From positions 1-64,000 of the forward strand of contig NZ_JAKRVX010000006.1 in assembly GCF_023638035.1 (NCBI RefSeq): a stretch of DNA of 64,000 nt, given 5' to 3'. The position numbers and the translations under genes were made by a program. This document shows, piece by piece, positions 1 to 64,000 of the stretch. The notes beneath the pieces were generated by a model. It saw nothing but the letters and a program-made list of their open reading frames with translations. It was not told the DNA's origin and made no database searches. How positions within the stretch are numbered: the stretch's first letter is position 1; each line of letters begins with the position of its first letter. The DNA is from Natronocalculus amylovorans. Its GTDB lineage: Archaea; Halobacteriota; Halobacteria; Halobacteriales; Haloferacaceae.

Positions 1-100
1 TCTGATGGTGCGTGTCGTGGTGCCACGTAAGCACCTGCTCGGAGAGGTGTGGTTCGAGTGCGTCGTAGTCGTATGGTAATGGATCAAGTTCGTAGCTCAT
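1..100 (-). CDS. sod: Superoxide dismutase (Mn/Fe type), N-terminal part only
   Basis: Only the first 33 codons are in the window; the gene runs off the left edge. The visible N-terminus reads [18 protein letters not shown] and then TWHHDTHHQ, the characteristic start of Mn/Fe superoxide dismutase. The first histidine of the HH-T-HH block is normally a metal ligand. The enzyme disproportionates superoxide in the cytoplasm. The start is supported by a strong GGAGG ribosome binding site (110-114). Recognised from the N-terminus only; the metal specificity cannot be judged. Confidence 0.85.
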
Positions 101-109
101 GGTATAATT

Positions 110-114
110 CCTCC
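110..114 (-). promoter_or_regulatory. Ribosome binding site of sod
   Basis: GGAGG on the minus strand, nine bases before the sod ATG. It is notable because many genes in this window are leaderless or have no clear Shine-Dalgarno sequence. Confidence 0.6.
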
Positions 115-298
115 ACTTTGTTACACGGCCGGTAACCTGTTAAAGGTTGAGGAGTCATTTGATAACATGGGTCACAAAATAGTGGGTTTGGGCGGCGTAT
201 AGCACTCATATGTGGCGATTAGCAACACCCATCGGTCTCCTGTCAACTGAGATTTAGTAATGAGAATACGTTACAGGTATCCAATTGTTGTCAGATAG

Positions 299-916
299 TC
301 AGGCAGGCGAATATGGTTCGGTTCGTCGCTCGTATTCCATCGTGGTTGCAACTGCAGCTGCGATCGATTCACCGAACTCCCGCTCGACGAGGTGCAGTGC
401 GAGGTCGATGCCGGATGTGACACCACCTGCAGTGATAATATCACCATCATCAACCACTCGTTGATGGACCACCACCGCGTCTGTTGCCTCCAATTCGTTG
501 ATCGCACTCCCATGTGTGATTGCTCGTCGTCCATCCGTTACACCCGCAGTAGCGAGAAGCATCCCGCCCGTACACACCGCAGCGATCGGTACTCCTGCGG
601 CATGGTATGCGGCGATCGCATCCGGAACCTCGCCCTTCTGCGCTTCCGCCCATGCACTTGCTTCGGGTTTCTTCGCAGCCCATCCACCGCCCGGGACAAC
701 AAGGAGATCTGGTCGGTCGTCAGCCGTTGGCTCTGGAAGGACGCCATCAACGCCAACTCGTAGTCCATGGCTTGCAGTTATCTGATCCGTGGATTCTAAC
801 GTATAGAGCCGTACGTCTGCATCCGCACCGTTTGCAATTGCATTCTCAAACACTTCGAATGGGCCGATCGCGTCGATTTCGTCAAACCCTTGGTACAGCA
901 AAATCCCGATTTTCAT
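299..916 (-). CDS. DJ-1/PfpI family protein
   Basis: 205 aa, the usual size for the DJ-1/PfpI class I glutamine amidotransferase-like fold. It starts with the typical first strand MKIGILLYQGFDEID and has the nucleophile elbow AVCTGGMLLA with the conserved cysteine, followed by THGSAI. Members include glyoxalase III/deglycase-like enzymes, isocyanide hydratases and AraC-type sensor domains; here there is no DNA-binding domain, so a small cytoplasmic enzyme is most likely. It lies downstream of photolyase on the same strand with a 59-base gap. The substrate is unknown. Confidence 0.85.
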   Translation of the reverse strand: MKIGILLYQGFDEIDAIGPFEVFENAIANGADADVRLYTLESTDQITASHGLRVGVDGVLPEPTADDRPDLLVVPGGGWAAKKPEASAWAEAQKGEVPDAIAAYHAAGVPIAAVCTGGMLLATAGVTDGRRAITHGSAINELEATDAVVVHQRVVDDGDIITAGGVTSGIDLALHLVEREFGESIAAAVATTMEYERRTEPYSPA

Positions 917-975
917 AGGGGGATAGAGGTGAGCAGGCTCAAAATAGGTTCGCCTCGCGGCGAGAGCGGATGCTG

Positions 976-2373
976 TTAGTCGTCGCCACGAGCGGCTTCA
1001 AACATTGAAATCGCTTCTGTCCGGCGTTCGCTGTGATCGACGATCGGCTCTGGATACTCCGGAGCGCTGTTGTATCGCTGTGTCGGTGACGCCTCATGCC
1101 ATGTATGGATAATCTCCGGATCAGCATCCCGAAGCTCTGGAATATACTGTTTGATATACTCCGCATCCGGATCATATCGTTCGCCCTGTGTCATTGGGTT
1201 GAAAATACGGAAGTATGGCTGGGCGTCGGTTCCGGTTGAGGCTGCCCACTGCCAGCCACCATTGTCGTTTGCCGTATCGTGATCGGCCAGTTTCTGTTTG
1301 AACCACTCATATCCCTCTTGCCAATCAATGAGGAGGTCTTTCGTGAGAAATGATGCAACAATCATCCGAATGCGGTTGTGCATATATGCTTCCACACGGA
1401 GCTGTCGCATACCTGCGTCAACGATCGGATAGCCGGTTTGTCCGTCCTTCCACGCTTGCAATGCGTCTGGATCATCATGCCACTCGATTGGATTCTCGTA
1501 GCTTTTGTAGTTTTGCGTGACGACGTGGGGATTGTCCCAAAGCACGTGTGTGTAGAACTCCCGCCATGCAAGCTGTGATTGAAACTCCGTGACGGACTCC
1601 GCCTCGTTTCCGCTGGCACGATCGGCCGCATTTTCGGTTGCAGCGTAGAGCTCTCGAATCCCGATCGTTCCAAATTTCAGATCGACTGAAAGCCGTGAGG
1701 TCCCACTCTTGGTTGGGTAGTCCCGATCATCGGCATAGCGATAGATTGCCTCTCCGCAGAATGTTGCGGCACGCTCTCTGGCCGCGTCGGTTCCTGCAGA
1801 TGGAATGGTTGCCTCCGGCTCTTCAAAACCGAGATCAGACAGGGTCGGAAGTGGCTCACCTGAAAGGGAAGCCAGATCGTCTGCAGCAGGCTCGGGATAC
1901 GGGTCGGCTTTCGCTCTCTTGCGCCATTTCTTCCAAAAGTAGGTGTAAACCGAGTAGATATCCCCTTTATTCGTCGTAATTGCGCCTGGCTTGTGGTGGA
2001 TTGCGTCGTGGAACGTTTCAACAGCAATACCTTCCGATGTGAGTGCGTCACGAACACGATCGTCTCGTTCCCGAGCGAGACCACTATAGTCGGTATTCCA
2101 GACCACTCGATCGGCACCAACATCAGCGGCGAGCTGAGAGAGGACCGTCGCCGGATCGCCGTTGAGCACAATCAGATCGCTCCCGTGATCTTGATACCAC
2201 GATCGCAGTGCCGTGAGCGCGTCCAACATGAACGCAACTCGTGGTGGGGCTGCATGTTCCAAGATGTCGCGATCGAAGACAAACACTGGAACGGTCTCGC
2301 CAGCACTGGTTGCTTCAAAGAGGCCACGGTTGTCGGACGATCGCAGATCACGCCGGTGCCAGAACAGCTGCAT
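976..2373 (-). CDS. phr: Deoxyribodipyrimidine photolyase
   Basis: 465 aa, full length for a class I CPD photolyase, which uses FADH- and light to split cyclobutane pyrimidine dimers. The N-terminal alpha/beta antenna domain starts with LFWHRRDLR. The C-terminal FAD domain carries WREFYTHVLW, GYPIVDAGMRQL, NRIRMIVASFLTKDLLIDW and DTANDNGGWQWAASTGTDAQP, which are FAD- and DNA-contacting signatures. The tryptophans of the usual electron-transfer region appear intact. In these sun-exposed archaea this is the main light-dependent UV repair enzyme. A 6-4 photolyase or cryptochrome role is less likely given the motif set. Confidence 0.95.
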   Translation of the reverse strand: MQLFWHRRDLRSSDNRGLFEATSAGETVPVFVFDRDILEHAAPPRVAFMLDALTALRSWYQDHGSDLIVLNGDPATVLSQLAADVGADRVVWNTDYSGLARERDDRVRDALTSEGIAVETFHDAIHHKPGAITTNKGDIYSVYTYFWKKWRKRAKADPYPEPAADDLASLSGEPLPTLSDLGFEEPEATIPSAGTDAARERAATFCGEAIYRYADDRDYPTKSGTSRLSVDLKFGTIGIRELYAATENAADRASGNEAESVTEFQSQLAWREFYTHVLWDNPHVVTQNYKSYENPIEWHDDPDALQAWKDGQTGYPIVDAGMRQLRVEAYMHNRIRMIVASFLTKDLLIDWQEGYEWFKQKLADHDTANDNGGWQWAASTGTDAQPYFRIFNPMTQGERYDPDAEYIKQYIPELRDADPEIIHTWHEASPTQRYNSAPEYPEPIVDHSERRTEAISMFEAARGDD

Positions 2374-2405
2374 ACCACCCCTACGAAGTCAACACATATG
2401 GTGGT

Positions 2406-2927
2406 TTATGCCTCAGCCTCCTGTTCCAACCGGACACTCAACACTGGCGTCTGTGAATGGCGAATAATGTGTTCTGTAACACTCCCAATCAGTCGGCGCT
2501 CCAACCCGCTTCGTCCGTGTGTCCCCATCACGATCACATCAATCTCGTGCTCCTCCGCATAGCGTTCAATAACGTTCGCAGGGTCGCCACGATCCACTGC
2601 AGCGACGGCATCGATCCCATCTTTTTCAAGTTCGGCTACAATATCCGTTGTGAGTTCGGTGCCTTCACGCTCAAGTACATCGCCGATATCGACATCATCT
2701 TTTGTCATTCCCGTCTGTGCTGGGTCCTCACGCTGTCGTCGCACCATTCCGGTCGTCCATCGACCGTGTTCGTCTTTGCGCATCTGCATCGGTGATTTAA
2801 ATCCAGCATCAACGACAAAGAGGATGTGAACGGTGCCACCAAACTGTTCACCGATGGTTCGAGCATGTTTGAGTGCACATTCTGCACCTTCGCTTCCGTC
2901 CGTTGGGTAGAGAATCCGATCGTACAT
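2406..2927 (-). CDS. UspA-family universal stress protein
   Basis: 173 aa. It starts MYDRILYPTDGSEGAE and ends with the ATP-binding signature G-T-H-G-R-S-G-L-E-R-R-L-I-G-S-V-T-E (GxxG-9x-GS). Usp proteins are small cytoplasmic dimers that bind ATP and are induced by stress. It is about 30 residues longer than a typical single-domain Usp because of a charged insert around residues 48-85 (MQMRKDEHGRW...). It is transcribed towards the photolyase gene with a 32-base gap. An inverted repeat spans its start codon (see the 2926-2990 entry). Confidence 0.9.
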   Translation of the reverse strand: MYDRILYPTDGSEGAECALKHARTIGEQFGGTVHILFVVDAGFKSPMQMRKDEHGRWTTGMVRRQREDPAQTGMTKDDVDIGDVLEREGTELTTDIVAELEKDGIDAVAAVDRGDPANVIERYAEEHEIDVIVMGTHGRSGLERRLIGSVTEHIIRHSQTPVLSVRLEQEAEA

Positions 2928-2990
2928 AATCCATCGTAGAATATGATTGTCTGGCGAGATAGCTGTACGTTCCAGATTATTATGGATTAT
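2926..2990. repeat. 9-bp inverted repeat around the usp start
   Basis: ATAATCCAT (2926-2934) and ATGGATTAT (2982-2990) are exact inverse copies 47 bases apart. The left arm overlaps the usp start codon and the right arm abuts a TATATAAT-like sequence. This is a possible operator for usp; it could also be chance in AT-rich DNA. Confidence 0.35.
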
Positions 2991-3250
2991 ATATCGTCTA
3001 TTTCAAAAGCGATCGGTCCAGGTGAGAGAACCTGCGGTTTGCATGCTGCGTTGTAAATTCTGTACCTATGAACCCAGATTTCCTTGCGGCTGGCCGGCTA
3101 TTTTTATGATATTTATTCAGGTAATATTATATTTATACCTAAATATTACCTCGCAAATAACGCTCTCTCAGCGATCGCTTTGCACTCATTTGTGTTCTCT
3201 AATACCTGCTCAGCGCTGGCTGTTTGCAGACTCGCGCTGACAGTGGTGTG
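2928..3250. other. Non-coding, AT-rich stretch upstream of the exported-protein cluster
   Basis: I see no convincing gene here; the open frames lack family resemblance and an acidic composition. It contains the usp promoter region and an AT-rich block near 3105-3160 with a perfect inverted repeat, listed separately. Confidence 0.5.
3119..3151. repeat. Perfect 10-bp inverted repeat, possible operator
   Basis: AGGTAATATT (3119-3128) is matched exactly by AATATTACCT (3142-3151) around a 13-base AT-only centre. It sits about 100 bases before the TATA box of the first cluster gene. A dimeric regulator, perhaps one of the four DUF7344 proteins nearby, could bind it; that link is inference. Confidence 0.4.
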
Positions 3251-3259
3251 TATATAAAA
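3251..3259 (+). promoter_or_regulatory. TATA box for the first exported-protein operon
   Basis: TATATAAAA, the clearest archaeal TATA box in the window. A start site would be expected near 3280, giving a leader of roughly 110 bases before the ATG at 3389. That is unusually long for a haloarchaeal mRNA and contains several hairpins: CCCA-ACG-TGGG near 3264-3274, CGGCC-TGACT-GGCCG at 3293-3307, and the tRNA-like element. Confidence 0.7.
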
Positions 3260-3316
3260 GACCCCCAACGTGGGTTCTCAAATCGAGGATATCGGCCTGA
3301 CTGGCCGTTTGATCTA

Positions 3317-3373
3317 CCCACAGGGGACTGCACAACGGTTCGACTCCATTGGTGGGCATCCTGCATACGCAGG
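3317..3373 (+). ncRNA. tRNA-like leader element, copy 1
   Basis: CCCAC (3317-3321) can pair with GTGGG (3352-3356), enclosing a T-arm-like hairpin AACGG-TTCGACT-CCATT (3334-3350, one mismatch). The 7-base loop has the tRNA T-loop sequence. A second perfect hairpin CCTGC-ATAC-GCAGG (3360-3373) follows, ending 15 bases before the ATG. Two further copies precede two other subunit genes. No D-arm or anticodon arm is present, so this is not a tRNA gene. Confidence 0.6.
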
Positions 3374-3388
3374 CGAGTATATACACAT

Positions 3389-4825
3389 ATGACAGACGAT
3401 AACTCCAAAACCGGACTCTCCCGCCGAAAAATGCTCGGCGGTATTGGAATGATCGGCGTTGCATCAGCTGGTGCAGGGCTCGGAACAACCGCATACTTCA
3501 GCGATCGGACAAGCTTTAGGGATAATCACCTCGAAGCGGGTCAACTCGAACTCTTTGTTGATTTCAAATACTACGAGGATCAAGGCATTAGAGGAATACA
3601 AGAAGGCGACGGAACTGTTGCTGGACACAAATTAGTCGAAGTCAGCGAGGATTACTATGATGTCGAGTACAAAGACCCCGTCTCGATCGATCTTGATGAC
3701 CTCAAACCAGGTGATTTCGGAAAATACAAACTGTGTTTCAACATCCACGATAACCCTGCATACCTCTGGCTATGTGGGCATCTTACTGAGAACAACCTAG
3801 GGAAGCTCAACCGCCCAAAAAAGAAGGCGATCGCCGAGCTGAAAGACGAGTATGATGAGGACTGGTACAAAGACCTCGACACTGAATCTGAGGAAATGGA
3901 CGGGTTCCTTGGGGATGCGCTTGATGTACTTGTCTACTATTGTGACGAAGATGAACATGGTGAAGATTTCGATCAGCAGGTGACAAAAGAGGATGTCGAA
4001 GACGATCTTATTGCACACGGAAGCCTCAAAGAAGTGCTTGCTGACCTGAAGAACGGATTCCCACTAGATGGTAATGGCGAGCTCGATAGCGGTGTCGAAA
4101 ACCGCAACTGCTACGATGGAACTGAATACACCGCAGCAGACAACGGAGAGAAAGAAAACCCGTGTGTCTGCTTCCAGTGGTCCCTCTCAACAGAGGTTGG
4201 CAACGAAATCCAGAACGATAGCGTCAAATTCGATCTTGACTTCTTTGCTGAGCAGTGCCGCCACAACGACGGTGTGACGAATCCATGCATTACGTCTGAA
4301 GTCGTGGATGGATTCGGAAAAAATGTATTGGAAGCCGAGAAACTCTGGTTCTCAAAAGCAAGGAACGGTGGCAGTAATACCTTTGAACTCATTGTTGGGG
4401 ATACAGACCAAGATTCTGATACCTCCGGATTCGATTACTCTAGCTCAGCGTTTACCGGAGAGTTCACGCTGACTTACGATGCAGCGTCCGGGCAGGCGGA
4501 AATGACCCTTGCAAACGGCGATGAGCAGACTGTAGAGTACCCTGTTACGACCTCTGACGGTAACGCAATTTCAATTGTTACAAGAGGGAACCAGTCAGAT
4601 CATCTCTCCCGTGTGACGAACATCCGGCTGAACAGTTCCGCTCCGAGCGGTCCGGATGCGGTTGAGAACGAGGGAAGTGGAGAAACATCCCTAAACCTGA
4701 CAGATATCGACACATCCGTCAGTTGGACTCTTACCGGAGAGATAGAGTTTGAGGGTCTAGATAACGACCCAAGCGCGTCTGATGAAAATCCTGCAGTGTA
4801 TGTCGATGTTCTAGACGCCCCATAA
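3389..4825 (+). CDS. SipW-class (TasA-like) exported structural protein with C-terminal extension
   Basis: 478 aa from the ATG after the leader; an earlier in-frame start would include leader RNA. The N-terminus has a twin-arginine stretch (LSRRKMLGG), a hydrophobic core and the SipW-type site GTTAYFSD, so the mature protein probably starts near F37. The scaffold common to the cluster follows: AGQLEL, LKPGD with DNPAYLWLCG, a SLKEVLADL helix, and AEQCRHND at 287-294. Residues 295-478 form an extra beta-rich domain shared with the 14702-16021 protein. The many cysteines suggest disulfides. By analogy with TasA and archaeal bundling pili it is an extracellular fibre or matrix subunit; that role is inferred. 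It is the first gene of a two-gene operon. Confidence 0.75.
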   Translation: MTDDNSKTGLSRRKMLGGIGMIGVASAGAGLGTTAYFSDRTSFRDNHLEAGQLELFVDFKYYEDQGIRGIQEGDGTVAGHKLVEVSEDYYDVEYKDPVSIDLDDLKPGDFGKYKLCFNIHDNPAYLWLCGHLTENNLGKLNRPKKKAIAELKDEYDEDWYKDLDTESEEMDGFLGDALDVLVYYCDEDEHGEDFDQQVTKEDVEDDLIAHGSLKEVLADLKNGFPLDGNGELDSGVENRNCYDGTEYTAADNGEKENPCVCFQWSLSTEVGNEIQNDSVKFDLDFFAEQCRHNDGVTNPCITSEVVDGFGKNVLEAEKLWFSKARNGGSNTFELIVGDTDQDSDTSGFDYSSSAFTGEFTLTYDAASGQAEMTLANGDEQTVEYPVTTSDGNAISIVTRGNQSDHLSRVTNIRLNSSAPSGPDAVENEGSGETSLNLTDIDTSVSWTLTGEIEFEGLDNDPSASDENPAVYVDVLDAP

Positions 4826-4843
4826 TCACTGATAATCTTTTTC

Positions 4844-4901
4844 ACCCATTTTGGTGTGGATCGACGGTTCGAATCCGTCAGTGGGTTTCCCCGCTTGGGG
4901 A
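4844..4901 (+). ncRNA. tRNA-like leader element, copy 2
   Basis: This is the best copy. ACCCATT (4844-4850) pairs over seven positions (one G-U) with AGTGGGT (4880-4886). Between them are a 12-base spacer and a perfect T-arm GACGG-TTCGAAT-CCGTC (4863-4879). A second hairpin TCCCC-GCTT-GGGGA (4888-4901) ends eight bases before the ATG. The element fills nearly the whole 84-base gap between two cluster genes, so it acts inside an operon transcript. Confidence 0.65.
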
Positions 4902-4909
4902 CGATTACA

Positions 4910-6247
4910 ATGACAGAAGAAAATACACAAACCTCCCGCTTCTCGCGCCGACAGATGCTTGGCGCACTCGGGACCGTTGGTGTCGTCTCTGCTGGTGCAG
5001 GCTACGGTACGTCTGCGTTCCTCAGCGATCGAACCACATTTGAAAATAACCACATCACCGCCGGACAGCTCGAACTCAGCGTCACGTGGCAACAACTCTA
5101 CCACGGTGCAAGTACCGATCGACGACCAGACGACTATGGATCAGTTGGCCGGCCGTTCGTGAATGCATTCCCGGATGAAAACGAAGACGGGCTCCAGTCG
5201 TTTGGCGATCGACAGTATGTTGATCTTGACGAGTACGACGATGACGATGACGGGCGAGAACAAGCAGCGATCGATGGTGAAAACCTAGAGTTCTCCTGTG
5301 AGGAGGTACTCAACGAACTTGGCGATCCAAATGAGATCGTAGACGGAGAGCCGTTGATCAACCTCGACGATGTGAAACCAGGCGATCGAGGCGAAATTAC
5401 ATTTGGTGCCAAACTCTGTGACAATCCTGGATATATCTGGCTTGGCGGGCACGTAGATGACGAGTTTGACGGCTCTGCACTCGCAGACGCAATTCAAGCC
5501 CGCGTCTGGTACGACGACGGTAATAACGTCTATGAACCAGGTGAACCAGTCATCGCAACTGGGTCACTGCAAGAAGTTCTCGATCAACTCAGAGAGGGCG
5601 AGCTCTTAACGCCGGAACCAGGATCTGTTGAACCGCCGGAAAACGGTAATGGAGTGACACTAACTGAGGATGATTGTGAGGTCGTAGATGGAAACCCACG
5701 ATGTATTTCGCTTGGACTACAGACTGCCCTTGAGATTGATTCGAGCGAGTTAGAAGGATTGGCAGAAGGCGACTCAGAAACATTCGATACTGACTTCGGC
5801 GGTACAGTAACAATCACGGTAACTGCGGTCTCTGAAGATGATGTTAGAGAGTTTGACTTCGAATTAAATGGATTTGAAGTAGATACGGTCATTATAAAAG
5901 GTGGGCCGAATGCAAATGTCTGCAGTCAAGAAGATGGTGACGGAGAAACGCTCACAGCAAGCAGCGGTGACGGTCTCGGAGCACCATTCCGAACTGACGA
6001 ACAGCGGTTCGGTGTCAGCGCGATTCGTTTCTGTTTCGACGGTGAACCAACGGTTGTTGACCCCGAAGACCCTGGCGATGAGGTCTGTTTTGAGCCGTCG
6101 AATACACAGTTCCTTGGCTTCGAATGGGAACTTCCAGCCGATGTCGGCAATGATATTCAAAACGAGAGCGTCAAGTTCGATCTAAAATTCTACGGCGAAC
6201 AGTGCAGACACAATCCAGAACCTGCAACCCCATTCGGAAACAACTGA
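4910..6247 (+). CDS. SipW-class (TasA-like) exported structural protein with inserted IKGG domain
   Basis: 445 aa from the ATG right after the leader element. Signal region: FSRRQMLGA, then GTSAFLSD; the mature start is probably at FLSD. It has a very acidic stretch (DEYDDDDDGRE), VKPGD with CDNPGYIWLGGH, VWYDDGNNVYEPGEPV and a SLQEVLDQL helix. Around residues 240-385 an extra domain is inserted with VDTVIIKGGPNANVC and AIRFCF. That motif set also occurs as a C-terminal add-on in the proteins at 8212 and 12077. The chain ends shortly after GEQCRHN (429-435) with TPFGNN. Probably a surface fibre or matrix subunit, co-transcribed with the gene at 3389. Confidence 0.75.
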   Translation: MTEENTQTSRFSRRQMLGALGTVGVVSAGAGYGTSAFLSDRTTFENNHITAGQLELSVTWQQLYHGASTDRRPDDYGSVGRPFVNAFPDENEDGLQSFGDRQYVDLDEYDDDDDGREQAAIDGENLEFSCEEVLNELGDPNEIVDGEPLINLDDVKPGDRGEITFGAKLCDNPGYIWLGGHVDDEFDGSALADAIQARVWYDDGNNVYEPGEPVIATGSLQEVLDQLREGELLTPEPGSVEPPENGNGVTLTEDDCEVVDGNPRCISLGLQTALEIDSSELEGLAEGDSETFDTDFGGTVTITVTAVSEDDVREFDFELNGFEVDTVIIKGGPNANVCSQEDGDGETLTASSGDGLGAPFRTDEQRFGVSAIRFCFDGEPTVVDPEDPGDEVCFEPSNTQFLGFEWELPADVGNDIQNESVKFDLKFYGEQCRHNPEPATPFGNN

Positions 6248-6261
6248 TCCGAAGTTACAGA

Positions 6262-6270
6262 TTTATTTTT
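6262..6270 (+). terminator. T-rich terminator candidate
   Basis: TTTATTTTT about 15 bases after the stop of the 445-aa protein, between two convergent genes. T-rich tracts after a stop are the usual archaeal termination signal. Confidence 0.45.
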
Positions 6271-6380
6271 CAAAGCGACGATAAGCCCAGAGCGAACAGC
6301 GATGGCTGTGTGCTCCGAATTAAAACGGAACAGGCCGAGTGTGCAAGATAACTAATTGGAAACTAACACTTTTACCTCTG

Positions 6381-6905
6381 TTATCCAAACAGCTGCAGCA
6401 GCCGCCATCTGGAGGTCCATAGCTGATAGCCGACGGAGATCGCAAATACACCCAAAACAAGGCTTGCCCACAGGATCGGATCGATCGCGCCGACAAGTGG
6501 CAATCCAATGAGCGAAAAGATGACGAGCATCTGTCCACTGATACCAAGCAGTTGGTAGTACTCACCCCACGTGACGCCATATTTTGTGACGACGTCCATG
6601 TATCGATCGACCTGTTTAGCGCCGTCGCGAAGTTCGATCTCTCGGGAATCGATATGGTATTTGATGATCCCAAGCTCATCGAGTTTCGGAAGGTGGGTCT
6701 GATGGAGGGAGGCATACACGCTATCGCGTGTTGATTTGGGGACCGGGCGGGTAGCGGTTTCTACCTCAGCGATCGCGGTTGCAAGTTCGGCGACGGTGAT
6801 CCGACCGGAAGTTGTCGTCAAGACACGAAGTGTCTCCCATCGTCGTTCATTTGCAAGCACATCGTAGATCTCGATCTCGCTGAGATGTGGTTTCTGGCTA
6901 AGCAT
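6381..6905 (-). CDS. DUF7344-type winged-helix regulator with two membrane segments
   Basis: 174 aa. The N-terminal half is a winged helix: VLANERRWETLRVL, then TVAELATAIAEVE, then DSVYASLHQTHLPKLDELGIIKYH, the usual haloarchaeal DUF7344 pattern. The C-terminal part (about 115-165) contains two hydrophobic segments, so the DNA-binding domain is probably tethered to the inner face of the membrane. It is convergent with the first cluster operon and divergent from the 292-aa gene at 7143. Close relative of the regulator at 19508 (same LANERR subtype). Probably a local regulator of the exported-protein genes (inference). Confidence 0.8.
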   Translation of the reverse strand: MLSQKPHLSEIEIYDVLANERRWETLRVLTTTSGRITVAELATAIAEVETATRPVPKSTRDSVYASLHQTHLPKLDELGIIKYHIDSREIELRDGAKQVDRYMDVVTKYGVTWGEYYQLLGISGQMLVIFSLIGLPLVGAIDPILWASLVLGVFAISVGYQLWTSRWRLLQLFG

Positions 6906-7142
6906 CTGTTCGTACCAATATGGTCGATTATCCCACGGTTATGTATGCACAGGCTTCAGTTATCAAAAAGCCAGAAGAAAATTCAGTAGCAGCCCGTTTC
7001 ATCGCGACGGGCGACACTAACGAGACCTCAGAAGCGGCTTATTAGTCGTTTGGCCGAGTATGAGTCTCTATAGCTAACAGGCCTACAGACGTGTACGCAT
7101 CCATATGATCGGCCTCGATAGTGTGTCGATCGGGATGTGAAT

Positions 7143-8021
7143 ATGTCTCCACAACTACCAGAATTATCACGGCGGTCGATCCTCGTTGGTCTTGGTGCAG
7201 TCGGTGTCACGGCTGCTGGCGCTGGGCTCGGGACAACTGCCTTCCAACGAGATCAAGAATCGCTCGATGAAAGCCAGCTCGAAATGGGGCACGTGGACTT
7301 AGCAGTTCACTATGACTTCTTCCGTGACCAAGGACGACGGGATGAACCCGGTGGAATTGGTCGGAGCAATCGGGGAACAGGAACTGTTGGTATCTCAAGC
7401 GGTGGAACAGATGTCGAAGAAAAAGATGAGTCAGATGACGAGTATACTAAAAAACAGAAAGTCAAATACAATATCCGGGATATCAAGCCCGGCGATATGG
7501 GTTTTCTTCGGTTCTGCTTCTCAATCGTCGACAACGACTCGTACCTCTGGAGCTGTGGGGAGTTCACTGACGAAACAGTCGGAACCGGCGGCGGAAAGGC
7601 CGCAGACTACATTGATGCAACACTCTACTACTGCACAAAAGACACGCACAAGGACGACCCGATCGATCCGAAGTCAGTGCTCGTCTCTGGAACCCTTCGA
7701 GACGTATTTTCAGCTCTCAAACAGGGGATTCCACTTGATGCGGAGGCGCGAACCGCTGGCGGATCAGACTCAACGAAGCCCCCGCTTGCAAACAGGACCT
7801 GTTTCGACGGCTCAGAGACACACAAAGAGCCGAATGAAACCTGTTTGTGTCTCAAATGGGAGCTTCCAATCCGATCGCAGACTACTGATGAGGAAACACT
7901 GAACAACAACAAGGTACAGGGGGCCGGCGTCAAGTTCGGTCTCACATTTACCGCCGAACAGTGTAGATACAACGATGGAACAGAAAGTCCGTGCAGCGAT
8001 GCGGCATACGTGGGGAAATGA
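7143..8021 (+). CDS. SipW-class (TasA-like) exported structural protein
   Basis: 292 aa from ATG 7143; a GTG two codons earlier (7137) is an alternative start. The N-terminus has LSRRSILVG, a hydrophobic core and GTTAFQRDQES in place of the usual FSD, so the cleavage site is somewhat degenerate. The scaffold is clear: IKPGD followed by DNDSYLWSCGEF, TLYYCTKD, a TLRDVFSALKQG helix, CFDGSE, CLCLKWELP and AEQCRYND at 271-278 near the C-terminus. It ends shortly after ESPC without an added domain. It appears monocistronic: 237 bases from the divergent regulator and followed by a strong hairpin. No tRNA-like leader is seen. Confidence 0.75.
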   Translation: MSPQLPELSRRSILVGLGAVGVTAAGAGLGTTAFQRDQESLDESQLEMGHVDLAVHYDFFRDQGRRDEPGGIGRSNRGTGTVGISSGGTDVEEKDESDDEYTKKQKVKYNIRDIKPGDMGFLRFCFSIVDNDSYLWSCGEFTDETVGTGGGKAADYIDATLYYCTKDTHKDDPIDPKSVLVSGTLRDVFSALKQGIPLDAEARTAGGSDSTKPPLANRTCFDGSETHKEPNETCLCLKWELPIRSQTTDEETLNNNKVQGAGVKFGLTFTAEQCRYNDGTESPCSDAAYVGK

Positions 8022-8059
8022 TTCGTCTACGATTTCAGTCGATAGTAGGTGGACATTAT

Positions 8060-8101
8060 ACGGCTCGTATCGAGTCCATACTGAAACGGTACGAGAGCCG
8101 T
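8060..8101 (+). repeat. Long hairpin between two exported-protein genes
   Basis: ACGGCTCGTA (8060-8069) can pair with TACGAGAGCCGT (8090-8101), a 10-bp stem with a two-base bulge, 38 bases after the stop of the 292-aa gene. There is no T-run after it. It may end or stabilise the upstream mRNA, or form part of the leader of the next gene. Confidence 0.4.
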
Positions 8102-8211
8102 CTTCTACGTGATGGACGAAGCAAAGACGTTGCTCGTAATCCAGCAGCACTCACGCCTGTATCGTGTAGTGCGGCGATCGAACGCATAGTGTACCAAAGA
8201 GGTCCCCAATT

Positions 8212-9279
8212 ATGAGTAAGAACCCGAAGAAACTCCTTTCGCGACGAGAGCTCCTTGGCAGTACACTCGTTGTCGGCTCGATCGGTGCACTGAGTGGTGC
8301 ATCGACACAAGCGTACCTCCAATCGAATACCACCGTTTCTGGACACATGACCGTTGGTGGGGTTACGATCGAGACAAGCTGTGAAGATACTGATGATGAC
8401 AGCTGTACTGCCGGCCCTGATGGCGTTGAACTCTCACTGTCCGGCTTTTCACCCGGGGAAATGGTCTCTGAATCGTTTTCGGTTACTGCAACGGATAACC
8501 CACTATGGCTGTGGGTTCGTGCATGCCCGCCGGAGACAAGTTCGCTTGCAGGTGTCCTTGAGGCCACACTCGAGGTCGATCGTGCCTGTGATGGCGACGG
8601 TTCGATCGTTGAAACAGGCACACTCCAAGATGTGCTAGTTGCTATTTCGGAAGGTACCCTGATCGAACCGTGTCTTGACAGCGACGAAACCGTCTGTATA
8701 ACGCTCACGGTGACCCTTCCGGAAGATGTTGCGGACCCAGATCAGTATGAGAACACGGATGAGACGGTCACCTTCGATCTTCGAACCCAACAGTGCCGAC
8801 ACAACGACGATCCGGAAAATCCATTCGCTGATGTGGAGCCATGTCCTGAGCCATTAGTGTGTCCGGAGTGTACGCTTCTCGGAAAGCTTGAGACACCAGG
8901 AAACGATCGGCTTGAGCCAAATACGACGTATGAATTTGACGAACTTGAGAGCGAATTCGAGAGCGGCCGATATGTCATTGATGTTGGTACCGTTGAAAAC
9001 ACAACTGATGACGAAAACGGCGAGACAGTATGTGCATCGTTTGAGATCCGAGATACGGAAACTGATGAACTCCTTCCGATATGTGAATCTATTATCACAG
9101 GAGGGCCACCAGAAGAGGGAACCGAAAATGGCCAACCAAACGGTGAACGTCGAAATTCAATTTCGTTCGAACCACCAGTATTCACAACTGGACTCATCTG
9201 CACGAATGAACGTGAAAACCAAGGTGGACAACTCATCCAACCGGCGATAAGCAACGTCGAGTTCTTCGTCTGCATTTGA
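8212..9279 (+). CDS. SipW-class exported protein with C-terminal IKGG-type domain
   Basis: 355 aa. The start is supported by AGAGGT about ten bases upstream. Signal: LLSRRELLGS, a hydrophobic core, then STQAYLQSNTTVSG, a SipW-like site with L in place of F. Core signatures: FSPGEMVSESF with TDNPLWLWVRACPP, TLQDVLVAIS and QQCRHNDD at 193-200. The C-terminal 150 residues start with CPECTLLGKLE and contain CESIITGGPP and ISNVEFFVCI; the same domain follows the core in the 487-aa paralogue at 12077. About 15 cysteines is high for a haloarchaeon. Only nine bases separate it from the signal peptidase at 9289, so the pair is an operon and the peptidase is the likely processing enzyme. Confidence 0.75.
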   Translation: MSKNPKKLLSRRELLGSTLVVGSIGALSGASTQAYLQSNTTVSGHMTVGGVTIETSCEDTDDDSCTAGPDGVELSLSGFSPGEMVSESFSVTATDNPLWLWVRACPPETSSLAGVLEATLEVDRACDGDGSIVETGTLQDVLVAISEGTLIEPCLDSDETVCITLTVTLPEDVADPDQYENTDETVTFDLRTQQCRHNDDPENPFADVEPCPEPLVCPECTLLGKLETPGNDRLEPNTTYEFDELESEFESGRYVIDVGTVENTTDDENGETVCASFEIRDTETDELLPICESIITGGPPEEGTENGQPNGERRNSISFEPPVFTTGLICTNERENQGGQLIQPAISNVEFFVCI

Positions 9280-9288
9280 GTGATCCCA

Positions 9289-9837
9289 ATGAAAGAGCTA
9301 TCAACATACATGACACGACAGCTGGCTGTCCGAGTCGCAGTCGTTGTCATCCTTATTGCCGTCGTTGCACCGTTTGTAATCTATGCCGTCCCGCAGGTGA
9401 TTGGCGCAAATCACAGCTACGTGGTTTTGACTGCTAGTATGTCGCCGGCGATTGAAACTGGCGACGTTGTGATCGTGAGCGAAACCGACCCGGAAGCGGT
9501 CGAAGCAGGTGATGTGATCACCTATGTTCGTGGTGAGAATGAACCGCCAGTGACCCATCGGGTGGTCGAGATTACAACGGAAGATGGACAAACATCGTAT
9601 GTAACACAGGGTGATGCAAATAGCGACCCTGATAGCGGGGCGGTCCCCGCAGACAATCTCATCGGTGCCGTTGTGTTGGTTATTCCATGGATCGGGTACG
9701 TAATTCAATTCATTAACACCCCAACCGGATTTGCGTTGTTCGTACTCATACCGATCGGGCTACTCGTGATCTCTGAGGCGTGGACACTGCTTGCGCCTGC
9801 ATTACGGGATACACAGACAGAGCCAGAAGAAGGCTGA
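9289..9837 (+). CDS. SipW-type signal peptidase I
   Basis: 182 aa from ATG 9289; the frame opens at a GTG directly after the previous stop (9280), which is a possible alternative. Archaeal/ER-type signal peptidase: N-terminal membrane segment (about 12-33), catalytic serine in TASMSP (S50), histidine in VTHRVVE (H90) in place of the bacterial lysine, acidic residues in QGDANSDPD, and a C-terminal membrane segment. This Ser-His class includes SipW, which processes TasA and CalY. The active site faces the outside of the membrane. It is coupled to the exported protein at 8212 and probably processes that protein and its paralogues. Confidence 0.88.
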   Translation: MKELSTYMTRQLAVRVAVVVILIAVVAPFVIYAVPQVIGANHSYVVLTASMSPAIETGDVVIVSETDPEAVEAGDVITYVRGENEPPVTHRVVEITTEDGQTSYVTQGDANSDPDSGAVPADNLIGAVVLVIPWIGYVIQFINTPTGFALFVLIPIGLLVISEAWTLLAPALRDTQTEPEEG

Positions 9838-9864
9838 TTGGGTTATATACGTGACACAACGGAA

Positions 9865-10422
9865 CTATAACCGCCGTTTCTGATTTCCAACTGTATGGAT
9901 CGTTGCAACGGACAGCAGTGTCAAAGATAAGACTCCAAGAATTAGGAGTGGTGAAATGAGCGTAAACGGATACGCACCGGCCCAAACCGCAACAGTAAGC
10001 GCAAAAAATACGGCTCCGAGCCCTAAATAACATTCGCTCCACGGAATTTCGTCTTTTCTGACCGGTTCAAGATAGAGATCAAGATTATCGACTTCTTTTG
10101 TGAGCTTGATTATTCCACGATCGCGGTCATAATTAATAAACCCTGCAGCGGCGAGCTTTGGGAGATGAGACTGATATAGTGAGGTGTAGACACGTTTGCG
10201 GTCTTGATATGAGAGCTCTTCTACTGAAATATCGTTTTCCCATGCTGCGACCTGTGTCGCGACCTCTCGAATCGTTGCTGTCTCTTCTACTGTTTTAAGA
10301 TATGAGATTGTAAATCGACGGCGTTGGTTACCCAGGGTCTGGAAAACAGTGTCTAGAGAGTGATCTATGTTCTCTGCCTCGGTTGGAGCCTGAGTTCTTG
10401 ATTGAGAGATACTTTGTGACAT
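9865..10422 (-). CDS. DUF7344-type winged-helix regulator with two membrane segments
   Basis: 185 aa from ATG 10422 (MSQSISQSRT); an in-frame TTG at 10437 is a weaker alternative. Winged helix with TLGNQRRRFTISYL, VATQVAAWEND and DRKRVYTSLYQSHLPKLAAAGFINYDRDRG, followed by two hydrophobic segments (about 130-180). Same subtype as the regulator at 20190 (AAWEN, SLxQSHLPKL). It sits between the two signal-peptidase operons: convergent with the one ending at 9837 and last on the minus strand after the one ending at 10700. Its promoter carries a perfect inverted repeat, suggesting regulation by a dimeric protein, possibly itself. Confidence 0.82.
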   Translation of the reverse strand: MSQSISQSRTQAPTEAENIDHSLDTVFQTLGNQRRRFTISYLKTVEETATIREVATQVAAWENDISVEELSYQDRKRVYTSLYQSHLPKLAAAGFINYDRDRGIIKLTKEVDNLDLYLEPVRKDEIPWSECYLGLGAVFFALTVAVWAGAYPFTLISPLLILGVLSLTLLSVATIHTVGNQKRRL

Positions 10423-10430
10423 ATACTGGG

Positions 10431-10482
10431 TTACCAAATAACAACCTGAATTTTGTTTTTACAGATTTATACTTTTTGGTAA
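10431..10482 (-). promoter_or_regulatory. Promoter with TTACCAAA/TTTGGTAA inverted repeat
   Basis: On the minus strand a TATAAA-like box lies near 10464-10470. TTACCAAA is directly upstream of it (10475-10482) and its exact inverse TTTGGTAA lies near the expected start site (10431-10438). The arms therefore bracket the core promoter of the 185-aa regulator, the classic layout of a repressor site in archaea. Confidence 0.45.
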
Positions 10483-10610
10483 AAAACGAATTGTCACCTA
10501 AATAGAATACCGATGTATATAGGATTCATTGAGATTTTCGTGTCTCTGAATGTTCATATATCCGCATCTAGAGCGACTGAAATGACTGATTACTATTTAG
10601 CATATTTTAG

Positions 10611-10643
10611 AGCCTATACTATAAATATTTGATATATTAGGCT
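10611..10643. repeat. Hairpin in the 277-base gap after the second signal-peptidase operon
   Basis: AGCCTA (10611-10616) and TAGGCT (10638-10643) are inverse copies around a very AT-rich centre, 57 bases after the stop of the 128-aa gene (minus strand). Possibly a termination or RNA-stability structure. The gap itself (10423-10699) holds no gene I can support. Confidence 0.3.
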
Positions 10644-10699
10644 TTGTCAGGTGATTTTGTAACTATACTACCTTGCTATCTCTGTCAGTATACCCTGCG

Positions 10700-11086
10700 T
10701 TACGAGACTACGTTATGAGAGATGTAATTTGACGTCTGTTCGCCGTTTGGCTCTTGAGGGTCTTCGGTTGCCTCCTCAGGTGTTGGTGTAGTCTCTGGTG
10801 GCTCTGGAGTCGTTTCTTCAGGTGCTGGTGTAGTCTCCGGTGGCTTTGGAGTCGTTTCTTCAGGTGTTGGTGTAGTCTCCGGTGGCTCTGGAGTCGTTTC
10901 TTCAGGTGCTGGTGTAGTCTCCGGTGGCTCTGGAGTGATCTCCTCAAAAGACTCTGCAGTCTTGAACGTCCCTTCGACAGTTTGCTCTGCGGTGAATAAC
11001 GCGACAGTATATCCACCACCAAATGCGATCGCAAAGATTGCTACTGTGAGCGCGGCAAGAATAACTGCTCGACGAATATTATTCAT
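10700..11086 (-). CDS. Small membrane-anchored or secreted protein with Pro/Glu/Thr repeats
   Basis: 128 aa. The start overlaps the previous stop (ATGAATAA), so translation is coupled to the signal peptidase gene. One N-terminal hydrophobic segment (about 8-31) is followed by ALFTAEQTVEGTF, which resembles a SipW-class cleavage region. Residues 51-106 are four copies of a 14-residue unit (TPEPPETTPAPEET with small changes), then a short tail. The composition suggests an extended, non-globular extracellular or cell-wall-spanning linker. The threonines could be glycosylated. No family is recognised. Its place at the end of the subunit-peptidase operon suggests an anchor or assembly partner (inference). 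Confidence 0.65.
   Translation of the reverse strand: MNNIRRAVILAALTVAIFAIAFGGGYTVALFTAEQTVEGTFKTAESFEEITPEPPETTPAPEETTPEPPETTPTPEETTPKPPETTPAPEETTPEPPETTPTPEEATEDPQEPNGEQTSNYISHNVVS
10769..10936 (-). repeat. Four tandem 42-bp repeats inside the small protein gene
   Basis: Four in-frame 42-base units encode the 14-residue Pro/Glu/Thr repeat. The copies are nearly identical at the DNA level and differ mainly in A/T at position 10 and one E/K change, alternating in type, which suggests recent duplication of a pair of units. Copy number is likely to vary between strains. Confidence 0.8.
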
Positions 11087-12080
11087 TTTTGCCTCCGTGG
11101 CGCTTCTCTGTCGATCGTTCCTCGATCGGATCTGCCGAAACAAACGCCGAATCCTCGAGACCAACTGATTCAGTGTCAGTGTGTACTGACTGTGTATCCG
11201 GCTCAACGCCCCCATCGGTCACTCTCTGTGGTACCGCGTGCTTGCGACGGGTCGTGATGATGGTACCGATACCCATCAGTAACAACAGTAGTGCAGCAAC
11301 AGCGACACTAGTAGTGAGCCCCGTTCGGAGCACCGTCAGCAGATACATGCTGTAGACGACAAAGGGAACCAGTACGATTGTTGCACCAAGCACCATGTCT
11401 GATGAGATGCTCACAGTACCATCACCATCATTTGTGGGTGCTCTCTCGGAACCATCACTACCGGCTGCTGGTACTACGCCGATCGCAGTTTGTGCTTCAC
11501 TAGGTGTCGGTTGTGCCGTAGTTGGATCAGTAACACCGGCTGTTTGCTCCTCATCTTCAAAAGTCGACTCAGGTGCGTGGCGAAGTTTCTTTGCGAGCGT
11601 CCAAAGTTCAGACAGAATTAACAGCCCAAATGGCACGATAACAAGTGCAATGAAGCCATACGTGGAGTTTCCAAACTGGATAATGTAGCCAATATATGGA
11701 ATCGTAAATATGACAGTTCCAAGGACAGTATCGCCAAGAACGAACCCTGCATCTACGGCACTATTAGCATCGCCTTGCGTCTGGAATGCTGGCTCCCCAC
11801 TGATTGCCACAACATCCACCACACGGTGTGTTACAGGAACCTCCGATGTTCCTCGCATGAATGTTATCACGTCACCTTCAACAATCGTCTCAGGTCCTCG
11901 GTCGGCAACGATAACGACGTCACCGGGAGCGATCGCCGGGGTCATGCTGGCAGTGAGGACGACGAAGCTATGATCCGCCCCGATAGTCCAAGGTGCTGCA
12001 TACACAACAAATGGTGCGACAACAGCGATCAACAGCAGTACAGCTACTATGTTTGCAATTTTTTTAATTTGTATGTTCAT
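11079..12080 (-). CDS. SipW-type signal peptidase I with long C-terminal extension
   Basis: 333 aa. The start overlaps the stop of the preceding subunit gene by four bases (12077-12080). Residues 1-165 match the peptidase at 9289: N-terminal membrane segment, catalytic serine in TASMTP (S45), histidine in VTHRVVD (H85), QGDANSAVD, and a membrane segment. It differs in a C-terminal extension: a low-complexity Thr/Pro/Ala linker (about 175-225), two more membrane segments (about 230-275) and a hydrophilic tail. The extension may recruit a partner or substrate. The Ser-His active site is complete. Likely processing enzyme for this second set of exported proteins. Confidence 0.87.
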   Translation of the reverse strand: MNIQIKKIANIVAVLLLIAVVAPFVVYAAPWTIGADHSFVVLTASMTPAIAPGDVVIVADRGPETIVEGDVITFMRGTSEVPVTHRVVDVVAISGEPAFQTQGDANSAVDAGFVLGDTVLGTVIFTIPYIGYIIQFGNSTYGFIALVIVPFGLLILSELWTLAKKLRHAPESTFEDEEQTAGVTDPTTAQPTPSEAQTAIGVVPAAGSDGSERAPTNDGDGTVSISSDMVLGATIVLVPFVVYSMYLLTVLRTGLTTSVAVAALLLLLMGIGTIITTRRKHAVPQRVTDGGVEPDTQSVHTDTESVGLEDSAFVSADPIEERSTEKRHGGKNE

Positions 12081-13540
12081 TGTAAATCCTCGCTACACAC
12101 CAATTTTCCACCTTTGGCTATTGCTTCAGTGACGGTTAGTTGGTAGTCGGTCTCCGCATTTTCAAGCGCAAACGTTCTCGAGCAGCTCGTATGGATTGAA
12201 CCGATCTGTATTTTTGCTCCATTGGACTGGACAGAAACATCGAAGTTTGGATTTCCGCTTTCTGGGAAGTCGATACTGAATGCATCCGACGATGAGATGG
12301 TTGCTGATTCGATCGTCGTAACCTGTCCGCCACTCGAGTTTTGCGGCTCAAAAACGATTGTGACGTCGTCTGTGGGGCCAGTGTACTCAAACGTTGCAGT
12401 CGAGATCCGTTCACTGTTGATAGCGCCCTCTCTACATGGTACACATCCAGGTTCCGCTGGCTCCTCCGGTTCCGTTACTCCATCATCCCCATTGGAATAC
12501 TCTTTGCAGACGAACACCTCGATGTAACTGATCCCAGATAGATTTCCACCCGAGTTCACAGAGGAGTATAATAGCTCGTTAGTGCTACGTGATGGTGGAT
12601 CAATACGGTATGATTCTACACCATCACCGCCTTGCTGTGTTGGGCGTCCACCACCCTTGATATCGACCCCGCACAGGGAAGGTGTTGGGTGTCCATTAGT
12701 CGAGTCGATCGTGAATTGAACGGCAACAGTCTCCGTGTCATTGTCTTTCTGCTCCACATCTTCGATGATGAGTTTATACGAGCTGTTGTCAAGTTCGAGC
12801 GTGTCACCAATCTCGATCGGCATCATTCCATCACTAATGTCGACTTTCCCAAGCGATAGCGTGCAGTTTTCCGGTGGACAGCTCTTGATCGGTGCACATC
12901 GGTCTATAATCGCGAATGGGTTTGAAGCCGTTTGCGCTGAGTTATGACGGCACTGCTCTGCAGCAAATAACAGCCGTAACTGTGTTGACTGATCCGCAAG
13001 CGATTCGCTGGTTCCCGGTGGGAGTCGTAGGCGAAGTTCAATCTCCGCAGACTGTGCTGGGTCAAGACAACCGGTCTCCGTCTGTGATTCAATCGCTAAT
13101 CCGTTGATTGCAGTAGTTCGGAGGTCGCTCAGTGTTTTTGTCCCGTCTCCACCATAGAGCGATCGTGTGTACCCATCAATGCGAGAACGAAGCTCTACGC
13201 GGAGCGCCTGTGCAAGCACATCAGCCGGCTCTGGACAATCTGTTGCAACCCACAGCCGCCCCGGGTTGCTTCCGACAGTGACTGTGAGCGTTTTTGCTAT
13301 GCGATCGCCGGGCTGGATATCGTCGATCGTAAACGAAACGATCCCATTGTCTTCCGTACATCCAGTACAACCGATGTCGATCGAAAGATCACCAGCGACA
13401 ACTGCGCCACTAAAGGACTCTGTGGCCGACAAGTATGCTTGTGTCCGGGCACCGGAGAGGCTCCCAACCGCACCAAGTGCACCCATACCAACAACGCCTG
13501 CAAGAAGCTGTCGTCGACTGACCGGAACACCATTACTCAT
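12077..13540 (-). CDS. SipW-class exported protein with two added C-terminal domains
   Basis: 487 aa from ATG 13540, which overlaps the previous stop (ATGAGTAA); the open frame continues upstream but only into the previous gene. Signal: VSRRQLLAG, a hydrophobic core, then RTQAYLSATESFSG. Core: IQPGDRIAKTL with NPGRLWVATDCPEP and AEQCRHN at 194-200, the same position as in the 355-aa paralogue at 8212. Next comes CPPENCTLSLGKV with CGVDIKGGG and ISYIEVFVC, as in that paralogue. A further region (about 390-487) with CVPCREG and a beta-rich composition is unique. Probably a large surface subunit or adhesin processed by the peptidase encoded next to it. Confidence 0.72.
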   Translation of the reverse strand: MSNGVPVSRRQLLAGVVGMGALGAVGSLSGARTQAYLSATESFSGAVVAGDLSIDIGCTGCTEDNGIVSFTIDDIQPGDRIAKTLTVTVGSNPGRLWVATDCPEPADVLAQALRVELRSRIDGYTRSLYGGDGTKTLSDLRTTAINGLAIESQTETGCLDPAQSAEIELRLRLPPGTSESLADQSTQLRLLFAAEQCRHNSAQTASNPFAIIDRCAPIKSCPPENCTLSLGKVDISDGMMPIEIGDTLELDNSSYKLIIEDVEQKDNDTETVAVQFTIDSTNGHPTPSLCGVDIKGGGRPTQQGGDGVESYRIDPPSRSTNELLYSSVNSGGNLSGISYIEVFVCKEYSNGDDGVTEPEEPAEPGCVPCREGAINSERISTATFEYTGPTDDVTIVFEPQNSSGGQVTTIESATISSSDAFSIDFPESGNPNFDVSVQSNGAKIQIGSIHTSCSRTFALENAETDYQLTVTEAIAKGGKLVCSEDLQ

Positions 13541-14321
13541 TTCCAACCCCATGTGTGAATGGGTTATCTGTGAAGTCACACGGAACTGCAACGAAGTCAA
13601 GTGCAAAGCCAACACCAGTACCCTGTAATGTGTTGGGAAGGCCGTTCGGAAGCTCCCATGCAAACCCAAGACAGTACCGATCGTCGGGATCAAGACAGCT
13701 GTTGTCAGTCATCCCGGGGTTAATCTGGAAGCCATCTTGTAAAGAAACCCCACCGATGATATCTTGACGGGTGTGTTCAAGCGTTCCAGTGACGATCGGA
13801 TCGCCTGTCGAACCGTTCTCAGCACCAAGACAGCTCCCAATCCCGAGTGGTCCATGATCGTACCACAGCTCAATCGCAACTGTATCAGCAAGCATGTTTT
13901 CGCCGGCTGCGAGCCGCTGTCGCATCCAAACCGTTGCCGGCTCGGAGTCTGGATCAAGTGATAACCCGACGCTAAGCGTCCCAGAGTCTCCCGGTAGTGC
14001 GTTGTCGATCTCGATTACTGGTCCTGCGACATTGGTTGGATCGCTCACATAGGCATCAGTTTCAGTTTCTGCCCACTCAGCATCCTCGGTAAGCGGGAGC
14101 CCGGAAACGAATTCGTCCCCTGCCCCACGGTTGTAGGTACTATACCAACCAACAACAAGATCAATTCCATTCGAAGACGCATACGTGTAGTTTGTGTATG
14201 GCCGATCGCTTGCAGAGACCGTCCACCGACCGCGGACAAGTCCCATACTTCCAACGCCGATTACACTGGCGCTTGCGAGCAGTTCACGTCGTTTGAGAGT
14301 TGGTATTGAATCTGATTTCAT
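13533..14321 (-). CDS. Divergent member of the exported-protein family, no SipW site
   Basis: 262 aa from ATG 14321, chosen because GGAGG lies just upstream; an in-frame ATG at 14345 is weaker. It has LKRRELLAS and a hydrophobic segment but lacks the T-x-A-F-S-D cleavage region (it reads RWTVSASDRPYTN). The rest follows the scaffold: ALPGDSGTLSV with ATVWMRQRL, IELWYDHGPLG, CLDPDDRYCLGFAWELP and, in place of AEQCRHN, VAVPCDFTDNPF near the C-terminus. It is first in a four-gene operon with overlapping stops and starts (subunit, subunit, peptidase, small repeat protein). It may use another signal peptidase or stay anchored. Confidence 0.68.
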   Translation of the reverse strand: MKSDSIPTLKRRELLASASVIGVGSMGLVRGRWTVSASDRPYTNYTYASSNGIDLVVGWYSTYNRGAGDEFVSGLPLTEDAEWAETETDAYVSDPTNVAGPVIEIDNALPGDSGTLSVGLSLDPDSEPATVWMRQRLAAGENMLADTVAIELWYDHGPLGIGSCLGAENGSTGDPIVTGTLEHTRQDIIGGVSLQDGFQINPGMTDNSCLDPDDRYCLGFAWELPNGLPNTLQGTGVGFALDFVAVPCDFTDNPFTHGVGNE

Positions 14322-14701
14322 ACGCCCACCTCCGGGACCGTCCATTCATTAGATAGGAGACACCGGTTGAGTAGGACATTATCTAACGGAGGGGATATGT
14401 ATGGGTTCAGTACCGTCACAATAGCCAGTGGGAGGCTTTGGCATCCACCGCCAATCGGAAGCGGCATGCAGTTCATACCAACACCGGAAGGGCGTACCTG
14501 TAGAGAGCGTACTAACTGCGCCCCTCCTTTGGTTTTTGCTGTGATTGGCTGCAGTTCGTGATTGAGTTGCTGTGTCGACGATCGTTGCTGATTGTGGATC
14601 ATATCTTCCTCCAGATACTCACTGCTGGAATTGAACCATGCGATCGGCCACCTCTCTTTGGAGCCCAAATGAGTGTAAAAATACAGTACCGAATGTAGTA
14701 G
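14322..14701. other. Gap of 380 bases with leader and a 7-bp inverted repeat
   Basis: No gene is supported; an open frame on the minus strand (14318-14668) has no family features. TTAGATA (14349-14355) and TATCTAA (14380-14386) are inverse copies and could form a hairpin in the leader of the 262-aa gene. GGAGG follows closely before its start. The promoter of the four-gene operon should be here; I see no strong TATA box. Confidence 0.45.
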
Positions 14702-16021
14702 TTAGACGTCGACTCTAAATCCGAGACCCTCACGACCAGGTTGTGTATCCCACGTCATCGTCACCATTCCGGAGATGACATCTCCCTCTGCGAAGGTCAC
14801 ATCGTTAAGAACGATCTGCTGTTGACCGCCAACATTCCCATCAACAAACACCGAATTCGATCCTGATGGGACTGTACCATTCAGTTGGATATCGGAGACA
14901 AGAATACTGGCATCATTTGTTGAGGCTTTTGCCATGACAGTAACGCCATCAGCAACTGGCGTTGGCGCATTTTCAACCATCACCTCAGAACCACCGATGT
15001 TCCATTTTGCATCGCCATCGTCGATCGTTAGTTCAAACGGAACGGCTTCGCCGTTTGGCCAGCTGAAATTCTCGTTTCCAGTGTGTAGCGGGGTATCACT
15101 CGCGTCACGGATGTCCAACTCTCGGTTTGCTGCTCCGCCACCATCACCGTAGACCCCACGTGCATGCCAGATGCTTCCGTCCAGATCAGGGAATCCGGAT
15201 GCTTCTGTCGTCTCGACGCATGGGTTTGTTAGACCGTCATTGTGCCGCTCTTGCTCGGCGTAGAACGAGAAGTCAAATGTCACAGAGTCCGTCTGGATCT
15301 CATTACCAACCGATGTCGGGACTTCCCACTCGAAACAGACACAGGTCTCTGCAGTGTTCGGCTCGCCATCGACGAACGGTTCATCAACACCCTCAAACGC
15401 GGCTCTATTCGCGATGATGCCATCATCGTTCCCATCACCGTAGAGTGGAACACCTTTGCTGAGAGCATCCATCACGGATCTAAGCGATCCAGCGATGATC
15501 TGCTCACCAACTGTGCCATCCGTATCACAGTATGACATCGTGATCTCCATTGCATCTGCAAGTTGGCCATCATCTGGAACCTCACCGAACTGCTCCATGA
15601 GCGCGGTCTCTTCTGGTCCTGTCGTCCCGTTCTGTTCGTTTAATGTTAGCTCACCACACATCCACATGTATGCTGGGTTGAATACGATCGAAAAGCAGAA
15701 TTTTCCTTCACCGGAGTCGCCAGGCTTGAGATCCTCGACTTCGATTCGGAGCGGTTCCCCCTCCGGTTCGCCACCGACCACATTTCCATTGATGAACGTT
15801 CCTGATGGCGTCGAGTAGCTTCCAAAGATCCCTTGATCTTCTTCGTAATCAACGTGGACGAACAGGTCGAGTTCACCAGCGGTGAGTGTGTTTCCGTCGA
15901 AGCTCTCTTCATCGCTGAAGAATGCGGTTGTTCCGAGTCCTGCACCCGCTGTTGCTAGTCCGATCACACCGATACCGCCGATCACATTTCGCCGCGAAAG
16001 TTTGATATTGTTGTCTGTCAT
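14702..16021 (-). CDS. SipW-class (TasA-like) exported structural protein with C-terminal extension
   Basis: 439 aa. N-terminus: LSRRNVIGG, a hydrophobic core, GTTAFFSDEESFDGN; mature start near F36. Core: LKPGDSGEGKF with NPAYMWMCGEL, MSYCDTD, SLRSVMDALSKG, TCVCFEWEVPTSVGNEIQTDSV and AEQERHNDG at 255-263. The cysteine of the family motif AEQCRHND is glutamate here, the only such change in the set. Residues 270-439 form an extra domain shared with the 478-aa protein at 3389 (NGxx strings, SGSNSV, LTGxx-type strands), ending GLGFRVDV. It has its own tRNA-like leader (16030-16085) but no clear TATA box, so it is probably read from the upstream genes. Confidence 0.75.
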   Translation of the reverse strand: MTDNNIKLSRRNVIGGIGVIGLATAGAGLGTTAFFSDEESFDGNTLTAGELDLFVHVDYEEDQGIFGSYSTPSGTFINGNVVGGEPEGEPLRIEVEDLKPGDSGEGKFCFSIVFNPAYMWMCGELTLNEQNGTTGPEETALMEQFGEVPDDGQLADAMEITMSYCDTDGTVGEQIIAGSLRSVMDALSKGVPLYGDGNDDGIIANRAAFEGVDEPFVDGEPNTAETCVCFEWEVPTSVGNEIQTDSVTFDFSFYAEQERHNDGLTNPCVETTEASGFPDLDGSIWHARGVYGDGGGAANRELDIRDASDTPLHTGNENFSWPNGEAVPFELTIDDGDAKWNIGGSEVMVENAPTPVADGVTVMAKASTNDASILVSDIQLNGTVPSGSNSVFVDGNVGGQQQIVLNDVTFAEGDVISGMVTMTWDTQPGREGLGFRVDV

Positions 16022-16029
16022 GATTTTGA

Positions 16030-16085
16030 TCCCGAGATGGGAAAACTCACCCGTGGAGTCGAACCACTGCTCTCGATCGGAGAGT
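16030..16085 (-). ncRNA. tRNA-like leader element, copy 3
   Basis: Minus strand: ACTCTCC (16085-16079) can pair at 6 of 7 positions with GGTGAGT (16051-16045), enclosing AGTGG-TTCGACT-CCACG (4-bp core stem). It is followed by a hairpin TCCC-ATCTC-GGGA (16042-16030) eight bases before the ATG. Stem sequences differ from copies 1 and 2 but pairing is mostly kept, for example GTGAG with CTC against GTGGG with CCC, which supports a real RNA structure. Confidence 0.55.
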
Positions 16086-16157
16086 TGAGCCCCACACAGC
16101 GTGTGTGCTCAGAATGAGTGTGAATAACGTGACTAGGGAACGATTGTGGCGAGAAAT

Positions 16158-18068
16158 CTAGTTTCCAGCCTCCGCGAATGGGTTGTTCGAGCCGTCGTTA
16201 TGACGGCATTGTTCTGCGTAGAACGAGATATCAAACTCGACGGAGTCTGACTGGACTTCATTCTTCACATCAGTTGGGAGCCACCATTCGAAGCCGAGAC
16301 AGCGGGTCAAGAATGGCGGGTAACAGTCACGCTCGTCAGTGAATTCGTTTGCGTCAAGTGGAACGCCTTCTGCAAGCACTTCGAGCACTTCCCTGAGTGT
16401 TCCTTCTGCAATTACCTGTTCACCGAGGACGACCTGTGCAATCTGCGAGAAAATGATTGACAGATCAACACTCGCTGGTGCTTCGTAATACAGTTTGACA
16501 CCAGTTTCATCGTCTGATTCGAACTCACCAACCCCTTCTGATGCAATACTAAGCAGTGTCGTGCGTGCAAGTCCTGTTTGTGAGACTTGTTCTAATCCGA
16601 AACCGATCGACACGATCGTGATGTCTGTGTCATCTTTAATTTCATCTGCAACAGCCACTGTATCAGCTGCCGCAGTAGTATTGTTGACATCAGACATGGC
16701 GATGAGTTTGTCATTGCGTGACCAGTCTTGCCATGTACTGTAGCTTGGGAATCCAGATTCACCGCTTGAATCTGCATCTGCCTCATCGTTATCGTCGACA
16801 TTTTCAGACTCATACGACCACGTTGGAGCACCATCCCCAAGCACAATCATAATCTGGCGGCGGCCATTTACTTGCCCATCTTCGAGCATTTGCCGACCAC
16901 CGTAGAGCCCTGCACCAATATTCGTACCAGAGATACCGAATGGCGTGTCGTCAGGGTCAAATGGTGCTGAGCTTCCATCGTCTTGTCCAAACGTGTACGA
17001 CTCGATCGCGTCGATGTCATTATTAAGCGTCGTTAGGTCGCTTGCATCGGTGAGCGGGAATTCCAACTCATCGATGCCACCGAATTTGACCAGTCCAAGT
17101 CGATCGTCCTCGCCAGTACCATCAATATCGGTTCTGAGGTTTGCAGCAAGCTGCTTGATCGCCTCTCTGGCTTCGAAGATACGGGAACCCTCATCTTGGC
17201 TATCGAGACTCCGATCCCCTGGATTCTCTAAATCATACGTCATCGAGCCCGACACATCAAGCACAAGCGCTATATCGATCGGTTTGCCATCTTCTCGCTC
17301 ATCAAAGATGTTGTTACAGTTTTCGTCGTACCAGACGCGAGCCTTGATTGCATCCGCAAGCTGTCCACCCCAGTCTCCATCAACGTTGTAGTAGAGTGCT
17401 TCACCATTTGCATTTTCCGCAAAGAACGTTGGATCGTCATCCGGAAGCGCTGAATCGTCTGCAGTGTTGGTCGCACCTAATTGATCAAGCCGTACTTGTT
17501 CTGGGTCGTTGACACCGTTGCTTGCGTTTCGACGAAGTCCACCGCCAAGCCAAACGTAGGCAGGGTTATCGAAGAGGTGCATACTGATTGTTGCTTCTCC
17601 GTAATCCCCCGGCTTGACATCGTGAAGTTGGAAGAGTGGGAAGCCAGCATCAGTGAGCTCATCGCGCTCGAAACCAGCGAACTCACCGTCATCATCAACA
17701 CCAACATTTGCGGATTCGACCCATGGTGTTGGATCAATCACATTGCCTCGCCGTGGAACCTGATCTAATACGTACGTGCCTGGATAGTCCGGTAGCTCTT
17801 TGACTTCAACATCAGGGTTGTACGGGCCATCAGGATCGTTGTAGATCCGCTGGAGCTCTTCAAGCCGGCCCGGGCCACCTTCGTAGGTAATTCGGTAGTC
17901 CATCTTGAGATCGACCTCACCAGCGGTGATCGTGTTTCCGTCAAAGCTCTCACTGTCGCTGAAGAACGCAGTCGTTCCGAGCCCTGCACCTGCTGAAGCG
18001 ATACCGACGGCACCAAGACCACCGAGAACCTTCCGCCGCGAAATTTTGAAATTATTATTTTTTGTCAT
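16158..18068 (-). CDS. SipW-class exported protein with an inserted von Willebrand A domain
   Basis: 636 aa. N-terminus: ISRRKVLGG, then GTTAFFSDSESFDGN (mature start near F36). The cluster scaffold is split. The first half has VKPGDYGEA with DNPAYVWLGGG (150-177) and ends at ARVWYDENCNN (243-253). The second resumes at EQVIAEGTLREVLEVLAEG (550-568) and runs to CLGFEWWLPTDVKNEV and AEQCRHNDG (618-626). Between them (about 262-548) sits a vWA domain with a complete metal site: DVSGS (D271, S273, S275), T382 and D412. Such domains usually bind ligands through a metal ion, so this may be a tip or adhesive subunit (inference). It is second in the minus-strand run starting at 19028, 42 bases after the previous gene. 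Confidence 0.8.
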   Translation of the reverse strand: MTKNNNFKISRRKVLGGLGAVGIASAGAGLGTTAFFSDSESFDGNTITAGEVDLKMDYRITYEGGPGRLEELQRIYNDPDGPYNPDVEVKELPDYPGTYVLDQVPRRGNVIDPTPWVESANVGVDDDGEFAGFERDELTDAGFPLFQLHDVKPGDYGEATISMHLFDNPAYVWLGGGLRRNASNGVNDPEQVRLDQLGATNTADDSALPDDDPTFFAENANGEALYYNVDGDWGGQLADAIKARVWYDENCNNIFDEREDGKPIDIALVLDVSGSMTYDLENPGDRSLDSQDEGSRIFEAREAIKQLAANLRTDIDGTGEDDRLGLVKFGGIDELEFPLTDASDLTTLNNDIDAIESYTFGQDDGSSAPFDPDDTPFGISGTNIGAGLYGGRQMLEDGQVNGRRQIMIVLGDGAPTWSYESENVDDNDEADADSSGESGFPSYSTWQDWSRNDKLIAMSDVNNTTAAADTVAVADEIKDDTDITIVSIGFGLEQVSQTGLARTTLLSIASEGVGEFESDDETGVKLYYEAPASVDLSIIFSQIAQVVLGEQVIAEGTLREVLEVLAEGVPLDANEFTDERDCYPPFLTRCLGFEWWLPTDVKNEVQSDSVEFDISFYAEQCRHNDGSNNPFAEAGN

Positions 18069-18110
18069 GTGTATGAATGTAAATTGGTAGTGATCTATAC
18101 TGACAGAAGC

Positions 18111-19028
18111 CTATTCGCCGTCACCCTCGGTGAGATCATCATCGCCATTGCCATCCTCATCCCCTTCGACTGGATCTGCTTGTGGCGCGTTCGTGCTCAC
18201 GTTGTACTTTTCGAACGGGTTGTCATTGTGACGGCATTGTTCTGCGGCGAAGTCCACTGAACCAACAAACTGCGCGCCCTGAACTGCATTTCCTGGTGAG
18301 TCATCCTCACCGATTTCGAATATTTCTTCGGCAACTTCAACCTCTCCGCCGACATCTGCGCTGGTTGGGAGATAGAGGTCCACACAAAGTTCGACCGGTT
18401 CGCCCACTGGTGCCGCTTCAACGTCAGTCTCACATGGGAGGTGACAGTAGGTTGGGTTCTCACCACCGACCGCATGGACGAGGCCGCCTTCTTCGAATGC
18501 TTCTACAAGTTCTCCAAGTGTCCCAGTAAAGACGACCTCATCATCACCATTCTGATCAACAAGGGTCGCAACCGCGAGCATGTACTCTCCAAGTGTTCCG
18601 TCTGCGTCTACGTGCTGAACACCATTGTCGTTGCCAGAGCTCTCCTCAGCACCAAGGGTGATTTCAACAAATCCTGGGTTGTGCTTAACACAGATATCCC
18701 AGCAGTACTGGTAGCTGTCCCCAGGCTTTGCGTCCATGATGTTGAGGAACCCATCATTCAATTCAGCAGGTTCATTCTCGCTTCCGATCGCGTTGAAAGA
18801 GATCTCATCGGGGCCATCTCCACCTTGATCGACCAGTGTGGTCATCTGCGTTACTTCAAGCTCGAACTGGCCTGCAGTGATTGTGTTGTCTGTGAAGCTC
18901 TCTTCATCACTGAAGAACGCAGTGGTACCGAGTCCTGCACCTGCGGAGGCAACACCGACGGCTCCGAGACCGATGAGTACATTTCTGCGGGATAGTCCAA
19001 TTGTTGGGTTGGTATTGTCGTTTGACAT
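18111..19028 (-). CDS. SipW-class (TasA-like) exported structural protein with acidic tail
   Basis: 305 aa. N-terminus: LSRRNVLIG, a hydrophobic core, GTTAFFSDEESFTDN; mature start near F44. Core: AKPGDSYQYCWDICVKHNPGFVEITLG, TLGEYMLAVATL, TLGELVEAFEEGG, CHLPCETDV, ELCVDLYLPTSADVG and AEQCRHNDNPF at 262-272. After NPF a 33-residue acidic, disordered tail ends the protein (GDEDGNGDDD...). No extra domain, so it is among the simplest members and a fair candidate for a major repeating subunit. It is first in the minus-strand run of cluster genes. A hairpin sits just before its start (19039-19065). Confidence 0.75.
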   Translation of the reverse strand: MSNDNTNPTIGLSRRNVLIGLGAVGVASAGAGLGTTAFFSDEESFTDNTITAGQFELEVTQMTTLVDQGGDGPDEISFNAIGSENEPAELNDGFLNIMDAKPGDSYQYCWDICVKHNPGFVEITLGAEESSGNDNGVQHVDADGTLGEYMLAVATLVDQNGDDEVVFTGTLGELVEAFEEGGLVHAVGGENPTYCHLPCETDVEAAPVGEPVELCVDLYLPTSADVGGEVEVAEEIFEIGEDDSPGNAVQGAQFVGSVDFAAEQCRHNDNPFEKYNVSTNAPQADPVEGDEDGNGDDDLTEGDGE

Positions 19029-19507
19029 TGTTTATTGTTCGAAGCCGGTTATTCCGTGTCTTCGAGTACTTTCTCATCAGACTGGTTACAGTATAGTTAC
19101 GACTACCCATGACATCGCTAAACTCCTCAATCAAGCGTTCTAACGTGCCATACAACGATTATCATGGAGGTTCATACCAGTCGGATGGGTGCGTACAGTT
19201 CAATAATCAGACATGGCATGTAGGAACTACCACCAGAGGATGGCTGTGCAAACTGAATCGTTCGAGTGGGATACAACAACATACCATCTACAAGCCATTG
19301 AAAAAACAGACCGTGGGCCGATTGGCTGAAAAGTCAACGCAGTACACTGATTTGTCGACAGATGTGTTCGCGTACCAACTCGACTGCTATCGGCTGGAGA
19401 AACCGTCAGTATCGACAAGGGATCCATACATATACCCTACGGAGACCTGCTCTCAACTGTCTCATGTACGCAATAGACACTTGGAGGCACCCAAGGGAGG
19501 AAGATGA
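19029..19507. other. Divergent intergenic region, 479 bases
   Basis: Promoter region between the minus-strand run of cluster genes and the regulator at 19508. No gene is supported. Near the minus-strand start, TCGAAG (19039-19044) and CTTCGA (19060-19065) form a hairpin in the leader of the 305-aa gene. Near the other end GGAGG precedes the regulator start. I see no copy of the tRNA-like element here. Confidence 0.5.
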
Positions 19508-20026
19508 ATGAACATCTCAGAGCTACAGATTCACACGATCTTAGCAAACGAACGGCGACAAGTTGCACTTGATCAGCTTCGGATGGGACGTGGCCCGATC
19601 GCAGTTCGTGAACTATCACACTACATCGCAGAGGTTGAGTCTGGGCTGTCACCCCCACCGAAGCCGCTTCGAGAAAGCGTGTACAGTTCGCTCGTCCAGA
19701 CGCATCTTCCGACGCTGCATGAGGCCGGTGTAGTTGTGTACGACTGCGATCTCAAGGAGGTAACGCTATCTTCACATGCACGGAGTATTCAGGTCTATCA
19801 GGACATCTTTGCGATCGGAGAGTTCACATGGGCAGACCTGTACCGGGGTGTTGGGCTGGTGGGATTCCTCGCAATCCTTGGATCGTTACTTGATGCACCG
19901 GGCGTCTCTGTGATCGATCCGCTACTGTGGACAAGTTTCAGTCTCTTCTTGCTTGCAACCGTCAGCGTTTATCAGCTCTGGACGTACCGATTTTCGATTT
20001 ACAATCTCCTCTCCGAGCACCGCTAG
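19508..20026 (+). CDS. DUF7344-type winged-helix regulator with two membrane segments
   Basis: 172 aa; the start is chosen by GGAGG seven bases upstream (an out-of-frame ATG lies four bases earlier). ILANERRQVALDQL, VRELSHYIAEVE and ESVYSSLVQTHLPTLHEAGVVVYD form the winged helix; two hydrophobic segments follow (about 112-160), then a short positively charged tail. Same LANERR subtype as the regulator at 6381, and the two flank the exported-protein block at both ends, both oriented away from the subunit genes they neighbour. Probably a membrane-tethered transcription factor for the cluster (inference). Confidence 0.8.
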   Translation: MNISELQIHTILANERRQVALDQLRMGRGPIAVRELSHYIAEVESGLSPPPKPLRESVYSSLVQTHLPTLHEAGVVVYDCDLKEVTLSSHARSIQVYQDIFAIGEFTWADLYRGVGLVGFLAILGSLLDAPGVSVIDPLLWTSFSLFLLATVSVYQLWTYRFSIYNLLSEHR

Positions 20027-20189
20027 CCGGTCTATTATTCGTCGATAGCAGTTATCCGGAGCCACCGCTGGACGTTACTAAACAGTTCCTCATATCGGTC
20101 GATATCTTGTATCTGAAAATACGTCTCCGTTTTTGGCTGTTGGAATCAGCACGTATCAGCTCTTATTTCCAATCATCGCAGTTCAATTA

Positions 20190-20762
20190 TCAGGTCTCAA
20201 TCGCGTTCTTGTACGTCGATCGAAGATGGTACAGCGAAGAGAGACAGCCAATGATCGCAAACAGGGCAGCATACACGTAGCCAGAGACGAGCGCAAACGG
20301 CCATGCTCCGATGCTTGCTGCGACAACCGCCGCAAGAAACACTAACGAGAGCCCAAAATAATACTCGCCCCAGAGCAGTTCACCTTCTTGTGTCACTTCA
20401 AGGAACATATTGAGTTCACTTGCACCCGGTGAAAGCGCAACCGTACCTCGATTACGGTTGTATTCAATGAATCCATCGCGTGCAAGCTTTGGGAGGTGTG
20501 ATTGGTGAAGCGAGGTGTAAACGCGTTTGCGCTGATCATAGCTGACCTCAATCTCCGGTATTTCATTCTCCCACGCGGCAAGTTGGTGTGCAATATCTCG
20601 AACAGTTGCGGTTCCGTCATACTGTTTTAGATAACGGATAACCTCACGGCGACGACGATTGCTCAGCGCTTTCAAAATCGTATCCATTGAGTCCGGTTCG
20701 TGGATTTTAGTCGGACCACCTACTGTCTCGTGTGTCTGGGTTGTTGTTGATTTTGAAAGCAT
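20190..20762 (-). CDS. DUF7344-type winged-helix regulator with two membrane segments
   Basis: 190 aa from ATG 20762; the frame extends to 20831 but that part lacks family features. Winged helix: ALSNRRRREVIRYL, VRDIAHQLAAWENEIPE, QRKRVYTSLHQSHLPKLARDGFIEYNRNRG; then two hydrophobic segments (about 135-180). Same subtype as the 9865 regulator, with which it shares AAWEN and KRVYTSLxQSHLPKLA. It faces the 172-aa regulator tail to tail. It marks the right border of the cluster region. Confidence 0.82.
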   Translation of the reverse strand: MLSKSTTTQTHETVGGPTKIHEPDSMDTILKALSNRRRREVIRYLKQYDGTATVRDIAHQLAAWENEIPEIEVSYDQRKRVYTSLHQSHLPKLARDGFIEYNRNRGTVALSPGASELNMFLEVTQEGELLWGEYYFGLSLVFLAAVVAASIGAWPFALVSGYVYAALFAIIGCLSSLYHLRSTYKNAIET

Positions 20763-20959
20763 ATTCCCAAGATGGCTATGTACCAGCGAGTGTATAAGAT
20801 TAGGCAGCCATCTGTTGTGGATGGTCCTCATTGACGTTTTTATCGACGGTTGGAGAATATATGCTCATACTGCTCACCGATGCCAAAAGAAACGGATTGC
20901 ACTGCCTACGTACCCGTACGATGGTCATAACTACCCTGTATTGGGGACGACTGTGTACA

Positions 20960-21793
20960 ATGTTTCAGAGAGCACACGAGCTTGTCACAGTCACAAAAGA
21001 TCCACAATATACCGGCGCAAACCGATGTTTTCCATGCACTGTCGTCAATCTAATTATTGCCGCGACGATCGCAACATTGCTTGGTGTTTTTGTTCCCAGC
21101 CTCGGACTCGTCTTTTTTGCATTTGCAGTTGCGACGATCTGGCTTCGCGGCTATCTTATCCCAGGCACCCCAGAGCTGACAAAGCAGTATTTTCCAGAGT
21201 GGCTTCTTCGCTGGTTTGGAAAAGCACCACCGAAGCCAACCGCTGCAGATGTCGACCCGGGCGAGTATCTCCAGCAACATGCGTTCATTGTTGAGGATGA
21301 AGCGATCGATGATTTGGTTATCAATCCAATCATCAAAGAGGACTGGTGGGTTCGAGTTGCAGATCTGAGTGCGGAGCAGTCGGACAAAGCGGCACTCTCA
21401 CAGTTTTCGGATCTTCCCGCATCTGAGCTCACGCTGGGGTGGGAAGATGATGCATACGTTGCCCGGATTGATGAGGAGCGGATCGGATCATGGGAATCAC
21501 GATCGGCATTTGTTGCAGATATGGCCGCACATCGCGTGTTTGCAAGCCAAACTACAGACTGGGATCGCCTCTTTGTTGCACAGCGAGCAGAGATCGTCGG
21601 TGCATTTAGACTCTTTATTGAGCAGTGTCCAACGTGTGAAGGAACGGTCACGATGGATCAGGATGTTGTCGAATCCTGCTGTTTCAGATACGATGTGATT
21701 GCGGGAACCTGCCAAGGCTGTGGCGACCGGCTGTTTGAACTTCGTGTCGATCTCGAACAAGAGCAAGAGCAAGAACAACCGATAGACGTCTAG
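20960..21793 (+). CDS. Membrane protein with C-terminal zinc ribbon, function unknown
   Basis: 277 aa from ATG 20960 (the open frame continues upstream but that part looks random). Residues 1-70: a CFPC pair followed by two hydrophobic segments (VNLIIAATIATLLG and LVFFAFAVATIWLRGYL). A long hydrophilic cytoplasmic part follows. Near the C-terminus CPTC and CQGC form a probable zinc ribbon, with two further cysteines (SCC) between. The tail is Glu/Gln rich. I do not recognise a named family, though the layout is typical of conserved haloarchaeal proteins. It is convergent with mptE, overlapping it by four bases. Confidence 0.65.
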   Translation: MFQRAHELVTVTKDPQYTGANRCFPCTVVNLIIAATIATLLGVFVPSLGLVFFAFAVATIWLRGYLIPGTPELTKQYFPEWLLRWFGKAPPKPTAADVDPGEYLQQHAFIVEDEAIDDLVINPIIKEDWWVRVADLSAEQSDKAALSQFSDLPASELTLGWEDDAYVARIDEERIGSWESRSAFVADMAAHRVFASQTTDWDRLFVAQRAEIVGAFRLFIEQCPTCEGTVTMDQDVVESCCFRYDVIAGTCQGCGDRLFELRVDLEQEQEQEQPIDV

Positions 21794-22485
21794 TCAAACG
21801 TTTCCTCCGATAAATCCAATAAGATGTCTCGGTTTGCGTCCAGTACCGAAAACCGCTCACCACGTCGGTTCTCCAACCAGTAGAGGAGTTTCTCAGCCCA
21901 CGCGAGCTTTTGTGCTTTCATGTTGTCAACGGTTGGGTCATCAAACTCCCATCCAACAAATATCAACTCCGATGCACCAAATGCATCGGCGAGAAATGCT
22001 GCCCGATCGCCATCGGTGAAGCCACCAAAATTGTCTACTGTCTCGATCGGGGCTGCTTGGGTTGTTGTGAGTACGTTCGATCGGTCCGCTGTCGGAAACC
22101 ACGACTGAATCGCAGGGATGTTATCTCCATGCGCATGTGCAGCAACGATCGTTCCCTCGTGTGTCAACTCGGCTGCAGTATCGTTGTTTTTATCCAGGTC
22201 TGTGACCATGATATCGACCGCATAGCCTGCCTCACGAACGACATCTGCCGCTGTTGAGGCTGCAATAGTCACGTCCGCACCAGAGACGCGCTCTACAGTG
22301 TCAGTCAGTGAAGGTGCCGCGCCAACGATCGCAACGGTCTGCCCATTGATACCCGAGAGCCGATCGAGATCAAATGCCTGAGCGTACTCGGCTGCAACAT
22401 CGCGCGCCCGCTCATCAGCTGCGCGATCGAAGCCGAAATCACGCAGGATTTCTTCATACACCGGTTCCCATGTTTCAAATTTCAT
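21790..22485 (-). CDS. mptE: 6-hydroxymethyl-7,8-dihydropterin pyrophosphokinase, archaeal MptE type
   Basis: 231 aa from ATG 22485 (MKFETWEPVYEEILRDFGF), the usual start of this DUF115-type family. It has AIVGAAPSL, a nucleotide-binding loop, VTDLDKN, AHAHGDNI and FGGFTDGDRAAFLA. The enzyme adds diphosphate to 6-hydroxymethyldihydropterin, the step before dihydropteroate synthase in folate or methanopterin-type cofactor synthesis. It overlaps the end of folP by 11 bases on the same strand, so the two consecutive pathway enzymes are translationally coupled. Confidence 0.85.
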   Translation of the reverse strand: MKFETWEPVYEEILRDFGFDRAADERARDVAAEYAQAFDLDRLSGINGQTVAIVGAAPSLTDTVERVSGADVTIAASTAADVVREAGYAVDIMVTDLDKNNDTAAELTHEGTIVAAHAHGDNIPAIQSWFPTADRSNVLTTTQAAPIETVDNFGGFTDGDRAAFLADAFGASELIFVGWEFDDPTVDNMKAQKLAWAEKLLYWLENRRGERFSVLDANRDILLDLSEETFD

Positions 22486-23626
22486 ACGACTCAGTGAGCT
22501 GTGCGGCGACGTACTGAAGCGCACTGCTTTCGGCGGTGATCGCGTCTGCAAACCGATCGACTGCACCGTCGGTTCCAATCACAAGGATTGAGTCGCTACG
22601 ATCGCCCGTTACAACAGCGACACCACTCGCATCCGCAGCGGTTGTTAGCGCAGGGCGATTGTCACTCGATACTCCTTCCAACTCAAACACACGCGTGACG
22701 CTCTGTGCTGCGGCTGTTTCGTCGCCACCAATCCGATCGAGATGACGGCCAGCCTCCCGTGGCGTTGTAATATCCAGCTCTTCAACTGACAGGTCGGACC
22801 GCGAAGAGCTGACTCGATCACGAGCAAACTCAGCACCGATGAGTGCTGCATCCTTCGTCTCTCGAACGTCGTGGGTTCGGATCACGTGTGCACCACGTTC
22901 GACAGCCATCGAGGTTGCAGCAAGCGAGACCGCAAGGGCATCCTCTGTCCCTCTGCCTGCGACCGATCGCAAGAAGTTCTTCCGGTTAATTGAGACCAAG
23001 ATTGGAAGCCCATAGCCACGGAACTCACGAAGCCTGTGGAAGGTTTCCTGATCGTCTTCGATCGTCTTCTCCTCGCTCCACCCACCGAAGGCGGGGTCAA
23101 CGATCGTCTTGTCAGTGAGACCATTCAACTCAAGCGCATCATAAATATCATCGACCGCTTCAATTGCACCAGGGCGCTTAAGATCCGGTGGTGAGGCCAT
23201 CTTTGCAACGGCAACATCGTACTCACGACAGATCTCCGGCATCTTCGGATCGGCAAAGCCACAGATGTCGTTTACCATATCAAACCCACGAGAGAGTGCT
23301 GCATCTGCAACCTCATGATAGCGTGTTTCGATCGAGAACACAGCATCTCCGGAGACGCTTTCGATCGTTTCAATTGCAGTATCGAGCCGCTCAAGCTCTT
23401 CGTCAGCCGTGAGTACCTCGAATTTTTTATTCGCGGATTCAAGCCCGACATCAACAATGTCTGCACCCTCATCAATCAGCTCTCGATCGACATATTCTGC
23501 CGCCTCACCCGGGTTATCAAACACACTTGGTTTGTATGGCGATTCGTCAGAAACGTTGAGTACACCCATAATTCGCGGGGGGTATTCATCACCAATGCCC
23601 AACCCTGCAGCGTCCACGTTTCGCAT
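22475..23626 (-). CDS. folP: Dihydropteroate synthase
   Basis: 383 aa from ATG 23626 (MRNVDAAGLGIGDEYPPRIMGVLNVS); an ATG nine codons earlier is possible. It has the pterin-site signatures IMGVLNVSDESP, GADIVDVGLES, VNDICGF and ISINRKNFL-type sequence (LVSINRKNFL), and IRTHDV near the end of the core barrel. About 100 extra C-terminal residues after the barrel form a second small domain, known from haloarchaeal homologues. It joins p-aminobenzoate to the pterin diphosphate made by MptE. First gene of the folP-mptE operon. Confidence 0.88.
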   Translation of the reverse strand: MRNVDAAGLGIGDEYPPRIMGVLNVSDESPYKPSVFDNPGEAAEYVDRELIDEGADIVDVGLESANKKFEVLTADEELERLDTAIETIESVSGDAVFSIETRYHEVADAALSRGFDMVNDICGFADPKMPEICREYDVAVAKMASPPDLKRPGAIEAVDDIYDALELNGLTDKTIVDPAFGGWSEEKTIEDDQETFHRLREFRGYGLPILVSINRKNFLRSVAGRGTEDALAVSLAATSMAVERGAHVIRTHDVRETKDAALIGAEFARDRVSSSRSDLSVEELDITTPREAGRHLDRIGGDETAAAQSVTRVFELEGVSSDNRPALTTAADASGVAVVTGDRSDSILVIGTDGAVDRFADAITAESSALQYVAAQLTESYEI

Positions 23627-23691
23627 ATCTAAATAGACGGTCGGCAGACACATAGACCGTCCGGTATCGGCGACACAGCAAGTCACGCGCT

Positions 23692-23699
23692 TTTTATTA
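23692..23699 (+). promoter_or_regulatory. TATA box, leaderless promoter
   Basis: TTTTATTA centred 26 bases before the ATG at 23721, the spacing that gives a transcript starting at or next to the start codon. Confidence 0.6.
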
Positions 23700-23720
23700 G
23701 TACAGCCATTACCTGCCCGT

Positions 23721-24308
23721 ATGAGCAAAGTAAGCGTCGGGCTTCGTGGATGGCGCTTCGAGGAGTCAGAAATCTTCGCTGAGGATGGGACCTTCAAGCC
23801 GCTGGAGGAGATTCCACTCGATCCACGACAACGACTCGTTCGGCTAACCACACTAATGGACAAGCCGTGTGATGCCTGCTATCTTGAGCACGGTAATGAG
23901 AACATTCGCCGCTGTCGTGAGGCAGCGATCGTGTATGGTGAGCCAATGGGTGAGGTGATTCTCTGTGCACAACATGAGCCGGACTTCATGTATTGGTATC
24001 AACACGAAGACGGGAGCCAGTTCCGTGGCGAAGAGGAGTTTGCTGATGCGTTCCACGAGTGGTACGCAGCAGGGAACCGATCGCCGGCGGAGTATGGCAC
24101 CGTTGAGCATGTCGATACAGACCCGGACGATCTCCCAACACCTCCCGGTCCAGAGGAGATCTACGCCGAGCTACAGGAAGACTACGAGCCACGGCGAATC
24201 GATCTCCGTCAGTACGATGATGAGCCAAAAGGTGACGAGTGCGAGCCGTTAACAGACGAAGATCTTGATGGACTTGATCTCGGGACACAGTACCCAAGCA
24301 AGAAATGA
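23721..24308 (+). CDS. Conserved haloarchaeal protein with Cys/His cluster, function unknown
   Basis: 195 aa. The N-terminal 90 residues contain CDACYLEH, RRCREA and LCAQHEPDF, i.e. C-x2-C, C and C-x2-H, which looks like a zinc site. The C-terminal half is acidic and proline-rich and looks unstructured. I do not recognise a functional family. It overlaps trmJ by four bases (ATGA) and leads an apparent operon with trmJ and tmcA, so a link with RNA modification or translation is possible from context alone. Confidence 0.72.
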   Translation: MSKVSVGLRGWRFEESEIFAEDGTFKPLEEIPLDPRQRLVRLTTLMDKPCDACYLEHGNENIRRCREAAIVYGEPMGEVILCAQHEPDFMYWYQHEDGSQFRGEEEFADAFHEWYAAGNRSPAEYGTVEHVDTDPDDLPTPPGPEEIYAELQEDYEPRRIDLRQYDDEPKGDECEPLTDEDLDGLDLGTQYPSKK

Positions 24309-25114
24309 GCGGCGAAAACACAGAATCTGAGGTGTTCAAAAAGCCGGTGGTCGTTGTTGTCGACCCAAAAACGCCTGGCAATATCGGAACGATCGCACGG
24401 GCGATGAAAAATTTTGGACTTGAGGAACTGCTCTTGGTGGACCCGCCTGAATTGCACCGCGATAGCGAAGCGTATGGGTTCGCTGGACATGCTCGTGAGG
24501 ATATCCTTCCAAACGCGCGTGAGGTCACATTCGATGAAGTTGTCAACAACTACCATACAATCGGCTGTACGGCCATCACCGGTGAGGATAGTCGTCGACA
24601 TATCCGCTATCCGTTCAAAACACCTGTCGAAATCAAACAGGATCTCCGAACGCTTTCGGCGCCGACGGCGATCGTGTTTGGTCGCGAAGGGACTGGACTC
24701 TCAAACGAGGAACTTGCACAAATCGATCAGATCTGTTCGATCCCTGCGAGTGATGAATATCCGGTGCTTAATCTTGGGCAGGCAGCGACAGTACTTTTGT
24801 ACGAGCTTCGTGAGCTAACGATCGCTGAGACACAGCTTCCAGACGTAACCCAGACACGTGCAGCCGAGCCGGATATTGAGCGGCTCTATGGATATCTTTC
24901 GGAATTCCTTGCTGCACAGGGGTACAACGATCGAAAAACGGAGAAAACGACACGGCTCATTCGACGGTTGATCGGCCGCACACACCCGACCGATCGAGAG
25001 GTGCACACGCTGATGGGAGTGTTTCGTCGTGCAAACGCACAGCTAAATCATCGACAGGAACTGCTCGAGCGATACGATGAACCGGATACGTTGAGCAGCC
25101 ACACAAACCCATAA
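24305..25114 (+). CDS. trmJ: tRNA 2'-O-methyltransferase, SpoU/TrmH superfamily, TrmJ-like
   Basis: 269 aa. The SPOUT knot core shows motif 1 (DPKTPGNIGTIARAMKNFG), motif 2 (VFGREGTGLSNEEL) and motif 3 (VLNLGQAATVLLYEL). Archaeal TrmJ methylates the 2'-OH at position 32 of tRNA. The C-terminal 90 residues are a helical extension, as in TrmJ. The gene starts inside the previous stop (ATGA) and is followed three bases later by tmcA, also a tRNA anticodon-loop modifier, which supports the assignment. The exact target position cannot be read from sequence. Confidence 0.88.
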   Translation: MSGENTESEVFKKPVVVVVDPKTPGNIGTIARAMKNFGLEELLLVDPPELHRDSEAYGFAGHAREDILPNAREVTFDEVVNNYHTIGCTAITGEDSRRHIRYPFKTPVEIKQDLRTLSAPTAIVFGREGTGLSNEELAQIDQICSIPASDEYPVLNLGQAATVLLYELRELTIAETQLPDVTQTRAAEPDIERLYGYLSEFLAAQGYNDRKTEKTTRLIRRLIGRTHPTDREVHTLMGVFRRANAQLNHRQELLERYDEPDTLSSHTNP

Positions 25115-25117
25115 CGA

Positions 25118-27319
25118 ATGGACATTCGCTCGCTTGTTCAATCGCTCAAAGCCGAGGCCACGGAGACGAACGAGCGGCGAATGATCGTGTTCTCCGGCAC
25201 ACAATCTGCAGGTATTGATGCGGCATACACTGCAATCGACGCCTACGGAACAGATGACGTACACCTCGTAACCGAACAGGAAGGATTTCGGTACGATCGA
25301 CACCATCCCGATCAGGCAGCCACCCTGCTTGGACAAACCAAAGAGATTGTCGTTGTTGACTGTCACGGGAAGTGGACACCGGATACGATTGGGCAAACTG
25401 TCGGTGCAGTCGATGGTGGCGGGCTCTATATTATGTTGACCCCTCCGCTTGATGATTGGAACCAACAGGAAACCTCGCTTGCGACGGCTGTGGTGTCACC
25501 GCCGTACACCAAGCACGATGTTGGCTGTCGATTCCTCGATCGGCTGATCCGATTGCTTGAGACACACCCCGGTATTTCGATCGTCTCAGTAGATGACAAC
25601 ACACGCATCGATCGGTATGAGCCGACGAGTACGAACACAGCACCTCACCTGCAGCCACGAGTGCCAACACAGCCGCAGTTTCCACTGCGTGTCTATGAGC
25701 AGTGTCTCACCCGTGACCAAGTGCGTGCAGTCCAGGCGCTTGAATCGCTTGCGACGCCAAACACAGCGATCGTCATCGAAGCCGATCGAGGCCGAGGGAA
25801 ATCGACCGCATGTGGCTTCGCTGCGGCAGCACTCTGTGCTGACGGGATTGATGTTACAGTTACCGCACCAACGAGAGATCATGCAGCAACACTCCTTGCA
25901 GCCGCAGCCGAAACGATCGAGAACCTCGACTCACCCGCGGACGGATCAATCAGCTTCCAGCCGGTAGAGGATGCAACAAAAGCCGCAAACGAGACGTCGG
26001 TGCTCTTTGTTGAGGAGGCAGCAGCAATCCCAATTGAGACGCTAACCAAACTCACTGCCGCCACCTCGATCGCCTTTTCGACAACGGTTCGCGGTTATGA
26101 GGGGACCGGAAGAGGATTTACCATCCGCTTTCGTGAACAGCTAGACGCAAGTAGCCACCACATACAGTACTGCACGCTTTCGGAGCCAATACGATACGCT
26201 GGAGATGATCCGATCGAGCAGTGGAGCTTTCGGACGCTCCTGCTAGATGCATCCCCACCCGTTGAGCAGGCCGTTTCTGAAGCAACACCGGAGACGGTCC
26301 AGTACCAACAGCTCACACAGGACATGTTAGCAACCGATGAATCGCTCCTTCGATCGGTATTCGGACTGCTTGTCTCTGCACATTATCGAACAACACCAAC
26401 CGACCTTCTTAGGCTTCTTGATGCACCGAACGCCTCAGTGCACGCGCTATTGCACGCTGGACATCCCGTCTCTGTTGCATTGGTCGTCGAGGAAGGTGGG
26501 TTAGATAGCCAGACACGAGAACGGTTGTTTCGAGGCGGTCGCGTCGCCGGAAACCTTGTTCCGGATATTCTCACAAGTCACCTTCGAGATGCGGAGGCCG
26601 GAGCACCAATCGGAAAACGGATCCAACGAATTGCAACACATACGAGCACGCAGAACCAGGGCCTTGCAAGCGCACTCCTTGCGGAGATTCGATCGACATA
26701 TCAGACACAATGTGATTATTTAAGCGTCTCATTTGGAGCGACACCGTCGCTTGTTCGATTTTGGAGCCGAAATGGCTTTCAGACGATTCACCTCGCAACG
26801 ACACAGAATGCGACGAGCGGAAAGTACTCCGTCCTGCTTGTTGATCCATGTTCTGCAGCTGGTGAACAACTTGCAGATCGCCATCGGAACTGGCTCCTCG
26901 ATCGGCTTCGAGGGACGCTTTCAGGGCCGCTTTCTTCGATGGATCCGGATGTCGTTGCAGAGACGCTGGGTGGAATCGATCGGTCGACCTCAGATTCAGT
27001 TCCAGTGTCACTGACCGATCGCCAGTGGGAGCTTGTCGGGGCAGTCTTGTATGGCCCCGGATTGCTCGCCGCGAGTCCAACTGCGTTTGAGATGCTGTTG
27101 TGTGCTGAGTTGATTGACCCTGCCAGCGAACTCACATCGACTGATCGACACATCCTCATCAGACGCGTCCTGCAAGGGTGGGCTTGGGAAGACATTGCTA
27201 CGGAGGTTGGTCATTCAACAACGCGGCCAACAAAACGGGCAATTGCCCGTGGCTTTCGGCCGATCGGGATGCGATTTGGCGGCGATCGACTTGCGCGTGA
27301 ACAGGCTCGCTACATGTAG
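25118..27319 (+). CDS. tmcA: tRNA(Met) cytidine acetyltransferase TmcA
   Basis: 733 aa. Order: N-terminal alpha/beta domain, RNA-helicase-like ATPase with Walker A (EADRGRGKSTACG) and Walker B (FVEEAAAIP), FSTTVRGYEGTGRGF, then a GNAT acetyltransferase domain with GKRIQRIATH and QNQGLASALL (acetyl-CoA loop), then a helical tail domain. TmcA makes N4-acetylcytidine using ATP and acetyl-CoA; archaeal homologues also acetylate other RNAs. Length and motif order match the family. It is the last gene of the operon with trmJ. CGATCG is particularly dense in this gene (16 copies counted). Confidence 0.93.
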   Translation: MDIRSLVQSLKAEATETNERRMIVFSGTQSAGIDAAYTAIDAYGTDDVHLVTEQEGFRYDRHHPDQAATLLGQTKEIVVVDCHGKWTPDTIGQTVGAVDGGGLYIMLTPPLDDWNQQETSLATAVVSPPYTKHDVGCRFLDRLIRLLETHPGISIVSVDDNTRIDRYEPTSTNTAPHLQPRVPTQPQFPLRVYEQCLTRDQVRAVQALESLATPNTAIVIEADRGRGKSTACGFAAAALCADGIDVTVTAPTRDHAATLLAAAAETIENLDSPADGSISFQPVEDATKAANETSVLFVEEAAAIPIETLTKLTAATSIAFSTTVRGYEGTGRGFTIRFREQLDASSHHIQYCTLSEPIRYAGDDPIEQWSFRTLLLDASPPVEQAVSEATPETVQYQQLTQDMLATDESLLRSVFGLLVSAHYRTTPTDLLRLLDAPNASVHALLHAGHPVSVALVVEEGGLDSQTRERLFRGGRVAGNLVPDILTSHLRDAEAGAPIGKRIQRIATHTSTQNQGLASALLAEIRSTYQTQCDYLSVSFGATPSLVRFWSRNGFQTIHLATTQNATSGKYSVLLVDPCSAAGEQLADRHRNWLLDRLRGTLSGPLSSMDPDVVAETLGGIDRSTSDSVPVSLTDRQWELVGAVLYGPGLLAASPTAFEMLLCAELIDPASELTSTDRHILIRRVLQGWAWEDIATEVGHSTTRPTKRAIARGFRPIGMRFGGDRLAREQARYM

Positions 27320-27365
27320 GTCGCTGAGCAGGCGCACTTTTTATTCTGTACACCCAATCATAGCT

Positions 27366-27848
27366 ATGGTTGAGATTGTCCTCCTCGTTGCGATCGGCTT
27401 TCTACTGTTGGGTGTTGTCGGAAGTGTTGTTCCACTGTTGCCATCCGGATTACTCTCCCTTGCAGGTGTCTACGCATATGTGTTCTTTGGCGAGGGGTCG
27501 ATCCACATCCTCATACTCCTGGGACTGACGCTTGCGGGAGTCTTGGCAGCAGTGCTCGAACATTTTGGTGGGCCGTTGGCAGCAAAAGCAAGCGGGGCGT
27601 CAAATCAGGTCGTCGCAGCGGCCGCGATCGCAGCCGTCCTCCTATTTTTTGTTGCTGGCCCAGTCGGGATCGTTGCTGGTGTATTAGGGGTCGTCTTCTC
27701 CCTCGAGATGCACAAGGGTGCGTCGATCGAAGTGGCACTCAAGCGGGCTCTATACACCGGTGGTGGAATCTTGGCCTCAACCGTTATGCAGCTGTTGTTG
27801 ACAATCTGTATTCTTCTCGGATTTCTTCTCGCTGTCGTTGTCTTCTAA
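27366..27848 (+). CDS. DUF456 family membrane protein
   Basis: 160 aa, almost entirely hydrophobic with about five membrane segments and many glycines (GVVGSVVPLLPSGLLSLAGVYAY, GGPLAAKASGASN, GPVGIVAGVLG). This is the DUF456 pattern of glycine-zipper membrane proteins, whose function is unknown. A TTTTTATT box 24 bases before the ATG suggests a leaderless transcript. It is convergent with gltX, three bases apart. Confidence 0.85.
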   Translation: MVEIVLLVAIGFLLLGVVGSVVPLLPSGLLSLAGVYAYVFFGEGSIHILILLGLTLAGVLAAVLEHFGGPLAAKASGASNQVVAAAAIAAVLLFFVAGPVGIVAGVLGVVFSLEMHKGASIEVALKRALYTGGGILASTVMQLLLTICILLGFLLAVVVF

Positions 27849-27851
27849 CCA

Positions 27852-29567
27852 CTACGGGTGGGTGTAGTACGTGACAGACTCCTCATCGGTGTGCGTATCA
27901 ACACGAGCAAATCCGATCCGCTCAAACTGAACAATATCGTCTACGCTAGTCTCCGTAAACTCGGGCTCTGCGTGGCCAGTTACATCTCCGTCTGCGGTTC
28001 GCATTCGTACTGGGACCGAGCCATTGTCCGGTGTCCAGTGAATCACAGCAACACCATCCTCTCGAACGGCGCTAATATCCTCACCAACGTAGACAAAGCC
28101 ATCATCAGTGTATCGGACACAACCGTAGCCTTTGAGCCAGACGCGATCGTCGAGTGCGGGGACATCATCTTGTTCGATCAACACAGCATCCGAGACAGGG
28201 ATCGTTCGTGTCCCACGATCGTCATGGTCTGGATGTAGTGGCGGATGACCCGCTTGTGGACCCTCAATCACCGGCACCGAGACACCATCGCGGACGAAGA
28301 AGTAGCGATTTGCCGTGTCGTCAACGAGTTCGCGGTTATTCGCATAGATCGAGGACATTGCGAGATCGACATCAGAGGTGGACATCCCAAGCCCGATCAT
28401 CGATTCGACGATTGCATCGCCACGAATGCCGCGTCTTCGAACCGATCGAAGCGTTGGTGCACGCGGATCATCCCATCCATCCAACTCACCGTCTTCGATC
28501 AGCTGTTTGATTGTGGATGTCGAGATCTTCACGTCATACGCATCGAGTTGGACGTGACCCCAGTGAAGCACTTCTGGATACTCCCAATCGAAATAGTCAT
28601 ACAGGAACCGTTGTCGCTTCGCGGAGTCTTGGAGATCGATCCCACGAATAATGTGGGTTACACCGGTAAGATGGTCATCAATACCGGATTGGAAGTCCAA
28701 CATTGGCCAACAGCGATAGTCTGCTGCCTCTTCACGTGGGTGCGGCGTGTCAATCATCCGGAACCCAACCCAGTCACGAAGTGCTGGGTTCTTGTGGGTG
28801 ATGTCGGTTTTGACGCGAAGCACCATCTCGCCGGAGTGATACTCACCGTTGACCATCGCCTCAAACTCCTCGAGAACGGTCTCAGAATCTTTGTCTCGGT
28901 TTGGCGATGGCTTGCCCGAGTTCTTGAGTTCGGAGAACTCCGCTCCGGGAAGGTCACAGGTGTATGCCCCGCCCATCTCAATCAGCTCACGGGCATACTC
29001 ATAGTATGTTTCGAGCCGATCGGATGCACGAAGCACCTCATCCGGTTCAAAACCAAGGTACTCGATATCATCAACGATAAGGTCATATGCAGCCAGATCC
29101 GGGCGCTTTGTCTCCGGATCAGTGTCGTCAAACCGAACGATAAAGTGCCCATCGTAGCGCTCTTTGTACGTCCCGATCACGGACGGCATTCGTGCGTGCC
29201 CAAGATGCCATGGTCCATTCGGGTTCGGTGCGGCGCGCATCCGTATCTCCTCGTATGCATCCGCATTTGGAAGTGATGGAAGGGTATGTTCATCTTCTTC
29301 CTCCTCTGCATCGAGTTCGGCTGCCAGCTCAGGGTCTAGCTCTTCGAGCCGATCACGACGCGAATCCGCATCCATCGCTGCAACCTTCCCGACGATCTGT
29401 CCGGCAATCCCCGGGATTTCGCCACCGTGTGGCCGGAAATCCGGGTTATCACCCATAAGCGGGCCCATGATTGCCCCAACATCGGGATCGCTCTCATGTT
29501 TTAGTGCATTAAATAGCGCGTGTTTTTCGGCTTCCGCCTTTACACGTGCTTTGAAATCTGCGTCCAT
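27852..29567 (-). CDS. gltX: Glutamyl-tRNA synthetase, archaeal type
   Basis: 571 aa. The class I signature HLGH is at 121-124 in APNPNGPWHLGHAR, and the KMSKS-like loop is KISTS. An N-terminal helical extension of about 100 residues with an acidic block (DAEEEEDE) and a C-terminal beta-barrel anticodon-binding domain match archaeal/eukaryotic GluRS/GlnRS. In archaea this enzyme charges both tRNA-Glu and tRNA-Gln, the latter corrected by GatDE. In many haloarchaea it lies near idsA and rnj; here it is about 14 kb from them. Confidence 0.95.
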   Translation of the reverse strand: MDADFKARVKAEAEKHALFNALKHESDPDVGAIMGPLMGDNPDFRPHGGEIPGIAGQIVGKVAAMDADSRRDRLEELDPELAAELDAEEEEDEHTLPSLPNADAYEEIRMRAAPNPNGPWHLGHARMPSVIGTYKERYDGHFIVRFDDTDPETKRPDLAAYDLIVDDIEYLGFEPDEVLRASDRLETYYEYARELIEMGGAYTCDLPGAEFSELKNSGKPSPNRDKDSETVLEEFEAMVNGEYHSGEMVLRVKTDITHKNPALRDWVGFRMIDTPHPREEAADYRCWPMLDFQSGIDDHLTGVTHIIRGIDLQDSAKRQRFLYDYFDWEYPEVLHWGHVQLDAYDVKISTSTIKQLIEDGELDGWDDPRAPTLRSVRRRGIRGDAIVESMIGLGMSTSDVDLAMSSIYANNRELVDDTANRYFFVRDGVSVPVIEGPQAGHPPLHPDHDDRGTRTIPVSDAVLIEQDDVPALDDRVWLKGYGCVRYTDDGFVYVGEDISAVREDGVAVIHWTPDNGSVPVRMRTADGDVTGHAEPEFTETSVDDIVQFERIGFARVDTHTDEESVTYYTHP

Positions 29568-29876
29568 TAGCTATCGGTTTGATTGGCGGCGGCAAAAACA
29601 GCGTGGATTCGGCCTGTTCTATCGGAGCGAATACGAAAGTAAATTAAACAGGAAATATGTCAGTACCCGGTATAGTACTGTTGACGTGGGGCTCAAAACC
29701 CGTTGACGGGTTTGAGGCCGTGATCTGTTGGATACGAGGACACGATTGGCCAGCCGAGGGGAACGAGGATGATCATACTGAAAGATCCCGCTGTCAGCGA
29801 TGTAATACGGAAAAGTAACCGCGTCAGGGATATTCTGGGATCGCTCTGCGTACAGCGCTCACGTCAGCAAAAATTG
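29568..29876. other. Intergenic region upstream of gltX with a strong hairpin
   Basis: 309 bases with no supported gene. CTCAAAACCCG-TTGA-CGGGTTTGAG (29693-29717) is a 10-bp stem with one bulged A; a GTTGACG copy lies just before it. On the minus strand it is about 160 bases after the small zinc-finger gene, so it may be that gene's terminator or a leader structure for gltX. A TTTAATTTAC sequence near 29645 could be the gltX TATA box. Confidence 0.4.
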
Positions 29877-30089
29877 CTACTCTTCGAAGATTCCGAGATC
29901 GTCCGCAGCCATATCTGCAATGTGTTCGACAATCGCTGGCTCGACGACTGCGATCTGTTCACCATCATGGACGCGATCGTTGTGCGATGCAAGCTTGTCA
30001 GCCAGTTCTGAGAGTGGAATGCGAGCGTTGGTTCCACATTCCTCACAGACGATCGGCACCGATGGTTCATCATCGGACTCAGTTGTCAT
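29877..30089 (-). CDS. Small conserved haloarchaeal protein with CxxC motif
   Basis: 70 aa from ATG 30089 (MTTESDDEPSVPIVCEECGTNARIP); the frame extends upstream but a start there is less likely. One CEEC pair, then a helical region with LADKLASHNDRVHDGE and a hydrophobic acidic C-terminus. With two cysteines plus histidines a small zinc site is possible. Function unknown. It follows cdcH on the same strand with a 78-base gap. Confidence 0.65.
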   Translation of the reverse strand: MTTESDDEPSVPIVCEECGTNARIPLSELADKLASHNDRVHDGEQIAVVEPAIVEHIADMAADDLGIFEE

Positions 30090-30167
30090 TGCACACAGTT
30101 GGAGGTGCGATTGATAAAATAGCCTCGTTTCAGCCATCAGCGGCTGAAACTTCGATAGCCAAACTGA

Positions 30168-32435
30168 TTATTGGAATGCGCCACCGAACTCGCTTTCTTC
30201 GCGTTCAACGTCGCTCTTTTTGAACCGCTGTTCGATCTCATCGTAGCGTTTCCGCGTATCATCGGTTACGCTTGGGTTCACTTCATCGAGTGCATTTTCG
30301 AAGTGCTGCATCGTCACACGAACGTTGCCGACTGATTCACCGATCTCTTCGGGCTTGACACTGCGAATGAACTCACGCGAGGCAGCCATCGAAGCCTCAC
30401 GGCAGAGCGCCTCAATATCCGCACCAACGTAGCCATCTGTTCGCCGAGCGAGCGAATCAAGATCCACATCTTCTGCAAGCGGTTTGTGCTCGGTGTGGAC
30501 GGCGAATATTGCCCTGCGAGCCTCCTCGTCGGGCACTGGGACGTGGACGTGGCGATCGAGCCGCCCCGGCCGAAGCAGCGCTGAATCGATCAGATCCGGG
30601 CGGTTGGTTGTCGCGACAACAACCACATCTTCGAGCGTCTCAAGCCCGTCAAGCTCGGTCAACAGTTGGCTGACAACGCGCTCGCCCACGCCGGAGTCGG
30701 TTGACCCGCTTCCACGCTCGGTTGCGATTGCATCAATCTCGTCGAAGAAGACGATCGTTGGCGCGTTCTCACGTGCTTTCGAGAACACTTCACGGACGCC
30801 TTTCTCGGATTCACCGACGAACTTGTTGAGGAGCTCTGGGCCTTTGATCGAGATGAAGTTTGACTCGCTCTCGTTTGCCACCGCCTTCGCCAAGAGTGTC
30901 TTTCCGGTCCCTGGTGGGCCGTAGAGCAAGACCCCCTTTGCTGACTGCATGTCCATCGCTTCGAACACTTCAGGATATTCGAGTGGCCATTGAATCGTCT
31001 CACGGAGCCGTTCTTTGGTGTCTTCTAACCCGCCAACGTTCTCCCATGAGACGTCTGGTACCTCGACAAACACCTCACGGAGTGCCGATGGCTCGATGCC
31101 TTTAAGCGCCTCCTTGAGATCGTTTTCGGTCACCTGAATCGACTGGAGCACATCCGCATCGATCTCATCGCTTTCGAGATCAAGCTGTGGACGAATTCGC
31201 CGTAGCGCGTTCATCGCAGACTCTTTTGCCAACGATTCGAGATCCGCGCCAACGAATCCATGCGTATTCTCCGCGTAGAGATCGAGATCGATCCCCTCGG
31301 TTAGCGGCATGTTCCGGGTGTGGACCTGCAGAATCTCTTTTCTGCCGTCCCGGTCCGGCACACCAATTTCGATCTCACGATCGAAGCGGCCACCACGTCG
31401 AAGTGCAGGATCGATCGCATCAACACGGTTGGTTGCGCCGATCACAACGACTTGGCCACGGTCTTCGAGCCCATCCATCAGGCTGAGCAGTTGGGCGACA
31501 ACACGCCGTTCAACGTCCCCACCTGCTTCTTCACGTTTTGGGGCGATCGAATCCAACTCATCCATGAAGATGATCGCTGGGGCCTCTTGAGACGCCTCTT
31601 CGAACACATCACGGAGCTGTTCTTCGGACTCGCCGTAGTATTTCGACATGATCTCCGGCCCTGAAACGGTGTGGAAGGACGCATCAATCTCGTTTGCGAC
31701 CGCTTTGGCGATCAGCGTCTTTCCGGTACCTGGCGGCCCGTGGAGGAGTACACCCTTCGGTGGCTCAATTCCGAGCCGCTTGAACAGCTCAGGATGTCGC
31801 ATTGGCAGTTCAATCATCTCACGAACCTGCTCAAGTTCGCTATCGAGACCACCAATGTCTTCGTAGGTGATGTCCGGTGTTGGTGCGGCTGGCTGCCCTG
31901 CGGCGGTGCTTCCGTGGATCTGCTCGGCTGGCTTTTCGGAAATTTTGACCTCAGTCTCGTCAGTGACGACAACGGTCCCAGTTGGACTGGTGGACGCGAT
32001 TTTGAGTGGGACTGCTTGGCTCTGTCCGCCCATAAATCCAAATCCGAGCGGCAGTTGGACGTTCTGGCCTTTTGTTACTGGCTGGCCGCCTAGCTCGCGC
32101 CGAATGAGCGAGTCAATGTTCCCACGGATGCCGAGCCGTTGTGGAAGTGCAATCGTAATCGATTCTGCACGCTTGACCTCCGCTTTTTCGATCGTGACCT
32201 TATCATCGATACCGACATTTGCTTCCTGTCGAAGCCGTCCGTCAATCCGGATGATTCCGGTTCCATCATCTTCCGGATAGCCGGGCCATACACGCGCAAT
32301 AGCAGTTCCTTCGTTCGCATCAATGCGGATGAAATCACCACCGCTGAGCTCAAGCTCTTCAGCTGCGAGGCGATCGACCGCCGCAAGACGGCGGTTTGCA
32401 TCCTTCTGTTTGAGTGGTTTGACAGTGAGTTTCAT
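30168..32435 (-). CDS. cdcH: Cdc48/VCP-type AAA ATPase
   Basis: 755 aa. Double-psi barrel N-domain (about 1-190), then two AAA modules, each with GPPGTGKT (about 235 and 510), Walker B ([12 protein letters not shown] and [13 protein letters not shown]) and second region of homology ([19 protein letters not shown] and [20 protein letters not shown]). The enzyme forms a hexameric ring that unfolds proteins, and in archaea it can feed the proteasome. The C-terminus is acidic and ends GGAFQ rather than the eukaryotic HbYX-type tail. It overlaps the DUF7127 gene by four bases, an arrangement usual in haloarchaea. Confidence 0.95.
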
Positions 32436-32680
32436 TGTTGTCCCGTAATAGTGAGTACGCCGTTTTTCATATCAACTGTTGCCCCGGGACCTGGGAGCGT
32501 AAACTCAGTCTCGGAGACCTGATTGCCGTGGTCAATCACAACAATTGCTGTTGCTCCGACGATATCAACGTCGACCGATTCATCATCTACTGGTAGATCT
32601 GCCGCAATGACCCACCCGTCGTCGTACTCATAACGACGGAGGAAGCGTTCATCACGACCAGACAGTTGTGCTGAGTTCAT
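32432..32680 (-). CDS. DUF7127 / Hsp20-like small protein
   Basis: 82 aa. The pattern [12 protein letters not shown] ... TAIVVIDH ... [25 protein letters not shown] is the strand order of a CS/alpha-crystallin-like sandwich, as in DUF7127. It is directly upstream of cdcH with overlapping stop and start, so the two are translated together. It may be a chaperone-like cofactor or substrate adaptor of the AAA ATPase (inference from operon context). Confidence 0.75.
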
Positions 32681-32683
32681 CTA

Positions 32684-32700
32684 ACTAACTCGTAGTTAGT
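32684..32700 (-). promoter_or_regulatory. Perfect 7-bp inverted repeat at the DUF7127-cdcH promoter
   Basis: ACTAACT-CGT-AGTTAGT, three bases upstream of the DUF7127 start. A TTTTAATA box lies on the minus strand near 32711-32720, so the repeat overlaps the expected transcription start, where a repressor would block initiation. Confidence 0.45.
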
Positions 32701-32847
32701 CTTATTAGTATTAAAACTTATCGCTTAGAATTCGCAATACGGCGCCTAGATTGTGTTAAAGACTTGTATTGTGGTTCACACCTATCGTTGTTACTTCGTG
32801 AGCTGTTGACCCCGATAGTTTATTTTGGCTCGTCGGGAGTATGTGGT

Positions 32848-33615
32848 ATGGAGCGGGTTACACACCACGGACGGGAGACTGCGTATCGAGTGTTCGATCG
32901 AGACAGTTCAGGGGAAACAGTCCTGTGTGTCCACGGAAGCGGTGGCTCTCATGCGGTTTGGAAGTCACAAAGCCGCCTCGCAGACGAATATACCATTGTT
33001 GGGCTTGATCTCAGTGGACATGGTAACAGTGATGATGTCGAGACTGATCCAGGATATGAAGCACTGAGTGCGTACGTGGACGATGTTGTCGCAGTTGCAA
33101 GCGCAGTTGATGCCGATATTCTTGTTGGTAACTCTCTCGGCGGTGCAGTGGTGCTTGAAACGGTCCTCAACCGTGAGTATGAGCCATCGAAATTAGTTCT
33201 TACAGGAACCGGTGCTCGCCTTGCTGTGCTTGATGATCTTCTTTCATGGCTGGCGGATGATTTCGAACGGGCGATCGAATTCTTACACGCCCCCGACCGG
33301 CTCTTTCATGACCCATCCCCACAGCTCGTAGAGATGTCACTGGCTGCAATGCAGGACGCCGGACAAGCAGTTGTTTCCCGCGACTTTCAGACCTGTCACA
33401 CATTTGATGTCCGGGAGAAAATTGCGACGATCGAGACCGAAACGCTCGCTGTTGTTGGTGAGCATGATAAACTCACGCCAAAACGCTACCACGAATACTT
33501 TGTCTCCGAGATGCCCGACTGCTCATTAGCGGTTATCGATGATGCAGCGCATCTTCCGATGCTTGAAAATCCAGCCCAATTTAATGAGACGCTCCGATCG
33601 TTTCTCTCCACCTAG
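32848..33615 (+). CDS. Alpha/beta hydrolase
   Basis: 255 aa from ATG 32848; TTTATTTT 26 bases upstream supports a leaderless start. Alpha/beta-hydrolase fold: oxyanion loop VHGSGGSH, nucleophile elbow GNSLGG, an acid in VVGEHDKLTP and catalytic histidine in DDAAHLPMLENP. Complete triad, cytoplasmic, no signal peptide. Family members include esterases, C-C hydrolases and haloperoxidases; the substrate cannot be told. It is convergent with panB. Confidence 0.88.
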   Translation: MERVTHHGRETAYRVFDRDSSGETVLCVHGSGGSHAVWKSQSRLADEYTIVGLDLSGHGNSDDVETDPGYEALSAYVDDVVAVASAVDADILVGNSLGGAVVLETVLNREYEPSKLVLTGTGARLAVLDDLLSWLADDFERAIEFLHAPDRLFHDPSPQLVEMSLAAMQDAGQAVVSRDFQTCHTFDVREKIATIETETLAVVGEHDKLTPKRYHEYFVSEMPDCSLAVIDDAAHLPMLENPAQFNETLRSFLST

Positions 33616-33618
33616 TAC

Positions 33619-34440
33619 TTAGTAGAGTTCATCTAGTTCTTCTTCAATGTGGCTTTGCTCTGCAGTTGGGAACTGCCCGTTTTCGACCGCATCTTTGTAT
33701 GCCGTAACTGCGTTTTGAATTTCAGAACGGACGTCGCCAAACTGTTTTGAAAATGGTGGCGACCACTCATCTAAGCCAAGTACATCTGTAATCACAAGCA
33801 CCTGCCCATCACAGTCTCGACCAGCGCCGATACCGATCGTTGGAATCGAAATCTCCGATGTAACCTGTGCTGCCAAGTTTTCCGGGATATGTTCTAAGAC
33901 AAGCGAGAATGCACCCGCAGACTCATGTTCGCGTCCGAGCGCAAGGATTTCGCGTGCTGCCTGTTTTGTTGTCCCCTGACGACCGTATCCACCAATCTGA
34001 TTCACATGCTGGGGTGTCAAACCAAGGTGTGCCATCACCGGGATTCCAAGCTCTGTCAACCGCTGTGTCGTCTCGACAGTGTGTGCACCACTTTCGAGTT
34101 TGACTGCATCAGCCCCGGCTTCTTTCAACATCATGCCCGCGTTTCTAATTGTCTCTGCTTCATCAACCCCGAACGAAAGAAACGGCATATCCGCAACGAC
34201 AAGTGCGTTCTCTGTGACACGGGAGACTGCGGCGGTTCGGCTTTTGACCTCGTCGATAGTTACGGGAAGCGTTGATTCATGACCCAATACGGCGTTGCCC
34301 ATGCTATCACCGACAAGAATGATATCAATTCCAGCCTCGTCAATGAGCTTTGCTGTTGGCGCATCGTATGCGGTGAGCATCGTAATTGGCTCCGAGCCGG
34401 CCTGTTCTCGGAGGCCCCGTGTGGTGACCATAGCCGCCAT
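33619..34440 (-). CDS. panB: 3-methyl-2-oxobutanoate hydroxymethyltransferase
   Basis: 273 aa, complete. PanB barrel signatures: MLTAYDAPTAKLIDEAGID, LVGDSMGNAVLGHESTLPVT, ADMPFLSFG, GADAVKLE, HLGLTPQHVNQIGGY and PTIGIGAGRDCDGQVLV. It transfers a hydroxymethyl group to alpha-ketoisovalerate to form ketopantoate, the first committed step towards pantothenate and CoA. Haloarchaea use a bacterial-like panB, which fits. No other pantothenate gene is in the window. Confidence 0.95.
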   Translation of the reverse strand: MAAMVTTRGLREQAGSEPITMLTAYDAPTAKLIDEAGIDIILVGDSMGNAVLGHESTLPVTIDEVKSRTAAVSRVTENALVVADMPFLSFGVDEAETIRNAGMMLKEAGADAVKLESGAHTVETTQRLTELGIPVMAHLGLTPQHVNQIGGYGRQGTTKQAAREILALGREHESAGAFSLVLEHIPENLAAQVTSEISIPTIGIGAGRDCDGQVLVITDVLGLDEWSPPFSKQFGDVRSEIQNAVTAYKDAVENGQFPTAEQSHIEEELDELY

Positions 34441-34530
34441 TCTATCTCAAATAAGTAAACAAATCCGATCTGTCCTGGTCTTTCACGGAAAACCGCAACG
34501 ACATTAACCACCGACCAGCTACTATCGGAT

Positions 34531-34821
34531 GTGCCGGAACTTATCGAACGCACAGACCCGGAGGGTGTTGATTTCGGCTGGGTAATGCAAATGACGTTCG
34601 TCCTCACAATACTCATTGGCGCGCCGATCGTCGCGATCCTCTCGGCATTTACAGTACTTCCTGGATGGGGTGCACGTGCGAGCTTTGCGATCCAAGTTGG
34701 CGCGCCCATTTGGCTCTGTACGTCGATCGCACTGTTTCTGTATGAAAAACGCCGCGTAGGAAACGAAGCAGACACAGAGGAAGAACGTGAGCCAACTGAT
34801 ACGGACACAGACACCGCCTAA
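34531..34821 (+). CDS. DUF5822 family membrane protein
   Basis: 96 aa with a GTG start. TDPEGVDFGWVMQMTF then two hydrophobic segments (about 18-42 and 50-70), a short basic turn (YEKRR) and an acidic, threonine-rich tail. This is the small haloarchaeal DUF5822 family. Function unknown. Divergent from panB, and its stop is four bases from the convergent HAD gene. Confidence 0.78.
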   Translation: MPELIERTDPEGVDFGWVMQMTFVLTILIGAPIVAILSAFTVLPGWGARASFAIQVGAPIWLCTSIALFLYEKRRVGNEADTEEEREPTDTDTDTA

Positions 34822-34825
34822 GCAG

Positions 34826-35353
34826 CTATGGAACGTAGCGAAAGTCGGTCCCAGCCCTCTCAGCGGTTGTTTTATCACTCTCTGAATCACCAATAAATAG
34901 TGTCTCTTCTGGTGTTGCACCCAGCCCGTCGATCGCTGCGAGCAACGGCTCTGGATCGGGTTTTTGTTTTGGAACGGTATCTCGACCAACAATGGCGTCG
35001 ACATCGCTGTGGAGGGTGTGCGTCTCAAGGGCAATCTCACATGCCGCCTCGCAGTTGAGCGAACAGACCCCGACGGGAACAGAAAGCGAAGAAACATCAT
35101 CCGCGAGCGCAAGTCGATCGGATGTCCGAGCACCCTCTCGTTCGTGTGCGCTGATTGCATCCTCAACAGCGCCACCCAACCCAACCGATGATGCTTGAGC
35201 TGTGAGCGTCCACAGGTCTTCGCCTGCGACATCAATATCTTCCGCAGCATACACTGCAATAACATCACGGGCGACCGCAGCCCAATCAACCTTCAAATAG
35301 ACGAGTGTTCCATCAAGATCATAGACGATCGCGTCATATCCATCGTACTCCAT
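34826..35353 (-). CDS. HAD-superfamily hydrolase
   Basis: 175 aa. HAD motifs are all present: I, YDLDGTLV (two catalytic aspartates); II, GVCSLN; III, KQKPDPEPLL; IV, FIGDSESDKTTAERAG. The cap is a small helical insert between motifs I and II, as in phosphoglycolate phosphatase-like enzymes. A phosphatase acting on a small phosphorylated metabolite is likely. The substrate is unknown. It is 50 bases upstream of the acyl-CoA dehydrogenase end on the other side and shows no operon link. Confidence 0.85.
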   Translation of the reverse strand: MEYDGYDAIVYDLDGTLVYLKVDWAAVARDVIAVYAAEDIDVAGEDLWTLTAQASSVGLGGAVEDAISAHEREGARTSDRLALADDVSSLSVPVGVCSLNCEAACEIALETHTLHSDVDAIVGRDTVPKQKPDPEPLLAAIDGLGATPEETLFIGDSESDKTTAERAGTDFRYVP

Positions 35354-35403
35354 ACAACAGAGACGTGGTTCGGGCGAAAAACTGCTTTGGCTACAGTAGC
35401 AGT

Positions 35404-36531
35404 CTAATCAAGCACTCCACGAGCGATGATCTCTTTTTGAATTTCAGATGTACCCTCGTAGATCGTTGTAATCTTTGCATCACGGTAGAACCGCTCAACA
35501 TCGAACTCGGACATATACCCATAGCCGCCGTGGATCTGAACTGCCTCGTTTGCCACATCAACAGCAGCCTCACTTGCAAAGTATTTCGCCATTGCCGCAG
35601 TCACTCTGTTATCTTCACCGGCATCATCCTGTCGCGCGGCCTCATGGACGAGTCCGCGTGAGGCCTCAATCTGGGTTGCCATCTCTGCGAACTTATGCCG
35701 AATTGTCTGGATCTCCGAAATGGGTGCATCAAACTGCTCTCTTTCATGCGCATACGTTCGTGCCTGATCGAACGCCGCCTGTGCGACACCAACTGCCTGC
35801 GCCGCAATCCCTACCCGACCACCAGTGAGGATATGGAACGCTGCTGACAGCCCTCGTCCCTCCGCAGTAAGTCTGTTTTCGGCAGGAATACGAACGTCAT
35901 CAAACGTGAGTTGGGTGGTATCGCTTGCGCGGAGTCCAAGCTTTTCCTCTTTTTTGCCAACCTCAACACCGGCTGTGGATTTTGGAACGAGAAACTGTGT
36001 CACTGACCCGTCGTCTTCCGGGTCGGTTTTTGCAAAGACGATCGCAACTTCGCCTCGCTGCCCGTTTGTGATCCACTGTTTTCGCCCATTGAGGACGTAT
36101 TCATCACCCTCCCGAATAGCAGTTGTACTCATCTCTGCAGGGTTTGATCCTGCCTCCGGCTCTGACAGGCAAAACATCCCAACTGGACGGCCAGTCGCCA
36201 TCTCCGGAAGCCACTGCTCTTTCTGTTCGTCAGTTCCGAACTCGGAGAGACACGAAGTCGCAAGACAGTGTACCGAAAGCGCCGTAGCAACCGCAAGTTG
36301 GCCGTACGCAACCTCCTCATTAACGAGTGCATAGGTAACCCGATCGGCCTCATAGCCACCGTATTCGAGCGGGACAGTTAAGCCAGTGAGATCAAGTTCT
36401 GCAAGTCCATCCCACAGATCTTCAGGAAACGTCTCCGTTTTGTCCGCCTCCTGTGCACCCTCACGTAGTTCTTCGACAGCAAACTCCCGAACCACATCAC
36501 GGATCGTTCGCTGCTCAGCAGTCAGTTCCAT
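35404..36531 (-). CDS. Acyl-CoA dehydrogenase
   Basis: 375 aa, standard length. FAD and substrate signatures: MFCLSEPEAGSNPAEMSTTA, WITNGQ, VFAKTDPE, LRASDTTQLTFDDVRIP, AAQAVGVAQAAFD and VQIHGGYGYMSEFDVERFYRDAKITTIYEGTSEIQ. The glutamate in IYEGTSE is at the usual catalytic-base position of short-chain enzymes. It oxidises acyl-CoA to enoyl-CoA and passes electrons to ETF. Haloarchaea carry many paralogues for fatty and amino acid breakdown; chain-length preference cannot be read. Confidence 0.93.
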   Translation of the reverse strand: MELTAEQRTIRDVVREFAVEELREGAQEADKTETFPEDLWDGLAELDLTGLTVPLEYGGYEADRVTYALVNEEVAYGQLAVATALSVHCLATSCLSEFGTDEQKEQWLPEMATGRPVGMFCLSEPEAGSNPAEMSTTAIREGDEYVLNGRKQWITNGQRGEVAIVFAKTDPEDDGSVTQFLVPKSTAGVEVGKKEEKLGLRASDTTQLTFDDVRIPAENRLTAEGRGLSAAFHILTGGRVGIAAQAVGVAQAAFDQARTYAHEREQFDAPISEIQTIRHKFAEMATQIEASRGLVHEAARQDDAGEDNRVTAAMAKYFASEAAVDVANEAVQIHGGYGYMSEFDVERFYRDAKITTIYEGTSEIQKEIIARGVLD

Positions 36532-36576
36532 ACTGCTGTTTGGAACCTATATGAAAAAAAGTGATTGTTTCTCCGA

Positions 36577-37554
36577 CTACTCCCAGAGCGGATACAATTC
36601 GTCTTTTCCAGGGTCGGTAATCCGTGTTCTATCTAGAACGACTGCACCGGTCTCATCGTCTGTGGGCGATCGAGCCGTTCCAATACTCGTTGCGTCAATT
36701 CCATTTGTTTGCAGCGATGTCAGCGCAGCGTCAGCGCTCTCGGATGGAACCGCAGCAAGGAGTGCACCGGAGCCGAAGATCGACAACGGGTCCACGGCCA
36801 TTGCGTCACAGATTTGTTTGGTTTCGTCTCGGATCCGAATCTGTTCACGTGAGATATGTAGATCAACCGCTGATGCGGCTGCCATCTCACAGAGTCCCGC
36901 GCGGACGCCTCCTTCTGTTGGGTCATGCATTGCGGTTGCAACCGATCGCAGCAGCCTCGATTCGGGCAACACGCTAATCTCATCAACAAATGTTTGTGCA
37001 CGCTCGATAATTTCGGGCTCAACGCCTCGATCCAAAAGCGTCGATTCGAAATCGCTTGCTAAGATCGCCGTCCCTTCAATTGCCGCCCCTTTTGTCAGTA
37101 TAATCGTGTCTCCCGGAGCTGCGCCGCCCGTTGGAATGAACCGATCGGTCCGACCAAAACAGGTGATCGAAAGCGTCGGGCGGGACAGTTCGGGGAGATA
37201 CTCAGTATGTCCGCCAACGATCGTTGCACCGATCGCTGTTGCCGCCTCATCTAGTTGTGTTGTAAGCGTTTTAAGCAGCGCTGGGTCATCGCTTGGCAAA
37301 AAAAGAACATTTGTTAAAAACTCCGGATCAGCACCCGACGCGGCGACATCGTTTGCCGCAATGGGGACGGCAAGCGTTCCTGCGGATTCGGATGCAAGCG
37401 AAATTGGGTCGCTACTAACGACCAAGATCGCATCGCCAAGATCGATCGCTGCAGCATCCTCCCCATACGTTGCCCCGGTTTGCACCGCGTCGTTCGGTGC
37501 ACCAGTCCGTGCGAGCACCCGTGCGAGCACGTCTGGGTCAAGCTTTCCGATCAT
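36577..37554 (-). CDS. AIR synthase-related (HypE/PurM-like) protein
   Basis: 325 aa. PurM-like fold: TGATYGEDAAAIDLGD, SSDPISLA, AANDVAASGADPEFLT, VGGHTEYLP, MHDPTEGGVRAGLCEMA and IFGSGALLAAV. It lines up best with HypE, the hydrogenase maturation factor, but no other hyp gene is nearby and the C-terminal PRIC cyanation tail of true HypE is absent (it ends LYPLWE). So it is probably a different ATP-dependent enzyme of this fold. Upstream and downstream genes on the same strand (dehydrogenase, AlaX) give no clear pathway. Confidence 0.82.
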   Translation of the reverse strand: MIGKLDPDVLARVLARTGAPNDAVQTGATYGEDAAAIDLGDAILVVSSDPISLASESAGTLAVPIAANDVAASGADPEFLTNVLFLPSDDPALLKTLTTQLDEAATAIGATIVGGHTEYLPELSRPTLSITCFGRTDRFIPTGGAAPGDTIILTKGAAIEGTAILASDFESTLLDRGVEPEIIERAQTFVDEISVLPESRLLRSVATAMHDPTEGGVRAGLCEMAAASAVDLHISREQIRIRDETKQICDAMAVDPLSIFGSGALLAAVPSESADAALTSLQTNGIDATSIGTARSPTDDETGAVVLDRTRITDPGKDELYPLWE

Positions 37555-37614
37555 TGTCTACAAACTGTAACGGCAATCGGTTGAACGTACCGAAGTTAGC
37601 TATTTGCAGGTGTG

Positions 37615-38841
37615 CTATTCGTGGGCGTGCGATGCTGCACACTCGGTGAGGAACGACACAACCGCATCAAGATCGCCGCTCAATCCGCCACCCTGTGCGA
37701 ACGTCTCGCTTCCGCCACCGCCGCCACCAAACTCCGATGTAACATCGTTTACCAGTTCGCCCGCACCCGGAGACCCGGTGGATGCGATAACCACAAACGG
37801 GGCACTGGCACTCCCAACAACAGCAACAACAGGCACCTCATCTCCAACAACATCTTTGGCAACAGTGCCGGCGTCGGTCGCGTCAAACCCACCTACGGTC
37901 CCGACCGCCCACCCATTGCCAACTGGATCGAATCCGCGTATGTGTTGTTTGAGGAGCCTTGATTTGAGTGCTGTAACTTCGGCACGTAGCTCATTCTGCG
38001 TGGTGGTGAGTCGATCGACTGCGTTCGGTAACTCCGTAATGCCCGTTTCGGCAGCATGAGCCGCGTCGATCGCAGCCTGATGCACCGTTTTCCGCTGTTC
38101 GATCCCAACTGGACCAACAGCAAACTCCACGCGAGTCATTCCTTCACCAGGATTCGATCGAGAGAGAACTGAGATCGGTCCAATCTCGTTCGTATTCGCC
38201 ACGTGTGTCCCACCACACGCCGCAACATCCCACGGATCATCGCCGTCACCAGTTCCGTGAATCGTGACGACGCGAACGGTGTCTCCGTTGGCCATTGCGC
38301 CATCTTCAGTTTTTGTATTGAATGCAATCTCCTCCATCTCTCGAGCAGTTTCAACGGGAACTTCCTCCCACGATACCGACAGCGAGTCCCAAACAACACG
38401 ATTCACAAGCCGTTCGAGTTCAACCAGCACTGAGTCGTCGATCTTAGTTGGTGTAACAAAATCAACCCGTACTTTTTCAGCGTCAATATCAAACCCGCCG
38501 TACCCCAGATCATCCAACAATCGTCTTCCGGCTCCATAGAGTGCATGGCTAGCCGTATGTGCTCGCATACAGTATGTCCGGAATGGTGCATCGATCACAC
38601 ACGGAACCGTCTCTCCAATAGCTGCGTCGATCGGCGCAGAGAGCGTATGCACATGTCCTTCTTCCCCTTCTTGAACTGCTTCGACGGAGATGCCTGCGAT
38701 CGTCCCCCGATCGGCCGGCTGCCCGCCACTTTCGGCATAAAAATATGAGTGATCTAACACAACATCTGTCCGATCGATCGAACGTATTTCAGCATCGAAT
38801 GAACGCACGGTCGGATCTGCCGCAGCACGTTGCCCTGTCAT
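37615..38841 (-). CDS. AlaX-type alanyl-tRNA editing protein with DHHA1 domain
   Basis: 408 aa. The N-terminal editing domain resembles the second half of alanyl-tRNA synthetase: DHSYFYAESGGQPADRG, then zinc ligands in HTASH and CGGTHV. The middle is a coiled-coil helix (RLTTTQNELRAEVTALKSRLL). The C-terminal 100 residues are a DHHA1 domain ending in a glycine-rich motif (EFGGGGGGSETFAQGGG). There is no catalytic aminoacylation domain. Long AlaX proteins of this type hydrolyse Ser or Gly wrongly attached to tRNA-Ala. Confidence 0.9.
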   Translation of the reverse strand: MTGQRAAADPTVRSFDAEIRSIDRTDVVLDHSYFYAESGGQPADRGTIAGISVEAVQEGEEGHVHTLSAPIDAAIGETVPCVIDAPFRTYCMRAHTASHALYGAGRRLLDDLGYGGFDIDAEKVRVDFVTPTKIDDSVLVELERLVNRVVWDSLSVSWEEVPVETAREMEEIAFNTKTEDGAMANGDTVRVVTIHGTGDGDDPWDVAACGGTHVANTNEIGPISVLSRSNPGEGMTRVEFAVGPVGIEQRKTVHQAAIDAAHAAETGITELPNAVDRLTTTQNELRAEVTALKSRLLKQHIRGFDPVGNGWAVGTVGGFDATDAGTVAKDVVGDEVPVVAVVGSASAPFVVIASTGSPGAGELVNDVTSEFGGGGGGSETFAQGGGLSGDLDAVVSFLTECAASHAHE

Positions 38842-38919
38842 TGTATGCTATGTACTCACGCAACAACGCACAAAAAGATACAGCAGCCAACGCCGATCAA
38901 TAGCTACCCTGGGTTTGGG

Positions 38920-39465
38920 TCACTCGTCTACGAGTGCGATCTCAAGTTCCTCTTCGATTGCTCGAATGACAGATCCACCGACACCTGCGCGTGTTGCCCG
39001 ACCCTGTTCAACCGCGAGAAGGTCTTTCTCAGAAACATCAAGCGTCTCTGCGAGCCCTTCAAGCGTGTAGCCTGCATCTTGTCGCGCGGTCTCGACAACC
39101 TCGCCATAGCCGGAGATGAGATACGGGAGCCGATCGCGCTCGTAGTTTGTCCCCTCCTTTTCCCAATGTGTCGAGTCGCCTTTCCCTGCGTCATACATTT
39201 TTGCAGCGCGTTGGGCGGCTCGCTTTTTTCGACTCCGTTCGGAGTCAGGGCGATCGTTGCCTTGGTCCTGCTGTCGGTTGGCATTCTTTCGGTGTCGGTT
39301 TTTGTTTTTATTTTGGTTTTCTCCGTGTGGGGCACACGATTTACAGACTAACAGCTCCGCTCCTGCGACGTTTGCCCGGCGGAGCTTTGCGCTTTCGCTT
39401 CCGCATAGCTCACAGGAACCACCATCCCCACCACCACCAGATCGACCTGTTGAGTATTTCGCCAT
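38920..39465 (-). CDS. MBF1-like zinc ribbon and helix-turn-helix protein
   Basis: 181 aa from ATG 39465 (MAKYSTGRSGG). N-terminal zinc ribbon with CELC and CKSC, a basic low-complexity linker (NQNKNKNRHRKN), then a C-terminal HTH of the Xre/MBF1 type (ETARQDAGYTLEGLAETLDVSEKDLLAVEQGR). Archaeal MBF1 homologues associate with transcription or the small ribosomal subunit. The linker is unusually rich in Asn, Arg and Lys for a haloarchaeal protein. It lies downstream of tRNA-Leu on the same strand. Confidence 0.85.
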   Translation of the reverse strand: MAKYSTGRSGGGGDGGSCELCGSESAKLRRANVAGAELLVCKSCAPHGENQNKNKNRHRKNANRQQDQGNDRPDSERSRKKRAAQRAAKMYDAGKGDSTHWEKEGTNYERDRLPYLISGYGEVVETARQDAGYTLEGLAETLDVSEKDLLAVEQGRATRAGVGGSVIRAIEEELEIALVDE

Positions 39466-39627
39466 ACCGATGCTGTACTCACCGCGTGATGTTAAACCCG
39501 TGGCTGTCAGTGATCCATGTGGGTGTATCCTACTTGCGGTACGAGATCGGTCCACGTGACCTGTTGGTCAAGATTGTAGTTTTTGGAAAATGTGCGTGGG
39601 TGCTGCCTGAGAGCAACACCTGCATCG

Positions 39628-39642
39628 GGTGGGTGTACCACC
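39628..39642 (-). terminator. Hairpin just after tRNA-Leu
   Basis: GGTGG-GTGTA-CCACC lies eight bases beyond the 3' end of tRNA-Leu (minus strand). It may mark the end or processing site of the tRNA transcript, or a leader structure for the MBF1-like gene. Confidence 0.35.
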
Positions 39643-39650
39643 TAAACGAT

Positions 39651-39734
39651 GCGTGGGACCGGATTTGAACCGGCGGACCTCTACAGGACAGCGCCCTCAA
39701 CGCTGCGCCGTTGGCCTGGCTTGGCTACCCACGC
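39651..39734 (-). tRNA. tRNA-Leu (anticodon GAG)
   Basis: 84 bases. Acceptor stem GCGTGGG/CCCACGC; anticodon stem CAGCG/CGCTG with loop TTGAGGG, anticodon GAG (reads CTC and CTT); long variable arm as in leucine tRNAs; T-arm GCCGG-TTCAAAT-CCGGT. CCA is not encoded. No intron is seen. Confidence 0.95.
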
Positions 39735-39897
39735 TCGTTGCGTGTTTTCTGCGTTTTCTCGTATCCGTGGGGAAGATAAAAGCCCTTCCTTTTGCTGGCG
39801 CTGTGACTCTGTGTGACATCGCCACGGCGATCGAATCTATCAACTGACGGTTCACACAAGTCAGAACCATTTTCGATCGAGCATCCCAATAGCTGCC

Positions 39898-40458
39898 ATG
39901 GAACGTTCCACGCTCAAAAATAATGTCCCTGCACTTACTGCACTCTTGAGCATCATCTCGCTTGCACTTGTCTTTGGGGCTGTCCTTCAAGCAATCCCAC
40001 AGTCAGTTATCCCCCGGTTCGACCCATTGCTGGCACTCATTCCGCATCTTAATGTTGTGCTGAGCCTTGCGGCGATCGGCACAATTCTTGCAGGATGGCG
40101 CGCAATCAGACAGAACCGTGTTGGAACACACAAAAAATTCATGCTTGCATCGTTCGCCCTGTTTGCTGGATTTCTCGTGTTCTACCTCTATCGTGTTGCA
40201 CTTTTGGGACCCGGCGAGTTCCCGGGGCCGGATACAGTCTACCTCTACATCTATCTCCCAACGCTTGCGATCCACATACTGTTGGCCGTAATCTGTGTTC
40301 CATTCGTCTTCTACGCGCTATTGCTCGCAGGGACACGCCCTGTGGCGGAGATCTATGATACACGGCACAAGACAGTCGGAAAAATTGCGGCTGTTCTGTG
40401 GTTAATCTCGTTCAGCCTCGGAATCGTCGTGTATCTGTTCTTATACGTGCTTTACTGA
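39898..40458 (+). CDS. DUF420 family membrane protein
   Basis: 186 aa with five or six hydrophobic segments and conserved histidines in HLNVVLSLAAIGTILAGW, THKKFMLASFALF, and AIHILLAVICVPFVFYALLLAG, then HKTVGKIAAVLW. This is the DUF420 pattern, membrane proteins often found near terminal oxidase or heme-copper assembly genes. The neighbouring convergent gene encodes a halocyanin, so a role in the respiratory chain is plausible (inference). Confidence 0.85.
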   Translation: MERSTLKNNVPALTALLSIISLALVFGAVLQAIPQSVIPRFDPLLALIPHLNVVLSLAAIGTILAGWRAIRQNRVGTHKKFMLASFALFAGFLVFYLYRVALLGPGEFPGPDTVYLYIYLPTLAIHILLAVICVPFVFYALLLAGTRPVAEIYDTRHKTVGKIAAVLWLISFSLGIVVYLFLYVLY

Positions 40459-41144
40459 CCGTATACTTTGCCGTCACTGTCACCATCTACGTCTCCAGGA
40501 TTGTAGACAAATTTTAACAGCACTGCAAACAGCGCTGGTGACAACAGTGCAACAATCCCTGCACCGCCAATTAGATACGCAGGTGGGATAGGGAAATCAT
40601 CAAGAAATCCGGCTGCCGGTTCGGCTTCCTCGTCGCCATCACCATCTTCAGCCGTATCTTCGTCCGTGTCTGCATCGATGAGTGCCTCCTCATCGATCGC
40701 ATCACCAACCGCAACGGCACCCTTCATTCCAAGCGCTTCATGCGGCGTACAGACGTATGTGAAGATTCCCGCTCCTTCAAAGGTGTGCTCAAATGTATGC
40801 CCATCATCATCGACAATTTCGCTTTCAAATTCGCCATCGCTCTCGGCGACGTTATGACCGCCTCCTTCACCGGTCCACTCCCACACAACTGTTGCTCCCT
40901 CGTCGATCGCGATCGCTGGAGGATCGTACAGTAATCCGTCATCACCGGCCCCAACAGTGACTGTTACCGTCTCCTCACCACGGAAGTCCGACGTACCCTC
41001 ATAATTATCAACGTCATCAAACCAACCATCATACGGGTCTTCTTGTGCGGTGACCGGGGTCGAGAGTGCAGCCGCGGCAGTCAGTCCAACACCAAGGCGT
41101 AAACAGTCACGCCGATCGATACGTGGAGCTGTTGCATCGCTCAT
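40452..41144 (-). CDS. Halocyanin-like blue copper protein with C-terminal membrane anchor
   Basis: 230 aa from ATG 41144. Twin-arginine signal (RIDRRDCLRLGVG, hydrophobic core, TPVTAQ). The halocyanin domain carries all type 1 copper ligands: H in GGGHNVAES and C, H and M in YVCTPHEALGM. An acidic linker (EDGDGDEEAE) leads to a C-terminal membrane helix (YLIGGAGIVALLSPALFAVLL) and a short acidic cytoplasmic tail. It probably carries electrons between respiratory complexes on the outer face of the membrane. Overlaps the end of the convergent DUF420 gene by seven bases. Confidence 0.9.
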   Translation of the reverse strand: MSDATAPRIDRRDCLRLGVGLTAAAALSTPVTAQEDPYDGWFDDVDNYEGTSDFRGEETVTVTVGAGDDGLLYDPPAIAIDEGATVVWEWTGEGGGHNVAESDGEFESEIVDDDGHTFEHTFEGAGIFTYVCTPHEALGMKGAVAVGDAIDEEALIDADTDEDTAEDGDGDEEAEPAAGFLDDFPIPPAYLIGGAGIVALLSPALFAVLLKFVYNPGDVDGDSDGKVYGQ

Positions 41145-41218
41145 AACCAAAACATACGCTGGCGTAGACAATAAGTACAACTCCGGATCTCACCCGCTGA
41201 GAATGTTACACCCACCGA

Positions 41219-42733
41219 TTAGTCGTCTGCGGTGACTGGCTCTTGTGTTCCGATGTCTGGTCGAGAGACATCCCGATCAGTTGTCTCACCATCAATATCG
41301 TACGGATACTCACCAGTCACACAACCAAGACAAAGATCGGCACGACTGCGTTCGAGTGCGGACGCAACGGCATCAATTGAGAGATACGCGAGTGAGTCTG
41401 CTTCGATTGTCTCACAAATTTCGGCAACGCTTTTATTCGCTGCAATAAGTTCATCTCTGGTTGCCATATCAATACCCATATAACACGGCGCAATGATCGG
41501 TGGTGCACCAATTCGCATATGGACTTCTTCTGCGCCGGCATCCTTGAGAAGGCTCACAAGCTGCATTGATGTTGTTCCACGGACGATCGAGTCGTCGATG
41601 ATGGTCACGGTTTTCCCTTCGATCGTGCTTTTGATCGGATTGAGCTTGAGCCTGACAGCCCGTTCGCGCTCATCCTGTGTCGGCATAATAAACGTCCGTC
41701 CAACGTACCGATTCTTCATCAGCCCTTCCGCAAACTCAACACCGGTATCATCTTCCTCACGAGGCTCTCCGGTAGCCGTTGTTTCGTTTGCGGCATCAGC
41801 ATAGCCAGAGGCAAACGCACGTCCAGAGTCAGGCACGGGCATCACAACATCAGATTCAACACCACTTTCTTCCCAGAGCTGTCGGCCAAGCTCTCTTCGC
41901 ACCTCATACACAAGTTTTTCATCAATAATTGAGTCCGGTCGAGCAAAATAGACGTGTTCAAAAAAGCAGTGGGCGGTGTTTTCTTCTTGAACGAGCTGAT
42001 ATGAGTCATATCCTGCGCCACCGCGCTCAAGCACGACGAGTTCACCTGGCCGAACGTCGCGGATTAACTCACCATCGAGGGTGTCGATGACGGCAGATTC
42101 GGAGGCAAGAACGTAGCCGTCCTCAAGTTCTCCGATGCAGAGCGGTCGATTTCCTTGTGGATCTCGAACACCAATCACTACGTCATCATGCATAATCGCA
42201 AGCGAGTATGAGCCATGGATCCGCTCCATCGTTCGTTTGACGGCACGGATCAGATCCTCGTCCAGCAGATTTCGCGCAATGTCGTGTGCAATAACTTCTG
42301 TATCCCCATCCGAGGTGAACGCATGACCAAGGTTTTCGAGTTCTTCGCGGATCTCATCAGCATTGACGAGATTTCCGTTGTGTGAGAGCCCTAATGATCC
42401 CGATTTGAATGAGACCGAGAATGGCTGTGCGCAACAGGAGTTGACGCTCCCAGCAGTGGGATATCGAACGTGACCAATCCCTGTTGCTCCGTTGAGCGAA
42501 TCAAGGTCGTTCTCCGAGAACGCATCGCCAACAAGCCCCATTTCGACGTGGCTGTGTTGTTGGAATCCATCGTGAGTAACGATCCCCGCGGATTCTTGTC
42601 CACGGTGTTGCAGCGCGTACAACGAGTAGTACAGTGGTCGCGCAGCGTTACGATCGTCCAAAGAGATCCCAACGACACCGCATTTTTCTGTCGGCCCATC
42701 AGTATAGCCGCCGAAATCCCGGCCCTGTGGCAT
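41219..42733 (-). CDS. purF: Amidophosphoribosyltransferase
   Basis: 504 aa from ATG 42733. An N-terminal 17-residue propeptide precedes the catalytic cysteine (C18 in EKCGVVGI). The glutaminase domain shows YALQHRGQESAGI, HVRYPTAGS, LSHNGNLVN and DTEVIAHDI. The phosphoribosyltransferase domain shows VMPVPDSGRAFASGYA and the PRPP loop TIIDDSIVRGTTS. Cysteines late in the chain (CYMGID, CLGCVTGEYP) match the iron-sulfur type of Bacillus PurF. It makes 5-phosphoribosylamine, the first step of purine synthesis. Confidence 0.95.
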   Translation of the reverse strand: MPQGRDFGGYTDGPTEKCGVVGISLDDRNAARPLYYSLYALQHRGQESAGIVTHDGFQQHSHVEMGLVGDAFSENDLDSLNGATGIGHVRYPTAGSVNSCCAQPFSVSFKSGSLGLSHNGNLVNADEIREELENLGHAFTSDGDTEVIAHDIARNLLDEDLIRAVKRTMERIHGSYSLAIMHDDVVIGVRDPQGNRPLCIGELEDGYVLASESAVIDTLDGELIRDVRPGELVVLERGGAGYDSYQLVQEENTAHCFFEHVYFARPDSIIDEKLVYEVRRELGRQLWEESGVESDVVMPVPDSGRAFASGYADAANETTATGEPREEDDTGVEFAEGLMKNRYVGRTFIMPTQDERERAVRLKLNPIKSTIEGKTVTIIDDSIVRGTTSMQLVSLLKDAGAEEVHMRIGAPPIIAPCYMGIDMATRDELIAANKSVAEICETIEADSLAYLSIDAVASALERSRADLCLGCVTGEYPYDIDGETTDRDVSRPDIGTQEPVTADD

Positions 42734-42952
42734 ATACAGTATACAATGAGTCAATGGGTAAAAAGACACGTGTTTGGTTCAAACGATGCATTCTCGCTGT
42801 TGAAATATGCATGTTTGTGTATTCAAGCGTGAAAATGCAGCGCTGTCGGTCTCGTTGTCAGTACGTGCAGCGTTGGAGATAGAACCGAAAAAAGAGGGAA
42901 AGAAATCGCTCAGCGATTGGTGAATGTATAGAGAAGGAAAAACGAGTATCGA

Positions 42953-43126
42953 TTACTCGCCAGCCTTTGTCTTCCACTCGTAGTCGCGGCGTTTTGCGGA
43001 TTTTCCGAAGCCGCATGACGAGCAGACCTTTTTCCGGACGTGGTATGATTTTTCGCCACAGCGTCGACATTTGACGTGTGTCGTCTTGTTCTTCTTCCCT
43101 TGAGACGGTGTTCCGGCTCCAGTCAT
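42953..43126 (-). CDS. rpl37e: 50S ribosomal protein L37e
   Basis: 57 aa. The translation reads [20 protein letters not shown] and continues with [27 protein letters not shown]. Four cysteines (CRRCG and CSSCG) form the zinc ribbon typical of L37e; the protein is strongly basic. It overlaps the Lsm gene by four bases (ATGA), the standard lsm-rpl37e operon of haloarchaea. Confidence 0.95.
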
Positions 43127-43359
43127 ACAGTTATCGAAACGACGTTATCGCCGCGTATAATGGTTGTGTCTTCGATCGGCTCTGCTGTAGGGTCACCCAG
43201 AACAGCCTCGTCAATGACGGAGTCATCCGCATCAAGTACGACGTTCATGTGTTGGTCATAGCCTGAAAGCTGTCCGTAGACCGTATCACCGTCTTTGAGT
43301 CGGACGGTTACAGTCTGTGCGAGTGCGCCTTCGAGTACGTCCAACGGTCGTCCACTCAT
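43123..43359 (-). CDS. lsm: Sm-like RNA-binding protein
   Basis: 78 aa. Sm1 ([29 protein letters not shown]) and Sm2 ([14 protein letters not shown]) motifs are complete. Archaeal Lsm forms heptameric rings that bind small RNAs and U-rich tracts. TTTATTAC centred 27 bases before the ATG suggests leaderless transcription, and a perfect inverted repeat sits directly upstream of that box. First gene of the operon with rpl37e. Confidence 0.95.
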
Positions 43360-43390
43360 GTTTCAACGGGTCGCCGAGCGAGTAATAAAC

Positions 43391-43409
43391 GTACCGAATC
43401 GTTCGGTAC
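43391..43409 (-). promoter_or_regulatory. Perfect 8-bp inverted repeat upstream of the lsm TATA box
   Basis: GTACCGAA-TCG-TTCGGTAC, immediately upstream of the lsm TATA-like box (43382-43390, minus strand), where an activator or BRE-contacting regulator would bind. The symmetry is exact over 16 bases. Confidence 0.45.
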
Positions 43410-43431
43410 AAGACGATAACCGAACCCACGA

Positions 43432-43648
43432 GTTTTTAATAGAGGACGTACAACCACCAATACCGAAAACCCGCGGGCAAGTGTTTCGGAAACGGGTGCA
43501 TTTTCGATCGCACCAGCCGAATCATAGCGGGGTCGAACACCGACGGACCAGACCGGCCGGGGCTCGTGGCCCCCACGCGGATTTACGTGAGCAACATCGC
43601 CACAACGTGGCATTTCGATGCTCGGAACCACAACACACTACGATAACC
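43432..43648 (+). promoter_or_regulatory. Promoter and long leader of the rnj operon
   Basis: TTTTTAATA (43432-43440) is a good TATA box reading towards rnj. A start near 43462 gives a leader of about 185 bases, very long for a haloarchaeon. It contains a GC hairpin GGGGC-TCGTG-GCCCC (43559-43573). The in-frame sequence upstream of the rnj ATG has no family features and no start codon near the expected N-terminus. Confidence 0.45.
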
Positions 43649-44995
43649 ATGGAAATTGAAATCGCAACCATTGGCGGTTATGAGGAGGTCGGTCGTCAGA
43701 TGACGGCCGTCCGCGCAGGCGACGATGTCGTCATCTTCGATATGGGTCTGAACCTCTCGCAGGTTCTCATCCACGACAACGTCGAGACTGAAAAGATGCA
43801 TAGTTTGGACCTGATCGACATGGGTGCCATCCCGGACGATCGAGTCATGAGTGACCTCGAAGGAGACGTGCAAGCGATCGTCCCAACACATGGCCACCTT
43901 GACCACATTGGCGCACTCTCAAAGCTTGCACACCGATACAACGCACCGATCGTCGCAACACCGTTTACGATCGAACTCGTCAAACAGCAGCTCCAAGGAG
44001 AAAACAAGTTCACCGTAGAGAACGATCTGGTGAAGATGTCTGCCGGCGAGACGATGTCGATCGGCGAAAAGTGCGAGCTTGAGTTTGTCAACGTCACCCA
44101 CTCGATTATCGACGCGATCAACCCAGTCCTTCACACACCAGAGGGAGCGATTGTCTATGGCCTCGACAAGCGAATGGACCACTCACCAGTACTTGGTGAT
44201 CCGATCGACATGAAACGCTTCCGTGAGATTGGCCGCGAAGGCGAAGGCGTCCTCGCATACATTGAAGACTGTACCAACGCAGGCCGGAAGGGCCGCACAC
44301 CATCTGAATCCGTTGCACGTCGTCATCTCAAAGATGTTATGTACTCAATTGAGGACTATGATGGTGGTATTGTCGCAACCACATTCTCGAGCCACATTGC
44401 ACGTGTGAAATCGCTCGTCGAGTTTGCAGAGGAGATCGGTCGTGAGCCGGTGTTGCTCGGTCGATCAATGGAAAAATACTCCGGCACCGCAGAGCGACTC
44501 AACTTTGTTGAATTCCCTGAGAATCTGGGGATGTACGGTCATCGAAAATCCGTTGATCGGACGTTCAAACGAATTATGAAGGAAGGCAAAGAGAACTTCC
44601 TCCCGATTGTCACCGGCCATCAAGGAGAGCCACGTGCAATGTTGACTCGAATGGGCCGCGGTGAAACGCCATTCGAACTGGATGATGGTGACAAAGTCAT
44701 TTTTTCTGCACGAGTGATTCCAGAGCCAACCAACGAGGGACAACGGTACCAATCCGAGCGGCTTCTGAAGATGCAGGGTGCACGGATTTACGACGATATC
44801 CACGTTTCAGGGCACCTCCGAGAAGAGGGTCATTATGAAATGTTGGATGCCCTACAGCCACAGCACGTGATTCCAGCGCACCAGAACCTCAAAGGCTTTG
44901 CACCGTACGTTGATCTCTGTGAGAATCAGGGCTACGAACTGGGCCGTGATGTGCATGTCACACGAAACGGCAACATGATCAAATTGGTGGAGTAA
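43649..44995 (+). CDS. rnj: Ribonuclease J
   Basis: 448 aa from ATG 43649 ([18 protein letters not shown]). Metallo-beta-lactamase/beta-CASP nuclease: metal motif THGHLDH (H81, H83, D85, H86), later histidines in VTHSIID and the beta-CASP motifs including [25 protein letters not shown]. Archaeal RNase J is mainly a 5'-3' exonuclease for RNA turnover. The stop overlaps the idsA start by one base (TAATG). Its long structured leader suggests control at the RNA level, as known for nuclease genes in bacteria (inference). Confidence 0.94.
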
Positions 44996-46041
44996 TGACA
45001 CAGAACGCGACGGAAGAGCGCGTCTTGCACGCAGTTGGTGAGCGCCGTGAGCTCGTCAACAGCGCGATCGATAAAGAGCTACCGCTACAGAAACCAGAGC
45101 GGCTCTACGAAGCATCGAGATACATTCTCGAAGCAGGTGGGAAGCGGCTCCGTCCAACAGTGACGTTACTCGCTGCAGAATCACTTGCAGACGTGGAACC
45201 GCTTTCAACCCCATATCGATCGTTCCCAACCCTTTCAGATGGGGCAATTGATATGATGAAAGCAGCAGTCTCGATCGAGATTATCCAGTCATTTACCCTG
45301 ATCCACGACGACATTATGGATGATGATGATCTTCGTCGAGGAGTTCCATCCGTTCACAAGCAGTACGATACGTCTACTGCAATTCTTGCAGGAGATACAC
45401 TATACTCAAAAGCGTTTGAGATCATGACTAACACCGGCGCTGCACCGGAGGATGCACTTGAATCAATGCGGCTCTTATCAACAACGTGTACAGAGATCTG
45501 TGAAGGTCAAGCGCTCGATGTTTCATTTGAAGGCCGAGACAGCGTCCTTCCAGAGGAGTATCTGGAAATGGTTGAGCTAAAAACGGCCGTACTGTACGGC
45601 GCTGCCGCTGCTGTTCCGGCAGTTCTGATGGGTGCAGATGGTGACGTTGTTGATGCACTGTACCAGTACGGAATTGATTCGGGGCGTGCGTTCCAAATTC
45701 AAGACGACGTTCTCGATCTTACCGTACCAAGCGAGAAGCTCGGTAAACAGCGCGGTTCAGATCTCGTCGAGAATAAAGAGACGCTCATCACACTCCATGC
45801 AAAACAACAGGGTGTTGATGTTGCCAATCTCATTGACACAACCGATCCAGAGAGTGTTACTGAGGACGCGATCGATGAGGCTGTCGCAGAACTTGAAGCA
45901 GTCGGAAGTATCGCATATGCTCGAGAGATGGCAGAGGACCTCACAGATCGTTCCAAAGCACAACTGGAGGTGCTCCCAGATAACCATGCTCGGACGCTTC
46001 TCTGTGAGATCGCGGACTATCTTATCACACGTGGCTACTAA
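44995..46041 (+). CDS. idsA: Geranylgeranyl/farnesyl diphosphate synthase
   Basis: 348 aa. Trans-prenyltransferase with the first aspartate-rich motif IHDDIMDDDD (D105, D106, D109), GGKRLRP, LAGDTLYSKAF, KTAVLYGAA and the second motif FQIQDDVLDL. The residues before the first DDxxD are bulky-to-small as in long-chain enzymes, so geranylgeranyl diphosphate for archaeal ether lipids is the likely product. Coupled to rnj by a one-base overlap, as in many haloarchaea. Confidence 0.93.
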   Translation: MTQNATEERVLHAVGERRELVNSAIDKELPLQKPERLYEASRYILEAGGKRLRPTVTLLAAESLADVEPLSTPYRSFPTLSDGAIDMMKAAVSIEIIQSFTLIHDDIMDDDDLRRGVPSVHKQYDTSTAILAGDTLYSKAFEIMTNTGAAPEDALESMRLLSTTCTEICEGQALDVSFEGRDSVLPEEYLEMVELKTAVLYGAAAAVPAVLMGADGDVVDALYQYGIDSGRAFQIQDDVLDLTVPSEKLGKQRGSDLVENKETLITLHAKQQGVDVANLIDTTDPESVTEDAIDEAVAELEAVGSIAYAREMAEDLTDRSKAQLEVLPDNHARTLLCEIADYLITRGY

Positions 46042-46162
46042 CACACCCACGTGAATCCAACACGAATATTCAGTTTATTTCACCGGAAACGTGGTGTGGT
46101 GGCTACACTGTCACACAGTCAAAAGCAGACCACATATCACGGTTGAGCGCGCGTATACCGAT

Positions 46163-47065
46163 GTGGCATCATTTCGATCTATTGGCCTTTTTGCGTTGTT
46201 AGCAGTATTTTGGGGGACAACCTACGTTGCGATCGAGGTTGGGCTTGAAACGCTTCCCCCACTTTGGTTTGTTGCACTCCGATTTGACATTGCTGCAGTG
46301 GTGCTGTTAGGATATGTTTTGTTACGGAGTACCCAACCGCTTCCACAGACCCGAGGTGATTGGACTGCCGTCGCTATCAGTGCATTTTTTATTATTGGTG
46401 TAAACAATGCGCTTCTCTTTGTTGGCCAGCAGTACACGACGAGTGGGATCGCAGCGATTGTATACAGCCTAGTACCGATTACAACGGCTGCGTCAGTTGC
46501 GTTGTTGCTCGAGCGTGGCCGGATTGATACAGTCGGCCTTATTGGAATCGCTGTCGGACTCGTCGGTGTGGGATTGGTTGCACAGCCTGATCCGAATAAT
46601 CTCACAGGAGGAGTCACATTCGGGGTGGGATTGATTTCGATCGCAGTCGTCTCGATTTCGATCGGGAGTGTCCTGTTGCGTCGTGTCGAAACAGCGACTC
46701 CAAGCGTAACGATCACCGCATGGGGATTGCTTGGCGCAGCGATCGGTGTGCATCTTGTGAGTGGCGTATTTGAAGCAACAGCCGTGAACCCATTGCACGA
46801 TCCGCTTGCAGTTATTGCCCTTGTATATTTAGGAATTTTTCCGAGCGCAATCGCCTACAGCATTTATTTCACACTATTAAACGAATTAGGTCCATTTGAG
46901 ATTAATCTTGTATCGTACGTTGTACCGATTATTGCGACCATTGCTGGATGGCTTCTGTTGGGTGAGTCAATTACAGCAACCACTGTTCTCGGGTTTCTAA
47001 CAATCTTCTTTGGTTTTGTGCTGCTCAAACGAAAACAGATTGCCGATTCAGTAGCTAATTGGTGA
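46163..47065 (+). CDS. EamA-family (DMT superfamily) transporter
   Basis: 300 aa from a GTG at 46163 (MASFRSIGLFALLAVFWGTTYVAIEVG); GTG codons at 46091 and 46094 are alternatives but would add a hydrophilic tail. Ten hydrophobic segments in two EamA repeats: FWGTTYVAIEVGLETLPPLWFVALR in the first, FPSAIAYSIYFTLLNELGPFEINLVSYVVPIIATIAGWLLLGE in the second. Members export amino acids, nucleotides or other metabolites; the substrate is unknown. Convergent with the peroxiredoxin gene. Confidence 0.87.
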   Translation: MASFRSIGLFALLAVFWGTTYVAIEVGLETLPPLWFVALRFDIAAVVLLGYVLLRSTQPLPQTRGDWTAVAISAFFIIGVNNALLFVGQQYTTSGIAAIVYSLVPITTAASVALLLERGRIDTVGLIGIAVGLVGVGLVAQPDPNNLTGGVTFGVGLISIAVVSISIGSVLLRRVETATPSVTITAWGLLGAAIGVHLVSGVFEATAVNPLHDPLAVIALVYLGIFPSAIAYSIYFTLLNELGPFEINLVSYVVPIIATIAGWLLLGESITATTVLGFLTIFFGFVLLKRKQIADSVANW

Positions 47066-47079
47066 CTGTCCGAACAACG

Positions 47080-47538
47080 TTACGACGACAGATCAGAGAG
47101 AATCTCTTCGGCGTGTCCCTCGGGCGAGACGCCTTCATACACATGTGTAATCGTCCCATCAGGACCGATAACGTAGCTGTTCCGAAAGACGCCATCAAAC
47201 GTGTTCCCAAACATCTGCTTTTCACCGTATGAGTCATACAGTTTTGAAACGTCTCCATCCGGATCAGACAAGAGCTCAAATGGGAGATCGTATTTATCAG
47301 CGAACGTGCGCAGGTCGGACACCGGGTCATCACTGACTGCAAGCACGGAGATACCCGCATCAGTGAACTGATCCCATGCATCGCGAAATCCACAGGCTTC
47401 GGTTGTACAGCCGGGTGTGTCTGCGCGTGGATAAAAGTAGAGTACAACGTGTGAGCCACGATAGGTTTCGAGTGAGACGTCGTCTCCATCCTGATTTGGA
47501 AGTGTAAACAGTGGGGCGTCGGCTCCGTTAGCAAGCAT
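47080..47538 (-). CDS. bcp: Peroxiredoxin, Bcp/PrxQ type
   Basis: 152 aa. DAPLFTLPNQDG, LYFYPRADTPGCTTEACGFRDAW with peroxidatic cysteine in PGCT and a resolving cysteine five residues later, then SDDPVSDLRTFADKYDLPFELLSD and RNSYVIGPDG. This is the PrxQ arrangement. It reduces hydroperoxides using thioredoxin-like electron donors in the cytoplasm. Confidence 0.93.
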   Translation of the reverse strand: MLANGADAPLFTLPNQDGDDVSLETYRGSHVVLYFYPRADTPGCTTEACGFRDAWDQFTDAGISVLAVSDDPVSDLRTFADKYDLPFELLSDPDGDVSKLYDSYGEKQMFGNTFDGVFRNSYVIGPDGTITHVYEGVSPEGHAEEILSDLSS

Positions 47539-47594
47539 ATCCCCACTCCGGCCGGTGGCTGCAAAACAGTTCCGAGAAACAGCATCAAAGATTG

Positions 47595-48569
47595 TTATTT
47601 GAGTAGCTCAGCGGCGTCCCGATCGACTAATGGCTTTGCATTGGCTGCTGGTAGTTGGACAATATCCTCTGCTTTCAGTGTGTACTCGCGCTCATCAACA
47701 CCAAAGATAGAGCCAACATCGGCCTTGATCCGAACAGTTTGTCGATCGGTCTCTGTCTCTGTCTTGGCGCTTGTCCCACTTGCGTCACTTTTCTCACCAG
47801 ACACAGTGTCTGACCGTGTTGTATGCTGCTCGGAAACAGCACCTTCCGAGTCGGACGAGTCAGTGGTTGACGGAGATGGCGTCTCCGCTGCCTGCCCATT
47901 CGCACTTGCACCGCCAACCGGCCCCTCCGGGGGAATGCCATCAGGTGCAGAGGCTGGAGAAACCGGTGTATGCTGTTGTTCTGCATCTACATCGGATGTT
48001 GGAGATGAATCAATTTCTCCGGCAGTAGATTCGTTTGCTGTCGGTGATGGAGAATGGTTTGGTGTGGGTTCTGCGTCTGTACCCATCACATCAGCCAACA
48101 TCCCATCCGTTGACGTCTCATCCGCAGGTTTCTCTTCGGCGGTGTCTGTCTGGGTTTCTAAACTGGTCTCCATCGGAGACGATCGACCCGTAAGTACACT
48201 TAAAATCTCGGCTTTGTGCTCTTTAATCCGATCGACAAGTGAAACAAACAGTTCGTACTCTTGGGTAGTCATACCCTCCTTATCAACAGGCATCTCTGCA
48301 GCAGCAAAACTAGAGAGTTTGACTACCTTTCCAACTCGTCGCTCGTACAGTGACTCGGAAATATCTTCTGCCGTTTCAATCTCATCGGACATCCGGCGAA
48401 TCTCCTCATCGGAGAACGGATTCTCAACCTGCTCTGCGCGACGATCGCGCGCTGATTTGAGATCCGAAAGATAGGTTGCGACCTCCTGATAAAAATCGTC
48501 ACGAAGATGCTGGAGGCTATCTTTTCGGCGCTCGGTGTCCTGCACAGATCGGAGTTCGTCAAGATTCAT
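47595..48569 (-). CDS. GINS complex protein (Gins51 type)
   Basis: 324 aa. The N-terminal helical A domain (1-130) contains NPFSDEEIRRMSDEIETAE and FAAAEMPVDKEGMTTQEYELF. The C-terminal beta domain (about 270-324) contains VGSIFGVDEREYTLKAEDIVQLPAANAKPLVDR. This A-B order identifies the Gins51 subunit. Between them is an unusually long low-complexity linker (about 135-265) rich in Ser, Thr, Glu, Asp and Pro. GINS links MCM helicase to the primase and polymerase. Directly downstream of priS with a 19-base gap, the usual archaeal pairing. Confidence 0.9.
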   Translation of the reverse strand: MNLDELRSVQDTERRKDSLQHLRDDFYQEVATYLSDLKSARDRRAEQVENPFSDEEIRRMSDEIETAEDISESLYERRVGKVVKLSSFAAAEMPVDKEGMTTQEYELFVSLVDRIKEHKAEILSVLTGRSSPMETSLETQTDTAEEKPADETSTDGMLADVMGTDAEPTPNHSPSPTANESTAGEIDSSPTSDVDAEQQHTPVSPASAPDGIPPEGPVGGASANGQAAETPSPSTTDSSDSEGAVSEQHTTRSDTVSGEKSDASGTSAKTETETDRQTVRIKADVGSIFGVDEREYTLKAEDIVQLPAANAKPLVDRDAAELLK

Positions 48570-48588
48570 TCGTTGTAGAGAGCTGGTG

Positions 48589-49749
48589 TTATTCGCGTGC
48601 TTTCGTTGCGTCGCCTCGACACATGAGGAAGAGACCGACGTATTCCGGTACGATACTCACACCCTCGGGTAACTTAGTAGTATCGCCATTAAGTTCGACA
48701 GTCAGTGGCTGTTCGCAGTTGACTGCGATTTCTTGACCAATAAATCTGCGTGGGACTGCATCACGAAGGGGGTCAAATGATTCAAGTTCCTCTCGTTCGA
48801 TCCGTTTGACTTCTAATCCGCTGCCACCATGAAGCGTTCCTGGAAGTCGAATAAGACGGTGGATGTCCGTCGTGACCGGCTCATCAATCGGTGCAGTCTG
48901 TTCTGTGATAACCTGCTCAACAATTGCATCCACCAATATCCGGATACCTGGCCCACCGGCCTCCATATTGCCTGCGGCGATTGCATCCGGGTTTCGGACG
49001 ACGGCACCGTAGATTGTTTTTGCTCGACCTGCACCAATCCCATCAACGGATTCAAGCCGCTCGATCGCATCGGCTTCAGACATCGATTGGAGCTCAGTCG
49101 TCAGTGTTAACAGTTCAGCGTGAATGCGTTTTCCCCAACCGCCATGGTTCCGCAGCATTCGTTGGGTCGTCCCTGCTTTCGAGACCGTTTGGATCAAACT
49201 CTCTGTGTCCAATGCAACACCGCGGACATAGTCGACAATCTCTGTTCGGCCATCACTACCGAGCGATCGGACTGATTCATCCCGAACGTGTACGTGGTAT
49301 CCTCGTCCACCGGAGAAGACAATCTCCATATCGTTGAATGCAAAATCATCTTCAAGAAAAGAAAGTAGTCGATGCAAGATATTTTTACACTCTGCAAGCA
49401 TCTCTTTATACGTCGTTTCGTCTGGGTCCACACCTGGAAGATGGTCTGCATCAAGGTCGAACACAAGATCGGCTTCGTTCCAGCCTTTGTTACCCATCGT
49501 ACTAGCACCAGGATCGCGATACCGCCCCGCCGAAAAATATGCATGCCGTGGTGCAGTCCGCGTGAAGAAATCAGAAAGATCGCCGAGATCAAGCTGTGAC
49601 TGGTGTCGGATCATTGTTGTCCCATTTCCAGCAGTCCATGGGATATGGCCCCACTCACGCTCATTTGCAGCCGGTGGCGGTGTTATTGTCGCTTGTCGGT
49701 AGTAGTCCCGAAAGCGACCGTGGAGATAGTTTCGTGTCCGATCGTCCAT
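48589..49749 (-). CDS. priS: DNA primase small (catalytic) subunit PriS
   Basis: 386 aa from ATG 49749 (MDDRTRNYLHGRFRDYYRQ). Catalytic metal site FDLDAD (D98, D100), SGGRGYHVHV, and later RIHAELLTLT and HRLIRLPGTLHGGSG. Archaeal/eukaryotic-type primase, which makes RNA or DNA primers with the PriL subunit (not in the window). It forms an operon with the GINS gene, reflecting coupling of helicase and priming at the replication fork. Confidence 0.94.
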   Translation of the reverse strand: MDDRTRNYLHGRFRDYYRQATITPPPAANEREWGHIPWTAGNGTTMIRHQSQLDLGDLSDFFTRTAPRHAYFSAGRYRDPGASTMGNKGWNEADLVFDLDADHLPGVDPDETTYKEMLAECKNILHRLLSFLEDDFAFNDMEIVFSGGRGYHVHVRDESVRSLGSDGRTEIVDYVRGVALDTESLIQTVSKAGTTQRMLRNHGGWGKRIHAELLTLTTELQSMSEADAIERLESVDGIGAGRAKTIYGAVVRNPDAIAAGNMEAGGPGIRILVDAIVEQVITEQTAPIDEPVTTDIHRLIRLPGTLHGGSGLEVKRIEREELESFDPLRDAVPRRFIGQEIAVNCEQPLTVELNGDTTKLPEGVSIVPEYVGLFLMCRGDATKARE

Positions 49750-49852
49750 TGACCTCTCGTTATTTCGCACCGGCTAAAGGCATTACCGTTCACTTCGGCG
49801 TGTCCCAAACTGGAACGTAACGACTATCCCACCTCGTTTGTAACAAGTGAGC

Positions 49853-50170
49853 ATGGATTGGCCACACGACCCAGATGGAGAAAAAGGGAGTGAGGGTGGA
49901 CGGAACTACGGCCACGCGATTATCGCAAAGAAAATCGACGAGCAGGAAGATTTCCCACTCAATAAAGACGAGTTTGTCACCGAGTATGGGGACGATCCTG
50001 TCCGGATTGATTATGAGACGGTCGTTTCCGTGCGAGAAATCTTTGAAGAAGTGCCTGAAGCGGAATTTGAAGACTTTGTTGAACTTCATCAAGCGCTTGG
50101 TCGGGCAATGCGCCGAGGTGGATACTGGTTCTACGAAGGTGCAGACGAGTTTGTTCGGACTCGCGGATAA
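49853..50170 (+). CDS. DUF5785 family protein
   Basis: 105 aa from ATG 49853 (MDWPHDPDGEKGSEGGRNYGHAIIAKKID); a GTG two codons earlier is possible. Small, acidic, soluble, with FPLNKDEFV, YETVVSVREIFEEVPE and ALGRAMRRGGYWFY. This is the conserved haloarchaeal DUF5785 family, function unknown. Divergent from priS and convergent with the uridine kinase gene. Confidence 0.8.
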   Translation: MDWPHDPDGEKGSEGGRNYGHAIIAKKIDEQEDFPLNKDEFVTEYGDDPVRIDYETVVSVREIFEEVPEAEFEDFVELHQALGRAMRRGGYWFYEGADEFVRTRG

Positions 50171-50179
50171 TTCTCTCAG

Positions 50180-50869
50180 CTAATCGTCTTCTATTTCTAA
50201 CGTCCCTGTGAGCTCGTTCTCAATTGAATCACGCTCCCAATTCCGACTGCTGTTCCCTTCGACCTCTGTTCGAATCTTCTCCTCAAGGAGGTTCACCGCC
50301 ACGCTATTTGCACCTTCAGGAATGATCAGATCCGCGTGGCTCTTTGTTGGTTCAATGAATTGTTCGTGCATCGGTTTAACAGTATCAAGATATTGTTGCA
50401 TTACACCTTCCAATTTCCGACCACGGTCAATAACATCGCGCTGAATACGCCGAAGAATCCGAACATCTGCGTCAGTCTCAACATAGAGCCGGAGATCAAG
50501 CATCTCTGTGACCTTTTCATCATAGAGTGCAAAAATACCTTCAAGAACAATTACGTCCGTTGGCTCAACGATTGTCCGATCGGATTTTCGGTTATGAGCG
50601 GTGAAATCATACTCTGGCATCTCAATCGATCGCCCTTCAAGCAGGTTCTCAAGTTGGGTTCGCAAAAGCGACCACTCAAAGGCGGAGGGATGATCGTAGT
50701 TCACGGTCTCACGCTCTTCGATCGGAAGGTGGCTGAGGTCTTTGTAATAGTTGTCAACGGGAATGCGTGTGACCGAATCACCCACATTTTCCGTAATTAA
50801 ACGAGCCACGGTTGTCTTTCCAGCACCAGTGCCCCCTGCAATGCCGATAACAAACGATGGAATAGTCAT
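50180..50869 (-). CDS. udk: Uridine kinase
   Basis: 229 aa from ATG 50869 (MTIPSFVIGIAGGTGAGKTT); the longer open frame adds residues without family features. P-loop GGTGAGKT (12-19), IPVDNYYKDLSHLP, NYDHPSAF, VLEGIFALYDE, RRIQRDVIDRGRKLEGV and the C-terminal PTKSHADLIIPEG match uridine kinase. It phosphorylates uridine and cytidine in pyrimidine salvage. Confidence 0.92.
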   Translation of the reverse strand: MTIPSFVIGIAGGTGAGKTTVARLITENVGDSVTRIPVDNYYKDLSHLPIEERETVNYDHPSAFEWSLLRTQLENLLEGRSIEMPEYDFTAHNRKSDRTIVEPTDVIVLEGIFALYDEKVTEMLDLRLYVETDADVRILRRIQRDVIDRGRKLEGVMQQYLDTVKPMHEQFIEPTKSHADLIIPEGANSVAVNLLEEKIRTEVEGNSSRNWERDSIENELTGTLEIEDD

Positions 50870-51005
50870 TACGCGCCGTAGGAACCGCAGTGTGTTTGAA
50901 ACTACGGATTTTACGCAGAGAAAAATGTAGGTGCTGAGTGTACGACGCACACAAATATAATGATTCTGCATGCATCTTTTACTCTCCTGCCGTGTATCTC
51001 CACCC

Positions 51006-51554
51006 ATGCAAACTACTACCACAGCACGAGATATAATGCGTCATGAATTTATTGGTGTCAGTGAATCGGATACGCTCGCTGATGCGGCATCACTGCTTAC
51101 CGAAGAAGAATCGGACTCCATAATCGTTCTTCGTGGAAATGACCCCGTCGGCCGACTCACAGTCCACGATATGCTTGAAGCGTTGCTCGAGGGTGATCCA
51201 GTAACTCGTACAGTCGGAACGCTTGTGCGTGAAAATCCAGTTATTGTAACAGCCGACGCTGCTCTTTCTGCCGTCCGCGAACGGTTCTTTACCGACGATA
51301 CCTCGTCAGTATTGGTTGTCAATGGAAATGGGCCGATCGGTGTCGTAACAGAACGGGACCTGCTGTTAGCAACAGGTGAGATAGATGCTGACGAGTTCTT
51401 GTCTGAGCACCAACCAACTGAACGGGAGCAGTCAACTGACGCACAGGATGAGTTTGGGGCACATCATAGTGTTTGTGAAGTCTGTGGGTCTCTCAGTGCA
51501 GCGCTTGGTCGCGTCAATGGACAAATGCGCTGTCCAGACTGTATTGAAGTCTGA
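51006..51554 (+). CDS. CBS-pair protein with C-terminal zinc ribbon
   Basis: 182 aa from ATG 51006. Two CBS motifs (TARDIMRHEFIGVSESDTLADAASLL and VGTLVRENPVIVTADAALSAVRERF) build a Bateman module, which usually binds adenine nucleotides. The C-terminal part has CEVC and CPDC, a zinc ribbon (with LGRVNGQMRCPDC). It is a cytoplasmic regulator of unknown partner; this architecture is common in haloarchaea. Its start lies close to udk on the opposite strand (136 bases), so the two may share a divergent promoter region. Confidence 0.88.
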   Translation: MQTTTTARDIMRHEFIGVSESDTLADAASLLTEEESDSIIVLRGNDPVGRLTVHDMLEALLEGDPVTRTVGTLVRENPVIVTADAALSAVRERFFTDDTSSVLVVNGNGPIGVVTERDLLLATGEIDADEFLSEHQPTEREQSTDAQDEFGAHHSVCEVCGSLSAALGRVNGQMRCPDCIEV

Positions 51555-51758
51555 GAGACACATATCCGGTGTTACAGATCAGACTATCCGCGACCCCAAA
51601 ATCAAACGTTTTGAGAGACTGCCACTGTGTGCTATATCACCGATAGCATCTGGGAAAGAGTGGCTCTACTGTGTATATTTGGTTTTGTTACCTCTTATTT
51701 TTCTGAAAATATCGTGTTGAGGGCTAAGTTTATACAGTCCACTGACATTCCGTATGCT

Positions 51759-53054
51759 ATGGTACGTGATATTGACAGACGTACGTTCGTGACTGGGGCC
51801 GCAGCGATCGGTGCTGCAGGGCTCGCAGGTTGTACTGGAAACGGAAACGGAAATGGCAACGGCAACGGTGACGGAAACGGAGACGACAGTGGAAACGGCA
51901 ACGGCAACGGTGGCGCTGGCCGTGAGGTCTCGCTCGGTGTACTGATGCCGATTACCGGTGATCTTGGATCACTTGGTGGGACGATTCGTGACGGTGCACT
52001 TCTTGTTAGAGACCAACTTGAGGATGCAGGTGTGGACTACGATATTAATATTGTCGAAGGGGATACACAGACCGACCCGACCGCTGGTGTGAGTGAAGCA
52101 AACTCGATGGTAAATGCTGGTGTTCCAGCAGTCGTTGGCCCGGCAGCATCCAATGTAAACTTCCAAGTTGTAGAGAATGTATTTATCCCAAACGGTGTTG
52201 TTGGTATGTCTCCATCAAGCACAGCACCTGGTGTAACTGACCTTGATGATGATGGCTACATTTTCCGGACCTGCCCGAGCGACGCGCTCCAAGGACAAGT
52301 GATGGGAGAGGTTGCACGCGATCGGCTTGAAGCTGAGACCGCTGCAACACTATTCCTTAACGATGACTATGGACAAGCGCTCGAAGCAGAATTTGTCTCC
52401 GCGTTTGAAGAAGATGGAGGAACCGTTCTCAATCAAGTGTCTTTCGAGCCTGAGCAGCCGTCATACTCACCACAGCTAGGAGATGCACTGGATGAAGACC
52501 CTGACACGCTAATGGTTGTTGGGTTCCCACAAAGTGGTATTCAGCTCTTCCGTGACTACTACTCCGACTACGACACTGGGGTCGACATTATTGTCCCGGA
52601 CGGACTTCGTGATTCGGACCTCCCCGGTGAGGTTGGCAACGATATGGAGAACGTCATCGGAACAGCGCCGCTTTCAGATGGACCTGGAAGCGACTTCTTC
52701 AATGAATCGTATGAAGAAGCCTACGATCGGAGCCCTGGTGTATTCAACGGACAGGCGTACGACGCTGCTGCGGTGCTCATCCTCGCAAACATTGCTGCAG
52801 GGGATAACGATGGCACTGCGATCCGCGATGAGATTCGAAATGTCGCAAACCCAGATGGAGAGGTCGTTGGGCCAGAGGATCTCCCAGAAGCCATTGAAAT
52901 GGTTGAGAACGGCGAAGAGATCAACTACCAAGGTGCATCCAGCAGTGTTGATTTCGACGATAATGGAGATATGATCGCAGTCGCCTACGAAATCTTCCAG
53001 TTCCTTGACGGTGGAATCGAGACACTTGATACACTCGATTTCGAAGCTGAATAA
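51759..53054 (+). CDS. ABC transporter substrate-binding lipoprotein, branched-chain amino acid type
   Basis: 431 aa from ATG 51759; TTTATAC 27 bases upstream fits a leaderless start. Twin-arginine lipoprotein signal: DIDRRTFVTGAAAIGAAGLAGC with lipid-carrying cysteine C25, then a Gly/Asn/Asp linker (27-52) and a periplasmic-binding-protein type I fold (GVLMPITGDLGSLGG, VPAVVGPAASN, LFLNDDYGQALEAEF, GQAYDAAAVL). It captures the substrate outside the membrane for the LivHMGF-like transporter encoded convergently downstream. Branched-chain amino acids are the family default; urea or other amides are possible. Confidence 0.9.
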   Translation: MVRDIDRRTFVTGAAAIGAAGLAGCTGNGNGNGNGNGDGNGDDSGNGNGNGGAGREVSLGVLMPITGDLGSLGGTIRDGALLVRDQLEDAGVDYDINIVEGDTQTDPTAGVSEANSMVNAGVPAVVGPAASNVNFQVVENVFIPNGVVGMSPSSTAPGVTDLDDDGYIFRTCPSDALQGQVMGEVARDRLEAETAATLFLNDDYGQALEAEFVSAFEEDGGTVLNQVSFEPEQPSYSPQLGDALDEDPDTLMVVGFPQSGIQLFRDYYSDYDTGVDIIVPDGLRDSDLPGEVGNDMENVIGTAPLSDGPGSDFFNESYEEAYDRSPGVFNGQAYDAAAVLILANIAAGDNDGTAIRDEIRNVANPDGEVVGPEDLPEAIEMVENGEEINYQGASSSVDFDDNGDMIAVAYEIFQFLDGGIETLDTLDFEAE

Positions 53055-53073
53055 TCCGATAGAACAAAATCGA

Positions 53074-53082
53074 TTTTTTTTT
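53074..53082 (+). terminator. Poly-T terminator of the substrate-binding gene
   Basis: A run of nine T about 20 bases after the stop, in the 35-base gap between convergent genes. Confidence 0.6.
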
Positions 53083-53089
53083 AGCGTGC

Positions 53090-53848
53090 TTACCCGCCGA
53101 GGAACTGCTGTCTTACGTCTTCATTGTCTAACAGCGCACGACCCGTGTCCATGTATCGATTCTCGCCTTGCGCAAGAACGTATCCACGATCGCAGCGGCG
53201 AAGCGCCTCTTTTGCATTCTGTTCAACCATCAAGATCGCCGTTCCATCATTGTTGATTCGGTCGATTCGATCGAACATCTCTTGAACCAAATCAGGTGCT
53301 AATCCTGCACTTGGCTCATCGAGCAGGAGTAGGTCTGGATCGAGCATCAGTGCGCGAGCCATTGCGACCATTTGCCGTTGCCCACCGGACATTGTCCCTG
53401 CTTTCTGATTCTGTCGTTCACGGAGTACTGGAAACCGATCGAACTGAAGTTCGATCCGATCTTCGGGAACTTCATCGAGAATATAGGCACCCATTTCGAG
53501 ATTTTCACGAACAGTAAGCGTTCCGAATACATTGTCATTCTGTGGGACATATCCAATGCCTTTGTGGATAATTTCGTCCGGCTTAAATCCATGAATCTTC
53601 TCGTCGTTGAATACAACTGATCCGCCCATGTACGTCGTCAGCCCAAAGACGGACTTCATAACGGTCGACTTTCCTGCGCCGTTTGGTCCAACGATCGTTA
53701 CGTATTCTCCCGCTGTAACATCCAAATCAACAGCAGTTAGAATCTGAAGATCGCCATATCCTGCGTCGAGGTTTCGGACTTCAAGTAACTCTGTGTCCGT
53801 ATTTAGGGAATCTGCGTCGCGCTCTTCAGCTGCCTGTTCGGTGGCCAT
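53090..53848 (-). CDS. livF: ABC transporter ATP-binding protein, LivF type
   Basis: 252 aa. LEVRNLDAGYGDLQILTAVDL, Walker A GPNGAGKST, Q-loop YVPQNDNVFGTLTVREN, signature MSGGQRQMVAMARALM and Walker B LLLDEPSAGLAPDLV. The short C-terminus matches LivF. It drives uptake together with LivG. The start overlaps the livG stop (TAATG), and it is last in the livH-livM-livG-livF operon. Confidence 0.92.
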   Translation of the reverse strand: MATEQAAEERDADSLNTDTELLEVRNLDAGYGDLQILTAVDLDVTAGEYVTIVGPNGAGKSTVMKSVFGLTTYMGGSVVFNDEKIHGFKPDEIIHKGIGYVPQNDNVFGTLTVRENLEMGAYILDEVPEDRIELQFDRFPVLRERQNQKAGTMSGGQRQMVAMARALMLDPDLLLLDEPSAGLAPDLVQEMFDRIDRINNDGTAILMVEQNAKEALRRCDRGYVLAQGENRYMDTGRALLDNEDVRQQFLGG

Positions 53849-54753
53849 TAGATATCCTCCCCAAGGTATGCATCAATCACTTGGTCATTGTTTTTGATCG
53901 CCTCTGGCTCTCCTTCTGCCAGTACTTTTCCTTGGTGCATCACAATCACGTGTTCACAGTTTTCCATAATAACATCCATATCGTGCTCAACAAGGAGGAA
54001 TGTAAGCCCCTCATTCACTCGAAGGTCATGAATCCGGTCGAGAATCTTCTCTTCCAGTGTTGGGTTCACCCCTGCCATTGGCTCATCTAACAGCAATAGG
54101 TCTGGATCTGTCATGAGCGCTCGGGCCATCTCCAATAGTTTTCGTTGTCCACCAGAGAGTGTCCCAGCTTCTTGTTCTGCAATGTGGTCAATCTCAAAGA
54201 ACTCAAGCATCTCCCACACTCGCTCTCGAAGCTCCGCTTCCTGTTCAACAACAGTACTCCGTGCGCCAGGGACGACCGATCGCCAGAGGTCTTCTCCAAG
54301 TTGGTGCTTTGGTGCAAGCATCAGATTCTCAAGGACCGTCATCTCAGGCAGCTCTCTGGCGATCTGGAACGTTCGAACCATGCCTTTGTTGGCAATTTCA
54401 TCGGGGCGCCTGCCAGTAATGTCCTCTCCGTTGAATGTCACCGTGCCACTGTTTGGTTCGAGCGCACCTGCGATGAGGTTGAATGTCGTCGATTTTCCGG
54501 CACCATTTGGGCCGATCAACCCAGTAACAGTCCCAGATTCGACAGTAAAACTCACACCGTCAACAGCAGTAATTCCACCAAATGTTTTCCGAAGGTTATC
54601 CACCGATAGTGGGACTGTTCGGGGCGTGGACGCAGCCGCTCGTTCAACTTCGGAGTCTCGTGATTCTGGCTCAACAGTGGCCGTACCACCCTGTGATGTT
54701 GAGGCGGTCTCTACAGCCTCATCTATGTGTGTCTCGTCAGATGCATCGCTCAT
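53848..54753 (-). CDS. livG: ABC transporter ATP-binding protein, LivG type
   Basis: 301 aa. A Ser/Thr/Glu-rich N-terminal 45 residues precede the ATPase: VDNLRKTFGGITAVDGVSF, Walker A GPNGAGKST, a long loop after the Q-loop (FQIARELPEMTVLENLMLAPKHQLGED) characteristic of LivG, signature LSGGQRKLLEMARALM, Walker B LLLDEPMAGVNP and H-loop VEHDMDVIM. Overlaps livM by four bases. Confidence 0.92.
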   Translation of the reverse strand: MSDASDETHIDEAVETASTSQGGTATVEPESRDSEVERAAASTPRTVPLSVDNLRKTFGGITAVDGVSFTVESGTVTGLIGPNGAGKSTTFNLIAGALEPNSGTVTFNGEDITGRRPDEIANKGMVRTFQIARELPEMTVLENLMLAPKHQLGEDLWRSVVPGARSTVVEQEAELRERVWEMLEFFEIDHIAEQEAGTLSGGQRKLLEMARALMTDPDLLLLDEPMAGVNPTLEEKILDRIHDLRVNEGLTFLLVEHDMDVIMENCEHVIVMHQGKVLAEGEPEAIKNNDQVIDAYLGEDI

Positions 54754-56132
54754 TGGTTCTCACCTCCATCGGTTGCCGTTGTTGGTTGTTTTTCTGGACG
54801 CGTTGAGAGGTCAACCGCTGCAGCAGGCTCGTTTCGTCCACCAAGTGCTCCATCAGGCCGTGTCTGAATAATAATAATGAGGACGGTCCCAAGAAGCACG
54901 AACACAAGTGCCGATCGGTTTGCAACTGCATACGCGAAAAATGGCGTAATATCTCCAGATAGAATCGGGGCCACTGCGTCACCGAAACTGTTCGGTGCAC
55001 GTCCAAAATCAACGCGATTACCAAGCGCACCAAGTGCACGACGTGGCCCTTCAAACAGTAGCCCAACAAAGAGTATGGAACCGATGATGCTCCCTGTATT
55101 GGAGCCGGAGCCACCGATAATAACGGCGACAAAGATGTAGAATGTAACAACAGGCATGAAGTCGTTTGGACTGACAAAGCCAAAGCTTCCCTGCCAAAGG
55201 ATTCCGGCAAGCCCCATCAGCGCACAGCCGAGCATGAATACTTTAACTTTGAATATTTCAACATGTTTACCGAGCGAACTTGCAACAAGCTCATCCTCCC
55301 TGATTGATTTCAGTACTCGCCCAAATGGCGAGTTACCGATTCGAGATAAGAGCCAATAGAATCCGAGCAAGACCACTGCAAGCACCAGCACGTACGCCCA
55401 TTCTACGACCACATTTTGTTGGATACCAATAGGATCTGTGACAGCGAAGACAGCATCACCAAGTGGTGTTGGGTTACCTGCTCTCCCACCCTCAAAAAAG
55501 AGCGTACGAACTGGCCCTGCTGGGGATGGTACCTGAATTCCGCTTCCTGCACCGGTTCCAGCACCGCCATCTGGAAGAAATCCAACTCTGGAAGTGATTG
55601 TACTCGTCGCTCCCTGTATCCACTGGTTGAATGCTTCGGAGTTGTACGTTAACCGAATAATTTCGGAGAGGCCAAGCGTAACGATCGCAAGGTAGTCCGC
55701 CTTCAACCGAAGGGCAGGTAATGCAGCGACAAGCCCGACAAGCGCTGCTGCGACCATTCCACCAATAATGCCGATCGGAACCGGGAGTCCCAGTCCCGGA
55801 GGGCTCCCTGCAGGGTCACCAGATAACATTGCCATTGTGTACACACCAACAGCCATGAACCCTGCAACACCGATATTGAACAGTCCGGTGTATCCCCAGT
55901 GGAGATTGAGTGCAAGCGCCAACATTCCGTACACCAGTATGAGGAATGTGAGGAATCGGAGTGTACTCACAACGCTGTTTATCCCCTGTCCAAAGACAAA
56001 AATCGTAAACAGCGCGTAGATGGCGAACAACGCACCAAAGACCAACAGTAGGTCTGACGATCGGCGCGAAAGTCCGTCAAAGAGGCCACCTAGTGGTCCG
56101 TCTGCACCTGCATCCGAGTTGGTATCGCTCAT
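54750..56132 (-). CDS. livM: ABC transporter permease, LivM type
   Basis: 460 aa with about ten hydrophobic segments and the BPD_transp_2 pattern: LALNLHWGYTGLFNIGVAGFMAVGVYT, ALRLKADYLAIVTLGLSEIIRLTYNSE, FGRVLKSIREDELVASSLGKHVEIFKVKVFMLG and FVAVIIGGSGSNTGSIIG. The region 190-245 is a Gly/Pro-rich extracellular insert. Stop and start overlap with livG and livH by four bases each. Confidence 0.9.
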   Translation of the reverse strand: MSDTNSDAGADGPLGGLFDGLSRRSSDLLLVFGALFAIYALFTIFVFGQGINSVVSTLRFLTFLILVYGMLALALNLHWGYTGLFNIGVAGFMAVGVYTMAMLSGDPAGSPPGLGLPVPIGIIGGMVAAALVGLVAALPALRLKADYLAIVTLGLSEIIRLTYNSEAFNQWIQGATSTITSRVGFLPDGGAGTGAGSGIQVPSPAGPVRTLFFEGGRAGNPTPLGDAVFAVTDPIGIQQNVVVEWAYVLVLAVVLLGFYWLLSRIGNSPFGRVLKSIREDELVASSLGKHVEIFKVKVFMLGCALMGLAGILWQGSFGFVSPNDFMPVVTFYIFVAVIIGGSGSNTGSIIGSILFVGLLFEGPRRALGALGNRVDFGRAPNSFGDAVAPILSGDITPFFAYAVANRSALVFVLLGTVLIIIIQTRPDGALGGRNEPAAAVDLSTRPEKQPTTATDGGENQ

Positions 56133-57265
56133 GCAGTAGACACCCCACTAAAGATCCCTTCAGGGCGGAGTAACAACACCAAAATCATGAGCGCAAATGC
56201 GGCTGCTTCATTGAAATCGGATGGGATCCATACAAGTGAGACTGAGTACGTAATACCGATCAGAAGCCCACCAGCGATCGCCCCATAGATCGATCCGATA
56301 CCACCGAGAATCACTGCTGCGAAGATCAACAACAACAAGAACCAACCGAGGTTGAATCCGATCGTTCCACGATCGAGTACAACGAGATAGCCGGCAACCC
56401 CTGCAAGTCCACCACCAATGACCCATGTTGCTTGGACAATCCGTTCCGTCGGAATCCCCGTCACTAGTGCAAGGTCCTGATTGTCAGCCATTGCCCGCAT
56501 TGCTTTTCCGAGCTTTGTTCGCTGAAGCATAAAATGCATGCCGAGCATGAGTGCAACTGCAGCAACAACAAGGGTGACCTCATGCAAATTAACACTTAGA
56601 CCAGCAATATCGACACGGACATCGGTTGTGTCGACAACACCGCGGTTGCTTGCACCGAACATGAACTGAATGATGTATCTGAGTGCAAGTGCCACACCAA
56701 TACTGGCAATCAAGAGGCTGATTCCACCTCGGCCGCGCATCGGTTTGTACACGATTCGATCGATCGCAAGCGCAAGCAGAATCGTCACCCCTGCGGCAAC
56801 CACCATTCCAACAAGGATCGAAAGCGGTGCCTGAACGATGCTTGCTCCGATCTCGTCCGCAAACGGTGCACCACCTCCCGCTCGGACAAACAGGAGTTCC
56901 CCAACACTCACGACACCGAAGCCAGCAACAACGTAAGACGCTGCCCAGCCTGCAAATGCGCCCGACGTGAGTAGGTCCCCGTGTGAGAAGTTTGCAAAAC
57001 TAAGGATACTGTACGTCATCGATAGCCCGATTCCAGCAAGTCCAATAATCAATCCAATAACAATACCATTCCACAACATTCCGCCAAACCGTTGTGCTGA
57101 GAGTGACCCACCGAACGACCGGTTTGCAGTGAGTGCAATTTCGACTCCGGCCAACCGGAACAAAAGATCAACCAGCAACAACGCACCAAACACACCCACA
57201 AGAATGAGTGGTGCTTGTTCACGGATCGTGTGACGATCTAAACGACGTGACTCAGTGACTCCCAT
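56129..57265 (-). CDS. livH: ABC transporter permease, LivH type
   Basis: 378 aa, about eight membrane segments. IGLAGIGLSMTYSILSFANFSHGDLLTSGAFAGW and LGKAMRAMADNQDLALVTGIPTERIVQATWVIGGGLAGVAGYL and AAVILGGIGSIYGAIAGGLLIG are LivH hallmarks. First gene of the transporter operon. The substrate-binding gene is not part of this operon but converges with it from the other end. Confidence 0.92.
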   Translation of the reverse strand: MGVTESRRLDRHTIREQAPLILVGVFGALLLVDLLFRLAGVEIALTANRSFGGSLSAQRFGGMLWNGIVIGLIIGLAGIGLSMTYSILSFANFSHGDLLTSGAFAGWAASYVVAGFGVVSVGELLFVRAGGGAPFADEIGASIVQAPLSILVGMVVAAGVTILLALAIDRIVYKPMRGRGGISLLIASIGVALALRYIIQFMFGASNRGVVDTTDVRVDIAGLSVNLHEVTLVVAAVALMLGMHFMLQRTKLGKAMRAMADNQDLALVTGIPTERIVQATWVIGGGLAGVAGYLVVLDRGTIGFNLGWFLLLLIFAAVILGGIGSIYGAIAGGLLIGITYSVSLVWIPSDFNEAAAFALMILVLLLRPEGIFSGVSTA

Positions 57266-57383
57266 GCGTACGTATCACAAACTATCAGGGTTGCCGCAGA
57301 ATACATAACTCTTCGCTCTTTCTGTCAACATTTAATAGCGAAACATAAGCTATTGGGGCACAATCTGCTAGCTGACACCGCTT

Positions 57384-57869
57384 GTGACCATCATAACTGC
57401 TGCGACAGCCGCGGATATTGAACCGATCGTCGATGCATGGTTGTTGCTCGCGCGGGATCAACAGCGATATGGGTCCACACTGAAGATCGAAGAGAATCGA
57501 ACAGCGATCCGAAAGGAAGTGACACACCTCATTGTTGCTGATAATCTCTTTGTTGCCCGTCGCGAAGGTGAGCTCTGTGGCTTTGTCATGTTCCATACCC
57601 AAGACGGGGTTTATTCTGAGTCTGTCTCTCGTGGAACTGTCACAAATATTTTTGTACTGCCAGCATACCGCGGAGAAGGAATTGGTTCAGCACTACTCTC
57701 AAAAGCAGAAAACGCACTCTATGAAGACGGTGTGGACCTCGTTACATTGGAGGTCCTTGCGGAGAATGTAGATGCAAGACGATTCTATGACCGTGAAGGA
57801 TATTCGCCACACCGCATCGAGGTTGCAAAAGAATTCGAAAGGGATAACAACTCACGGGAACACAGATAA
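57384..57869 (+). CDS. GNAT-family N-acetyltransferase
   Basis: 161 aa with a GTG start. Acetyl-CoA loop (motif A) VTNIFVLPAYRGEGIGSALLSKAENAL, preceded by GELCGFVMFH and followed by TLEVLAENVDARRFYDREGYSPHRIE. Complete GNAT fold, soluble. The substrate is unknown; RimI-like protein acetylation or small-molecule acetylation are both possible. It ends 11 bases before tRNA-Thr on the same strand. Confidence 0.88.
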   Translation: MTIITAATAADIEPIVDAWLLLARDQQRYGSTLKIEENRTAIRKEVTHLIVADNLFVARREGELCGFVMFHTQDGVYSESVSRGTVTNIFVLPAYRGEGIGSALLSKAENALYEDGVDLVTLEVLAENVDARRFYDREGYSPHRIEVAKEFERDNNSREHR

Positions 57870-57880
57870 CTTGCAGGCGC

Positions 57881-57954
57881 GCTAGGAGAGCATAGGCGGT
57901 TTATGCACTCGACTTGTAATCGAGACTTCCGGGGTTCAAATCCCCGTCCTAGCT
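57881..57954 (+). tRNA. tRNA-Thr (anticodon TGT)
   Basis: 74 bases. Acceptor stem GCTAGGA/TCCTAGC; D-arm GCAT/ATGC; anticodon stem CTCGA/TCGAG with loop CTTGTAA, anticodon TGT; T-arm CGGGG-TTCAAAT-CCCCG. No intron and no encoded CCA. Confidence 0.95.
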
Positions 57955-57968
57955 CTATTTTGTTCCGA

Positions 57969-58259
57969 CTATTTTCTGAGCCCACCGGATTCCTTGATCG
58001 ACATGATATGTCGAACGTTTAGGTAGATCTCTTCAGGAGATGTCTCTTCTTCACCATCATACAGATCGCTCACACGGTACAGGATAGCCGATAGCTGCTT
58101 ACTTTCTGATGATTTTCCTCGAACATCTTCCGCGATCTCTCGAAGCAGTGCAACCCGATCGCCGTCTGGATTAAATGTCTGGTCATTTTCGGGAGCCATC
58201 TGCCAATCGACGTCAGCGGCATCCAATGCATCATCCCCAGCTTGGTCGTCCCCATTCAT
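57969..58259 (-). CDS. Small conserved haloarchaeal protein
   Basis: 96 aa, acidic N-terminus (DDQAGDDALDAADVDWQMAPE) and a helical C-terminal half (LREIAEDVRGKSSESKQLSAILYRVSDLYD, EEIYLNVRHIMSIKESGG). No named family is recognised. It overlaps the Mrp/ApbC gene by four bases and is translated with it, so a role connected with iron-sulfur cluster handling is possible by context only. Confidence 0.72.
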   Translation of the reverse strand: MNGDDQAGDDALDAADVDWQMAPENDQTFNPDGDRVALLREIAEDVRGKSSESKQLSAILYRVSDLYDGEEETSPEEIYLNVRHIMSIKESGGLRK

Positions 58260-59302
58260 TGACCACTGGCCTCGCGGCGACGAACAATGCCGACATTGTT
58301 TGCAACGTTCTCAGTGAGTGTTTTGAATGCGTCTGCGGTTTCTGAGTCATCGCGAAGGACGATCGGCTCACCACCATCACCACCGCTTCGAACAGCTGGA
58401 TCGAGTGGGATCCCACCGAGGAATGGAAGCTCTTCTTCGGCTGCAAACGCTTCGCCGCCACCAGAGCCGAATACATCGTGAATGCTGTTACAGTCGGGAC
58501 AGCGGAATCCAGACATATTTTCAGCAATCCCAAGTACAGTTGTCTGATGCTTTCCAAACATTCGGAGCCCTTTCTTTGCATCATCAAGCGCAACCTGTTG
58601 TGGGGTGGTTACAATCACGGCACCAGTTAGTGGAAGCGTCTGTAACACGGTGAGTTGTGTATCTCCCGTTCCAGGAGGGAGATCAAGCACCATATAATCA
58701 AGCGACCCCCACTCAACATCCTCAACCAACTGTGTGAGGAGCTTATGCACCATGGGGCCACGCCAAATAACTGGATCATCGGGCCCAACGAGGAAATCCA
58801 TACTCATGAGCTTCATCCCGTATTTTTCCGGTGGGATGATTGTCCGATCCTCTGTTGCTTCTGGATGGTCTTTTGCGGCAACCATTCGTGGGACATTTGG
58901 ACCATACACGTCCGCATCAAAGAGCCCAACTCGTGCGCCAAGTTTTGAAAGCCCTGCTGCAAGATTTACTGCAACAGTTGACTTTCCAACCCCTCCTTTG
59001 CCTGACGCGACTGCAATAATGTTTTCAACGCCCGGTAGTACATCATCACTCGCGTTCATACCGGATGGTATTTTTGCCGTCAAATCGATCGCATATCCGG
59101 TCTCGGATAGCGCTTCTCGGACGTCAGCAGCGATCGAACTCTCATGAGGTGAGTATGGTGCACCTAGTGCAAGCGAGATTCGGATTGTTTCTTCATCATC
59201 ATCAACATCGATCGCGTTGACAAGCCCAAGCGAAACAATATCATCTCCAAGTGCAGGGTCCACAACAGCTTCAAGTCGTTGGGAAACAGCGTCCGCATCC
59301 AT
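58256..59302 (-). CDS. apbC: Mrp/ApbC (Nbp35-type) iron-sulfur cluster carrier ATPase
   Basis: 348 aa from ATG 59302 (MDADAVSQRLEAVVDPALGDDIVSLG); an in-frame start three codons earlier exists. N-terminal DUF59 (MIP18) domain, then a P-loop ATPase with GKGGVGKST, LFDADVYGPNVPRM, LDLPPGTGDTQLT and PQQVALDDAKKGLRMFGK, and a CxxC (FRCPDCN) that binds the bridging cluster in a dimer. It transfers Fe-S clusters to target proteins in the cytoplasm. Followed on the same strand by the small protein gene it overlaps. Confidence 0.92.
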   Translation of the reverse strand: MDADAVSQRLEAVVDPALGDDIVSLGLVNAIDVDDDEETIRISLALGAPYSPHESSIAADVREALSETGYAIDLTAKIPSGMNASDDVLPGVENIIAVASGKGGVGKSTVAVNLAAGLSKLGARVGLFDADVYGPNVPRMVAAKDHPEATEDRTIIPPEKYGMKLMSMDFLVGPDDPVIWRGPMVHKLLTQLVEDVEWGSLDYMVLDLPPGTGDTQLTVLQTLPLTGAVIVTTPQQVALDDAKKGLRMFGKHQTTVLGIAENMSGFRCPDCNSIHDVFGSGGGEAFAAEEELPFLGGIPLDPAVRSGGDGGEPIVLRDDSETADAFKTLTENVANNVGIVRRREASGQ

Positions 59303-59361
59303 ACACACCACTCCGAGACTGTGCCGAATAAGGATTGTTGTGTACGCAGGTCTATTGACGG

Positions 59362-60102
59362 TTACTGAGAGCCATCAATATAGGTTCCAACAGCCTCCCC
59401 GTCAAGAAACGGCTGAAGCTGTTCTGGACCAAAGATTGTGGCTGGTGCGCCCAATGAAAGCAACGTTTTGACTTTTCCAGCCATGCCACCGCTTACGTCT
59501 GTGCTTTCGCTGCCACCAAGATAGGCTTCAACATCATCATATGAATAGATCTGCTCAATAACATTGTCTTCGTCATCTAACACGCCAGGGACAGTCGAGC
59601 AGATACCGATCCGGTCGGCCGAAAGTCCTGTTGCAACATGCGTGACGACCTCATCACCGCTTAGAACGGTTGCCCCATGCTCTTCATGTGCAATCACGTC
59701 GCCGTGGAGGACTGGGACTGCCCCCTCTTTAAGAAGCCGATCGATACTGGAAACCGGAAGCGACAACGTCCCATCTCGATCCCGTTCCGCAACAGAAAGC
59801 GGGTGCACGGGTACTGCAGGAATCGAACGATCGTGCAGGACGTCCAACACTGCAGTATTGAGTCGCTTCATCGCAGCATGCACTGCGTAGATACCATCCC
59901 AGTTTGTAGTCCCCACTGTCGTCGAAATACCATGTTCTGCGGCATGGACATGACCGAAGCTTCCACCACCATGGACAATCACTAACGGCTCGCTAACCGA
60001 CATAAGTGCATCTGCAGCAGCCGCTAATGCCCTGGTATCGACCGTTTCTGGAGTGTTTTTGTCTGTGATAACACTTCCACCCAGTTTGAGTACGGTGACC
60101 AT
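59362..60102 (-). CDS. ipk: Isopentenyl phosphate kinase
   Basis: 246 aa. Amino-acid-kinase fold: VLKLGGSVITDK, IVHGGGSFGHVHA with the active-site histidine H51 that marks isopentenyl phosphate kinase, VHPLSVAERDRDG, LHGDVI, LSGDEVV and DVSGGMAGKV. It makes isopentenyl diphosphate in the alternative (archaeal) mevalonate pathway. Its start is adjacent to the mvk stop without a gap. Confidence 0.94.
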   Translation of the reverse strand: MVTVLKLGGSVITDKNTPETVDTRALAAAADALMSVSEPLVIVHGGGSFGHVHAAEHGISTTVGTTNWDGIYAVHAAMKRLNTAVLDVLHDRSIPAVPVHPLSVAERDRDGTLSLPVSSIDRLLKEGAVPVLHGDVIAHEEHGATVLSGDEVVTHVATGLSADRIGICSTVPGVLDDEDNVIEQIYSYDDVEAYLGGSESTDVSGGMAGKVKTLLSLGAPATIFGPEQLQPFLDGEAVGTYIDGSQ

Positions 60103-61125
60103 CTATGGCTCCTCAACGCGAACGCCATCCATCGAGAGCTCGGCTCGGAATGCATCCTCACAGCCAGGTGTAAACCGAAGTGCAGTCCGTGTCTCCGGTG
60201 TTGAGTCAAGCGCGACAATGCATCCTCCACCACCTGCACCAGTGAGCTTTGCTCCATATGCACCGGCGTCGCGGGCTGACCATACCATTGCATCCAACGA
60301 TCGGGACGAGACGCCAAGCGCAGATAACAATCCATGATTGAAGTTCATCAGCTCACCAAGTTCCGTGAGTAGCTGTTCGCTCGGTGCAGCAGTTGGATCC
60401 GACTCCGCCAGCAGGAGTTCGCCACGGCGAACAATATCACCAATCGACGATACGGTATCTGCAGCGAACGAATAGGTGTTTTTTAGCTCTCGAACGCCCG
60501 AAACAAGTGTCCCTGTATCTCCGGCCCCGCCATCAAACCCAACAACGATCGGCAGTCGTGGCGTTTCGATCGTCTGACAGTCATCACCTTCGACTCGAAC
60601 AGCGCCACCCATTGCTGAACAAAATGTATCTGCCCGTGAAGCCTGTCCGTCTTGAACCTCAAACTCCGCTCGATATGCTCGATTCGCAACTTCACGTGTT
60701 TCAATCGGTGCGTCAAGCGATCGTGTTGCAGCGTCAATCAATGCGACAACGACCGCAGCAGACGACCCAAGCCCCGCTCCAAGTGGGATATCGCTCTCGA
60801 CAGTAATATTGAACCCCGCTTTTGGTGATTCCGCAGCAGCACGTGCCTGTCGGACTGCAGCGTCAACATATCCCATTGCCGCATCAACAAGCGAAGATGG
60901 AACCGCAACATCCGGTCGATCACCAGTTGAGCCATCATATTCGACTGTAAATCCATCAAGTGTTAGATCGCGTGCCTCTACCCGAACGTGATCATCTTCT
61001 CTTGGTTCAACGGTGACGCGTGCGCGCCGTTCGATTGCACAGGGGATCGCAGGCTCCCCATATACGACGGCATGCTCGCCGAAGAGATACACTTTGCCCG
61101 GTGCGCTTGAAGTAGTCATATTCAT
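60103..61125 (-). CDS. mvk: Mevalonate kinase
   Basis: 340 aa (a second ATG two codons downstream is also possible). GHMP kinase motifs: APGKVYLFGEHAVVYGEPA, IPLGAGLGSSAAVVVA, EFEVQDGQASRADTF, and KLTGAGGGGCIVAL. It phosphorylates mevalonate for isoprenoid lipid synthesis and forms an operon with ipk. A TATAAAAA box (61197-61207) lies about 75 bases before the start on the minus strand. Confidence 0.94.
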   Translation of the reverse strand: MNMTTSSAPGKVYLFGEHAVVYGEPAIPCAIERRARVTVEPREDDHVRVEARDLTLDGFTVEYDGSTGDRPDVAVPSSLVDAAMGYVDAAVRQARAAAESPKAGFNITVESDIPLGAGLGSSAAVVVALIDAATRSLDAPIETREVANRAYRAEFEVQDGQASRADTFCSAMGGAVRVEGDDCQTIETPRLPIVVGFDGGAGDTGTLVSGVRELKNTYSFAADTVSSIGDIVRRGELLLAESDPTAAPSEQLLTELGELMNFNHGLLSALGVSSRSLDAMVWSARDAGAYGAKLTGAGGGGCIVALDSTPETRTALRFTPGCEDAFRAELSMDGVRVEEP

Positions 61126-61425
61126 GCGTTGTTGTGAACTGTTAGGTACTTTTCGGGACTAGTTTACTGATGATGCTGACGAGTTACTTGTCCGTTGTTT
61201 TTATATCTTCGCACGTATTGTGTCACGTGTGGTGCCGTGATGGGGCCCTCCCCGGAGTGGCGTATACCACGGAGAAAGGGAACTGGGGAATGCCGCACAA
61301 TCCACATTTGTGGATCCTTATCGCATGCTATGTAATTGGTAGTCAGAACTCTTAGCAGCTGCTATGTAGTCTGAGAACCCGCGCTCACGCATACTGCTTT
61401 GAGGACACGTGTGCTACCCACTCGT
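61126..61425. other. Divergent intergenic region with a shared TATA sequence
   Basis: 300 bases between mvk and the VOC gene, with no supported protein gene. TTTTTATATC at about 61198-61207 reads as a TATA box on both strands: TATAAAAA towards mvk and TTTATATC towards 61230. The plus-strand side contains a strongly folded segment (separate entry), a hairpin ATCCAC-ATTT-GTGGAT (61300-61315) and a 12-base palindrome TAGCAGCTGCTA (61353-61364). Confidence 0.55.
61229..61315 (+). ncRNA. Candidate structured small RNA
   Basis: It begins at the expected start site 26 bases after a TATA box. Nested pairing: GTGGT (61229-61233) with ACCAC (61266-61270), GCC with GGC, and GGGG (61242-61245) with CCCC (61250-61253) around a CCCT loop. 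The internal loop GTGAT/GGAGT allows tandem G-A pairs, as in kink-turn-like motifs. A second perfect hairpin follows at 61300-61315. It could be a small RNA or a structured leader of the VOC gene. Confidence 0.35.
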
Positions 61426-62268
61426 ATGTCTGGCAACCTATCGATCGACCACATTGCAACAGCATGGAGTAATCACACAACCGCAGTTGAACAGTTTACA
61501 GACGGTGGACTCTCACCACAGTTTGGTGGCGAGCACGCAGATGGAACAACACAAATGTCGATCGTTCCATTCGCTGATGGGTCGTACCTTGAGCTGATAT
61601 CACCGACCGAAACAACACAACCGGGCGAGACAGTCAGATGGTCAACGCACATTGGGACTGATGCAGGCCCGTGTGCCTGGGCAATCGAACCCGAGGATAT
61701 TGTTGCCGCTGCTAAACGATCGATTGACGCGGGCGAACCGATCGTCGGACCTCAACAAGGTGGACGTACCCGTCCAGATGATGTGATGATTGAGTGGGAC
61801 GAGCTATTTGTTGGACCGGAGTCCGATCGGTTCGCACTTCCGTTCTTTGTCACTGACCGAACACCGAAATCATATCGTGTCCCATCCGAGTGGGCACACG
61901 ACGGACCGATTACTGGGATTGCTGAACTCGGTATCGCAGTCTCTGCGATCGAACCGTGGGCAACACGCTTCAAGCGACTGTTTCGAATCCCAACACCGAT
62001 CGAGACGTCAATCGAATCGATCGATGCAATAGTCGCATCGATCCCAGGTGAGCCAGTCTCGTTTCTCTCACCAAAGAACCCACACAGCCCACTGAAAACG
62101 CGGCTTGACAGATATCCGCCGGGGCCGGCGTACTGTTTGTTTGCAGTCGAGGACCTCTCACAGGCAGTCGACATGTATCCCGTTTCATCGCCAACGACAT
62201 TCGGCAATCAGTCAGTCTGTTGGTTTGAGGGGCCGCTTGGTAAACAGTTCGGCATTGTTGAGAATTGA
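61426..62268 (+). CDS. VOC/glyoxalase-like domain protein
   Basis: 280 aa from ATG 61426 (MSGNLSIDHIATAWSN). The N-terminal part has IDHIA, GGEHADGTTQMSIVPFADGSYLELISP and a distant repeat later (ITGIAELGIAVSAIEPW, YCLFAVEDL). This fits the glyoxalase-like (VOC) superfamily with two half-domains. Metal ligands (H10 and the E in LELIS) appear partly kept in the first half. The substrate is unknown. Convergent with rpsB. Confidence 0.8.
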   Translation: MSGNLSIDHIATAWSNHTTAVEQFTDGGLSPQFGGEHADGTTQMSIVPFADGSYLELISPTETTQPGETVRWSTHIGTDAGPCAWAIEPEDIVAAAKRSIDAGEPIVGPQQGGRTRPDDVMIEWDELFVGPESDRFALPFFVTDRTPKSYRVPSEWAHDGPITGIAELGIAVSAIEPWATRFKRLFRIPTPIETSIESIDAIVASIPGEPVSFLSPKNPHSPLKTRLDRYPPGPAYCLFAVEDLSQAVDMYPVSSPTTFGNQSVCWFEGPLGKQFGIVEN

Positions 62269-62333
62269 ACGACGACGGCAGTCGCTCAGTGTTATTGGAC
62301 AGCCGAAGAAAATACGTCGCTGTGTACTGGGTG

Positions 62334-63146
62334 TTACAGTTCGTCCTCGAAGTCTTCGAGGGCGTAGACTGTGCCAGCGTTTCGGCGATCGAGCGTCTCA
62401 TTGGCAAGGAGCCAGTAGACAACCGACAGCGCACGGCGACCTTTGTTGTTCGTCGGGATGACGAGGTCGACGTTCGAAAGCTGGTTGTTTGAGTCACACA
62501 TTGCGATGACTGGGATTCCAACCGTAATCGCCTCTTTGACTGCTTGGGCGTCACCAATTGGGTCAGTAACAACGACAACATCCGGCTCAATGTAGCCTGC
62601 GTAGTCCGGGTTGGTGAGTGTTCCTGGGATGAACCGACCAGTTCGTGCACGTGCACCGATCGCATCAGCGAACTTCTCCGCTGGGAATCGACCGTACTGT
62701 CGTGACGAGGTCACGAGAATCTGCTCTGGGTTGTAGTTCGCAAGGAAATCAGCAGCGACACGGATTCGGTTATCCGTCTGGCTTACGTCAAGGACATAGA
62801 GACCATCGTCACGGACACGGTGAATGAACCGTTCCATGTCTTTTGTCTTCTGCTGCGTACCAATGTGAACACCGGCTGAAAGATAGTCTTCAACTGGAAT
62901 GAGGAGGTCTGCCTCATCGTCTGGCATCACATCCTCGTCGAAGACTGGTTCTGGATCTTCTTCAGCCACATCTTCTACTGCTTCGGCTTCAGAAGCATCC
63001 TCTTCGGCTGCTTCATCAGCGGGCAATTCTTCTTCCGCGTCCGTATCAGGATCGACGGCTGGCGCTGCGCCAGCGTCGGCCACGTCGGCCTCTTCGTCAA
63101 TCTCCTCGGCCGCGGTCTCGAGTGCGTCGTTTTCGTTTTCGCTCAT
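62334..63146 (-). CDS. rpsB: 30S ribosomal protein S2
   Basis: 270 aa. Residues 80-270 are the conserved S2 core ([89 protein letters not shown]). The first 80 residues are a highly acidic Glu/Asp/Ala extension, typical of haloarchaeal S2 and probably unstructured. It overlaps enolase by four bases (ATGA), part of the conserved archaeal eno-rpsB gene order. Confidence 0.96.
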
Positions 63147-64000
63147 ACTGCGTCTTCCGCGATTCTAATGAGTTCGTTTAGCTTAGCTGTACGTTCGCCG
63201 CCAACTGTTCCGGTCTTGATGAATCCAGCGTCCGTTGCCACTGCAAGGTGAGAAATTGTGGTATCTTCAGTCTCGCCGGAACGGTGCGAAATGACCGTCT
63301 CATATCCGTTCTCAACGGCGAGTTCGATCGCATCAAACGCATCCGTCAACGTCCCAATCTGATTTGGTTTAATGAGGATGCTGTTTGCTGCACCTTGCTC
63401 AATTCCATCTTGAAGTCGCTCGGTATTGGTTACGAAGAGATCGTCACCACAGATGAGCGTCTGCTCACCGACGCGGTCCGTCAGGTCAGCAAATGCTTCG
63501 TAGTCATTCTCATCAAGTGGGTCCTCAACATAAACCAAGTCATACTCTGTGACAAGCTCTGCAATGTATTCGACCTGTTCGTCGACAGTCTTCTCTTCGT
63601 CACCGTAGCGATAGACACCTGCATCGGCGTCATATAGCTCTGCTGCAGCGACATCAAGTCCGAAGCCGATCTCAAATCCAAGGTCATCGGAGACGAGATC
63701 AACGGCTTCTTCGACGATTTCGAACGCTTCAGCGTCGGAGACTGCTGGTGCCCATGCACCTTCATCACCTTTTGCTGCCGGGATGCCACGTTCATCAAGC
63801 AGGTCGCCGATCGTACCGTGTACTTGTGCGTTTGCAAACACCGCTTCAGAGACACTTGGTGCACCGACTGGTGCAGAGAGGAACTCCTGAATATGTGTCG
63901 CATCTTTTGCGTGTTCGCCACCACCGATCACGTTACCGAGTGGGACCGGAAAGTTACGGCCACGGAATGCACCGCCAAGATGCTGGTACAGCGGTGCACC
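63143..64000 (-). CDS. eno: Enolase, C-terminal part
   Basis: The gene continues past the right edge; 285 codons plus the stop are visible. Enolase signatures include [11 protein letters not shown] (first metal/loop region), [17 protein letters not shown], the catalytic lysine in [12 protein letters not shown] and [14 protein letters not shown]. It converts 2-phosphoglycerate to phosphoenolpyruvate. The stop overlaps the rpsB start. Confidence 0.96.

Follow-up and report, generated by a model that had tools for sequence, protein, structure and literature searches.

A tRNA-like element between haloarchaeal filament-subunit genes shares its layout with the 5S rRNA t-element and is probably cut by tRNase Z

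To our knowledge, very few processing signals of archaeal mRNAs are known. A tRNA-like structure upstream of the 5S rRNA of Haloferax volcanii is processed by tRNase Z, and constructs flanked by such t-elements are processed by RNase P and tRNase Z (PMC4326828, PMC3296008). Here we analysed a stretch of 64,000 nucleotides from the haloarchaeon Natronocalculus amylovorans (hereafter, the window), in which elements of this kind accompany genes for putative filament subunits. The element has a conserved structure, a conserved position and a layout akin to that of the 5S t-element, and we consider it likely, judging from sequence comparison, that tRNase Z cuts the filament-subunit mRNAs at this tRNA-mimicking t-element between cistrons. 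What appears to be new is the setting of the t-element and the scale on which it occurs.

Positions 3389-19028 of the window carry genes for secreted subunits with SipW-type signal peptides, for two SipW/archaeal signal peptidases (9280-9837 and 11079-12080) and for DUF7344 proteins. Of the five main subunit proteins, three exceed the cut-off of NCBIfam TIGR04088 (SipW-dependent signal). The other two, at 18.7 and 18.2 bits versus a cut-off of 19, fall just short of it; they have SipW-type signal peptides and are encoded on the plus strand at 3389-4825 (with a choice-of-anchor W domain below cut-off) and 4910-6247, respectively. A further subunit, encoded on the minus strand at 14702-16021, combines a SipW-type signal peptide with a choice-of-anchor W domain. 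Pfam Peptidase_M73 (camelysin) came only near its cut-off in the subunit proteins. We refer to the subunits as SipW/TasA-like because of the signal peptide and the weak similarity; their function is unproven. Beside the filament genes, a DUF7344 protein (Pfam) is encoded at 6381-6905 on the minus strand, and the frames at 9865-10437, 19508-20026 and 20190-20831 resemble it by eye and may be its relatives.

The first copy of the element lies on the plus strand at 3316-3358, within the 5' leader of the gene that opens the plus-strand cluster. Its acceptor stem is formed by ACCCAC (3316-3321) and GTGGGC (3352-3357), the outermost A-C being a mismatch, and encloses a GG module and the T-arm AACGG-TTCGACT-CCATT (3334-3350); the hairpin CCTGC/GCAGG (3360-3373) follows, with the subunit ATG at 3389. 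Copy 2 (plus strand, 4844-4887) is located between two plus-strand subunit genes and has a seven-pair acceptor, ACCCATT/AGTGGGT, the T-arm GACGG-TTCGAAT-CCGTC (4863-4879) and the downstream hairpin TCCCC/GGGGA (4888-4901) ahead of the ATG at 4910. The covariance model R1 detected copies 1 and 2 with E = 5.5e-8 and 4.6e-8, respectively, values computed over the 3.26-Mb genome for two sequences that belong to the 30 on which R1 was trained. Copy 3 (16119-16044), between two minus-strand subunit genes, was detected by the model R2 with E = 0.0025 in a scan of 22 kb, and is assigned to the minus strand because its gene is on that strand. The lowest-energy unconstrained fold of 16124-16019 is a four-armed cloverleaf of -35.8 kcal/mol, composed of the acceptor ACTCAT (16119-16114)/GTGAGT, a long D-like arm (GAGC/GCTC, with an inner CACAC/GTGTG hairpin and GG in the loop), the third arm CTCTC/GAGAG and the T-arm GTGG/CCAC; the hairpin TCCC/GGGA (16030-16042) and the ATG at 16021 come next.

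The original prediction had described three leaders with a common layout of stem, T-arm and hairpin. Copies 1 and 2 are as it described them, and copy 3 is equally real, although its 5' strand had been misplaced: the pairing GCTCA/TGAGT yields -18.2 kcal/mol versus -35.8 kcal/mol for the cloverleaf, and the layout of related elements also speaks against it. Two features had been overlooked, namely, a conserved mini-hairpin with GG that separates the acceptor strand from the T-arm, and a probable weaker fourth copy on the minus strand at 14674-14616, downstream of the gene 14702-16021 and upstream of the gene 13533-14345. Copy 4 has the acceptor ACTCATT/AGTGAGT and the T-loop TTCAATT; because the model E-value is only 0.52 (22-kb scan), its identification depends mainly on position and pairing. 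A comparable element is found in locus L016 ahead of a gene similar to 13533-14345 (shared YT-YTYA stretch, by eye). The cuts are predicted to fall after 3358 in copy 1, after 4887 in copy 2 and, reading 5' to 3', after 16044 in copy 3.

Within the window, GGTTCGANTCC with at most one mismatch occurs 13 times versus 5.6 expected. Single-sequence folding gave z = -0.6 for copy 1, +0.25 for copy 4 and -2.7 for the extended copy 3, and this measure is uninformative for copies 1, 2 and 4. Folding energy is no discriminator here; it is the comparison of different species that carries the case.

Scanning with the subunit alignment yielded 71 loci from many haloarchaeal genera, and 98 elements, spread over 57 of the sources scanned, fitted a strict pattern. 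The training set of R1 comprised 30 short-type filament-gene elements, window copies 1 and 2 among them, and the model produced 132 matches across the window and the 71 loci. The best 121 of these are all on the coding strand; below them, only one match (E = 0.63) is antisense. The uniform gene orientation of these best 121 matches over 1.2 Mb, together with the covariation of the pairs, disfavours a DNA-level regulatory motif. In a covariance-model search of haloarchaeal genomes, matches with E ≤ 1e-3 were obtained in 161 of 292 sampled genomes and 56 of 77 genera, a tally that takes in 5S t-elements and a few doubtful matches. Several of the checked genomes with weak matches only have a 5S element, not a filament element, and the matches in L134, L135, L139 and L140 look spurious; the number of genomes with a filament-gene element is thus somewhat under 161. 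Among 247 sampled genomes of the phylum, the 21 with matches listed at E ≤ 1e-4 all fall within the same order. The elements of the window are real members of a widespread, undescribed RNA element. Rfam 15 has no family over the gathering threshold at the elements, and no description of the filament-gene element was found in the literature searched, which covered few subscription papers; the terms tRNA-like and tRNase Z are absent both from PMC8303175, on TPS, and from PMC4983044, on the TSS of H. volcanii, and the search on TafA/TafE fimbriae gave no relevant paper.

In viral contigs, a strict pattern had no exact match. A phage look-alike was observed in L214 (565-655), which corresponds to Halorubrum tailed phage 7 (KC292021.1, about 45055-44965, minus strand), where it occupies a 433-nt gap between genes 67 and 66. 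It consists of a CCGAC/GTCGG acceptor, the module GCTGGCGC, an ACGTA/TACGT arm and the T-arm GGCGG-TTCGACT-CCGCC, followed by a CCGCGG hairpin, and the T-arm sequence also matches HSTV-2, HRTV-2 and HRTV-11.

The original prediction had noted stem bases that vary with pairing mostly kept, and had named a lack of covariation in homologous loci as its refutation. Such covariation was looked for, and found, so that this check did not refute the prediction. Among the 30 filament elements alone, 6 of 12 pairs show two-sided changes; when 5S t-elements and divergent relatives were included, this held for 8 of 11 pairs, with 95% of cells paired. In the shuffle control of the combined set, none of 500 replicates reached any of the measures, and sliding the partner strand reduced pairing to 33-55%. 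The acceptor variants include CCCAC/GTGGG, CTCAC/GTGAG, CCTAT/GTAGG (L124), CCGAC/GTCGG (5S) and CCAAG/CTTGG (the 5S leader of the window's own genome). The acceptor stem is stacked on a T-arm, as in t-elements, an arrangement backed by the covariation. The T-loop is the canonical TTCRANY, except in one group of genes, where it diverges to TTCGCGA. Between the acceptor strand and the T-arm, the short elements carry an N-xGG-N'G module, in which N and N' are Watson-Crick partners in 46 of 75 distinct spacers versus 23.8 expected, a number reached in none of 10,000 shuffles. The GG of the module resembles G18-G19 of the tRNA D-loop, which touch the T-loop.

Divergent elements missed by the model were noted in L018, L023, L024 and L025 ahead of MNDD(K/T)IG genes (for example, L024 8435-8557). 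By eye, they have a TCCCG/CGGGA acceptor, a TTCGCGA T-loop and an inserted D-loop hairpin, and they keep the same C/G hairpin before the ATG.

A T-arm followed by the 3' strand of an acceptor looks like the 3' end of a tRNA, an appearance to be expected also of att duplications left behind by integration into tRNA 3' ends, or of degenerate tRNA genes. However, a matching acceptor 5' strand is present close upstream, the pairs covary, ARAGORN and Rfam call no tRNA at the elements (the only calls in the window being a tRNA-Leu and a tRNA-Thr elsewhere), and the elements keep their spacing to one gene family in many genera. We reject this origin, which is contradicted by covariation and spacing and strikes us as extremely improbable. 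Nor are the elements recognised as tRNA genes with an anticodon arm.

The reading of the elements as tRNA-like processing signals, put forward in the original prediction, gained support from the link to 5S rRNA. R1, trained without any 5S sequence, matches the 5S rRNA leader in several other haloarchaeal genomes (L118, L127, L130, L132 and L138 on the plus strand; L123, L128 and L129 on the minus strand), with the Rfam 5S match beginning one base past the end of the R1 match. In the window's own genome, the 5S leader has the same layout, CCAAG-ACTGGTGT...CGCAG-TTCGATT-CTGCG-ACTTGGA, then A, then TTAAGGCGG. Thus, a filament-only model recovers the 5S t-element, and the acceptor, the GG module and the T-loop are common to both; the covarying acceptor pairs and the presence in the same genome of both a 5S t-element and a tRNase Z gene (342.7 bits versus a curated cut-off of 293) add to this. 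A second, weaker RNase Z-like open frame was noted on the window's contig (G000:C17:83405-84151; 104.6 bits, below cut-off).

Hoelzle and colleagues reportedly described in 2012, as their abstract has it, many further tRNA-like elements in H. volcanii, those tested being uncut in vitro, and are said to have concluded that such elements are not a general processing signal in this species. Their result leaves the fixed-position elements of other genera unsettled, but it warns that the fold alone may not suffice. Furthermore, the elements are shorter than a tRNA and mostly devoid of an anticodon arm, and therefore efficient cleavage cannot be assumed.

As judged with a profile derived from the window proteins, 181 of 241 distinct matches precede a SipW/TasA-like gene; many of the others are located before genes for DUF1102/Taf-like or related secreted proteins, several before 5S rRNA, and some are doubtful. 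The large majority of the elements in the loci and the window (116 of 123) have an open frame of 150 codons or more upstream on the same strand, a test that overcalls upstream genes in high-GC DNA, and a TATA-like string was found upstream in only 3 of these 116; a TasA-like end motif is present in the upstream frame in 46 cases. An internal position is taken by 107 of the 112 subunit genes that have an element and by 127 of the 187 that lack one (Fisher p = 2e-9, treating loci as independent although the genomes are related), and about half of the internal subunit genes have no detected element. Copy 1 of the window is an exception, being located in the leader of a first gene with no same-strand gene upstream; inspection of the sequence revealed a TATA-like TATATAAAA at about 3250-3258, upstream of this copy.

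The median distance from the upstream stop codon to the element is 39 nt, a proximity that would suit an element whose main role is to give the subunit mRNA on its 5' side a tRNA-like cap at the 3' end, possibly CCA-tailed, with the downstream product of lesser importance. Such 3'-end protection is at odds with copy 1, which has no same-strand gene upstream, and leaves the tight coupling to the downstream ATG unexplained; we regard it as improbable as the main function. That coupling is evident from the distance between the acceptor 3' end and the start codon, which has a median of 24 nt (interquartile range 22.5-27.5, n = 181). Hairpins with 5 bp or more are present in this interval in 82% of the cases versus 24% in mononucleotide shuffles. 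When hairpins with 4 bp or more are considered, 174 in total, 137 begin 0-2 nt past the acceptor and 74 end 8 or 9 nt before the ATG. As cleavage by tRNase Z would fall after the discriminator base, the new 5' end would be at or beside the hairpin stem, so that the hairpin, which starts at the predicted cut, may protect it, as the original prediction proposed. An intrinsic terminator was rejected on inspection of the sequence: no T run follows the hairpin, and an A-rich leader and the ATG come next.

The 3' strand of the hairpin is a run of G residues between -14 and -8 relative to the ATG, the position expected of a hairpin that sequesters a Shine-Dalgarno (SD) sequence. Pairing of the leader with the anti-SD sequence, which we take to be the standard archaeal tail, has a median of -7.8 kcal/mol versus -3.5 kcal/mol in shuffles, although G-rich strands pair so easily. 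Because this strand is G-rich, SD-like and at SD distance, the hairpin may gate translation as well as, or instead of, protecting the 5' end. In the extreme form of this alternative, the hairpin sequesters the SD-like G-run, the tRNA-like fold is regulatory or contacts the ribosome, and cleavage is unneeded; the anti-SD pairing far above that of shuffles and the tightly constrained distance from element to ATG would both suit such a purely translational element. However, the first or isolated genes of the subunit family mostly lack the element (5 with, 60 without), as would be expected if the signal is intercistronic, the same fold is found ahead of the untranslated 5S rRNA, and the elements in L091, L095, L101 and L124 are located 10-20 nt from the ATG without a C/G hairpin. 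We consider translational control without cleavage unlikely, if less so than 3'-end protection. More broadly, elements at about 5-20 nt from the ATG and without the C/G hairpin were observed before other secreted-protein genes in L091, L095, L101, L119 and L124.

For processing by tRNase Z, we envisage the following course. The element is built like the 5S look-alike that tRNase Z cuts, and the messengers of the filament genes are therefore probably divided at it into separate pieces. A t-element placed in the gaps between SipW/TasA-like subunit cistrons, and sometimes in the leader of a first gene, would fold in the transcript as the top half of a tRNA, with an acceptor of 5-7 bp, a D-arm-like GG module, an optional third arm and a TTCRANY T-arm. 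tRNase Z, perhaps joined by RNase P on the 5' side, would recognise this fold and cut after the unpaired base past the acceptor stem, separating the subunit messages. The downstream mRNA would be left with a leader of about 23 nt that starts with a stable hairpin and displays, 8-14 nt ahead of the start codon, an SD-like strand rich in G, and the upstream mRNA would end in a tRNA-like structure. The separated messages could differ in stability and translation, which would set the amounts of the subunits; the cleavage, its position and this effect on expression are all predicted from sequence. A broader version, which we advance tentatively and would put at slightly worse than even, is that tRNA mimics, forming a dedicated class with a variable sequence and a conserved structure, provide general intercistronic punctuation of haloarchaeal filament-subunit operons through tRNase Z, with standard hairpin/SD leaders downstream and tRNA-like, possibly CCA-tailed 3' ends upstream, and in this way set subunit stoichiometry.

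Should the cut prove real, an enzyme of tRNA housekeeping would also divide mRNAs at a recognisable, widespread and structured signal, which would help to explain unequal expression from operons of filament parts. The lone 5S rRNA case would become one example of a general class that spans many haloarchaeal genera, represented by a testable RNA motif without an Rfam match, and the element could be put to use in halophiles as a natural means of cutting synthetic operons.

Compared with the 5S rRNA t-element of H. volcanii, the filament elements have the same acceptor stem and T-arm (TTCRANY) with a GG module between them, and the same place directly upstream of an RNA 5' end, which in their case is a predicted one; the same covariance model finds both. 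The filament elements differ in being located between protein-coding cistrons, often have longer second or third arms and are usually followed by a C/G hairpin and an ATG; their cleavage by tRNase Z is a prediction. In the tRNA punctuation of animal mitochondria, tRNA-processing nucleases separate the mRNAs of a polycistronic transcript. The logic is the same, but the signals there are functional tRNAs, whereas here they are mimics not called as tRNAs; if the punctuation reading is true, the haloarchaeal system would be an archaeal counterpart built without tRNAs. In RNAs of the MALAT1/mascRNA type, a tRNA-like fold processed by tRNA enzymes likewise creates RNA ends, but in a eukaryotic long non-coding RNA without an intercistronic role, in contrast to the intercistronic filament elements. 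Finally, stem-loops at the 5' end stabilise bacterial mRNAs with leaders of the ompA type. The downstream product of the filament elements would likewise carry a hairpin at its 5' end, with the difference that this end is predicted to arise from an endonucleolytic cut and that its stabilisation is putative.
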